Part shown: positions 1 to 39,832 of the stretch, one piece after another
Position numbering within the stretch: the first letter of the stretch is position 1
Layout of the letters: every line of letters starts with the position of its first letter
Assembly (NCBI GenBank): GCA_963205275.1
Contig: CAUJIH010000080.1
Location: forward strand, 1-39,832
Reading direction: 5' to 3'
Source of the DNA: Verrucomicrobiota bacterium
Lineage (GTDB): Bacteria; Verrucomicrobiota; Verrucomicrobiia; Verrucomicrobiales; DEV007
DNA length: 39,832 nt
Made by a program: the position numbers and the translations under genes
The notes under the pieces: model-generated
What the model was told of the DNA's origin: nothing
The model's input: only the letters and a program-made list of their open reading frames with translations
The model's database searches: none

Positions 1-984
1 GCCTCCGATCAAGACTTCCCCACCGTTGCCCACGCCCTCTCCGGACACATCGATCTTCGATTTTTTCGTCAATTCCACATGATCGGCTTCGATCCGGACC
101 TTGCCCCCGCTCTTCGTGCTCGTCCGGGCTACCAGCTTCCCACTCTGCTCCACCTTGCCCTTCCCTGCGCTCAATAGAATGCGTCCGCCCTCCTTCGTCA
201 CGCCCGTCGCACGAGTCACGCCGCTATGCTTGATGGCCAGTGCGTATTCATTGCCACCCGCCGCCTTAATCTCAGCCGCCGCCGCTTTGATCAATCCCGC
301 CTGAGTCGCTGTTGATGTCTCTGCAGAACTCCCCGCCTGCACGAATACACGCTCGTCTCCTGTCGCTTTCACCAGCACCTCACTCCCCGCTGCCAGAGCC
401 GCCGTTCCCTTGGGTGCCTCGATTGTCCCGTGGTTCTCCACCGTCCGGGCGATTAGAATCACATCCCTCTCGCTGCCGCTGATTTTTCCCAGGTTCACCA
501 CCGAAGCCGTCGAATTCCCCTGAAAGCGAAGGTCGCCTCCGGCGAGGAAATCACCATCCGGCAGATCGAGAGTCGAGGCGATGAAGCCCGCCGTATTGAT
601 CACCCCGCTCGCACCCACGAGCACTCCGTTGGGATTGATGAGATAGACCTGACCATTCGCTTCGAGATTCCCGTAAATCTGACTGGGATTGCCACCGAGC
701 ACGCGATTGAGGGCCGCACTAGTTGCTGAAGGCTGAACGAACTTCGTGGTGCTGCCCGCCGGAATGGAGAAATCCTGCCAGTGGATGATGGCCCGATCCG
801 TGAGCTGGTTCACCGTAAGCGTCGATCCACTCGTTGAAATTGTCGCCTGCCCCGCTCTCACTTGCCCATCAGTGGGATTGGCGTAGATCGACAATGACGT
901 GAAGATCGAGACAATCAGCAGAGCAGAAACTATACCGCTCCAGTGAAGGGGAGCGGAGAAAGCAGAAGTAGAACTTTCAGTCAT
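1..984 (-). CDS. Filamentous haemagglutinin-type exoprotein, N-terminal part (partial)
   Basis: The frame is open from an ATG at 984 to the left edge (328 codons, no stop), so the C-terminal part lies outside the window. Residues 1-35 form a hydrophobic signal segment ending in IYANP. Residues ~36-250 look like the two-partner-secretion (haemagglutination activity) domain: a start typical of the family (DGQVRAGQATIS), the stretch IIHWQDFSIPAG, and the hallmark LINPNGVLVG near residue 115, followed by Gly/Ala/Ser/Thr-rich beta-helix-like sequence. In this family the exoprotein crosses the outer membrane through a TpsB/Omp85-like partner and sits on the surface as an adhesin or matrix protein; no partner gene is visible here. 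No Shine-Dalgarno sequence is evident before the ATG. The family is certain from the motif; the function is inference. Confidence 0.88.
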   Translation of the reverse strand, partial: MTESSTSAFSAPLHWSGIVSALLIVSIFTSLSIYANPTDGQVRAGQATISTSGSTLTVNQLTDRAIIHWQDFSIPAGSTTKFVQPSATSAALNRVLGGNPSQIYGNLEANGQVYLINPNGVLVGASGVINTAGFIASTLDLPDGDFLAGGDLRFQGNSTASVVNLGKISGSERDVILIARTVENHGTIEAPKGTAALAAGSEVLVKATGDERVFVQAGSSAETSTATQAGLIKAAAAEIKAAGGNEYALAIKHSGVTRATGVTKEGGRILLSAGKGKVEQSGKLVARTSTKSGGKVRIEADHVELTKKSKIDVSGEGVGNGGEVLIGG

Positions 985-1082
985 GGTCAGTAAGGAGGAA
1001 TCGATCTTAACTGTTGAGGATAGCGAACTTTTGGGGAATTTCTAGCATGAAAGACCATATTTCTGACAAAGCATTCCGGCGC

Positions 1083-4000
1083 TCAGTGCCGTTCACTCAC
1101 CCATCGCACGGCATTTTCGAGAATTAAGCGATAATTCGGGTTGTCGTGGGAGGCATCATCGTGACCGTGCGTGTAACAAACAATTCGGGCTTTTGAATCC
1201 TTTACCACCCACAATGCCGGATGACTTTCGGGACTCTTGCCGTCAGGCCGATTTACCGCGAGAACAGTGGCACTGGAATTTTCGAAGAAGCTAAAGTGAT
1301 AGCTTTCATCCGCGATCTGAAAGGTCTCAGGCAATCCCTTCATCACTGGATGCTGAATCGCAGCCACATCAGTCGTCACTTCACCCCGTCCGTGCGCTTT
1401 CGTCCCGCCCTGAATGAATCGCTGATTGTATCCCTCCCAAGGATGAGACCAAGTCGCGGCGTGGACGAAAAGCATTCCCTTCCCCGCGTCGGCAAAGTCG
1501 TGTAAAGCCTTTTGAAATGGAGCTGTGCCCCACTGATCATGATTCCCAGAAAATACGAGCACATCCGCCTGGGGCATGAGTCGCAATGCCTCATCGAGGT
1601 TCATCGTTCCGGCAACATCTGTTTTCGGCTGATTCCTCAGTAGCGCCACATCTGCAGCGATGAAGTCGCGAGGGAAATGATGAGAAGAACCCGACCCGAC
1701 CAGCAAAACTCGGATCGTATCAGATGTCGGACGAGGCTCGATGAAGTGCATTCCCGTGGCGGCGATGCTGGTCGGAGCTTCCTTTGATAGATCGATTTTC
1801 GCAGACGCAGAGGGCTGCGCATTGAGATCGGGATTTTTCTCAGCTCTCGCCTTCGGTGCTGTTTTCATCTCGTTCTTTGATACCGTCTCCACGGGTGAAG
1901 CTCCGGTAGAAAGATCGGCTGTAATCGCCATCACCACGGGAGAGATCTGATTGTCATAACTTTCCAATGTCATGGATTTCACCGCTGAGCCAGGCCGCAC
2001 AGGGAGAGTGATGATCCGAGCCTGACCGCGACTGACGACGCCCTCGGTCAGAATTGAGCCGGGAACCTGGATTTCGCGATTGTAGTCTGCGAACTCAACT
2101 CCATTTTTTAGTTCGGTCACCTCCGTCGTTCCGTCCTGATGCGTTACCGTCACCTTCAACACCGGGCGAGCATCGCGAATCGCAGGAAAACCCCATCCGG
2201 CGATCCCACTCAGAAAATAAAAGCGTGTCGCAGGCAGATTGACGGGAATCGTTACCTTCTGAGGATACCCCACAGCGGCCGCGCCTTCTCGTCCTCCTTT
2301 CAGCACCACCAAATTCCGTCCAGTCGTGCTGGTTTTCGCCTCCATCAGATAGAACGGGATCTCATGGCTGCGGATATTCCCGAATCGAACTGGAAAAACG
2401 GAATCATTTCTCGTGTCAGCAGACTGAAAGAGTCCACGTCGCGAGTCTGCCGTGTAAGCATCACGCAGATCCACCACTCGATAGCGACCATCTTCCGCCG
2501 AAAGGAAACTGAGAAGGTTGCGCAGCCCTTCGGCTCCCAGACTTTCCAGTCCCTCCGGCATCAGACTGCGAAAGGTGTTTTCACGCTTCGCAACGTCTTC
2601 CTTTTTTACCTCAATATCCCCGCCCTGATTCCGCAGAGTAAAGCCGGAGGGATTCTCTCGTACAATGACTCCGGCGAGTGCATCGCCGTTTTTGAGCGTG
2701 ATATTCCACTGCCAGAAGCTGGGATCTACTTCGCGATTCGGATCGACTATATGGCTAAGCAACTCTGCTACACCGTGACTCCCCATCCCGGTCAAAGACG
2801 GTCCCACTTCCAGCTTCCCGAGAGCGCCGTAGCGGTGACAAACAGCGCACGCGGCCTCGAACAGGACACGACCTTTGACTGCGTCGCCAAGTTTGGAAAC
2901 ATCCGGCAGGAGTTTCGCAATGATCGCACTCTTTTCCTTGGTGCCAGGTAGGAGCTGGTCGAGCATCTCCCCTGCCCGCTTCGCCACGGCAGCATCGGGA
3001 TGCGTCCTCAGTCGTGCGATATTCCCCGGCCCGAGTTCTGCGTGTTTCACTTGCCCCGAGGCGATGCCGTCGAGCAATGCCAGCGCTGCCTCTGGTCGCT
3101 TCACGATCTCTCCGAAGGCACGTCCACGCAAACGCGAAACGATCCGGGACCAAGAACGGACTAAGGCATCAGCCGAACCATTCTCACCGAGTTCACGCAC
3201 GATAGACTCCTGCAATTCCCGATTTTCGCCTTCTTTTGTCAAAATGGTCAAAAGCGACTTTTTAGCCTCTTCCGTGTCAGTGCGAGCCAGTAAGGACGCG
3301 ACTTTGATTCGATCACCAACGGGCGCAGACGTATTCTGAAGTGCCTCGGCCAATTCCGCTACCATGTCAGCGATTTTAGACTTCATTCGACCTCCCGAGT
3401 CCCATCGAACGACCAGAGGCAGGACGTGATTCGCCGTGGCGGGTTCCGTCGCCAGAGCTAGCAATTGCGCGGTGAGCGAGTCAGAGAGTTCCACCTTTAA
3501 ATCACGCTTTGCAGAGAGATGATCGAGAACGGTTGTCCCAGTGGCAGTGACCCGGTTCGGACCCTCAGTCAGCGACTGGAAAATCGCGGTAATTTCGGGT
3601 TTGTCTCCTGCAAGCACTGCATCCGTCAGGAGACCTGCCCACTGAGCCAGCGCTTCTTCTTGCTTGCTCTCAACTTTTGTCATGAGAGCATCGCGAAGAA
3701 ACTCCAAGGGCTGTTGATGAGCAATCGCAAGGTAGGCGGAACGAGTCCAGTCGTCCTGGGCTCGGAGAAAGCCCTCACGAATCTGCTTTCGATCCGCGTC
3801 ATCTTTCACCTTACGATGTGCCTCCCAGGCCTGATAGGCAGTCGAACCGATTTTAACTGATGGTATCTCCTGCCCTGCCTCTCGCAGCAGGCGAAACGCA
3901 AGCTGCCGCGTATGTCCGTTCGGACTGCTCAGGGCGGCTCGCAGCGTTTCGGGCTGGGATTGATCCATCTCGGGTGTGGAAATCTTCTTCGCCTCTCGAT

Positions 4001-6038
4001 GCTGAATTCGCCAAATCCGACCAAAATAGTGATCCCGATCCGGCCGCACCGCCGCATTCGCCGGACCGTGAAGAGGGCCACGGGTGTCATTGTGAATCAC
4101 CGCCTGATTGCAAAAATCGACTACATACAGTGCACCATCCGGCCCAACCCTATTCTCTACTGGACGAAACCAGAGATCACTGCTGCGCAGGAATTCCGTA
4201 TTCTCCCGCCCGGCCTCGCGTTCAGCCCGATAGGTCACGCCATCAGGCTTCACGAAATACTGGCTGATGATATTAACCGTCGGCTCGCCGACAAAGTAGC
4301 TGTAATTCCATTTCTCAGGCCAGGCACCACCCTCATAAATCGCACAACCTGCAGCAGCCGTATATGAGCCAACGAGATCGATCTGTCGATAGGCTTGCTG
4401 TTCCCAGTGAATCTTGGGATGCACTTTCTCCTGAACAATCATCCCGTGCCAACTCGTCGTCCCCGGAATCCCGCCCTGAGCAAGAACGAATTCCGGTAAA
4501 ACAGTGTGAAACAGCACCGTTCCGCTGGTCGGCTGCGTCCAAAAACACTGGCCATCTGAAGTCATGTCCAGCCCCCAGCAATTACCATTGCGACTGGAAT
4601 ACATCTCAATTTTACTCCCATCCGGACGGAATCGCACCACCCCCGATGCGATATTAACGGGAGTCTTATCCTCACTGCCGAGCGCGCTAATATCGCCACG
4701 ACTGTATCCGTGCGTGGCATATACCCAGCCATCGAGCCCCCAGCGCAGGTTATTCATCACCGCATGGGTGTCGAAAGTGCCGAGTCCCGAATAAAGCTTC
4801 GTTCGACGATCTGCGATTTGATCCCCATCAGTATCCTCCAGAAACCAGATATCAGGAGCAGAACTAACGATCACTCCGCTTTTGTAAAAAACAAAACTCG
4901 TCGCCAACTCGAGTCCATCAGCGAAGACGTGCTTGCGATCCATCACTCCGTCGCCGTTTTCGTCGGAGAGTATGCTGATACGATCCTGCGGTTTGCGCTC
5001 GATTTGCCCAGGTTTCAGCGAGCCACTGTCCTTCCAGAAGTCGGTGTTCGCCTTGCGCAGGCCATTGGGATATTCCGGAGTTTCCACCACCCAAAGACGC
5101 CCCTTTTCATCCCAATCCAGATTGAGAACTTTTGTGATCAAAGGTTCCGCTGCGACAAGAGAAATCGAGAACTCAGGATGAAGCTCCATCTTCTCCGCTG
5201 CCTTCTCAGGACGACTCGGCCCTCCCTCCGGATAGCGCAAAGCGATCCCTAGTTCCTCAGGCTTGCAGAGTTCATCGACATTCGTCCGCTTCCCTGCCCA
5301 AGCGATTCCACGCAACAGGATCGTGCGGATGGAATTGTGGGAAAAATTCTTGTAGAGATGACCGGGGAGGCTCACGAAGGCGCGATAGTGGTCTCGTTCA
5401 TAAGTCCAGATCTGTGGCTGAATGTCGTAGATATTCACGGCATCGACCCTCCCCTGCGGCAGACTCCCGTCCTTCGCCTTCGGAGTATAGGCTGCTGCGA
5501 GAATTTTCGCTTCTGGACGTATGTCCATGTCATAATAGATCTCGTCATTCAGGTCGAAGTTCGAGCATCCCGTGGTGATGGGATTCTCACGATCCGTGAA
5601 GTAGAGCGACAGCGGCCCTTCCAGCCACTTCGTCTGACCAAATCGCCAAGAGCCGCCAATGACGTCTCGATACCAGTCGGCATCACGTGATACGGCCCCG
5701 CCGTGGAGGACAACCAAGCCACCGCCTCTGGCGAGATACGCATCGAGATTTTTGCGATCCTGAGGCTCGATATTTCCCGCCTCTTCACTGTGGAGGATCA
5801 GAACATCCGTATCTTTCAACTGTTCTGCGGTAGGGAAGGCCGTTCCTCCGGTCGCTGTCGCCCCTCTCTCATTGAGCAAATGCTGCCAATCGGCCAGAAA
5901 GGACGGATAATCGTGTGCTCCGGGACCATGCGTCTTTTCTCCAGATCGAATAAATATCCGAAGAGGTGCGGCGAGCACAAGGACGGGGCAGAGCAGAAGC
6001 AGTAGGGATAACGGAGCGCAGAAGCGAGAAATTTTCAT
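1083..6038 (-). CDS. ThuA - PVC-type dehydrogenase - HEAT - cytochrome c - ThuA multidomain secreted protein
   Basis: A 1651-residue exported protein. The signal peptide is ~1-24 (hydrophobic run ending VLVLAA). Residues ~26-255 are a ThuA-like glutamine-amidotransferase-fold domain (GGGLVVLHGG). Residues ~285-690 are the membrane-bound-dehydrogenase domain typical of Planctomycetes and Verrucomicrobia, a beta-propeller related to PQQ sugar dehydrogenases (DWDEKGRLWVVETPEYPNG; RVGPDGALYVVDF). Residues ~695-1045 are helical, HEAT-like. A monohaem cytochrome c module follows, with CAVCH at ~1064-1068. Residues ~1210-1380 are a beta-rich domain, then a low-complexity linker, then a second ThuA domain at ~1442-1651 (MLFVHAATWSHPWEGYN). 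The likely role is periplasmic carbohydrate oxidation with electrons passed to the haem; the substrate is unknown. The in-frame TTG just before the ATG at 6038 is less likely to be the start. Sulfatases and sorAB nearby fit polysaccharide catabolism. Confidence 0.9.
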   Translation of the reverse strand: MKISRFCAPLSLLLLLCPVLVLAAPLRIFIRSGEKTHGPGAHDYPSFLADWQHLLNERGATATGGTAFPTAEQLKDTDVLILHSEEAGNIEPQDRKNLDAYLARGGGLVVLHGGAVSRDADWYRDVIGGSWRFGQTKWLEGPLSLYFTDRENPITTGCSNFDLNDEIYYDMDIRPEAKILAAAYTPKAKDGSLPQGRVDAVNIYDIQPQIWTYERDHYRAFVSLPGHLYKNFSHNSIRTILLRGIAWAGKRTNVDELCKPEELGIALRYPEGGPSRPEKAAEKMELHPEFSISLVAAEPLITKVLNLDWDEKGRLWVVETPEYPNGLRKANTDFWKDSGSLKPGQIERKPQDRISILSDENGDGVMDRKHVFADGLELATSFVFYKSGVIVSSAPDIWFLEDTDGDQIADRRTKLYSGLGTFDTHAVMNNLRWGLDGWVYATHGYSRGDISALGSEDKTPVNIASGVVRFRPDGSKIEMYSSRNGNCWGLDMTSDGQCFWTQPTSGTVLFHTVLPEFVLAQGGIPGTTSWHGMIVQEKVHPKIHWEQQAYRQIDLVGSYTAAAGCAIYEGGAWPEKWNYSYFVGEPTVNIISQYFVKPDGVTYRAEREAGRENTEFLRSSDLWFRPVENRVGPDGALYVVDFCNQAVIHNDTRGPLHGPANAAVRPDRDHYFGRIWRIQHREAKKISTPEMDQSQPETLRAALSSPNGHTRQLAFRLLREAGQEIPSVKIGSTAYQAWEAHRKVKDDADRKQIREGFLRAQDDWTRSAYLAIAHQQPLEFLRDALMTKVESKQEEALAQWAGLLTDAVLAGDKPEITAIFQSLTEGPNRVTATGTTVLDHLSAKRDLKVELSDSLTAQLLALATEPATANHVLPLVVRWDSGGRMKSKIADMVAELAEALQNTSAPVGDRIKVASLLARTDTEEAKKSLLTILTKEGENRELQESIVRELGENGSADALVRSWSRIVSRLRGRAFGEIVKRPEAALALLDGIASGQVKHAELGPGNIARLRTHPDAAVAKRAGEMLDQLLPGTKEKSAIIAKLLPDVSKLGDAVKGRVLFEAACAVCHRYGALGKLEVGPSLTGMGSHGVAELLSHIVDPNREVDPSFWQWNITLKNGDALAGVIVRENPSGFTLRNQGGDIEVKKEDVAKRENTFRSLMPEGLESLGAEGLRNLLSFLSAEDGRYRVVDLRDAYTADSRRGLFQSADTRNDSVFPVRFGNIRSHEIPFYLMEAKTSTTGRNLVVLKGGREGAAAVGYPQKVTIPVNLPATRFYFLSGIAGWGFPAIRDARPVLKVTVTHQDGTTEVTELKNGVEFADYNREIQVPGSILTEGVVSRGQARIITLPVRPGSAVKSMTLESYDNQISPVVMAITADLSTGASPVETVSKNEMKTAPKARAEKNPDLNAQPSASAKIDLSKEAPTSIAATGMHFIEPRPTSDTIRVLLVGSGSSHHFPRDFIAADVALLRNQPKTDVAGTMNLDEALRLMPQADVLVFSGNHDQWGTAPFQKALHDFADAGKGMLFVHAATWSHPWEGYNQRFIQGGTKAHGRGEVTTDVAAIQHPVMKGLPETFQIADESYHFSFFENSSATVLAVNRPDGKSPESHPALWVVKDSKARIVCYTHGHDDASHDNPNYRLILENAVRWVSERH

Positions 6039-6167
6039 CAACTAGAGATCAATCGAATACGCTCAGGCTATCGCAAGAGGATACGCGAATCAATCTTCCC
6101 GAACTCAAAACAGACGCTAAACGAGAGCGTGATCGCGTTCCGGAATCAGGAAAATGTCTGAGTCAAT

Positions 6168-6668
6168 TCAGAAATCGTCTCGGCCATCCAGACGCTGCTC
6201 CATTTCATCAGCCGTCTTTAGCACGGCCATCAGCACAGCCAAGAGTTCCTCTGCGGACAACTCGGCTGCAACAGCGACGGAAAAAAGAGCCATATGCTCG
6301 TCCTCAGAGTTCGACTGAACCTGCCATGCACCGATCTTTACACGAGCATTTTCCTTCAGCAGAAGATTACAGGTGCGGGAATCGAAGGGCCCTTCGGAGC
6401 GTAATCCGGCAGAGAATATCTCGCGAAGTTCGACTCCAGCGAAATTATATGTCCGAGATTTGATAAATCCAATCTGACTGCGGCCATCACTCAGTTCGAA
6501 CACCATCCGAAAATCGCCATCACGATCAATCGTGTATTTAATCTTCAGCGCATCCAGTGCATCCGCTATGCGAGGATCTCCGTCCTTGTGATCGATATTA
6601 GCCCCAAACATGTGGTATTCCGAATCTGAAGTGGAACAGTGAGAAGCAAGCTCCCGCTTCTCCAGCAC
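6168..6668 (-). CDS. YbjN-like / secretion-chaperone-fold small protein, sorAB-linked
   Basis: A 166-residue soluble protein with no signal peptide. The pattern of an acidic N-terminal helix, beta strands (YTIDRDGDFRMVFEL), a middle beta sheet and a C-terminal helix (LSAEELLAVLMAVLKTADEMEQ) resembles YbjN-type or type III secretion-chaperone-like domains. This is fold-level recognition only. It starts with GTG three bases after the sorB stop, which suggests translational coupling; an internal ATG at 6611 (MFGANIDHKDGD) is an alternative start that would leave a more typical N-terminus. It is the third gene of the sorA-sorB unit, so a role in assembling or regulating the sulfite dehydrogenase is possible, but this rests on position alone. 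Confidence 0.7.
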   Translation of the reverse strand: MLEKRELASHCSTSDSEYHMFGANIDHKDGDPRIADALDALKIKYTIDRDGDFRMVFELSDGRSQIGFIKSRTYNFAGVELREIFSAGLRSEGPFDSRTCNLLLKENARVKIGAWQVQSNSEDEHMALFSVAVAAELSAEELLAVLMAVLKTADEMEQRLDGRDDF

Positions 6669-6671
6669 CCG

Positions 6672-6977
6672 TTAATTCTTCTTTCCGTAAACAGCCGTCA
6701 AATATTCCGTCAACGGAGCGATGCTATCGTCAGGGATCGGAGCACCGAATTTTTCCTTCATCTTCACGACGATTCCTTTCCAGAAAGTCCCATCCATCGG
6801 CGGCTGAGAGGCAGTGTATTCTACCGAGTGGCAGATCAGACACTGCGCCTTTACCAACTCAACATTCGGTCCTGGACGATACGTGTCAGTCTCAATCGGT
6901 AATTCAATCGATTTGCCCTCGCCATAGGTCCAGGCGGAAAAGAGGCAAAGACAAAGAGTCAGTAGAATCGGCTTCAT
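6672..6977 (-). CDS. sorB: Sulfite dehydrogenase cytochrome c subunit (SorB-like)
   Basis: A 101-residue exported monohaem cytochrome c. Signal peptide ~1-19 (LLTLCLCLFSAWTYG). The haem motif CLICH is at residues 46-50, preceded by VELVKAQ, and a later Met-containing stretch (MKEKFGAPIPDD, ~73-84) fits the axial-ligand region of SorB and related short cytochromes. The C-terminus LTEYLTAVYG is also typical of this small family. It begins 8 bases after the sorA stop, the classical sorAB arrangement in which SorB accepts electrons from the molybdenum cofactor of SorA and passes them to the respiratory chain. Assignment rests on the haem motif, the size and the sorA neighbour. Confidence 0.87.
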   Translation of the reverse strand: MKPILLTLCLCLFSAWTYGEGKSIELPIETDTYRPGPNVELVKAQCLICHSVEYTASQPPMDGTFWKGIVVKMKEKFGAPIPDDSIAPLTEYLTAVYGKKN

Positions 6978-6985
6978 AGAAAAAA

Positions 6986-8218
6986 TTATGCAACGGTGAG
7001 ATGAACAGGTTCAACGACATTTCGAAGATACCCAGCGGGGTTCCAAAGAGCTTCCATCGGCTGAGTTTGGCCAATTCGATTGATCGCTCGACTCATCCAG
7101 ACCACAGATCCCTTCTTTGTCGGAGTCTGGCGAATCGTCCACTCCCGAAAGCTGTATTTCCCGAGATCCTCTCCCAAATCTGCCGAGCGCCAAGTCTCGC
7201 CTCCATCCGCAGAAAACTGTACCTCGCGGATGCCTTCACCGCCGTCAAAGGCGATCCCGCGAACGACTGTGGGCTGCTCTGCTGAGACCTCGGCACCATC
7301 GAGATGACTCGTAATAAACGACCGAATTTTCATCCGATTGATCGGAATGGTGGAGGATGGTTTCGTGCCAGGCTCGATACAGCCGCTTTCATTATCGGGA
7401 ATGCGATACGCTGCCTTAACCCAAAACCCTTCGAAGGGAGCATCCAGAGCCGTAATTGTATTCACATGCTTCACCCAGTACGTGGCGTAATAACCGGGCA
7501 CGATCACGCGCAGTGGATAGCCATTCAGCATAGGCAGTGGCTCACCGTTCATCGTATGAGCCAGATACACCTCTCCGGCTATAATCTGCTCGATGTCCAG
7601 TGCCTTCACATAATCCGGCGTCCCCGGCAGCGGTGCGGCATCCAGTCCATCAAAGGTGATCTGTTTCGTGTCCGGTGAAAGTCCCGCCTTCTCCAGCACA
7701 TCTTTCAAGCGAACTCCCTGCCAGCGAGCATTGCCCATCGCTCCATGTCCGAGCTGGCCGCCTCCGACACGGGGCTTAGAAAATCCCCGACTATTGCCAG
7801 AGCACTGAGCGACTGCGACGACTTCCACCTGCTCGAACTGCGTCCTCAAATCCTTCATGGACAGCTCTAGGGGCGTAGTCACCGTGCCTTTAATGGAAAG
7901 GCGAAAAGTATCCGTATCGATGGACGTGGGAATTCCTGCCAAGTGATAACGGACGTAAAACGCATCATTAGGAGTCAAAATTCCCTCGTTGAATACCGAA
8001 AACGGAGTCTCCAACTGTGGAGGGCGATGGGTCTGGAGGATCAGCGGGCGCTTCTCCGGAAAGGTCGCTAATTTTCGAACTCCGTTCTCGAAAGGTAAAA
8101 CGACCGTCTCTCCATCCGCCGCAGTCAGACGACTCAAAGCACTGCCAGCAAGGGCAGCCGCGACAGATTGCCAAAGAAAGGTGCGACGGTCAGGGTTAGC
8201 AGGAAAACGCGCAGACAT
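6986..8218 (-). CDS. sorA: Sulfite dehydrogenase molybdopterin subunit (SorA-like, sulfite oxidase family)
   Basis: A 410-residue protein of the sulfite oxidase / molybdopterin-dependent family, expected to oxidise sulfite to sulfate in the periplasm. The N-terminus carries a twin-arginine signal (RRTFL at 11-15 followed by SVAAALAGSALS), as expected for a folded molybdenum enzyme exported by Tat. The molybdenum-ligand cysteine is C139 in AVAQCSGNSRG. Other family features are DAFYVRYH near residue 86, VPGYYATYWVKH in the middle, and the C-terminal Mo-co dimerisation domain (VRGIAFDGGEGIREVQFSADGG). The next gene downstream is its cytochrome partner. The gene starts the operon, with ~108 bases separating it from the GH42-like gene upstream. 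Related sulfoxide reductases (MsrP) are shorter and lack the dimerisation domain, so SorA is preferred. Confidence 0.9.
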   Translation of the reverse strand: MSARFPANPDRRTFLWQSVAAALAGSALSRLTAADGETVVLPFENGVRKLATFPEKRPLILQTHRPPQLETPFSVFNEGILTPNDAFYVRYHLAGIPTSIDTDTFRLSIKGTVTTPLELSMKDLRTQFEQVEVVAVAQCSGNSRGFSKPRVGGGQLGHGAMGNARWQGVRLKDVLEKAGLSPDTKQITFDGLDAAPLPGTPDYVKALDIEQIIAGEVYLAHTMNGEPLPMLNGYPLRVIVPGYYATYWVKHVNTITALDAPFEGFWVKAAYRIPDNESGCIEPGTKPSSTIPINRMKIRSFITSHLDGAEVSAEQPTVVRGIAFDGGEGIREVQFSADGGETWRSADLGEDLGKYSFREWTIRQTPTKKGSVVWMSRAINRIGQTQPMEALWNPAGYLRNVVEPVHLTVA

Positions 8219-8326
8219 AAAGGGATCATCTCTTGTCTAAAGACAAAGGGCAACCAAAAAATATCACTCATTGACGCAATGGTCTGCAGAGAAAAACACA
8301 CAATCACCTGCAGACTGCCCCTCTCT

Positions 8327-11300
8327 TCACCTCTCGATTAAAAACAGAGTTGTTCCACCCGGCTCGAGCACCGCTTTAAATCGTCCGTCTTTCACCGCAT
8401 ACTCCGATCTCGAGAACAGCTCCTTCACTTTGAGACAGTCTTTTCCGACGAAAAAACTCCGCTCGCCACCGCTCAGACTGTGGACGGCAAAGAGATTTCC
8501 GGAAACATAGGTAACATCTTTTTCCTGCTCGTTCACTACCGGCACCTTTGCAAGTCGGGCGATCTCTCGCAGCAATCCGGAGGAAAGCGTGGGGGCAGCA
8601 GAGTAGATCGATGTCCAATCGGAGAATTTTTTCACGGACAACGCCCCCCCGCCATTCTCTACATACACTCCCTGAACGTCTCCGTTGAATACACCGAAGC
8701 GAGGCGTAACGACGTGTGAATCGCCGTAGTTCATCACGACTCCAGCGGCTTTCATCCCTGTTCCTAGCGGCTTGGCCGCACCATCCATCTGTACCAAGAG
8801 TGATCCGTCCTCGACGGGGCGAACGTCGAAGCCCGTTACCTCAGCGATCCTCGTCGCATCAAGTGAGGTCTCGGCTCGCGGCCTCCCCTGCACCGGCTCG
8901 AGAATCCCCGGTGCATAGATCCAGACGAGAACCTTGCCGCTCCGCTTCAATTTTTCTTCGATGAAGCGCTTTTGCTGGGCGGTAAGATCGAAGCAGTTCA
9001 AGAACAAATAACAGGGATAATCGGGAATTGATTCCAAATCGCCCGCCAGGTATGCATCCCAAGCAATACCCATCCCGTTGAGAGGATTGATCTGATTGTT
9101 TACGGCGGCATTCTGGATCGGGGAATTTACCTTGCAGTGAAGAATCGAAGTCTCGCTGACGACGACAGCAATCGAGTGTTGCGGATCAACGGCCTGGCGC
9201 GGAGCGTGTAGGAGTTCAGACTCGATTTTTTTCATCTGTCCCACCGCTTGCATCAGGCGCTGATCGCCGGTGATCCATCCGTTCCCGAAGTCATACCACT
9301 GTGGAGCGACACCGTTGACAAGGCAATTCGCAAACTCACGCCGCAGAACCTCAACACTACCCGCCAGTGAGGGAATACGTGAAATCTGACCGCTTGGCCC
9401 CGTTCCCCGGAAGGTGCGGATGTCGATCTGGTCGATGTAGAGCTTTCCATGGAGCTTACAGGCATCCACGGTCGTCATAAAGCCAGTTCCATCTCCGAGA
9501 CTGCGATACCCGTAGCGCGAGGGCGACATGAGAAAATCGATCTCTGGAGACTCAAGCACTTTCTGAAGAGCAAAATGACCGGAATGAACACCGAAGTAGG
9601 CATAGCCGATGTACATCACATACCCATAGTAGGTGCCGCAGATGGATTCGCCCTGCGTCTCCTCCTTCACGATACGGCAAAAGTGAAGCACATCATCTGA
9701 AACAAGGTGGGCAATGAAGGCATGCAAATCGATGACCGCACCCTGCGTTTTCGGATCGAGAAAGAGATGGGGATTCGCGTTATCTCGTTCGGCTCGCGTT
9801 GGCACAGTGATTTCATCAAAGCTGGAATAGTGCCGATTCCAAGCCCTGTTCAGTGCTTCGATTTTACCGTCATAGATCTGCCTCAGCCAAGAACGAAAGG
9901 CGCGAACAAACGGTGCCGAATAGTCCAGAAAGTCCTTACTTTGCGATCCCCAGTAAAACCACTCCCAGGAGATTCCCGAGATCGGAACATAGCCGATCAC
10001 TCGTCCTGCATGGGGACCTGTGCGCACATGGCGAATCAACGCCCGCCAAGCCTCCCCCGCGTCACGCAACCAGACTTCGGATGCATAGGAGGGAGCACGG
10101 ATCTTCGAACCGCGATAGCCACCGACATTCGTATCACCGTCGTCTTTGCGGGCCAGTTCATCGGGATACAAATTCAACCACTCCCGCATTCCAGGATTGT
10201 AAACGGGATCAAGCGGCACATTGAGCACGATACGAGCCTCTGGATGAACAGCGGCGACCTCCGCCAATCGCAGATCGAGTTCGGAAAAGTCAGGAGCTGC
10301 ATCCGGTTTCCATGCAAAGCCCTGCGGCAGATTTAGCCAGAGGACCTCGATCCCGGCATTGCGAGTATTTTCGAGGATGCGCTCGTCCATCTCCGCTGTT
10401 GTCCGCATCGTCAGCACATGCATGGGTGAAACCGTCTCTCCATCGATTTCCAAGCTCGGAATCCTTCCCGGCAGATACTTCAGCCGACACACGGCAGGTT
10501 TCGGGAGAGCAGTAAATGTGGGTACTGCTTTTACCTCAGGGGCTGAAGTGGAGGTTGTGGCGGATGCAGCAATCGCATCAGGCCTCGCTTCTGCCAGCAG
10601 CGAAACGGAAATGAGTTCCAAAGTCCTTCCCATTTCGACGGGCAAGGAGATCTGGGCATAAGCAGCCAGTGGCTCGACCTCTAATTTTGCCTCCGCCCGA
10701 TGCCAGTCCTTCGTGATCAACTCAGAGAGTTTCAGTTCGTGTTTTCCGATCGACTCGTGAAATACGTTAAAGATCTCCACGGTAACCTGCGGCATCACAT
10801 CCCCTGACCACTCAAGAGCGAGTCGATGCGCACCGGTTTCAGGAAGCTCAAACATCGCACTGCGAATCGAAGCGCCCTTCGCAATCCCTGTTGCTCTCAA
10901 AGCATGACCCGATTCCTCACGAGCAATCAGCACCAGCGTCAAACCTTCAAAAATCCAAGCACTGGGCGTTCCACCCGCTGTATCACTCCATTCGAAATTG
11001 CCGTTCTCCACTAGGTTCCCGGATTCGCTCGCCACAAAGCGCAGTCCTCTCAGAGCGATTTTTGCTCCGGCTGGATTCAGTGGATCGAAACGGACTTGAG
11101 CGACATGTCCTTTCCACCCCGCATAGGCGGAAAGGTCGACTCGATAGGTATGGAACTGCCCATCACCCAAGATGGAGAAACTGATCTGGCGCTCTCCACT
11201 GAAGCCCTCGCTCTGGTCTCGAAAAAACAACTCGCCACCCCCGCCTGTATCACTTTTTAGCCTGAATTCCAAGAAACGCCTTTCTCCGGCCTCCAGAGAG

Positions 11301-11527
11301 AGCAGCGGAGAAATCAACTGCGCGTCATATCGCGTCGTCCCGCGTAGCTGGCCATCCTTCACCATCGTCGACTCAAAGTTCACCGCTTCCCAGCCGAGCA
11401 GGTCTCCTGAGACATCCCAGCTCCAGGAGAATTCTGCGCTGAGAATCGGTCCTCCTGAGAAAGCAATCCAAACCAGAGCAGCACAAAGAATCGAGAAAGA
11501 TCGAAGCCGGGTTATCAAGAGAGCCAT
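8327..11527 (-). CDS. Large secreted glycoside-hydrolase-like protein (GH42-like TIM barrel)
   Basis: About 1066 residues from the chosen ATG, which gives a clean signal peptide (MALLITRLR, then a hydrophobic run to PILSA). Open reading continues upstream to ATGs at 11548 and 11599, but these only lengthen the n-region. Residues ~33-340 are beta-rich with two carbohydrate-binding-like modules (one begins NLVENGNFEW, as in jelly-roll modules). A TIM-barrel glycosidase-like region follows (~375-770: GIEVLWLNLPQGFAW; GYVPISGISWEWFYW; GKLYIDQIDIRTF), then a trimerisation-like Rossmann domain (FLNCFDLTAQQKRFIEEKLK) and a C-terminal beta domain. This order matches GH42 beta-galactosidase-like proteins. 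The acid/base candidate is the Glu in SWEW; the expected nucleophile Glu is not obvious (YIDQIDIRT). Catalysis and substrate are therefore uncertain. Confidence 0.75.
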   Translation of the reverse strand: MALLITRLRSFSILCAALVWIAFSGGPILSAEFSWSWDVSGDLLGWEAVNFESTMVKDGQLRGTTRYDAQLISPLLSLEAGERRFLEFRLKSDTGGGGELFFRDQSEGFSGERQISFSILGDGQFHTYRVDLSAYAGWKGHVAQVRFDPLNPAGAKIALRGLRFVASESGNLVENGNFEWSDTAGGTPSAWIFEGLTLVLIAREESGHALRATGIAKGASIRSAMFELPETGAHRLALEWSGDVMPQVTVEIFNVFHESIGKHELKLSELITKDWHRAEAKLEVEPLAAYAQISLPVEMGRTLELISVSLLAEARPDAIAASATTSTSAPEVKAVPTFTALPKPAVCRLKYLPGRIPSLEIDGETVSPMHVLTMRTTAEMDERILENTRNAGIEVLWLNLPQGFAWKPDAAPDFSELDLRLAEVAAVHPEARIVLNVPLDPVYNPGMREWLNLYPDELARKDDGDTNVGGYRGSKIRAPSYASEVWLRDAGEAWRALIRHVRTGPHAGRVIGYVPISGISWEWFYWGSQSKDFLDYSAPFVRAFRSWLRQIYDGKIEALNRAWNRHYSSFDEITVPTRAERDNANPHLFLDPKTQGAVIDLHAFIAHLVSDDVLHFCRIVKEETQGESICGTYYGYVMYIGYAYFGVHSGHFALQKVLESPEIDFLMSPSRYGYRSLGDGTGFMTTVDACKLHGKLYIDQIDIRTFRGTGPSGQISRIPSLAGSVEVLRREFANCLVNGVAPQWYDFGNGWITGDQRLMQAVGQMKKIESELLHAPRQAVDPQHSIAVVVSETSILHCKVNSPIQNAAVNNQINPLNGMGIAWDAYLAGDLESIPDYPCYLFLNCFDLTAQQKRFIEEKLKRSGKVLVWIYAPGILEPVQGRPRAETSLDATRIAEVTGFDVRPVEDGSLLVQMDGAAKPLGTGMKAAGVVMNYGDSHVVTPRFGVFNGDVQGVYVENGGGALSVKKFSDWTSIYSAAPTLSSGLLREIARLAKVPVVNEQEKDVTYVSGNLFAVHSLSGGERSFFVGKDCLKVKELFSRSEYAVKDGRFKAVLEPGGTTLFLIER

Positions 11528-11822
11528 TGAGGAGTTACTCACGATCATTTCCGAAGCGGAACAAGTGAAAATCAAGATGCAGATTTCATCGAAGGACATG
11601 CTAGCGCCAGCGATGGTAGGAAGCGTGATGCGGTCTCTTACGCATCTACGCCACGCAACTAAAGACGGATTACGGGATTTTCACTTGTGAATCCATGGAG
11701 AACTCTGTTTCATCTTGAACGCTATTCTTCTGACATCACGACTTCTTCTGACATCAGGCTTCGCTCGTATCCTGATCCGGTGATACCGCGATACGACAAG
11801 CCCGCTCGGCCCTACGGAAAAA
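11528..11822. other. Divergent intergenic region between GH42-like gene and sulfatase operon
   Basis: A 295-base stretch between two divergently read units, so it should hold the promoters of both. No convincing coding frame was found apart from the alternative upstream starts of the minus-strand gene. It contains a 14-base direct repeat (listed separately). No clear -35/-10 pair or riboswitch was recognised. Confidence 0.5.
11725..11756. repeat. Spaced 14-base direct repeat upstream of sulfatase operon
   Basis: TTCTTCTGACATCA occurs at 11725-11738 and again at 11743-11756, so the copies are 18 bases apart, under 70 bases before the sulfatase start. Near-two-turn spacing would suit a dimeric regulator, but a chance local duplication is equally possible. 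Confidence 0.55.
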
Positions 11823-13451
11823 ATGACCACTTCCCCTTCTCTTCTCCCGACGATGCTACTCGCATTGCTCTCCTCGCTTCTCCTAGGAAAGGCGCAAGGT
11901 GACGTCGTGGAGCGACCGAACATTCTATTTTGTATCGCCGACGACGCCTCTTGGCAGCACATGAGCGCCTATGGGAAAGGTTACAACTGGGTCAAAACCC
12001 CCAACTTCGACCGAATCGCATCCGAGGGTCTCCTCTTTACACACACCTATACACCTAACGCAAAATGTGCGCCTTCTCGCGCATCCATCCTGACGGGACG
12101 GAACCCTTGGCAACTGGAGGAAGCAGGCAATCACAACTTCTATTTTCCGGCGAAGTTCGTCACCTTCGTCGAAACTCTCAGCAGAAACGGCTACTCCACC
12201 GCCTACACAGGCAAAGGCTGGGGACCGGGAAATGCGGGCACCTATGAAGACGGAAGCCCACGAATGCTTACCGGAACTGAATTCAACCAAAAAAGATTGA
12301 CTCCACCCACGTCTGGAATCGGTCGAATCGACTACCCAGCCAACTTTCAAGCATTCATGGACGAGCGTCCGAAGGACAAGCCCTTCTTTTTCTGGTACGG
12401 CGGACACGAACCGCATCGAAAATATGAATACGAATCCGGAATCAAAAAGGGCGGTAAAAAGATCTCTGACATCAAGAGCGTGCCTCCCTACTGGATCGAT
12501 AACGATGTCACAAAAACGGACATGCTCGACTACGCCTATGAGGTGGAATACTTCGATCAGAACTTGGGAAAAATCTTGGCGATCCTAGAAAAGAGCGGTC
12601 AGATGGACAACACACTCATCCTCGTGACATCGGATAATGGGATGCCTTTTCCTCGTGTCAAAGGCCACGTATTCGAGTACGACAACCACTCACCACTGGC
12701 TCTGATGTATGGAAAGAAGATTGCGCAGCCCGGTCGAGTGATCGACGACTACATCAGCTTCATCGACTTCGCACCTACCATGCTCGATTTCGCCGGGGTG
12801 AGCGAGAAACAGGCAGGCATGGAACCCATGCAGGGCCAGTCCATTCGCGACCTGATCCTGCCATCCGAGAGAGAATCGCGCTATAAAAAGCGCGATCACA
12901 TACTGCTCGGTCGCGAAAGAACCGACGTAGGGCGCCCTCACGATCAGGGATATCCGGTGCGAGCGATCCTAAAAGGCGACTTCATCTATCAAAAGAACTA
13001 CGAACCCAGTCGCTGGCCCTCTGGAAATCCTGAAACCGGGTACATGGACACCGACGGCAGCCCGACAAAGACGGAAATCTTACAAGCGAATCGCGAAGGA
13101 AAACATCCGGAGGTCTGGGAACTGAGCTTCGGGATGAAGCCAGCAGAGGAGCTGTACAACATCAAGGAAAATCCTGATAGTACTCACAATCTAGCCTACA
13201 ACCCCATCTATGAAAAAGTGCGGGCCGAGCTATTCGCACAGATGGAAGCGGAACTCCGAGAACAGGGCGATCCGCGCATGTTCGGTCGCGGCTTTCTGTT
13301 CGATAACTATCCCTACGCAGCCGAAGCGAGCCGAAACCTTTACGAGCGCTATATGCGAGGGGAAAAAATGAAAGCCGGATGGATCAGCGATACCGACTAC
13401 GAAACCCTGCCGGGCAGTAACGAACAGGAATTAACACGCGACAAGCGATAA
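11823..13451 (+). CDS. Secreted type I sulfatase, N-sulfoglucosamine sulfohydrolase-like
   Basis: A 542-residue sulfatase with an N-terminal signal peptide (~1-26, LLLGKAQG). Metal-binding residues are visible in LFCIADDASW (D40, D41), the formylglycine precursor cysteine is C82 in CAPSRASILTGR, followed by a conserved-lysine region (TGKGWG, K131), GGHEPHR (H195, H198) and TSDNGMP (D271, N272). The sequence around the active site and the short GGHEPHR motif resemble heparan N-sulfatase (SGSH, S1_8-like) rather than arylsulfatase A types; that subfamily call is by eye. It needs a formylglycine-generating enzyme or anSME, not found in this window. It is the first gene of a two-gene unit, followed after 8 bases by the metallo-beta-lactamase-fold gene, and faces away from the GH42-like gene. 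Likely substrate: N-sulfated or O-sulfated amino sugar in glycans (inference). Confidence 0.9.
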   Translation: MTTSPSLLPTMLLALLSSLLLGKAQGDVVERPNILFCIADDASWQHMSAYGKGYNWVKTPNFDRIASEGLLFTHTYTPNAKCAPSRASILTGRNPWQLEEAGNHNFYFPAKFVTFVETLSRNGYSTAYTGKGWGPGNAGTYEDGSPRMLTGTEFNQKRLTPPTSGIGRIDYPANFQAFMDERPKDKPFFFWYGGHEPHRKYEYESGIKKGGKKISDIKSVPPYWIDNDVTKTDMLDYAYEVEYFDQNLGKILAILEKSGQMDNTLILVTSDNGMPFPRVKGHVFEYDNHSPLALMYGKKIAQPGRVIDDYISFIDFAPTMLDFAGVSEKQAGMEPMQGQSIRDLILPSERESRYKKRDHILLGRERTDVGRPHDQGYPVRAILKGDFIYQKNYEPSRWPSGNPETGYMDTDGSPTKTEILQANREGKHPEVWELSFGMKPAEELYNIKENPDSTHNLAYNPIYEKVRAELFAQMEAELREQGDPRMFGRGFLFDNYPYAAEASRNLYERYMRGEKMKAGWISDTDYETLPGSNEQELTRDKR

Positions 13452-13459
13452 CTGCGACC

Positions 13460-15031
13460 ATGAAAGCAAGCACGCTCCTGATGGGGATTTTCATTATCCT
13501 CGCCTTCCCAGCTCTCACACCAGCTGCCGATCCGACCTTCGAAGAAATCTCGCCCGACCTTTTTCTTCTGCGTGACACATGCAACGTGTACGTTCTGAGA
13601 GATCAGGATCGTGCTGTGGCGATTGATTTCGGAAGCCATGACTGGACAAAAAAACTCGACAGTATCGGTGTCCACCATCTCGATTATATCTTTCTCACCC
13701 ATCATCACCGCGATCAGTGTGAGGGATTGCTCGACTACAAGGGCGATGCCCGAATATTCGCCCCGACGGGGGAATCCGCCTTTCTCACTCCTGATGGCGT
13801 GAAACGCTATTGGGAGCAGCGCACCGGACGCCCGATTAGCTACGCCACGAGCTTCAGCGTCCTTCCGCGAGGGATCGAGAAGATTCAGTTCGGGATGGGC
13901 TATGGTTCCGACATATTTTGGGGACAAAATCGGATTCGCTTTCTCCCGACTCCCGGTCATACCAAGAGTGCGACAACTGTCATGATAAGCTGGCACGGAA
14001 AAAATGTTTTCTTCTGTGGCGATGCGGTGTACGATCAGGGCAAGATTTGGGAACCCTACCATCTCGAATGGGATCACTGGACTGGGGACGGAGCCCTCCA
14101 GGCATGGAGCGGGCTGCAACGGCTGGGCTGGTGTCAGATCGATCTGCTCTGCCCCTCCCATGGCCCTGTGATCCGCGAGAAGGCGAACGATCAAGTCGCC
14201 CTCGCGAGTGAACGCCTGATGGCATTTATCCGTGCAAAGGGATCCATAGCCGAGCGCGAACGTGACGATTACATTCCCTTGGAACCGATTCCCGACGTAA
14301 ATGCACGCAAAGTCTCACCCCATCTCTTTCAGGTGGGAGGTAATGGCCTCGTAATCCTGTCCGATACAGGCGAGGCGCTGTATATTGATCCCTACCGGAG
14401 CGATCTCCCTGCGATTGAAGCAGCACTGCCCCTGATCGGAGTAAAAAAGCTCGCCGCATCCATCGCCTCCCACTATCACTACGATCACTCCGATGCCTAT
14501 CCCGACTTGAAAGCGAAGTATGGAGCTGAAATCTGGATGCACCCTTGGATCGCTCAAATGCTTCAACATTCTGATACAGAGGATCGCCCCTTCCTACCCG
14601 CCGCTCCCATCCAGCCCGACCGCCTACTGCCCGAGAGCGGTAAATTCACTTGGAACGAATACGAATTCGAAATCTGGCCCATGCCGGGACAGACATGGTG
14701 GCACGCGGCCTTCATGACCATGATTGACGGCCAAAAAGTCTTCTTCAGTGGTGACACCTTCCAATCTCCGTCCCGATGGAACGGCACGGGCGGATTTTGC
14801 GCCTTCAATAACTCCCGATTCGAAGGATTCCGACAGAGTGCGCAGCTCGTCCTGAAGACGAAACCGGATATCATCGCCAATGGACACAACGTAATTTACC
14901 GCTTTCATCCCAGCCACTACGAAAAAATTCTTCGCTGGGCCGACAGCGCTGAAAAAGCCGTCCTAGATCTCTGCCCTTCTGGCGATTTGGAGAAGGAATA
15001 CTATTTCAGCCAAAAGCTGGAGAAGCCGTGA
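13460..15031 (+). CDS. Secreted tandem metallo-beta-lactamase-fold hydrolase
   Basis: A 523-residue protein with a signal peptide (~1-23, ALTPAA). It contains two metallo-beta-lactamase domains in one chain. Domain 1 (~25-265) has THHHRDQ (H81, H83, D85, Q86), PGHT (H167), FCGDAVYD (D188) and PSHG (H234). Domain 2 (~285-500) has SHYHYDHSD (H338, H340, D342, H343), PGQT (Q411 where His is usual), FSGDTF (D432) and NGH (H476). Each domain thus lacks a different one of the usual metal ligands. It starts 8 bases after the upstream sulfatase stop, so co-transcription is very likely. The substrate cannot be told from sequence; an ester or sulfate-ester hydrolase acting with the sulfatase is a guess. 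Confidence 0.85.
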   Translation: MKASTLLMGIFIILAFPALTPAADPTFEEISPDLFLLRDTCNVYVLRDQDRAVAIDFGSHDWTKKLDSIGVHHLDYIFLTHHHRDQCEGLLDYKGDARIFAPTGESAFLTPDGVKRYWEQRTGRPISYATSFSVLPRGIEKIQFGMGYGSDIFWGQNRIRFLPTPGHTKSATTVMISWHGKNVFFCGDAVYDQGKIWEPYHLEWDHWTGDGALQAWSGLQRLGWCQIDLLCPSHGPVIREKANDQVALASERLMAFIRAKGSIAERERDDYIPLEPIPDVNARKVSPHLFQVGGNGLVILSDTGEALYIDPYRSDLPAIEAALPLIGVKKLAASIASHYHYDHSDAYPDLKAKYGAEIWMHPWIAQMLQHSDTEDRPFLPAAPIQPDRLLPESGKFTWNEYEFEIWPMPGQTWWHAAFMTMIDGQKVFFSGDTFQSPSRWNGTGGFCAFNNSRFEGFRQSAQLVLKTKPDIIANGHNVIYRFHPSHYEKILRWADSAEKAVLDLCPSGDLEKEYYFSQKLEKP

Positions 15032-15359
15032 GCGGACGCAGTCATACGAGAAATATTCCCGCCCTCAATGCTGAAGCCCTCCTCTTTCCCACCTGCACAG
15101 TCTCGAAAGTAGAGATCGATCGGATTCAGAGGACCTTTTTGTAGGCGCACAAATCTCGCCTCACAGTCTGGAGGTATCCTTGAAGCTTTCTTGCTTCGGG
15201 TAAGGGCATTGTTTCCACGGCAACAGGAAGACTTGCATCTCAATGCGGCCTATCAAACATCTCATTTTTGAGATTTTTTAAATCTTTTAGTTTCATTCTT
15301 GCTAAAACACGCATTTTTGGTGTTAAATATGGAAATTCTAAATCGACTTTCCATCGCAA
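15032..15359. other. Intergenic region upstream of the PQQ-dehydrogenase-like gene
   Basis: 328 bases without a supported gene. The first ~200 bases are GC-balanced and hold only antisense open frame; a weak hairpin (GAAGC at 15182-15186 with GCTTC at 15193-15197, no T-run) is present. The last ~100 bases are clearly AT-rich, as expected of a promoter for the next gene: TTGCTA at 15299 and TAAATA at 15324 are a poor -35/-10 candidate with 19-base spacing. Confidence 0.5.
15271..15285. repeat. Short AT-rich inverted repeat
   Basis: AGATTT-TTT-AAATCT is a perfect 6-base inverted repeat with a 3-base centre, ~75 bases upstream of the sugar-dehydrogenase-like gene. It could be an operator half-site pair, but such AT-rich palindromes also arise by chance. 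Confidence 0.3.
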
Positions 15360-16760
15360 ATGATTCGTCCCCTTCTTCCACTCGCTCTACGACTCGGATT
15401 TGCACTGATATGCGTCGGACTGGGGATGGCGAGTTACGCTTTTATCCATCAGGCTGGTTCAGACAGCGTTGCCGAAACTGGGGCCGCGCTTGATACGATC
15501 ACCGCGCTTTCTCACCCTCTCACAGAAATCGCCCTAGACGCTGAACCTCACCGTATCGCTGAGAGCACAGCCCCGACAGACATCGCGGGGGCATTAGACG
15601 GCAGCTACTTTATCCTGCAAGCCGATGGCCAAATCCTGCGCAGCACCGCCCGGCCCGATGGGGAGCACACTCAAACACTCTATGCGACCCTTTCAGACAA
15701 GCAAACGGAAGCAAAAGGCGGATTTTCCGGCCTAGTTCTCCACCCTGCCTTCCTGGATCATACGCACCCCGGATATGGACGGTTCTATGTCATCGTTTCA
15801 GAACACGCTGGTTCCGCGCGTCCAGATTTTCTACCAGAATTCGGAGCCAACAAAGAAGATCACCAGAATGTGCTCTATGAGTACACCGCCGAAGACGTAA
15901 ACTCGAACGAGTTTCGGGGGACACGTCGAGAGTTGATGCGCTTCATGCAGCCCTCCTCTGAGCACAATGTGCGTGGACTCGCGTTCGATCCAGAGGGCTA
16001 TCTCTATCTTGGAGTGGGAGACGGAGCCGCCGCCCCGATTGGCTTGGACAGCCCTTCCAATAACGCATCTTCTGTCTCCAGTGCCTACGGGAAGGTTCTG
16101 CGGATCGATCCTCTCGGCAGCAATTCTGCGAACGGTCAGTATGGCATCCCAGAGACAAATCCCTTCCGCCTAGTCTCCGATGCTCTGCCAGAGCTCTGGG
16201 CCTTCGGCCTCCGGGCACCAGAAAGCCTATCGTACGATCCCTACCAACGAGGACTGTGCATCGCTGAAAATGCCCATCCGAACCGCGAGGAAATCAATCT
16301 GAGTCGGATCGGCGGGGAACACTTCGGCTGGGCTCTGACGGAAAGCGCCGCCTCGATGAACAAGGCAGATCGAGCTCGTCTGGCGCAAGTCGTGACGACA
16401 CCTACGGTCATGATCGACCGCCAATCAGGCCTCTTGGCTCGCATGGTCGGCAGTGCGGTATATCGGGGCGAAAGCTTTCCCTCCTTAGCCGGAGCGATCA
16501 TCTTCGGTAGTCACGATGGGCAACTCTTAGCTGTGCGCAAGGGCGGCAGTGGATCAGATCAAATCTCCCGTATTTCTCTGGGAACCTTCCCAAAACAGCC
16601 GATTTCCGCTCTTCGCCAGGGACCGAACGGCGAGTTGCTGCTCCTGTGCGAGAACGGCGGCGTTTATCAAATTCGCAAGACCGAAGGACTTGGAAAAGGA
16701 AAATTCTCCCAGCGCTCGCTCTTCTGCATGATCAGTCTGTCAGGACAGCCACAAATCTGA
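15360..16760 (+). CDS. PQQ-dependent glucose/sorbosone dehydrogenase-like beta-propeller protein
   Basis: A 466-residue protein with an uncleaved or cleavable N-terminal hydrophobic segment (~8-28, LALRLGFALICVGLGMASY), so anchored in the membrane or exported. The rest matches the GSDH beta-propeller family: GGFSGLVLHPAF (~120-131), EHNVRGLAFDPEGYLYLGVGDG around 201-222, YGKVLRIDP (243-251), YGIPETNPF (261-269), LWAFGLRAPESLSYDP and REEINLSRIGGEHFGW. These proteins oxidise aldoses or related sugars with PQQ, or are non-catalytic relatives. It stands alone, transcribed towards asnS, in a neighbourhood of sulfatases. PQQ biosynthesis genes are not in the window. Family assignment is good; substrate unknown. 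Confidence 0.85.
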   Translation: MIRPLLPLALRLGFALICVGLGMASYAFIHQAGSDSVAETGAALDTITALSHPLTEIALDAEPHRIAESTAPTDIAGALDGSYFILQADGQILRSTARPDGEHTQTLYATLSDKQTEAKGGFSGLVLHPAFLDHTHPGYGRFYVIVSEHAGSARPDFLPEFGANKEDHQNVLYEYTAEDVNSNEFRGTRRELMRFMQPSSEHNVRGLAFDPEGYLYLGVGDGAAAPIGLDSPSNNASSVSSAYGKVLRIDPLGSNSANGQYGIPETNPFRLVSDALPELWAFGLRAPESLSYDPYQRGLCIAENAHPNREEINLSRIGGEHFGWALTESAASMNKADRARLAQVVTTPTVMIDRQSGLLARMVGSAVYRGESFPSLAGAIIFGSHDGQLLAVRKGGSGSDQISRISLGTFPKQPISALRQGPNGELLLLCENGGVYQIRKTEGLGKGKFSQRSLFCMISLSGQPQI

Positions 16761-16794
16761 TTCCCGGCTCAGACGCATGATCGAGCGGGATTAG
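16757..16794. terminator. Imperfect hairpin between convergent genes
   Basis: CTGATTCCCGGCTC (16757-16770) can pair with GAGCGGGATTAG (16783-16794) with two single-base bulges. It sits exactly between the convergent stops of the sugar-dehydrogenase-like gene and asnS and covers both stop codons. No T-run follows on either strand, so a terminator role is only suggested by position. Confidence 0.3.
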
Positions 16795-18158
16795 AACGCG
16801 GCCACCCCCGGGGTGCGCGGAAAGGGAATCACGTCCCGAATATTTCCCACTCCGGTCACAAACATCAGCAGACGCTCGAATCCCAGTCCGAATCCGGCAT
16901 GAGGCACCGTGCCATATCGACGTAGATCGAGATACCAGCGATAGGCATCCAAGTCGAGGCCCTGCTCTCGTAGATTAGCCTCTAGGACATCCAGCCTCTC
17001 TTCTCTCTGGCTACCGCCGATGATTTCTCCTATCCCCGGCACTAACAGATCCATCGCAGCCACGGTGGCTCCATCATCATTTCTCCGCATGTAGAAGGGC
17101 TTGATTCCCTTCGGATAGTTATAGACAGTCACCGGGCACTGGAAATGCTCCTCGGTAAGATAGCGCTCGTGCTCCGCCTGGAGAGCAACACCATTCTCCA
17201 CGGGATATTCAAAGCTCTTGCCGCTCGCCAGAAGCAAAGCCACTGCTTCCGTGTATGAAATACGCTGAAAAGATCGCTCTCTAACGAACTTCAAGCGTTG
17301 GATCAGTTCCTTGTCCACGAACTGATTACAAAACACAAGATCCGCAGCACAGAAATCCAGAGCATCGGCGACGAGTGCTTTCACCAACTCCTCAGCCAGT
17401 GCCATATCACCCTCTAGGTCACAAAAGGCCATTTCTGGCTCGATCATCCAGAACTCTGCTGCATGGCGGGACGTATTCGAATTCTCAGCCCGAAAAGTCG
17501 GTCCAAAAGTGTAAATATCAGAGAGGGCGCAGGCGAAGGTCTCACCCTCGAGCTGCCCGCTGACAGTGAGGTAGGTCGGCTTGCCGAAAAATTCCTCCTT
17601 TCCCGTCCGGACCTTCTCTCTCTCCATCGTCACGACACGGAACATCTCGCCGGCCCCCTCGCAGTCTGAGGCGGTAATAATGGGCGTGTGAACATATACG
17701 AAACCCCGTTCCTGAAAAAAACGATGAATTGCATAAGCCATGCGGCTGCGAATGCGAAACACCGCTCCAAAAAGATTCGTACGAGGACGTAAATGAGCAA
17801 TGGAACGCAGAAATTCGAGACTGTGTCCCTTCTTTTGAAGAGGGTAGTCTTCAGGAGCAGACCCTGTCAAAACGACCTTTTCTGCTCGCAGCTCCCAGCG
17901 CTGCCCCTTCCCTTGCGAGGCGACGAGTTCACCCATCACCTCGACTGAGGCTCCTGTGCGCGCAGGCAGAACTGCGGAGGAGTATTCTGGAAGAATCGCA
18001 TCAGCGATCACCTGTAAGTTCGCAAGACAGCTTCCATCGTTGATTTCTAGGAAGGAAAAGCCCTTCGCATCCCGTTTCGTCCGTACCCAGCCCTGCACAA
18101 ACACTTTGCCGGGACAGGACTCACTACGCAAAAGATCGACAAGACGAATTCGTGGCAT
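16791..18158 (-). CDS. asnS: Asparagine--tRNA ligase
   Basis: A 455-residue class IIb aminoacyl-tRNA synthetase that charges tRNA-Asn in the cytoplasm. The N-terminal OB-fold anticodon-binding domain spans ~1-110 (VFVQGWVRTKRDAKGFSFLEINDGS). The catalytic domain has motif 1 near RFFQERGFVYVHTPIIT, motif 2 at TFGPTFRAENSNTSRH followed by EFWMIEPEMAF, and motif 3 at GFGLGFERLLMFVTG, ending RDVIPFPRTPG. The EFWMIEPE and PFPRTPG stretches distinguish asparaginyl from aspartyl enzymes. I start at ATG 18158 (MPRIRLVDLL), where the conserved N-terminus begins; an upstream in-frame start would add 11 unconserved residues. It is a housekeeping gene lying among catabolic genes, convergent with the gene to its left. 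Confidence 0.96.
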   Translation of the reverse strand: MPRIRLVDLLRSESCPGKVFVQGWVRTKRDAKGFSFLEINDGSCLANLQVIADAILPEYSSAVLPARTGASVEVMGELVASQGKGQRWELRAEKVVLTGSAPEDYPLQKKGHSLEFLRSIAHLRPRTNLFGAVFRIRSRMAYAIHRFFQERGFVYVHTPIITASDCEGAGEMFRVVTMEREKVRTGKEEFFGKPTYLTVSGQLEGETFACALSDIYTFGPTFRAENSNTSRHAAEFWMIEPEMAFCDLEGDMALAEELVKALVADALDFCAADLVFCNQFVDKELIQRLKFVRERSFQRISYTEAVALLLASGKSFEYPVENGVALQAEHERYLTEEHFQCPVTVYNYPKGIKPFYMRRNDDGATVAAMDLLVPGIGEIIGGSQREERLDVLEANLREQGLDLDAYRWYLDLRRYGTVPHAGFGLGFERLLMFVTGVGNIRDVIPFPRTPGVAAF

Positions 18159-18282
18159 GGCGAAGTATCGAAATGGCGGCGCGATTTTCAAGCGGATTCA
18201 GAAGTCTATAGACATTTGAGCGGCATATCCGCGCCGAAAGGAGCGCTTGACCGTCGTGAGAGCAGATTCTTATCTTGTTCTC

Positions 18283-19704
18283 ATGAGAATCTTACCACCA
18301 CCCCTACTCACTCTTTTCCTCCTACTCACGGCATGGCAGATGAGCTTATCGTGTGCAGCAGACGGAAAGGCTCGGGCCACGCAACCCAACTTCGTCGTTA
18401 TCTTCTGCGATGATCTGGGATACGGTGATCTATCCTGCTTTGGACACCCCACGATACGCACACCCAATCTGGATCGCCTAGCCCAAGAAGGGCAGAAGTG
18501 GACGACCTTTTATGCAGCCGCCAATGTCTGTACGCCCAGTCGGGCCGCACTAATGACGGGACGTTATCCGATCCGCAGCGGGATGACATCAGATGCGAAT
18601 ACCGTCCTCTTTCCCGACTCGACAGGTGGTCTCCCCGCATCGGAGATCACCATCGCTGAAGCGCTGAAAGATCTCGGCTACGCCACCGCCTGCGTTGGCA
18701 AATGGCATCTCGGACATCTCCCTCAGTATCTACCAACCCGAAACGGCTTCGACAGCTACTTCGGCATCCCTTATTCCAACGACATGGATCGAGTCGATAA
18801 GAAGACCTCTCAATTCGAACTGGCGGAACAAGAGCAATTCCAAGCATACAACTGTCCTCTGATGCGCGATGAGAAAATCATCGAACGGCCGACCGACCAG
18901 CGCACCCTCACGAAGCGCTACACCGAAGAAGCGGTAAAAAAAATCCACGAGCTGAAAGATCGTCCATTTTTCCTGTATTTAGCTCATAACCTGCCACATA
19001 TCCCGTTATTTCGCTCCTCTGGATTCAAAGGGCACTCCCCTGCTGGAATCTATGGTGACGTGCTGGAGGAAATCGACTGGTCCGTCGGTCAGGTCGCTGC
19101 AGCGCTAAAAGACATCGGAATTGAGAAGAATACGCTGCTGATTTTCACCTCGGACAATGGCCCTTGGCTGACATTCAAGACCCATGGAGGCAGCGCTGGA
19201 CTGCTACGCGACGGAAAAGGTAGCTCTTGGGAGGGCGGACACCGCGTTCCGGCGGTCATGTCCTGGCCAGGAACGCTCTCACCGGGAATCGTGTATCAAA
19301 TGGGCAGCACGCTCGACCTGCTCCCGACCTTTGTGTCTCTCGCAGGTGGAACTCCGCCTCAAGACCGAATTCTCGATGGATATGATCTCACTCCCACACT
19401 GAAAGGCACCGGCCCCAGCCCACGCGAGGAAATGTTTTTTTACAAGGGAGCGCAACTCTATGCTGTGCGCAAAGGTGACTACAAAATCCACTTTGCCACA
19501 TACACCGCCTATGTGAAGCAGGAGCCAGTCGTTCACGATCCGCCGCTACTCTACGAGATCAATCACGATCCAGCCGAGCGCTTTGATATCACTCCTGAGC
19601 ATCCTGAATTACTCGAAGAACTCAAAGTGCTCGCCCAAAAGCATCGGGACTCCGTTATTCCCGTACCCGATCAACTCGCCTCACGCACGCGTCGCAACAA
19701 CTGA
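18283..19704 (+). CDS. Secreted type I sulfatase (arylsulfatase A-like)
   Basis: A 473-residue exported sulfatase. Signal peptide ~1-26 (LLTLFLLLTAWQMSLSCAA). Metal site FCDDLGYGD (D43, D44), formylglycine precursor C83 in CTPSRAALMTGR, GKWHLGH (K140, H142), AHNLPHIPL and TSDNGPWL follow in the usual order, and the C-terminal subdomain carries LYEINHDPAERFDI. The sequence is close to arylsulfatase A / cerebroside-sulfatase-like bacterial enzymes (S1 family), acting on sulfate esters in the periplasm or outside. The TTG at 18247 in the same frame would add 12 residues before the signal peptide and is unlikely. It converges with the next sulfatase, 32 bases apart at their 3' ends. Confidence 0.92.
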   Translation: MRILPPPLLTLFLLLTAWQMSLSCAADGKARATQPNFVVIFCDDLGYGDLSCFGHPTIRTPNLDRLAQEGQKWTTFYAAANVCTPSRAALMTGRYPIRSGMTSDANTVLFPDSTGGLPASEITIAEALKDLGYATACVGKWHLGHLPQYLPTRNGFDSYFGIPYSNDMDRVDKKTSQFELAEQEQFQAYNCPLMRDEKIIERPTDQRTLTKRYTEEAVKKIHELKDRPFFLYLAHNLPHIPLFRSSGFKGHSPAGIYGDVLEEIDWSVGQVAAALKDIGIEKNTLLIFTSDNGPWLTFKTHGGSAGLLRDGKGSSWEGGHRVPAVMSWPGTLSPGIVYQMGSTLDLLPTFVSLAGGTPPQDRILDGYDLTPTLKGTGPSPREEMFFYKGAQLYAVRKGDYKIHFATYTAYVKQEPVVHDPPLLYEINHDPAERFDITPEHPELLEELKVLAQKHRDSVIPVPDQLASRTRRNN

Positions 19705-19736
19705 TTCCTATACCTGATTTCAATCAATCTCTAACC

Positions 19737-21098
19737 CTATCGTTCCGACTGAACCTCTAGCTCCCAGGATTTCACTCGCTCGAACAGCCTCTTCGCATCT
19801 TCCGTCCGCGTTGGCTTCAGATCCATCGTCTCACCAGGATCCTTCGAAAGATCAAAGAGCCACTCCTCCTTCCCCTCCCCTGCATCGTCTCGCTGAACCC
19901 ACTTCAGATCACCGGATCGGATCGCTCTCCACGTGCGATTCCCTCGTCGTGCCCGCCAAAAAAAATCCCGATCCGGCCACTTCTGCCCCCTCCGCAGATC
20001 AACCAATATCGGATAGCCATCCAGAGCTCGACCTCCAGGCGGATTTGCATCGGCAATCGCGAGAAATGAAGCCGTGAGATCCATCAGCATCCAAGGCTGC
20101 TCATTGATCTGTCCAGCCCTGATCTTCCCGGGCCAGCGCATGATCACGGGCACTCGAATTCCGCCCTCGAAGAGCGTTTCCTTCGCATCTCGGAAAGGAG
20201 CGTTCGAGCCAGGAAGCATCGCTCCATTATCGCTGGCGAACACGACCAGAGTATTCATTGCCGCCCCTGTCTCGTCCAGTGTCGACAGAATCTTCCCAAT
20301 CGCAGAATCCAGACTCTCGATCATGGCCACATAATTCGCACGCGTACCCTTCGTCCACTCCTCAGCAGTCGGCAAAGGCTGAGCTTCCACACCGGGCGGG
20401 CGAAATGGAAAATGTGGAGCAGTGAAACTGAGGAACAGAAAAAAAGGCACTTCCGGCTTCTGACTACGAAGCCAAGCGCTTCCCTCGTCACGAATGAGAT
20501 CAGTCAAATATCCTTCTCGCTTCACAGGATTTCGGTCTTCGTAGAATACCGGTAACTCGGAAAGCTCGACATGCTCGTAATAGTCTACATTTCCACCCAG
20601 AATTCCGAGGAAGTGGTCGAAGCCCTGATCCAGCGGATTAAATTTTGGCTCATAGCCCATGTGCCACTTGCCAAAAATCGCAGTCCGATATCCGACGGAC
20701 TTAAGCCCTGGAGCCAGTGACGCCATTGGCGGCGGCAGTCCCAAGTCATTCTGCGCACGCAGACGGATCGCATCGTCATAGCGTCCCACATTTCCCGTCC
20801 CCACCGGACACTCCATTCCACCGGGTCGCTGTGGGTGCCGCCCCGTCAGAATCGCCGCACGCGACGGCGTGCATTCCGGCCCATTGGAATACGCCTGCGT
20901 GAAGCGCACCCCCTCTGTCGCAAGCTTGTCCAGATTCGGCACCCTCACATCCTTTGCCCCATAAGCGGGCAAATCTCCGTAGCCCAAATCATCAGCAAGA
21001 ATCAAAATGATATTCGGACGCAACTCCGCACTCACGCTCGTCAGAGGCAATCCTCCGATCAGAAGCCAGCAGAGCGGAATGAGTCGGAGTAGTCTCAT
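19737..21098 (-). CDS. Secreted type I sulfatase
   Basis: A 453-residue exported sulfatase. Signal peptide ~1-24 (LIPLCWLLIGGLPLTSVSA). Active-site elements in order: ILADDLGYGD (D36, D37), C76 in CTPSRAAILTGR, FGKWHMGYE (K144, H146), SFTAPHFPF and FASDNGAM, then EGGIRVPVIMRWPG and the C-terminal LFDLSKDPGE. It is a family S1 sulfatase; the subfamily and substrate are not resolved. It lies 61 bases downstream of the TPR gene at 21160 on the same strand, so read-through from the ExbB-ExbD-TPR operon is possible, although nothing functional links them. Confidence 0.92.
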   Translation of the reverse strand: MRLLRLIPLCWLLIGGLPLTSVSAELRPNIILILADDLGYGDLPAYGAKDVRVPNLDKLATEGVRFTQAYSNGPECTPSRAAILTGRHPQRPGGMECPVGTGNVGRYDDAIRLRAQNDLGLPPPMASLAPGLKSVGYRTAIFGKWHMGYEPKFNPLDQGFDHFLGILGGNVDYYEHVELSELPVFYEDRNPVKREGYLTDLIRDEGSAWLRSQKPEVPFFLFLSFTAPHFPFRPPGVEAQPLPTAEEWTKGTRANYVAMIESLDSAIGKILSTLDETGAAMNTLVVFASDNGAMLPGSNAPFRDAKETLFEGGIRVPVIMRWPGKIRAGQINEQPWMLMDLTASFLAIADANPPGGRALDGYPILVDLRRGQKWPDRDFFWRARRGNRTWRAIRSGDLKWVQRDDAGEGKEEWLFDLSKDPGETMDLKPTRTEDAKRLFERVKSWELEVQSER

Positions 21099-21159
21099 TC
21101 TCAGACGAATCGAAGTGGAAACCCACGCATCATCCCGATCTGATGCAGACGTCTACAGC

Positions 21160-22245
21160 TCACTTCTTCTTTTCCTTCGCGTCCGGAATTGAAGCCTTTG
21201 CATCCTCCTTTGCTGGAGCATCCTTTGCCTCTGACTTTTTCTCCCCCGCCTTTGCTCCATCCGCAGTAGCAGCAGGTTCGGCAGATGTTCCTTCACTTAC
21301 CTCCGGCAACTGGACCTCTGGTTTCACTGCATACTTCTGGAAATTCGCAGGCATAGAATCCTTGCCAAAGCGGCGTGCATACATGTATGCGAGTCCCTTG
21401 AGCTGCTCGACTGCGACTTTATTATCCTCCGCCACCTTGGGATCGGAAATCTGAATCTGCATCGCTCCCCCCATGGCGAGCTTTGAAAGCAGCACGTCAT
21501 TCCCGAACGCCACCGTAAAAGCGCGATAGTAATCATCCAGTGCCTTGCTCTTTTCACCCTCGGATTCAAAGACCTTCGCCCGGAGAAAGGCGATCTGAGA
21601 AATTTCATTTGAAGGCATCGACACAAAGTTCGGCGCCTTGAGTAACTTTTCACTTCCCGTCGCCGTTTCCTGATAGATCGCCAGCGCCTCTTTCAGCTTC
21701 GACATATCATTCGCACCGAACAGCGCCCACAGCTTCAGAAATGCAAGTGGTCGGCGATATACCTCAGGCAATTTCGTATTGATCGTTTCCGCCTGAGAAG
21801 TATTCACCAACGGACCTAATGCCCCATACTGACCTGCCCGCTTGAGACTCTCTAATTGATAAAACAGCGCTTCCGTCGCGAAGTTCATCGGAATTCCCTG
21901 AATGAATGCATAATCCTGCGCCACTTTTCCGAATGCGGCGGCGGCAGCCACATAATCTTCTTTCGCAAACAGATCCCGCGGCGATATCATCAGATCGTTT
22001 TTCTCTGAAAAGCGAATCTGCTTCCCGAGTCCCTCTCCATTGATCTTCGAATAAGGAATCAACTGGGCTTGGCCGCCTGACGAGGGCGAAAAGAGAATGC
22101 CTTCATTGTTGCTCCCCTGAATGTATCCTTGGGGATTTGCACCATCCACTTGTGAAAGTGATCCCGGAGTCTCGCGAACTTGGGCCGCTAGCAATGCAGG
22201 GATCAGAAAAAGTCCCCAGGAAAATACATGACACAGTGATTTCAT
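21160..22245 (-). CDS. Secreted repeat-like protein with acidic/basic low-complexity tail, last gene of ExbBD-TPR operon
   Basis: A 361-residue exported protein. The start at 22245 is chosen because it gives a clean signal peptide (HVFSWGLFLIPALLAAQ) and is preceded by a GGGAG sequence 8 bases upstream. The body is helical with TPR-like pieces (FAKEDYVAAAAAFGKVAQDY; SEGEKSKALDDYYRAFTVAFG), and the last ~50 residues are a highly charged Ala/Glu/Lys/Asp tail, probably disordered. No family is recognised beyond TPR-like. Its start lies ~30 bases after the stop of the 1047-residue TPR protein, so the two are almost certainly co-expressed and may interact in the periplasm. Confidence 0.82.
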   Translation of the reverse strand: MKSLCHVFSWGLFLIPALLAAQVRETPGSLSQVDGANPQGYIQGSNNEGILFSPSSGGQAQLIPYSKINGEGLGKQIRFSEKNDLMISPRDLFAKEDYVAAAAAFGKVAQDYAFIQGIPMNFATEALFYQLESLKRAGQYGALGPLVNTSQAETINTKLPEVYRRPLAFLKLWALFGANDMSKLKEALAIYQETATGSEKLLKAPNFVSMPSNEISQIAFLRAKVFESEGEKSKALDDYYRAFTVAFGNDVLLSKLAMGGAMQIQISDPKVAEDNKVAVEQLKGLAYMYARRFGKDSMPANFQKYAVKPEVQLPEVSEGTSAEPAATADGAKAGEKKSEAKDAPAKEDAKASIPDAKEKKK

Positions 22246-22253
22246 TCTGATAT

Positions 22254-22258
22254 CTCCC
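22254..22258 (-). promoter_or_regulatory. Ribosome binding site deciding the start at 22245
   Basis: On the coding strand GGGAG ends 8 bases before the ATG at 22245. The alternative in-frame starts (TTG at 22275, ATG at 22260) have no comparable sequence and lie within or just after the upstream stop. Confidence 0.6.
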
Positions 22259-22275
22259 ATTGTTTGAATCTTCAA

Positions 22276-25200
22276 TTATTTCGGAGAAATGCCCAGCTCA
22301 TTCATGATCTTAGCCTCTTCCTCCGGTGTCACATTCAATTCGGCTTTCAACTCCGGAATCCGACGTCGCAGCCGCGCCAGCGCTCCCGACGGAGAATCGT
22401 TCTCGTCCGTCCAACCCGACCAAGAATAGATATACTTCACTGAGAGCTTATACAGGGCCAGTTTCCTCTTTCGCTTGAGCGCGATCGAGAGCGGATCGGT
22501 TTCCGGCTCTTTCTCAATCTCAGCCAGACTGTTCGGGATATAGCGCTCCCAAGCCTGAGTCAACCAATCGTGGAAGCCTGAATACGTTCCCAAGACAGAA
22601 ACATACGCTTGGTTGGCAGCCGCGTGATCGCCCAATTCATCAAAAACTACCCCAAGCTTGAAGGCAGCCTCGGCACGTCTCGCTTTCTCGCGAGCAAAGA
22701 GGTCTTTGTCTCGGTTGATCTCCTGAAGAACAGGTAAGGCCTCTCGCCATTCCTTGTTCTGCATATGCAGATCAGCCAAATTAAGATAGGCCATCGCCTT
22801 GAGTGGCTGAGCGTCTTCACTCTTATCTTCGATAATGCGACGAAAGCGCTCGCGAGCAGACTGCTTTTTAGCGGGATCTGCCGCTCTCATCTCAATCTTG
22901 CCGAGTTCCATCTCAGCAGGAGCCTTGTAGGAAGCAGCAGCCGGAGATGTCCGCGCCAACAATTCCTCAAAGTAGGGCACGCCGAGGAAAGGGTTATCTG
23001 TTCCGGCGAAGTAAAGCCCGATCTGCTGTAGCGCGTATTCGGTCAGATCGCGCTTCTCGAACTGACGTAAATCTTCAAAGATCGCCGCAATTTTGCTCTC
23101 GATAGCCGCGTATTCAGGCACGTCTTTCGCGATCCCCTTGCGAGACTCCTGCAGGACGATCACCTGCTGAATCTTCAGCCAAGTCTGCATGGCCTGATCA
23201 CCCGTTTCGACTCCAGGAAAACTGTTTAGAGTGGCTAGTGTCTTCTCCACTCCTCGGAGCCGCACGGATACTTCGCTATACGTCCCGATACACTCACGCA
23301 ACAATTGCACATCCTGCATCTCTGCCGGGCGCGTCCCCACCGCCACGATCACCTTCTCCATCTGGCCGAGTCCTTCCTCCCCGCGTCCCGCCGCTTCCAG
23401 ACGAGGGAGTGAAAAGGCGGTGAGTTGAGGCTCAAAAAACGTACCAGTATATCCGGCGATGAAATCATCATACTGAGCCAAGCCCTTTGCATCCTCCTTC
23501 GCTTTGAAATATTGATCAGCGGATTTCCACAGAGCCTCCCCTACCGCCTCTCGATAGAAGTCAGCATTCTTCGAATCACTCTGCTGCGCCGCTTTTCCGG
23601 CAATGACCGCAGCCAGATAAGCATCGACCGCCGACTTCGTCAGATCGGCTGCTTGATCAGCCTCTTCTTTCGGCAGACGGGAGGCCTGAATCAGAAGCGC
23701 ATCGCCACGCAGATTCTGAGCACGAGCCACCCGAGGTGAAACAGGACGCTCTGCGACTAACTTATCAACTGCGGCGATGGATGCGGGAAAATCTCCCAAA
23801 TTAAACCGAGCAACTGACAGATCCGCCAGAATAGAATCCAAGAAGCGTTCAGAACTTGGATACTCTTTGAGAAAATCCTCACACTGCTCGGCGGCTTCAC
23901 GCATCTTTCTGAGGATGAGAGAATCACTAGCACGATGATACATCACAACCTCTCGATTCTCACCTTTGGGGTAATTCTTTATGTACTCGGTAAAAGGTTC
24001 CTCCGCCTCCTGATATTTTTTGGTTGCGAAGAGAGCTAATGGATAGAGCGCATCCGCTAGCTCACGCTTCTCCGCTCCCGGTTCGAAAGTCTTCCGCACT
24101 TCCTCAGCCACGCGAATCACCTCATCATACTTCTGTGATGTGAACAGCGAGGAAAGCATGAAGGAGGAAACATTCGAGCGCAGATTGCTGTCCGTCGGCG
24201 CTTCTGACATAAACTTTTCTCCGAAATACTCAGATCCCGAGAAGTCACCGAGCGCTGCCGAAAGCCGCGAAGCCTCGTGCAGAACCTCATCCCGGACTTG
24301 AGTGGGCAGCTTGGGATACTGAGTCGCTAGATTCCAATAGATAATGCGGGGAGCATAGAAATTCCCAAGACGTTCGTAACAGCTGGCGATAAGTCGCAGA
24401 GTCTCAGCATCGGGATGCACCTCCGCCTCTTCCCGTTTCGCCAGATCATTGATCAGCGCTTGAACCTGAGAAGGTACCGTCGCTCCATATGGAAGCCGGG
24501 CGATATTCAGATTGATGTCGTCACGAATATCCTGAATCGTGGGCAGGTAGGAAAAATAGCGCAGAGCGAGAGAGTAGAGTCCCACTTTCGTCGATTCAAA
24601 ACCCAACTTCTTCAGGCGATCCACGAAGCCGAAGCGGAACTGATCGAAGGGTCCCATGTGCAAGGAGGATTCGTTCTTGTCCAGAAACTCGTGCCCGCTC
24701 TCAGAAATTTTATCAATCGCCGCAGTATCACCGGAGGCAGCACTCGCCTCCTCAGTCAAGCCCAGTCCGAGTTCGAGAACACCCTGCATAAGAAAAACGG
24801 GGGTTACATCCCATGCTTTGGCGTTGTCGAAGAGTTCCTGAATCAGTTTGCGACCTTCATCCATCCGCTTTAGGTGAATCAAGGAAGTCGCATAGCGCAG
24901 TTTGAAGCTGTTGCGCATCTGCTCCACTTCTTCCTGGGGAGGATTCGCCGCCATATACTCGTCATATAGCTTCAGAGCCTCCTCGTGATTCCCTAGCTGG
25001 GCTTCACAATACCCAAGCTGATACTTGGCCAAAACTCCTCGCGGATTCTTCGTCCGCATCGGAGTCTGGACATCAGAGGCAATCTTGTCCGAATCGATAC
25101 AATCAATGAAGGCCTGTCTCGCCCTCTCCCAGTCTTGAACGATCAGCAAGGCTACGCCGTAGTCGAACATGACCCCGCCGGCAGCGGCACCAAAGTCTTC

Positions 25201-25419
25201 ATACAAGCGCTCTTTTCCCTTCGAGATTTCCAGCATCTTATCAAAAGTAGCTACCGCTTGGGCTGCCTGCCCAGACCCACTCAATTCCACAGCCTTTTGA
25301 TACAATTCCTCAATCGCGTCTCCGCCAGTCGCCTGTGCAAAGGCATGACTTCCAGAAAAGGAAATTAAAAAGGAGAGCGTGACACTCGCGGCGAAACGGA
25401 ACAAACAAACACTCTTCAT
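22276..25419 (-). CDS. Large secreted TPR-repeat protein of the ExbB-ExbD operon
   Basis: A 1047-residue exported protein with a signal peptide (~1-28, FLISFSGSHAFAQA). The rest is almost entirely helical tetratricopeptide-type repeats: for example AVELSGSGQAAQAVATFDKM near the N-terminus, LGYCEAQLGNHEEALKLYDE (~135-155), ALFATKKYQEAEEPFTEYIK and FNLGDFPASIAAVDKLVAE in the middle, and AFKLGVVFDELGDHAAANQA near the end. Such solenoids are protein-binding scaffolds. It sits ~90 bases downstream of the second exbD gene and just upstream of the second TPR-like gene, in a five-gene co-directional set. The natural guess is a periplasmic partner energised by, or controlling, the ExbB-ExbD motor. Start at ATG 25419; a TTG directly before it is in frame. 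Confidence 0.88.
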   Translation of the reverse strand: MKSVCLFRFAASVTLSFLISFSGSHAFAQATGGDAIEELYQKAVELSGSGQAAQAVATFDKMLEISKGKERLYEDFGAAAGGVMFDYGVALLIVQDWERARQAFIDCIDSDKIASDVQTPMRTKNPRGVLAKYQLGYCEAQLGNHEEALKLYDEYMAANPPQEEVEQMRNSFKLRYATSLIHLKRMDEGRKLIQELFDNAKAWDVTPVFLMQGVLELGLGLTEEASAASGDTAAIDKISESGHEFLDKNESSLHMGPFDQFRFGFVDRLKKLGFESTKVGLYSLALRYFSYLPTIQDIRDDINLNIARLPYGATVPSQVQALINDLAKREEAEVHPDAETLRLIASCYERLGNFYAPRIIYWNLATQYPKLPTQVRDEVLHEASRLSAALGDFSGSEYFGEKFMSEAPTDSNLRSNVSSFMLSSLFTSQKYDEVIRVAEEVRKTFEPGAEKRELADALYPLALFATKKYQEAEEPFTEYIKNYPKGENREVVMYHRASDSLILRKMREAAEQCEDFLKEYPSSERFLDSILADLSVARFNLGDFPASIAAVDKLVAERPVSPRVARAQNLRGDALLIQASRLPKEEADQAADLTKSAVDAYLAAVIAGKAAQQSDSKNADFYREAVGEALWKSADQYFKAKEDAKGLAQYDDFIAGYTGTFFEPQLTAFSLPRLEAAGRGEEGLGQMEKVIVAVGTRPAEMQDVQLLRECIGTYSEVSVRLRGVEKTLATLNSFPGVETGDQAMQTWLKIQQVIVLQESRKGIAKDVPEYAAIESKIAAIFEDLRQFEKRDLTEYALQQIGLYFAGTDNPFLGVPYFEELLARTSPAAASYKAPAEMELGKIEMRAADPAKKQSARERFRRIIEDKSEDAQPLKAMAYLNLADLHMQNKEWREALPVLQEINRDKDLFAREKARRAEAAFKLGVVFDELGDHAAANQAYVSVLGTYSGFHDWLTQAWERYIPNSLAEIEKEPETDPLSIALKRKRKLALYKLSVKYIYSWSGWTDENDSPSGALARLRRRIPELKAELNVTPEEEAKIMNELGISPK

Positions 25420-25512
25420 CAAAAACTATCAGTTATCATCAGATTTACAGACCTCCGGAAGATCGAAGAATCATCGGAAGCCCGCTAATATTGGAAAAAC
25501 AGAAACCTGAAT

Positions 25513-25968
25513 TCACTTCTCAGAGAATCCAGTGATCGTTACCTTACTGATGTTGACACTCGGGTCAGCGAGTGCGTTCAACACATCGATAAAACGCTGC
25601 CCCTTCGCTGAGTCATCGGCCTTAATAATCACCATCGGCTCCGAACCTGTCAGCTTGGCTGCCTCAACATACGTATGAAGTCGATCCAGAAGGAGTGGGA
25701 CCTCCCGCGAGGAAGCGTCGGTATCGAGCACCTCGTCGTTCATCACCACATGTCCGGCAGAATTGACATTGATCGTTGTCATATCAATATCAACATGTTC
25801 ACTTCCCGCAGCTGCCTGACTCGTCGGCATTGTCATGGCCAGATCCGCTTCCGTCGGCTCCAAAGTGGAAGTAACGAGGAAATAAATCAGCAGCAGGAAG
25901 CTCTGATCGATCATCGGAGACATATCCAGAGCCGGATCCGGCTCAGAGGGAAGAGGTTTGCGCGCCAT
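25513..25968 (-). CDS. ExbD/TolR-family protein (second paralogue)
   Basis: A 151-residue protein with one transmembrane helix (MIDQSFLLLIYFLVTSTL, ~19-36) containing the proton-path aspartate D21, preceded by the family-typical LDMSPMID. The periplasmic C-terminal domain (~60-151) ends in MVIIKADDSAKGQRFIDVLN, like the ExbD/TolR peptidoglycan- or partner-binding domain. In the family it forms the rotor or plug with an ExbB/TolQ/MotA pentamer, using proton flow to act on periplasmic partners. Gln follows the Asp, where its paralogue has Met, so the two copies are divergent. It starts 26 bases after the stop of the first exbD. Confidence 0.92.
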   Translation of the reverse strand: MARKPLPSEPDPALDMSPMIDQSFLLLIYFLVTSTLEPTEADLAMTMPTSQAAAGSEHVDIDMTTINVNSAGHVVMNDEVLDTDASSREVPLLLDRLHTYVEAAKLTGSEPMVIIKADDSAKGQRFIDVLNALADPSVNISKVTITGFSEK

Positions 25969-25994
25969 AAATCTTGGGAGAGGGTAAAAATTAC

Positions 25995-26450
25995 TTACTT
26001 TTCATCCTTTTCGACTGTGAGACTGCCGAAGATCACCTCATTCACCCCAGCTTTTCCAGCCGCCTGAACGACCTTTTTGATTACACGGGTATCCACCTTT
26101 TTGTCCGCTCGCAAATTGAGCCGAGTTGTCATTCCCTTATCATCGTTCGCCTTTTTGATCGAGTCCACGTAGTCTTCAATCGCCTCCGAAGTCGGTAGAT
26201 CCTCTTGGTCATACCCAAACACACTTCCGTCTTCCAATACATTGATCACGATTCGCCCTGTCGTATCCTTGGCGACTTGTGCATTCTTTGCTGTCGGAGC
26301 ATTGACCCGTCTGTCAATCTGTACAGTGATCAGGTGAGAGGCGACCATGAAAAAGACGAGCAGCAGGAACGTCATGTCGATCATCGGCGACATGTCCATC
26401 GGCACTCCATCCTCATATTCGGGAGTTGCTCGTTTTTTTGTTGAAGCCAT
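25995..26450 (-). CDS. ExbD/TolR-family protein (first paralogue)
   Basis: A 151-residue protein with a short cytoplasmic N-terminus, DMSPMID at 19-25 and a single transmembrane helix (MTFLLLVFFMVASHLITV) carrying the conserved D25. The periplasmic domain shows the family pattern (RIVINVLEDGSVFG; TTRLNLRADKKVDTRVIKKVVQAAGKAGV). It is expected to work with the ExbB homologue encoded upstream. The gap to the exbB-like stop is 67 bases and to the next exbD 26 bases, all in one direction. The N-terminal region is charged (KKRATPEYEDG), unlike the second paralogue, which supports different roles in one complex. Confidence 0.93.
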   Translation of the reverse strand: MASTKKRATPEYEDGVPMDMSPMIDMTFLLLVFFMVASHLITVQIDRRVNAPTAKNAQVAKDTTGRIVINVLEDGSVFGYDQEDLPTSEAIEDYVDSIKKANDDKGMTTRLNLRADKKVDTRVIKKVVQAAGKAGVNEVIFGSLTVEKDEK

Positions 26451-26517
26451 GGTACCTAAAGAAGGTCTGGTTCAGAGTAATTGCATTGGAATCCCGAAAG
26501 GGGTCAAGGTCTCGCAA

Positions 26518-27366
26518 TCAGGCTCCCGCGATTCCTTCCGGCACACGTGCCAGCATCTGATCTGCTTTAATCGCTTTAATTGCCTCGTCGACGCCTTCGA
26601 TTACAACCTGTTGAGCATCGCTGACCAACCTGTTATAGCGATTTTTAAAGGCATAAAAAAGGAAAATTGCGGGAATGGCGATTACTAGGCCCCCTGCCGT
26701 AGTGATCAGAGCCAGCGAGATGTTTCCTGCCAGAGCACCAGGATCGGAACCACCACTGAGTCCCATCGAATCGAAGGCTAACACCATCCCCGCGACCGTT
26801 CCAAACAACCCCAGCATCGTCGCGCCCTGAGCGATAATTGAGAGATAACCGATCATCGTCATCATCCCGAGATTCTCACGCACGGTGAAGTCAGCGATCG
26901 CATCTTCGACTCCTGGACGCCCCAGATTTTCTGTATCGGTTGCATCCACCTTCATATAGGCAACGGTAATCAGACGTCCGAGGAAGGAAGGGTCTTGCGA
27001 AGCAGTTTCGATGGCGCTACGCACCTTCACTTCACTCATATCCTCCATGATCGTAGCCCTCAGCGCGTTGGGAATATATTTTCTTCGGGAAAGCTGAAGG
27101 GTCAGAAAAACAGAGAGGGTAATCGCCCAGACCGAAAGCATACCAATCGGCACCATGAATATCCCGCCCCCGATGATCATATCCATCAGTGTGGTGGGTG
27201 CCTTTGTTGGCTCGTCACTACCACTGCTGGCAGCAGCAACGGGATCAGCAGCAGGGGCATCCTGACTCCATGCACGGGGCGAATTCAGGGTCAGAAACAA
27301 GGAGGTCCCGACGGCGATCAGGAGAAAACGGCGAAAGATTCCGGGAAGGGTCAGATTCGAAGACAT
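26518..27366 (-). CDS. ExbB/TolQ/MotA-family proton channel protein
   Basis: A 282-residue inner-membrane protein. From ATG 27366 it has an N-terminal signal-like hydrophobic segment (~12-30, ending PRAWSQD), an Ala/Ser/Pro-rich stretch, then the MotA/TolQ/ExbB core with three transmembrane segments at ~64-90, ~168-200 and ~215-240. The signature LGLFGTVAGMVLAF (185-198) and ALITTAGGLVIAIPAIFLFY (219-238) are typical. A cleavable-looking extra N-terminal segment is common in ExbB relatives outside the Enterobacteria. It is the first gene of the operon and would form the proton-conducting stator for the two ExbD proteins. The upstream in-frame start at 27420 adds 18 residues with no support. 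Confidence 0.92.
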   Translation of the reverse strand: MSSNLTLPGIFRRFLLIAVGTSLFLTLNSPRAWSQDAPAADPVAAASSGSDEPTKAPTTLMDMIIGGGIFMVPIGMLSVWAITLSVFLTLQLSRRKYIPNALRATIMEDMSEVKVRSAIETASQDPSFLGRLITVAYMKVDATDTENLGRPGVEDAIADFTVRENLGMMTMIGYLSIIAQGATMLGLFGTVAGMVLAFDSMGLSGGSDPGALAGNISLALITTAGGLVIAIPAIFLFYAFKNRYNRLVSDAQQVVIEGVDEAIKAIKADQMLARVPEGIAGA

Positions 27367-27515
27367 CTTGGATTTAAATAGGTGTTCTTGATTGGTAACG
27401 CTCGTTTTTGAAGCAATCACTCAATTCTGTAAAGGAAAAAAAATTTATTTCAATCCTGTTCTTACTTTTCGTCCGAGGAACGGCAATTTTGAGAATCGCT
27501 TTCGAAGCTCCCGAG

Positions 27516-28118
27516 TCACTCAACCCGCTTCGTCCCAGGCCGAAAAGCTGGGATTACAGCCAACGTAGACGGGATCGCGTCAGGGGGAAAGGTCGGAAAA
27601 TCAACAGCCATGCACGAAACGATGGGGTGGGAATCCAGATCGGAAGTTTTGGATCGGTTCACCAGAACAAAGATTCCCGCAATCATTCCGCCTTCCGCTT
27701 CCACGAATTGGTACAGCTCCTTCAGTGTGCCTCCGGTGGTGATGACATCCTCAACCAAGAGAACTCGCTCCCCTCGATGAATCTCGAAGCCACGTTTGAG
27801 TTCCAGTGCGTTCGTCGCCCCATTGCGCTCCGCATAAATCGTCCTCGCGTGGAGAGCCAACCCCACCTGCTGCCCCACAGGGATTCCACCCACAGCCGGA
27901 CTGAGAACTACATCCACTTTACCGAGTTCGGCTAACTTCGGGACGATCTGCTCAATCATGCGCTGAAGCTCCCAAGGATGCTGTACAAGCTTCCCTTTCT
28001 TAACGTAGTAGGGCGAGTGTCTCCCACTAGCGAGGATAAAATGCCCCTCCTCTACCGCCCCGTATTCTTTCAGTAGGGCCACAGTTTCCTCAAATGACTT
28101 CGGCAATTCGATTCGCAT
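27516..28118 (-). CDS. pyrE: Orotate phosphoribosyltransferase
   Basis: A 200-residue cytoplasmic enzyme converting orotate and PRPP to orotidine 5'-monophosphate, the fifth step of de novo pyrimidine synthesis. The PRPP-binding signature VEDVITTGGT is at 122-131; SGRHSPYYVK (31-40) and LSPAVGGIPVG (72-82) are orotate/PRPP-site segments. Length is normal. The start at 28118 (MRIELPKSFEE) overlaps the end of pyrF by 29 bases; an upstream in-frame start would add 21 residues of unrelated composition. It follows pyrF directly, so the pair provides UMP from orotate. Confidence 0.96.
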   Translation of the reverse strand: MRIELPKSFEETVALLKEYGAVEEGHFILASGRHSPYYVKKGKLVQHPWELQRMIEQIVPKLAELGKVDVVLSPAVGGIPVGQQVGLALHARTIYAERNGATNALELKRGFEIHRGERVLLVEDVITTGGTLKELYQFVEAEGGMIAGIFVLVNRSKTSDLDSHPIVSCMAVDFPTFPPDAIPSTLAVIPAFRPGTKRVE

Positions 28119-28872
28119 AATTTTGTGCTTTTTCAGTAAAGGAGAGCTGTTCGTCGGCGTAGAGAATCCCACGAGAAACATTCACAAGAAAGGGAGCGGA
28201 GCGATTGCCTCCACGCAAAGCATCCAAATCGCCGCCCTGTGCTCCTAGACCGGGAATCAGCAGAGGAACATCCGGCAGACGATCCAGCACCTCAGACGAG
28301 GCATTAGTCAGGCCGAGTACGAGACCGATTCCACCCTCTCCGACCGGGGTAGAGTCTGCGCGTCGAGCGAGATCTCCGACCAACTCGAACACCTTCCTCC
28401 CGTCGGCTAGAGCATGCAGTTCCAGATCGGCGGCACCGGGATTCGAAGTAACTCCCAGCAGATACACTCCCTTCCCCGGATGCCTGAGAAAGGGCTCTAC
28501 GGAGTCAAATCCCATGTAGGGGCTGAGCGTGACGGCATCAACGTCCCAACGGTCAAAGTAGCACTGAACGTAATGCTCTTGCGTACTGCCGATATCTCCC
28601 CGCTTCGCATCGAGTACTACCAGAGCACCCGTTTCTCGCATCCGAGGCAGCAGCTTTTCGAGCAAGCAATATCCTTCAGACCCCATCGCCTCGAAGTACG
28701 CAATATTCGGCTTAAAGGCGGCAGCGAATTCAGCAGTCTGTCCGATTACCTGCTCGCAAAAATCTCCCAACGCTTCTGTCCCGTAGTGAGCGGAAAGGCG
28801 AGGATCGATCCCCACACAGAGAGCACTGCCCGTGATTTGAATGCGAGTCTGGAGTCGTTCGAGATAGGTCAT
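28090..28872 (-). CDS. pyrF: Orotidine 5'-phosphate decarboxylase (type 2)
   Basis: A 260-residue cytoplasmic enzyme decarboxylating OMP to UMP. It is the type 2 bacterial form (longer than E. coli PyrF): LCVGIDPRL (18-26), AAFKPNIAYFEAMG (51-64) and the catalytic LDAKRGDIGST (87-97, with K90 and D93). The C-terminal phosphate-binding region has LIPGLGAQGGD and VNVSRGILY. ATG 28872 (MTYLERLQTR) is chosen over a TTG seven codons upstream. The last 29 bases overlap the start of pyrE, indicating translational coupling. Confidence 0.95.
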   Translation of the reverse strand: MTYLERLQTRIQITGSALCVGIDPRLSAHYGTEALGDFCEQVIGQTAEFAAAFKPNIAYFEAMGSEGYCLLEKLLPRMRETGALVVLDAKRGDIGSTQEHYVQCYFDRWDVDAVTLSPYMGFDSVEPFLRHPGKGVYLLGVTSNPGAADLELHALADGRKVFELVGDLARRADSTPVGEGGIGLVLGLTNASSEVLDRLPDVPLLIPGLGAQGGDLDALRGGNRSAPFLVNVSRGILYADEQLSFTEKAQNYANRIAEVI

Positions 28873-28974
28873 CAATTGCGTCGGCTGAATCAACAGACTT
28901 TGTTCCGCATGTCAACCGGGATAGCCTTGAATCGAGAGCAGCCACTATCTTTCCGTCCTTTCTTAAGGCAGAGA

Positions 28975-29523
28975 CTACTCGCTCCGCTGGGCAACAGCGC
29001 CCTTTTCAGCATCGACCTTCTCCCACGCGGCAGCTTCAAGCAGAGTCCGAACTTCATCATAAGCACCATTAGCTCTCGGCAGAGATTTTACACATTCCTT
29101 CAGCGCGGCAAGCTCTCCCCTATCGATTTGCTGTCTCGCATCCGCTAGAACCGCCCCTGCAATCATGTAACGGATTCTCGGCATTGATTGAGCAAATTCC
29201 TCTCCGAGTGCCACGGCGGATGTGACTTCACCAGAACGATACACCGCCATTGTCAATCCCTCAGCCGCCGATTGGTTCGAAGGAGTGATCTCCAGCGCTG
29301 ATAGAAACTGTTCCATCGCATTTTTCCATTTCCCCTCATCAAAAAGACGCCAACCTTCACGCAGAAAGGCATCACTTGACCCTGACTTTACCAGTCCCGC
29401 CGTTTCAATCCGAACTACTTTCGCCGCGAGTGGATGAAAGGCACGCACCTTTGAGCTTGGAGCTGCTTGAATAGAAACGGACACAAGAGAAAGCGAAAAT
29501 AGAAAAAGTGCGAAATACTTCAT
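28975..29523 (-). CDS. Small secreted TPR-like protein
   Basis: A 182-residue exported protein with a signal peptide (~1-20, FALFLFSLSLVSVSIQA). Residues ~52-110 contain two TPR-like helical pairs (LREGWRLFDEGKWKNAMEQF; LTMAVYRSGEVTSAVALGEE). No family name can be assigned. It is read in the same direction as pyrF-pyrE, with a 102-base gap, and follows an AT-rich stretch that probably holds its promoter. Composition and TPR character resemble the secreted proteins of the ExbBD operon further left, but a link is not shown. Confidence 0.78.
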   Translation of the reverse strand: MKYFALFLFSLSLVSVSIQAAPSSKVRAFHPLAAKVVRIETAGLVKSGSSDAFLREGWRLFDEGKWKNAMEQFLSALEITPSNQSAAEGLTMAVYRSGEVTSAVALGEEFAQSMPRIRYMIAGAVLADARQQIDRGELAALKECVKSLPRANGAYDEVRTLLEAAAWEKVDAEKGAVAQRSE

Positions 29524-29717
29524 ATGTGAGACTTAAAATTTAAGAGTATTAAACTATTTCGCAATCAAAAATTTTAAAATTCTCACTCTATCTTCTCGTA
29601 TTTGAGAAAATATTTTAGGATCACAAGTCATCCCATCACGAAAACAACTCCGCCCTTCCGATGCCGTACCGGAAGTATGATCTCTCGAGACCTTTCTCTC
29701 CCGTTCTATGGGAAAGG

Positions 29718-30638
29718 TTACTTCTCCCCGCGCTCGATCATCCGGGTGATTTCCAGAGCCACGTCGAGTGCTGCGGCACCCTCCCTGCCAGTAACTCTCG
29801 GTTGTTCGCCTCGAGATGCACAGCGAACAAAAGCGGCCAGCTCCAGTTTCAACGGCTCATCGTGCTCTACCAATACTTCTTCGCGCACGATCTCCATCCC
29901 ATCTCGTCGATAAATCCAGCCCCCCTGCTCCTGATAATCAAGCGACAAATAAGCGTTACTCTGAAAAACTCTGATCTTTCGCATCTTCTCCGGGCTAATT
30001 CGACTGGCAGTGATATTCGCCACGCATCCATTCTCGAAACGGATCCGTGCATTCGCGATATCCTCACGGCGCGTCAGAACTGCTACCCCTACAGCATCTA
30101 CCGACTGAATCGGAGAATTCACAAGGTGGAGCACGATCTCCAAATCGTGAATCATAAGGTCGAGCACCACTCCAATATCCAAGCTTCGTTTCGGAAATGG
30201 AGAAAGCCGATGACATTCGATAAACTTTGGCTGATGCAACACGGCCTCGAGCCGACTCATCACTGGATTGAAGCGCTCGATGTGTCCCACCTGCAGGATG
30301 CAGCCCTGCGACGCAGCAAGATCGATCATCGCCTTGGCATCATCCACGGAATCGGCAATCGGCTTCTCGACTAGAACGTGCTTTTTTGCCATCAGTAGCC
30401 GAGATGCCACGTCGCGATGCGTTACCGTCGGCGTCGCGACCGAAGCCGCATCGACGCGAGAAATGAGTTCATCGATATTTCTAACAGCCTCGGTATGAAA
30501 CTCCTTCGCTAATTCTTGAGCTCGATCAAAATCCTGATCGTAAATTGCGACAAGCTCTGCCGAATCAAGTTCCGCATAGATTCTGGCATGATTTCGCCCG
30601 ATGGCTCCGACACCGACAACTCCCGTCCGAATTCTCAT
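29718..30638 (-). CDS. Gfo/Idh/MocA-family NAD-dependent oxidoreductase (UDP-GlcNAc 3-dehydrogenase-like)
   Basis: A 306-residue cytoplasmic oxidoreductase. The Rossmann NAD-binding start is GVVGVGAIGRNHARIY (6-21); the active-site lysine is in EKPIA (K92); QVGHIERFNP and LDLMIHDLEIVLHLV follow as in this family. The GHIERFNP/MIHDLEI combination is seen in sugar-nucleotide dehydrogenases such as GnnA, which with a transaminase makes the 2,3-diamino sugar of some lipid A; no gnnB-like transaminase or lpx gene is in the window, so this sub-assignment is tentative. It lies 170 bases downstream of a small membrane-protein gene and is followed by an AT-rich gap. Confidence 0.88.
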   Translation of the reverse strand: MRIRTGVVGVGAIGRNHARIYAELDSAELVAIYDQDFDRAQELAKEFHTEAVRNIDELISRVDAASVATPTVTHRDVASRLLMAKKHVLVEKPIADSVDDAKAMIDLAASQGCILQVGHIERFNPVMSRLEAVLHQPKFIECHRLSPFPKRSLDIGVVLDLMIHDLEIVLHLVNSPIQSVDAVGVAVLTRREDIANARIRFENGCVANITASRISPEKMRKIRVFQSNAYLSLDYQEQGGWIYRRDGMEIVREEVLVEHDEPLKLELAAFVRCASRGEQPRVTGREGAAALDVALEITRMIERGEK

Positions 30639-30808
30639 TGAAATTCCAATGCTATGCCAGCATTTGAGAGAGGGAGCAAGTACGGATCACAAAAGCTTTT
30701 CGACGACGAACATCGCTCCCGGCCCTTCGGACGAGACACACCTCACTACGAATATTGATCATGCCTGCCCTCCCTGGCGATACCAGCGCGAGAGCACAAA
30801 GTGCCCAC

Positions 30809-30970
30809 TCAGCCGAAGTATTCACGATTCCATTTCACCCCATACCAGTATCCGACGACGCTGGCGATAGAGCTACACATCAATCCGGCAGCCATTCCGA
30901 AGAAGTCTCCGATCCACCATCCGACGGCACCCGCGAGAGAAGAAATGATCGATGCAAATATGAAGCCCAT
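30809..30970 (-). CDS. Small glycine-rich membrane protein, 53 residues
   Basis: An ATG at 30970 opens a 53-codon frame ending in TGA at 30809. The product begins MGFIFASIISSLAGAVGWW and ends VKWNREYFG. It has two predicted transmembrane hairpin segments (~3-20 and ~24-44) separated by IGDFFG, with Gly repeats typical of small inner-membrane proteins. The hydrophobic pattern, Trp/Gly content and an AT-rich promoter-like region upstream argue for a real gene, though it is short. No family is recognised; resemblance to small DUF-type membrane proteins is general. The downstream neighbour on the same strand is the Gfo/Idh oxidoreductase. Confidence 0.7.
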   Translation of the reverse strand: MGFIFASIISSLAGAVGWWIGDFFGMAAGLMCSSIASVVGYWYGVKWNREYFG

Positions 30971-31284
30971 AGTTTTTTGATTTCGATGTTATGGAAATTA
31001 TAAATCATCCATGAGAGAAATCCATTTATTTCGCGATTCCTTTATCGGTTGAATTCCTTCTCTACGACATATCGCTCCAAAAATGAAAACCTCATAAAAA
31101 ACGATGAATTCGTATTTTTTCTCCATCACTCAGACGGATAAATTGCATTTTTTCTACAAACATTCATTTCTGAATTGTAATTCCATGAACAAAATTGAAT
31201 TTTTTAATGTATTCTCGCTATTTTTTACTTGCGAGTCACTCAAAAATCGCCTTTCATCCATCATTCACTTCATTCACGATTCCC
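30971..31284. other. AT-rich divergent intergenic region before ilvB
   Basis: 314 bases between the small membrane-protein gene (minus) and ilvB (plus). Strikingly richer in A and T than the flanking genes, with several T-runs. It should contain both promoters and the ilvB leader. I see no terminator-type hairpin, no leader peptide rich in Ile/Val/Leu codons and no recognisable riboswitch. Confidence 0.55.
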
Positions 31285-33051
31285 ATGGCTGCAAAAACGA
31301 AGCAAAAACCTCAGAAAGATACATCGACGTCCCAAGAACTTGACGGTGCACAAGCTCTGGTAATGACGCTCGAGCGTCTCGGCATCGAATATGTATTCGG
31401 ATACTCCGGCGGGGCTTGTCTCCCAATTTTCGACGCTCTCGAAACTATCGCGAAAAAAATCAAATTCGTTCTCACCCGTCACGAGCAGGGAGCAGTACAC
31501 ATGGCTGACGGGTATGCACGAGCCACCGGTAAACCGGCAGTGGTTCTCGTAACCTCAGGTCCAGGAGCGGGGAATACAATCTCTGGCCTGATGACTGCCC
31601 AGATGGATTCAATTCCGATGATCGTAGTTACCGGACAGCAGGTGACTTGGATGCTCGGAAAGGACGCCTTTCAGGAGGCCGACACCTTCGGGATCTCCAT
31701 GCCCGTGGTAAAGCACAATTATCTCGTTCGTGAGACAAATGACCTCCCTCGCATCGCGAAGGAAGCGCATTATATCGCTACCTCGGGTCGTCCTGGGGTC
31801 GTTTTGATCGATGTTCCAAAGAACGTAAGCCAGTCGAACTTCACTGGCGATCTCGATCCTGAGATCGATCTTCCCGGTTATCATCCCGAGAGCGGTTACG
31901 ATATCGATGGAACCTCGATCGAAGAGGCTTCACGCCTGATTAATCTTTCGAAAAAGCCCCTGATTCTCGCCGGACACGGCGCCATGCTCTCCGGAGCAGA
32001 ACCCGAGCTAGCGGACCTGGCTAATCGTGTGGACGCCGTGGTGACAAACACGCTACTCGGAAAGGGCGTGTTCCCTGAAGATCACCCTCGCTCGCTCGGA
32101 ATGCTGGGGATGCACGGCACGGCCTACGCGAATAAGGCGATGTGCGAATGCGACCTGATTATTAACATCGGTTCTCGATTCGACGACCGTATCATCGGCC
32201 AGCCGAGCCGTTTCGCCAAGCAGGCAAAGATCGTTCATATCGACATCGACCGTTCGGAGATCGGGAAAATGATCGTTCCAGACGTGTCCGTGGTGGGCGA
32301 TGCCAAAACAGCGCTCAAACAACTGCTTCCCTTGATCGAAAAGGCGGAACATCCTGAATGGCAAGCGCACATCAACGGCTACAAGAAAAAATTCCCGCTC
32401 AATTATAAGAAGCAGGGCGGCCTGCGCATGCAACATGTGCTGGATGAACTCTACGCACTGACCGAGGGCAAAGCCATTGTTGTAACCGATGTGGGTCAGC
32501 ACCAGATGTGGGCCGCTCAGTATTACAAGAGCGACGCGGCATTCAAGTGGATCAGCTCGGGTGGAGCCGGGACGATGGGCTTCGGCTTCCCCGCTGCAAT
32601 CGGAGCACAGTTCGCCTGCCCAGATGAATTGGTGGTGGCCGTGCTAGGTGACGGAGGATTTCAGATGACCCTCTTTGAGCTAGCCACAGCCGTGATCAGT
32701 AAGCTCCCACTGAAAATTCTGGTACTAAACAATCACTATCTCGGCATGGTGCGTCAGTGGCAGCAGCTCTTCTTTGATAATCGTGAAAGCGGTGTGGATC
32801 TAGTCGGAAATCCCGATTTCGTAAAACTTGCGGAAGCATACGGTGCGAAAGGAATTCACATCCGCCGCCCCGCTGACGTGCGCAAGAAGCTGCAGGAAGC
32901 GTTGGCATACAATGATGGCCCCATCGTGATCAACGCGGAGTGCATCAAAACGGACAACGTATTCCCCATGATTCCCGCCGGAGCCTCCCTAGACGAGATG
33001 TTGATTGAAGAACCCAAACACCGTATGGAAAAGCCAATTGGGTCCACCTGA
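31285..33051 (+). CDS. ilvB: Acetolactate synthase, large (catalytic) subunit
   Basis: A 588-residue ThDP-dependent enzyme for the first common step of valine, leucine and isoleucine synthesis (pyruvate to acetolactate, or with 2-oxobutyrate to acetohydroxybutyrate). The ThDP-activating Glu is in RHEQGA (E67). The central FAD-binding domain spans ~200-370. The ThDP/Mg motif begins GDGGFQM at 455 and ends with LNN (~481-483), followed by GMVRQWQ as in AHAS. Start at ATG 31285 ([10 protein letters not shown]), giving a short lysine-rich extension; the longer frame to 31195 lies in the AT-rich leader and is not supported. It is followed 120 bases later by the regulatory subunit. Confidence 0.96.
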
Positions 33052-33171
33052 TCCATGGCCGCTTATGTGCTTGAGTTCGGAGAAGATTTTCCCCGAACTC
33101 AACCCGTTCCCTCCTGCTTAAAGTCTTTTTCTTATACTCATTCTGTCTTTATTCCCCACCCTTTTCTAGCC

Positions 33172-33717
33172 ATGTCCAGTGAGATTATCACCGCCGATAT
33201 CAAACCGAAGCCATCTCCCGAAGTCATGCACGGCCGCACTCTGAGCATGCACGTGACCAACAAGCCGGGCGTGCTGATGCGCATCTGTCAAATCTTCGCA
33301 CGCCGAGCCTATAACATCGATTCCCTCGTCGTCTCCCAAGGACGCGACCCTCGATTCTCACGACTAACACTGGGAATCAGCGGGGATCCCGCTTCGCTAC
33401 CTCAGATCATCCAACAGTGCAACAAGCTGATCGATGTGATCCACTGTCAGGAACACCTTCCGGAAAATTCTGTGGTTCGAGAGATGGTTCTCATCAAAGT
33501 AAAAACAGAGAATGCCGCTCAGCGGACTGAGATCCTTCAAATCGTCGAACATTTCGCCGGGAAGACCGTGGATTTTACTGAGAGTTCTATCGTAATTCGC
33601 ATTGAAGGAGCCAGCGACAAGGTGGACGCAGCGATTCATTTGCTCAACCACTACCACATTATCGAAACCGTACGGACAGGTAAGGTAGTGATGGCTCGCG
33701 GCGAACAACCGACCTGA
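33172..33717 (+). CDS. ilvN: Acetolactate synthase, small (regulatory) subunit
   Basis: A 181-residue regulatory subunit that binds branched-chain amino acids and activates IlvB. The ACT domain begins near residue 24 (LSMHVTNKPGVLMRICQIFARRAYNIDSL is split here as LSMHVTNKPGVLMRICQ and IFARRAYNIDSL), and the C-terminal domain has MVLIKVKTE and VDFTESSIVIRIEG. Start at ATG 33172 (MSSEIITADIK); the open frame extends to 33055 but that part looks like spacer between the genes. The gene ends just before an intrinsic terminator. The symbol ilvH is equally used for this family. No ilvC follows here. Confidence 0.94.
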   Translation: MSSEIITADIKPKPSPEVMHGRTLSMHVTNKPGVLMRICQIFARRAYNIDSLVVSQGRDPRFSRLTLGISGDPASLPQIIQQCNKLIDVIHCQEHLPENSVVREMVLIKVKTENAAQRTEILQIVEHFAGKTVDFTESSIVIRIEGASDKVDAAIHLLNHYHIIETVRTGKVVMARGEQPT

Positions 33718-33748
33718 TCCGCTCCATAGATCGAAGAAATTCTCCCGG

Positions 33749-33789
33749 AAAGGGAAGAATCGAGCCTCGCGCCGGTTCTTCCCTTTTTT
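33749..33789 (+). terminator. Rho-independent terminator of ilvBN
   Basis: AAAGGGAAGAA (33749-33759) pairs perfectly with TTCTTCCCTTT (33776-33786) around a 16-base loop, followed directly by T residues to 33789. It lies 32 bases after the ilvN stop and before the convergent gene ending at 33815, for which the A-run on the other strand may also serve. Confidence 0.8.
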
Positions 33790-33814
33790 CGAATATCACC
33801 TGCGGTGGCGGTGA

Positions 33815-35515
33815 TCACTTGAGTGACTCCGGCACCAGCATCAGCGCAGCATCATCGAATCGACAGAGATCTCTTTCACTCTCTTGCCCCGTCGCCGTCA
33901 CTAGAAAGACGAGCTGTCCCGCACTGGGCGGCACCTCCAGAATCCCGATGATATCGCTCCAATCTTTCTCGTCCGCGCTCCCTACTGGCATAAATTTCCG
34001 GTTCTGTGAATGAGCGGTCCAAGCCCCTTCTGCATTTTTCCATCCGACGGAGAGAAAACCACGTCCCTTTCCCTCTGACTTCATGCGCAAGCGCAGGACA
34101 TACGCACTGCCCTCTTTCACCGGTATCGTCATACCGATCACCCCATGGCGCATTCGGCTGAGTTCTACCTGCCCATCTACGGAGCACACCTTCCCATGAG
34201 ACCCCTCTTCCTGCCATTGAAACCATCCCTTGGGCGGCCCATCAGAGGCGGGCGCATCAGAAAAATCGCCATTTGCGAGCAAGTTCTTGAGAGGAGGATT
34301 GCGATGCGCCAGTTCTCGCGCAAAGCTCATCGGATCCTTCGCATAGCGGAGCGCGGCTAACGCACCCGGTAGTCGATCCGGCCAAGTCGGATATTTCGCA
34401 TTACCAGATGGCCACCAATTTGCCTTTTCTCCGTAGATCCATACGATTCCATCACTGGCAGCCAGCGCCGAGGCAACATTCGCTCTCAGTCGAGCAGTGG
34501 GGGTACTGCCCGTGCTGTCGATGTGCCAAGGATCGCCGGGAGGGTTCGCATAGGCATCTAAATACAGACTCTGCCCCACTCGGAACTGTCGAACCAGCTT
34601 CTCTCGATGTTCTGGTCGAACAAACTCCGGCATCCGCAGCTTTAATCTCGTAAAGGCCGCATTGTACGCATCCGGAGAATTCGCTCGATAACCGATGTCC
34701 TCTGTCCCCTCGACTACGCGCATGGCCAGTGGCATCTCGTCCAGCCAGCCATCCACGAATGAGGGCAGTAAACCATAGGTGTGTGCCTCGAGCGCCTGAC
34801 TCAGTTCTCCACTGTCTAAAAGTCCCAGCATATCGGAAAACAGACGATAGGAGAAAATCATCATCTCTGGAAATTCAGCGCTTGCCGCTTTCATCACTTC
34901 TCGTCCTCGCTGACGAGCCATCACCTGATACTCTGAGAAACTATGTTGACCAGCCTGCGGCTGCGCACCATAAAGAAATTGTGAATGAGGTGGCGTATAG
35001 GGTTCTGCATCGAACAGGAGCCCTCGCAGGCCACCTTGCTTCGCCAGACGTGAGAGCAGTCGCCAGTGCTCAGTAACGACCTTCCATCCCTCATCATCGA
35101 ACCAATCCACGTCTCCCGGATTCGAGTAGAGCATCAGGAAATTCTCCCGACAGCTTGCGGGTTTCGCAGCTTTCAGATCTGCCAGAGGTTCAGCAAATTC
35201 CTCCCAGCGCCAAGCTTGGCGGGAAAATGCGAAACTTCCTGACTGAAGCTTGCCATCAGGCATCACGCGCTCAGCTCGTAGCGTGGTTCCGTCAAAAATC
35301 CCCCACTGTTCGAATTTCGCGAGGCCATCGCGAAACTTGCGAGTCGTCGGTGAATCCCATCCTGTGGCGATCAAGGGAGAACGGACTCCTAAACTGGCAT
35401 CAACAGGTGCCGCAGGAAGAGTCGATGGAGTGGTCTCCGAAACTGCGATTCCCGTTAGACTGACTAGAACAAGTGAAGCGGAAAAAATAGGATACACAGA
35501 ACGAAGAGCGCGCAT
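33815..35515 (-). CDS. Unrecognised secreted protein, TIM-barrel-like with C-terminal beta domain
   Basis: A 566-residue exported protein; signal peptide ~1-26 (FSASLVLVSLTGIAVS). Residues ~45-390 look like an alpha/beta barrel of the glycosidase-superfamily type (WDSPTTRKFRDGLAKFEQWG; GGLRGLLFDAEPYTPP with D and E possibly catalytic; DGIVWIYGEKANWW). Residues ~415-560 are a beta-rich, carbohydrate-binding-like module (NLLANGDFSDAP, then GSAYVLRLRMKSEGKG), similar in style to the modules in the GH42-like protein at 8327. No named family is recognised. It is alone, convergent with ilvBN, and divergent from the NnrS-like gene. Confidence 0.75.
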   Translation of the reverse strand: MRALRSVYPIFSASLVLVSLTGIAVSETTPSTLPAAPVDASLGVRSPLIATGWDSPTTRKFRDGLAKFEQWGIFDGTTLRAERVMPDGKLQSGSFAFSRQAWRWEEFAEPLADLKAAKPASCRENFLMLYSNPGDVDWFDDEGWKVVTEHWRLLSRLAKQGGLRGLLFDAEPYTPPHSQFLYGAQPQAGQHSFSEYQVMARQRGREVMKAASAEFPEMMIFSYRLFSDMLGLLDSGELSQALEAHTYGLLPSFVDGWLDEMPLAMRVVEGTEDIGYRANSPDAYNAAFTRLKLRMPEFVRPEHREKLVRQFRVGQSLYLDAYANPPGDPWHIDSTGSTPTARLRANVASALAASDGIVWIYGEKANWWPSGNAKYPTWPDRLPGALAALRYAKDPMSFARELAHRNPPLKNLLANGDFSDAPASDGPPKGWFQWQEEGSHGKVCSVDGQVELSRMRHGVIGMTIPVKEGSAYVLRLRMKSEGKGRGFLSVGWKNAEGAWTAHSQNRKFMPVGSADEKDWSDIIGILEVPPSAGQLVFLVTATGQESERDLCRFDDAALMLVPESLK

Positions 35516-35739
35516 GTCAGAAATCGGAGAGCCGTAGAAAGATCTATCGCCTTACATTCCATCTCTCAAATCCGATTTTGCGCTATACAGATACATTTTA
35601 GATTACGAGAGAAGTGCAAAGAACCCCGGTAGAATGGGGTGGGGACGATTCAAACACTGTTATTTATCCTCCTTGCCAGACCGTCTCCTGCGTCGTTTGA
35701 TCGTAGAAAATCAGAATCATCTTTTCAGAATCGACATTA

Positions 35740-37095
35740 ATGAAGCCCGAGCATTTATGGAAACGCTTTGTATTCTTGGCGCTCCTCTGCGGTTTATTAC
35801 CCGGCTTCGGACTAGCAACCACCATGACGGCGACCTGGCTGATCGAGGTGCCCTCACCACTCTGGTATCCCGCCGCTGTCCAGAGCCATGCCACAGCATT
35901 TCTGATCGGATGGGGCGGTGCGATGATCCTCGGAGTCGCGCTGCACTTTTTGCCACGTCTCCGGGGTGTAAAACTACTCTGCCCTGAGTGGGTGAATCGC
36001 TGCTTCTGGTGTCTCGTGCTGGGTCTGGTGTTACGAATTACGGGACAACTGACCCTCGCAACACTAAATTCGAACGATTCCAGCTTTCTTCTGCCTTGGC
36101 TCAACGGAGCAGTCATCGCTGGTCTGATTTTGGTTCTGACCGGAGTCTGCGGACTTCTACTGATCCTGATCGCTACTTTTCGTACCGGACGCCCTCTCGC
36201 AGAGAATAAAGGCTTTCGCCAAGCCGCTCCCCTACTGTGCCTCTCCGCCCTAGCTCTAGCAGCCGCTCAAATCGCTTGGTGCATCGGGGGGATCAGTGCC
36301 TTACGTGCTGGACTGAACCTCGCGGTTCTCCCCCTAGCATCACACGCTCTCGCCCTCGATCTGATGCTCTTCGACTTCATGGCAGCTATTGCCATCGCGA
36401 TGTCGGCACGACTTTTTCCCCTCACTTTCTGGATTCTGCTCCCATGGTCTCGTGGTTTATTCATTGCTTCCATCTGTCTGGCTCTGGGACTGATCTTGAC
36501 GATCCTTTCGACCCTCTTCCCATCTCCTGAATTTCTGATCGGATCCGCTGGGTTCCAGGCGACAGGAATCCTCCTCGGAGCATGGACGGTTCGAATCTTT
36601 CATCCACGGAAAATTGTGACACGAACGCAGACTCGGCATCGCGTGTGGGCAGGTCCCGCTGATGTAGGGGTAGTCAGCGCTTGGTGCTGGGCAGTCATCG
36701 CCGCTGTGGCTTTGATTCTCTCTGCCCTGCACTACAGCGGAATGTCAGTTCCGTCAGAACTCACACAGAAAAATATTCCTCGTCATGCGATGGGAGCAGG
36801 CTTTATGACTCTACTCATCGTCTCAGTCGGTTGGAAAATGCTCCCTGGGTTCGGGCGAGGACGCCCACGGGGTGAGAAATGCATGTGGGGGGCAGTAGGA
36901 ATGGGCAACTTAGCGGTTACTTTGCGTATTCTGCCCATGCTTTGGCCTGGCGTATCCTGGGGATCATGGAATTGGAGCGCGTTTCTACTCCCTCTCGCCG
37001 GTCTGGCCGGGTTCTCCTGCCTCCTGCTCTTCAGCACCGCGCTGTGGCTCAGTCTACTCGCTACTGGGGCGTCGAGCGTATCTCACGAACCGTGA
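35740..37095 (+). CDS. NnrS-like polytopic membrane protein
   Basis: A 451-residue integral membrane protein with about twelve hydrophobic helices. Conserved-looking histidines lie at the starts of helices as in NnrS: QSHATAFLIGWGGAMILG (H50), ALHFLPRLRG (H69), PLASHALALDLMLFD (H202) and RHAMGAGFMTLLIVSVGWK (H349). NnrS is a haem- and copper-containing membrane protein induced by nitric oxide and tied to denitrification or NO stress; no NO reductase, nitrite reductase or Nnr regulator is visible here. The repeated H-x-x-x-x-x-G pattern supports the family. It heads a co-directional run with the SDR gene (57-base gap) and the PAP2 gene. Confidence 0.82.
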   Translation: MKPEHLWKRFVFLALLCGLLPGFGLATTMTATWLIEVPSPLWYPAAVQSHATAFLIGWGGAMILGVALHFLPRLRGVKLLCPEWVNRCFWCLVLGLVLRITGQLTLATLNSNDSSFLLPWLNGAVIAGLILVLTGVCGLLLILIATFRTGRPLAENKGFRQAAPLLCLSALALAAAQIAWCIGGISALRAGLNLAVLPLASHALALDLMLFDFMAAIAIAMSARLFPLTFWILLPWSRGLFIASICLALGLILTILSTLFPSPEFLIGSAGFQATGILLGAWTVRIFHPRKIVTRTQTRHRVWAGPADVGVVSAWCWAVIAAVALILSALHYSGMSVPSELTQKNIPRHAMGAGFMTLLIVSVGWKMLPGFGRGRPRGEKCMWGAVGMGNLAVTLRILPMLWPGVSWGSWNWSAFLLPLAGLAGFSCLLLFSTALWLSLLATGASSVSHEP

Positions 37096-37152
37096 GAGTC
37101 CATGGCAGGATCGCATTGAATCTAGTAATCTTCTCCGCTACTCTGTCCGGCC

Positions 37153-37980
37153 ATGCGACTCTCAGATAAAGTCATCATCATCACTGGAAGCACCACTGGC
37201 ATCGGTCGATCCATCGCACTCCGATGCGCTGCCGAAGGTGCCCGCATCGTAATTCACGGACTGGAAGCAGAGCTCGGCGCACAAGTCCTTTCAGAAATCG
37301 GCGAAGACCGAGCGATTTTACACATCGGAGATTTGGCTGATCAATCCTGCCCGGAACGACTGGTATCGCTTGCCATCGAGCACTTCGGACGACTCGATGC
37401 CGTAGTGAACAATGCGGCCCTCATCGCTACTGGCAATCTTCATACCACTGACAGTGCGCTCTTTTCTCAAATCATCCAGATCAATACCATCGCTCCATTT
37501 CTTCTGATCAAAGCGGCGCTTCCTCATCTCACTGCACGTCGTGGATGTATTCTCAACATCGGCAGCGTCAATGCTTGGAGCGGGGAACCAAACCTGCTCC
37601 CCTATGCCGTCTCCAAGGGAGCGCTCATGACCATGACTCGGAATCTGGGAGATACACTGATGCGAGAAAACGGTGTCCGTGTCAACCAGATCAATCCAGG
37701 TTGGGTATTGACAGAGAACGAAGAGCAACGAAAGCGTGAGCATGGTCTCTCTTCCGACTGGCCTTCGCGTCTACCGAAAACCTACGCTCCGGAAGGTCGC
37801 CTGCTAAAGCCAGAGGAAATCGCTGCCGCTGCCGTTTACTGGCTGGCGGATGAAAGCGGACCCGTGAGCGGGCAAGTAGTCGATATCGAGCAATATCCCT
37901 TTCTCGGTCGAAATCCCCCAAAGGATGAGAGCACGATTCCGACGCCTAGCGCAGACGATGGGCCACTAGAGAATAACTGA
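37153..37980 (+). CDS. Short-chain dehydrogenase/reductase
   Basis: A 275-residue classical SDR. The cofactor site TGSTTGIGR is at 11-19, NNAAL at 86-90, the catalytic serine S138 in NIGSVNAWSG and the catalytic pair Y151/K155 in YAVSKGA; NPGWVLTE follows. Residues after ~250 form a Pro/Asp/Glu-rich tail (PPKDESTIPTPSADDGPLE) that is unusual but short. Substrate is unknown; classical SDRs of this length act on sugars, polyols or 3-oxoacyl compounds. It begins 57 bases after the NnrS-like gene. Confidence 0.9.
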   Translation: MRLSDKVIIITGSTTGIGRSIALRCAAEGARIVIHGLEAELGAQVLSEIGEDRAILHIGDLADQSCPERLVSLAIEHFGRLDAVVNNAALIATGNLHTTDSALFSQIIQINTIAPFLLIKAALPHLTARRGCILNIGSVNAWSGEPNLLPYAVSKGALMTMTRNLGDTLMRENGVRVNQINPGWVLTENEEQRKREHGLSSDWPSRLPKTYAPEGRLLKPEEIAAAAVYWLADESGPVSGQVVDIEQYPFLGRNPPKDESTIPTPSADDGPLENN

Positions 37981-38061
37981 CTTGCAAGTTCTGCTGAGCT
38001 GCGTCACTCTCTGAGAGAACCTCTTTTAAACGGCTTCGCGTCGGATCAGTATTGTATCGAG

Positions 38062-38796
38062 ATGCCAGATCAACCGAAATCGCAGATATTCAAAATCCTA
38101 GCCTATTCACTGGCAGGAGTTCTCCTACTCCTGAGTTGGCTCTGGAATATTCCGCCATTCTGGCAGTCGCTCGATGAAAACATTTTCCGCTTCTTTAATC
38201 AATTCGTAGATCTTCAATACCCAGTATGGATCAAGATCCTCGCGATTCTGAACACGCGTCTTTTCGACTTCATCTCGGCGGGGTTCATGTGCCTACTCCT
38301 CCTTTGGTCGGTGCATATTTCTCCTCGCCAAGATCGATGGCGCTACTGGATTAGCGTAAGTGTGCTGATGGTGGGCACCTTTCTTCTGATCTCTGCTCTG
38401 TGCGAAATCAGCATCACTTGTCATCGCCCCAGTCCTACAGCGACATTTGGTGACTCGAATCGTCTCAGAAATCTGATCGATATCCGTCATCGGGACATTT
38501 CCAACCAGAGCTTTCCCAGTGATCACGGGGTTATCCTCATGATCTTCGTCGCCTTTCTTTTTCGATTTGCACGACGACAAGTTGCTGCGGTCGGAGTCCT
38601 CTTGACAATCCTGTTGTCAGCACCGCGTATCATGGTAGGCGCTCACTGGTTCACCGATGTGTATGTTGGGGCACTCTCTACCACACTTCTTACCTTACCT
38701 TGGCTCCTGATGAGTCCTCTGGCGGATTGGTGGATCAGAAAGATCCGTCAGCACTTGGATCGTTGGCTCGATAAAAAGCAGATATCGACTCAATGA
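38062..38796 (+). CDS. PAP2-family membrane phosphatase
   Basis: A 244-residue integral membrane protein with about six transmembrane helices and the three-part PAP2 phosphatase signature: a first motif ending HRPSPT (R122, P123), a second at FPSDHG (P152, S153, D154, H155, where Gly is more usual than Asp) and a third R189-x5-H195-x3-D199 (RIMVGAHWFTD). Members dephosphorylate lipid phosphates such as undecaprenyl pyrophosphate, phosphatidic acid or lipid A. The loop between motifs 1 and 2 is long (GDSNRLRNLIDIRHRDI). It ends convergent with the prepilin gene. Confidence 0.87.
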   Translation: MPDQPKSQIFKILAYSLAGVLLLLSWLWNIPPFWQSLDENIFRFFNQFVDLQYPVWIKILAILNTRLFDFISAGFMCLLLLWSVHISPRQDRWRYWISVSVLMVGTFLLISALCEISITCHRPSPTATFGDSNRLRNLIDIRHRDISNQSFPSDHGVILMIFVAFLFRFARRQVAAVGVLLTILLSAPRIMVGAHWFTDVYVGALSTTLLTLPWLLMSPLADWWIRKIRQHLDRWLDKKQISTQ

Positions 38797-38812
38797 ATCT
38801 CAGAAAAGTCGC

Positions 38813-38850
38813 TCTGGATTAACGGAGCGTCTGGATTAACAGAGCGTCTC
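38813..38850. repeat. Short tandem repeat, 17-base unit
   Basis: TCTGGATTAACGGAGCG (38813-38829) is repeated at 38830-38846 with one change (A for G) and followed by TCTC, the start of a third copy. It lies in the 75 bases between the convergent PAP2 and prepilin genes. Looks like a slippage duplication. Confidence 0.75.
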
Positions 38851-38871
38851 TTGCCACAGATCTGATCATGG

Positions 38872-39342
38872 TCAGAATCCACAGGGTATCGAGGCGAGAA
38901 GGCCGTTCATCGAGTCCCAGACAGCCTTCATCATTCCCTGATTGTCTGGATCCTTAAAAATCAGTCGCAACTCAGTCCTATCATATTGGACGTAGAGAAA
39001 CTCTGCGACAAAATCAATTTCGTCATCGTTCAACCCCGTCAGGACGAATTTCTCCCCCGCCATCGGCCCCTCCGGCACGATGACCCCTTCTCGCAGCAAC
39101 CGCGCCGTGGCTGGAACCCCTCCCATCGAGTCTGGGATCACATGAGCTACGCCGAGAGCGGCGAGCGCTCCTGACATCTGCGAGATGCTCTTCGCATTCT
39201 GCACAGCCACCGTTCTCTTCGCTACTCCTCGCAGATTACTGATCGTCGGAAGAGCGATAGCCGCCAATATTCCGATCACCGCAACGATGAGGAGCAACTC
39301 AGTCAGGCTAAAAGCCTTCTCTGTGTTTGAACGAGAGGACAT
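38872..39342 (-). CDS. Type IV pilin / pseudopilin-like prepilin
   Basis: A 156-residue protein with a class III (type IV prepilin) signal: a short charged leader (MSSRSNTEKA), then FSLTELLLIVAVIGILAAIA, with Glu at position +5 of the mature chain (E15) and a long hydrophobic helix, followed by ALPTISNLRG. The residue before the cleavage point is Ala, not the nearly invariant Gly. The C-terminal globular part contains two regions with Asp/Gly loops (LTGLNDDEIDF). It is probably a minor pilin or a type II secretion pseudopilin, as common in PVC bacteria; no other pilus or secretion gene is next to it. Start at ATG 39342. Confidence 0.85.
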   Translation of the reverse strand: MSSRSNTEKAFSLTELLLIVAVIGILAAIALPTISNLRGVAKRTVAVQNAKSISQMSGALAALGVAHVIPDSMGGVPATARLLREGVIVPEGPMAGEKFVLTGLNDDEIDFVAEFLYVQYDRTELRLIFKDPDNQGMMKAVWDSMNGLLASIPCGF

Positions 39343-39509
39343 CAACTATGAAAAGAACGAATGCTTTCAGTCATCAATTTATATGGGTCTCCAGAAAATC
39401 AATACTTCTGAATTTTGTCTTGCAATATAAGAAAATGTAACACAATCTATGTAAATTTCATTCTAAAAATTATTTCATTTTTAAAAATTTTATTTTCACT
39501 GAAAATCTT

Positions 39510-39693
39510 ATGTCATCATTGAGAATAAGGAATACTAATTTTTGGTGGCTTTCCATTTTTTTACTGGCCGCTTTCTCATGGATCACAGGTCAGGACGATG
39601 TAAGCAGAATCCGCTTCACTTCACTATCACAGTCCACGCCAGGCGGACTGCGTTCGAACATGATTCGAGACATTACACAGGATGCGGCGGGCT
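39510..39693 (+). pseudogene. 5' fragment of a two-component-regulator-propeller sensor gene, interrupted by an insertion sequence
   Basis: An ATG at 39510 opens a frame with a signal peptide (WWLSIFLLAAFSWITGQD), followed by IRFTSLSQSTPGGLRSNMIRDI split as IRFTSLSQSTPGG and LRSNMIRDITQDAAG. This is the first Reg_prop repeat (the pattern LSSN-x-I/V-RDI-x-QD-x-G) that opens periplasmic sensor domains of hybrid histidine kinases or propeller-type regulators. After QDAAG (~39692) the expected FIW-type continuation is replaced by an unrelated sequence and a stop at 39701. The break coincides with the GTAA end of the IS66-like element, so the gene is probably split; the rest would lie beyond the element, outside the window. 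Confidence 0.7.
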
Positions 39694-39832
39694 GTAATTG
39701 ATTAGCGCCTCTTGACAATTGATAATTCTGATCTAATCGTGCCTCCGATGGGATTCAATCGGAAAGACCTGATGCGTCAGCCACGGAAGCAACTCGTGGA
39801 GATCGTTCTGTCCCAGCAGAAACGCATAAGGG
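39694..39832 (+). mobile_element. Left end of an IS66-like insertion sequence
   Basis: The element boundary is placed at GTAATTGATTAGCGCC, since IS66-family terminal repeats begin with GTAA and the preceding frame breaks there. IS66 elements make 8-base target duplications; the predicted duplicated bases are GGCGGGCT at 39686-39693. The right end lies outside the window, so the boundary and family are inferred, not proven. Confidence 0.55.
39748..39832 (+). CDS. IS66-type transposase (or accessory) N-terminus, partial
   Basis: An ATG at 39748 begins an open frame to the window edge (28 codons): MGFNRKDLMRQ, then KQLVEIVLSQQKRIR. The short amphipathic helix with leucine spacing and QQKRIR resembles the N-terminal coiled coil of IS66 transposases (a typical pattern is EELVELVLxLQxRIxxLE). 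With so little sequence this is a pattern match only. It would be carried by the insertion sequence that interrupts the sensor gene. Confidence 0.5.
   Translation, partial: MGFNRKDLMRQPRKQLVEIVLSQQKRIR

Follow-up and report, generated by a model that had tools for sequence, protein, structure and literature searches.

The described systems closest to the locus reported here are MUL1 of Akkermansia, the gliding motor of Myxococcus, a class of motors in PVC bacteria, and the ExbBD-TonB and Tol-Pal systems. According to secondary papers, the accumulation of mucin products inside Akkermansia muciniphila depends on mul genes that encode pili and complexes of periplasmic proteins (PMC12418764; PMC13174399); in these papers, the need of MUL1 for glycan accumulation in internal compartments is described for this species only. 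A figure legend in PMC11790493 marks CAZymes as Mul1A-associated. No MUL1 synteny was found in aquatic Akkermansiaceae, and MUL1 was taken as a gut, mucin-specific adaptation (PMC13174399, 2026), the same paper placing Luteolibacter mostly in freshwater. The gene content of MUL1 as used here is drawn from synteny and secondary papers. The channel of the Myxococcus motor is AglR, with AglQ and AglS as the ExbD-like proteins, and output has been proposed to run via GltG (PMC3169522). The PVC arrangement TPR-TolQ-TolR-TolR-vWA contains vWA force transducers, and no deletion phenotype is known there (PMC12204202).

The window, i.e., the whole stretch of 39,832 nucleotides analysed here, carries on its minus strand a tight set of five co-directional genes, all located where a first-pass annotation had placed them. 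The first gene, exbB (26518–27366, ATG at 27366), encodes a MotA/TolQ/ExbB channel of 282 residues with an N-terminal signal-like segment (Pfam MotA_ExbB, 1.2e-21). It is followed by two genes for ExbD/TolR-like proteins of 151 residues each: exbD1 (25995–26450; Pfam ExbD, 2.4e-19), of lineage D1 with the motif FLLLxFF, and exbD2 (25513–25968; Pfam ExbD, 1.7e-17), of lineage D2 with the motif FLLLIYF. TPR1 (22276–25419) is a Mul1A-like secreted TPR solenoid of 1047 residues with many Pfam TPR matches, and TPR2 (21160–22245) is a Mul1B-like secreted protein of 361 residues with a signal peptide, a beta domain and a TPR-like superhelix. The gaps between the genes are 67, 26, 93 and 30 bp in this order, and no terminator-like site was found on the minus strand in any of the four. 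The same gene order was observed at all 13 congeneric loci checked, and the operon is therefore not a product of chance. The composition proposed earlier was confirmed: a single channel is combined with a pair of divergent ExbD paralogues and a pair of secreted TPR proteins. Searches of the window for Rfam families and for tRNAs were negative.

TPR2 had no match in a Pfam search and appeared from this to be an orphan, a status overturned by an NCBIfam match and by folding. The protein matched NF052542 (mucin_mul1B_fam, 'Mul1B family putative transporter subunit') at 5e-15 and 55.5 bits, below the cut-off of 75. This model also matched in all 24 high-quality genomes of the window's genus, in one case above the cut-off (81.6 bits), and the 14 control genomes gave no match. 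Of 387 sampled genomes of the phylum, 33 had matches above the cut-off, all from seven genera of f2, one family of the window's order that is taken here as Akkermansia's family. Its genus g2 is taken to be Akkermansia because the g2 ExbBs cluster with the ExbBs from two records that bear the name Akkermansia. In profile–profile comparison of the window's genus with f2, the TPR1 profiles matched at 2.2e-75 (929 columns) and the TPR2 profiles at 4e-26 (291 columns), both nearly full-length, with cross controls between Mul1A and Mul1B profiles at 1e-5 or weaker; sequence identity of the window TPR proteins to their Akkermansia-family counterparts is only about 20%. In the window operon, the gene for the Mul1B family protein immediately follows that for the large secreted TPR protein, and directly upstream of this pair lies an exbB-exbD1-exbD2 set orthologous to that of Akkermansia. 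The large TPR protein may be read as the published Mul1A because it adjoins Mul1B. Akkermansia MUL1 and the window operon thus share five genes in identical order, homologous TPR proteins and motor, and ExbBs of one clade, whereas the window operon belongs to another family, has a TPR2 below the cut-off, is flanked by pyrE/pyrF upstream and a sulfatase downstream, and probably has a substrate other than mucin. Judged from sequence and gene order, the window operon is a MUL1-type locus that lies outside Akkermansia's family, in another family of Verrucomicrobiales.

How widely this operon occurs was surveyed with synteny profiles built from congeneric proteins and from f2 proteins. The complete order exbB-exbD1-exbD2-TPR1-TPR2 was found in at least 33 loci, a figure that is not a census: the window and 13 congeners, three paralogous loci (L055, L056 and L113, the last from an uncultured Verrucomicrobiales) and 16 f2-type loci. 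The f2-type loci include those of Akkermansia sp. (L110, L111), of Luteolibacter sp. (L109) and of members of g2, g10, g14, g16 and g17; L109, L110 and L111 are among the matches listed in a scan of named genomes for ExbB with a generic motif, likewise no census. TonB and its receptors were not the usual partners in this neighbourhood survey, and the TPR genes were co-conserved with the motor in the 33 loci. At four f2 loci (L096, L099, L100 and L102), the TPR–Mul1B pair was observed with no MUL1-type motor alongside. This distribution argues against MUL1 being restricted to Akkermansia, a finding that looks new relative to PMC13174399. Within the limits of the habitat information on the carriers, the presence of the full operon in Luteolibacter, in four genera of f2 other than g2 and in another family also speaks against the gut- and mucin-only view. 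With the complete operon known from Luteolibacter, from five genera of the family of Akkermansia and from this second Verrucomicrobiales family, MUL1 has the look of an ancestral importer of glycans that became adapted to mucin later, and the data suggest that the MUL1-type system is a general Verrucomicrobial glycan importer rather than a gut speciality. The earlier description of the system as incompletely described stands in part: a MUL1 genetic phenotype has been published for A. muciniphila, and it is the mechanism, the distribution and the link to PVC motors that are not described in the accessible literature. A Verrucomicrobial-type TPR-motor locus was also seen in L132, a record titled Blastochloris sp. 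(Pseudomonadota), which is probably a misassigned genome bin.

In a tree of 59 ExbB sequences, the MUL1 ExbBs of the window's genus and of f2 formed one clade (100/99), which is adjoined by the ExbBs of L055, L056 and L113 (99/95). Matches in the whole window genome number eight for ExbB and nine for ExbD, and six other sampled ExbB genes of this genome fell outside the MUL1 clade. ExbD1 and ExbD2 were found to constitute two separate lineages (100/99 each). Because each of these clades holds both families and the paralogues, the ExbD1/ExbD2 pair is, on this phylogeny, older than the split of the two families. A proton-binding Asp is present in the TM motif of both ExbD1, which was aligned with E. 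coli ExbD, and ExbD2; the same place of the motif is occupied by FF in ExbD1 and YF in ExbD2, and ExbB keeps both TolQ Thr positions. These data fit a fixed ExbD1–ExbD2 heterodimer, which may be part of a 5:2 motor. An extra exbD2 copy of the D2 lineage lies between exbD2 and TPR1 in 4 of the 13 congeners (L043, L044, L045 and L049), and this third ExbD occupies the slot where paralogous loci have a transducer. Directly upstream of exbB in L043, an ABC ATPase and a protein of about 266 residues with no Pfam match are encoded (L043:13905-15436), a position that they do not occupy in the window; similar pairs occur in several congeners (L044–L049), that of L043 being the only one annotated.

With moderate confidence, the window operon is taken to encode a MUL1-type energised, proton-driven glycan-uptake machine, probably for sulfated glycans. 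The first-pass annotation had proposed an energised, TonB-independent envelope machine with no TonB, TonB receptor or Tol-Pal gene nearby, and this picture was borne out: the TonB_C, TBDT plug and OmpA/Pal domains of the genome are all on other contigs, the contig of the window (C80) has no TonB or TonB-dependent receptor as a neighbour and no OmpA/Pal domain, and the operon has no TolA, TolB or Pal gene. The operon shares with ExbBD-TonB and Tol-Pal the ExbB/TolQ and ExbD/TolR superfamilies and the catalytic Thr and Asp, but differs from them in its two distinct ExbDs, its large TPR solenoid and the lack of an adjacent TonB, TolA, Pal or receptor gene. Two TonB_C proteins (on C78 and C32) and four plug-domain receptors (on C6, C11, C47 and C52) are encoded in the genome, and the ExbB–ExbD set could be an accessory energiser that powers them, with the TPR genes being incidental. 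This is very unlikely, as both TonB genes adjoin exbBD sets of their own, the MUL1 ExbB clade excludes the ExbBs beside TonB genes, and neither the TonB-free contig nor the co-conservation of the TPR genes with the motor in 33 loci favours it. Alternatively, the operon might encode a general envelope-maintenance motor of the Tol-Pal kind, which would coordinate remodelling of the outer membrane and peptidoglycan with CpoB/YbgF- and BamD-like TPR proteins and would make the uptake defect in Akkermansia indirect. ExbB is indeed closest to TolQ models, and TPR1 has matches to ybgF (2e-14) and BamD (1.3e-9), but these are far below cut-off and of a generic TPR nature; with the OmpA/Pal domain missing from the contig, TolA, TolB and Pal missing from the operon, and glycan accumulation as the published A. 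muciniphila phenotype, such a motor is unlikely.

The glycan-uptake reading also has to be set against a parallel with the AglQ-AglR-AglS gliding motor, which had been drawn from gene arrangement. The parallel was found to extend to motor composition only, the TPR partners belonging to the Akkermansia MUL1 family. AglRQS-Glt likewise combines one TolQ-like channel and two TolR/ExbD-like proteins with periplasmic TPR partners, the Glt complexes including TPR proteins (PMC3169522), and the channel and two ExbDs of the window could in principle drive a periplasmic TPR track in gliding or surface transport. The TPR partners match the MUL1 family rather than Glt, however. At the level of NCBIfam models, the operon proteins gave no match to a Glt model, neither Glt proteins nor the TonB-like GltG were recognised, and the TPR partners look unrelated to those of Glt; GltE was matched only once in the window, by a weak TPR hit in another gene (0.0041). 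Since, moreover, no motility has been described for the Akkermansia carriers, A. muciniphila being non-motile (PMC12418764), a gliding function is highly improbable.

The AlphaFold model of TPR1 is a single long all-helical solenoid (pLDDT 88.3, pTM 0.52), and that of TPR2 comprises a small beta domain, then a TPR-like superhelix and a disordered tail (pLDDT 87.3). Both proteins are predicted to be periplasmic scaffolds. Fold searches with the two models returned generic TPR superhelices only; a Campylobacter periplasmic flagellar scaffold appeared at a middling rank in these searches and is given no weight as functional evidence. Viral contigs were searched for relatives of TPR2, and none were found.

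A second kind of TPR-associated motor is encoded on contig C103 of the window genome (L032, 5430–12039), in the order of a TPR protein (956 residues), a 315-residue protein, exbB, exbD, exbD and a TM protein with a TM-helix His and a DxSxS vWA motif, as in the PVC arrangement introduced above. The TPR protein of TPR-QRR-vWA-type loci matched MUL1 TPR1 of the window's genus at 8.1e-36 over 845 columns and the f2 MUL1 TPR protein at 9e-53; as a control, the congeneric TPR1 profile does not detect the 956-residue protein of C103 at 1e-3. The protein of about 300 residues (315-residue type) of TPR-X-QRR loci matched Mul1B at 1.6e-14, and its homology to Mul1B can be called no more than probable, given a TPR-against-TPR control at 1.2e-12. 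The paralogous loci encode TonB-like transducers with a TM His (L055:5180-8133, L056:4937-6562 and L113:7771-9327). L056 and L113 have the MUL1 gene order with the transducer between exbD2 and TPR1, and L055 has two transducers after Mul1B, with a common SAM domain, TM helix and linker and a different C-terminal domain. An alignment of 11 transducers showed an invariant TM His and a variable C-terminal domain, with a vWA motif in several and a weak PA14 match in one (L105). No TM-His vWA-type transducer is present in the window operon, and likewise no transducer in the Akkermansia MUL1 operon. The window operon and the PVC TPR-QRR-vWA motors thus share a homologous large TPR protein, one channel with two ExbDs and probably a Mul1B-like partner, whereas in the PVC motors the TPR gene precedes the motor and the locus carries a TM-His vWA-type transducer, which the window operon lacks.

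From these profile comparisons, MUL1 looks to belong with the PVC 'TPR-QRR-vWA transducer' motors, a link that itself looks new, no report joining them having been found in the partial literature. It connects a locus that has a published phenotype with a large group of PVC proton motors for which none was reported. That group gains a testable function from the link, and the kinship points to a possible mechanism by which polysaccharides are taken up selfishly without TonB. A broader and more tentative proposal is that of a PVC-wide superfamily of proton-driven glycan importers, built from a large TPR protein, a Mul1B-like protein, ExbB and an obligate ExbD1/ExbD2 heterodimer and, in some members, a TonB-like transducer with a C-terminal vWA or PA14 domain. 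Such a superfamily could have diversified by substrate as an alternative to SusCD/TonB for selfish uptake, and loss of the transducer in the MUL1 branch might have left the ExbD heterodimer to drive the TPR solenoid without an intermediary. Stand-alone transducer candidates (on C101 and C96 of the window genome, and a PA14-type without TM His in Akkermansia) were not assignable to MUL1. Two unlinked g2 proteins (L202:5584-6981 and L203:5433-7412) have a transducer-like TM helix and linker but lack the TM His; neither genome has another match of this kind, and each protein is possibly a missing MUL1 partner.

As for the mechanism of the window operon, five ExbB subunits would surround the ExbD1/ExbD2 heterodimer, and proton flow would turn or cycle the ExbD pair, whose periplasmic domains would act on the Mul1A solenoid. 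Because the window operon, unlike the paralogues, carries no TonB-like transducer, the motor may act directly on the TPR proteins or borrow a transducer encoded elsewhere. Mul1A and Mul1B would form a platform in the periplasm that carries enzymes for glycan degradation and assists in pulling large glycans, probably sulfated ones, through the outer membrane. Once in the periplasm, these glycans would be trimmed by sulfatases and glycosidases. Sulfatase domains were matched 35 times in the window genome, twice in one gene, which corresponds to about 34 genes; the genome also encodes an Amuc_1098-family pilus protein that scores above cut-off. Counting against the glycan-uptake reading, the organism of the window is no known mucin degrader. 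Three sulfatase genes lie in the window (11823–13451, 18247–19704 and 19737–21098); their inclusion in the unit was dropped, as no congeneric locus has a homologue of them beside the operon. Elsewhere in the window, a 1652-residue protein with ThuA and DUF7133 domains (1083–6041) and a GH42-like protein (8327–11599) are encoded.
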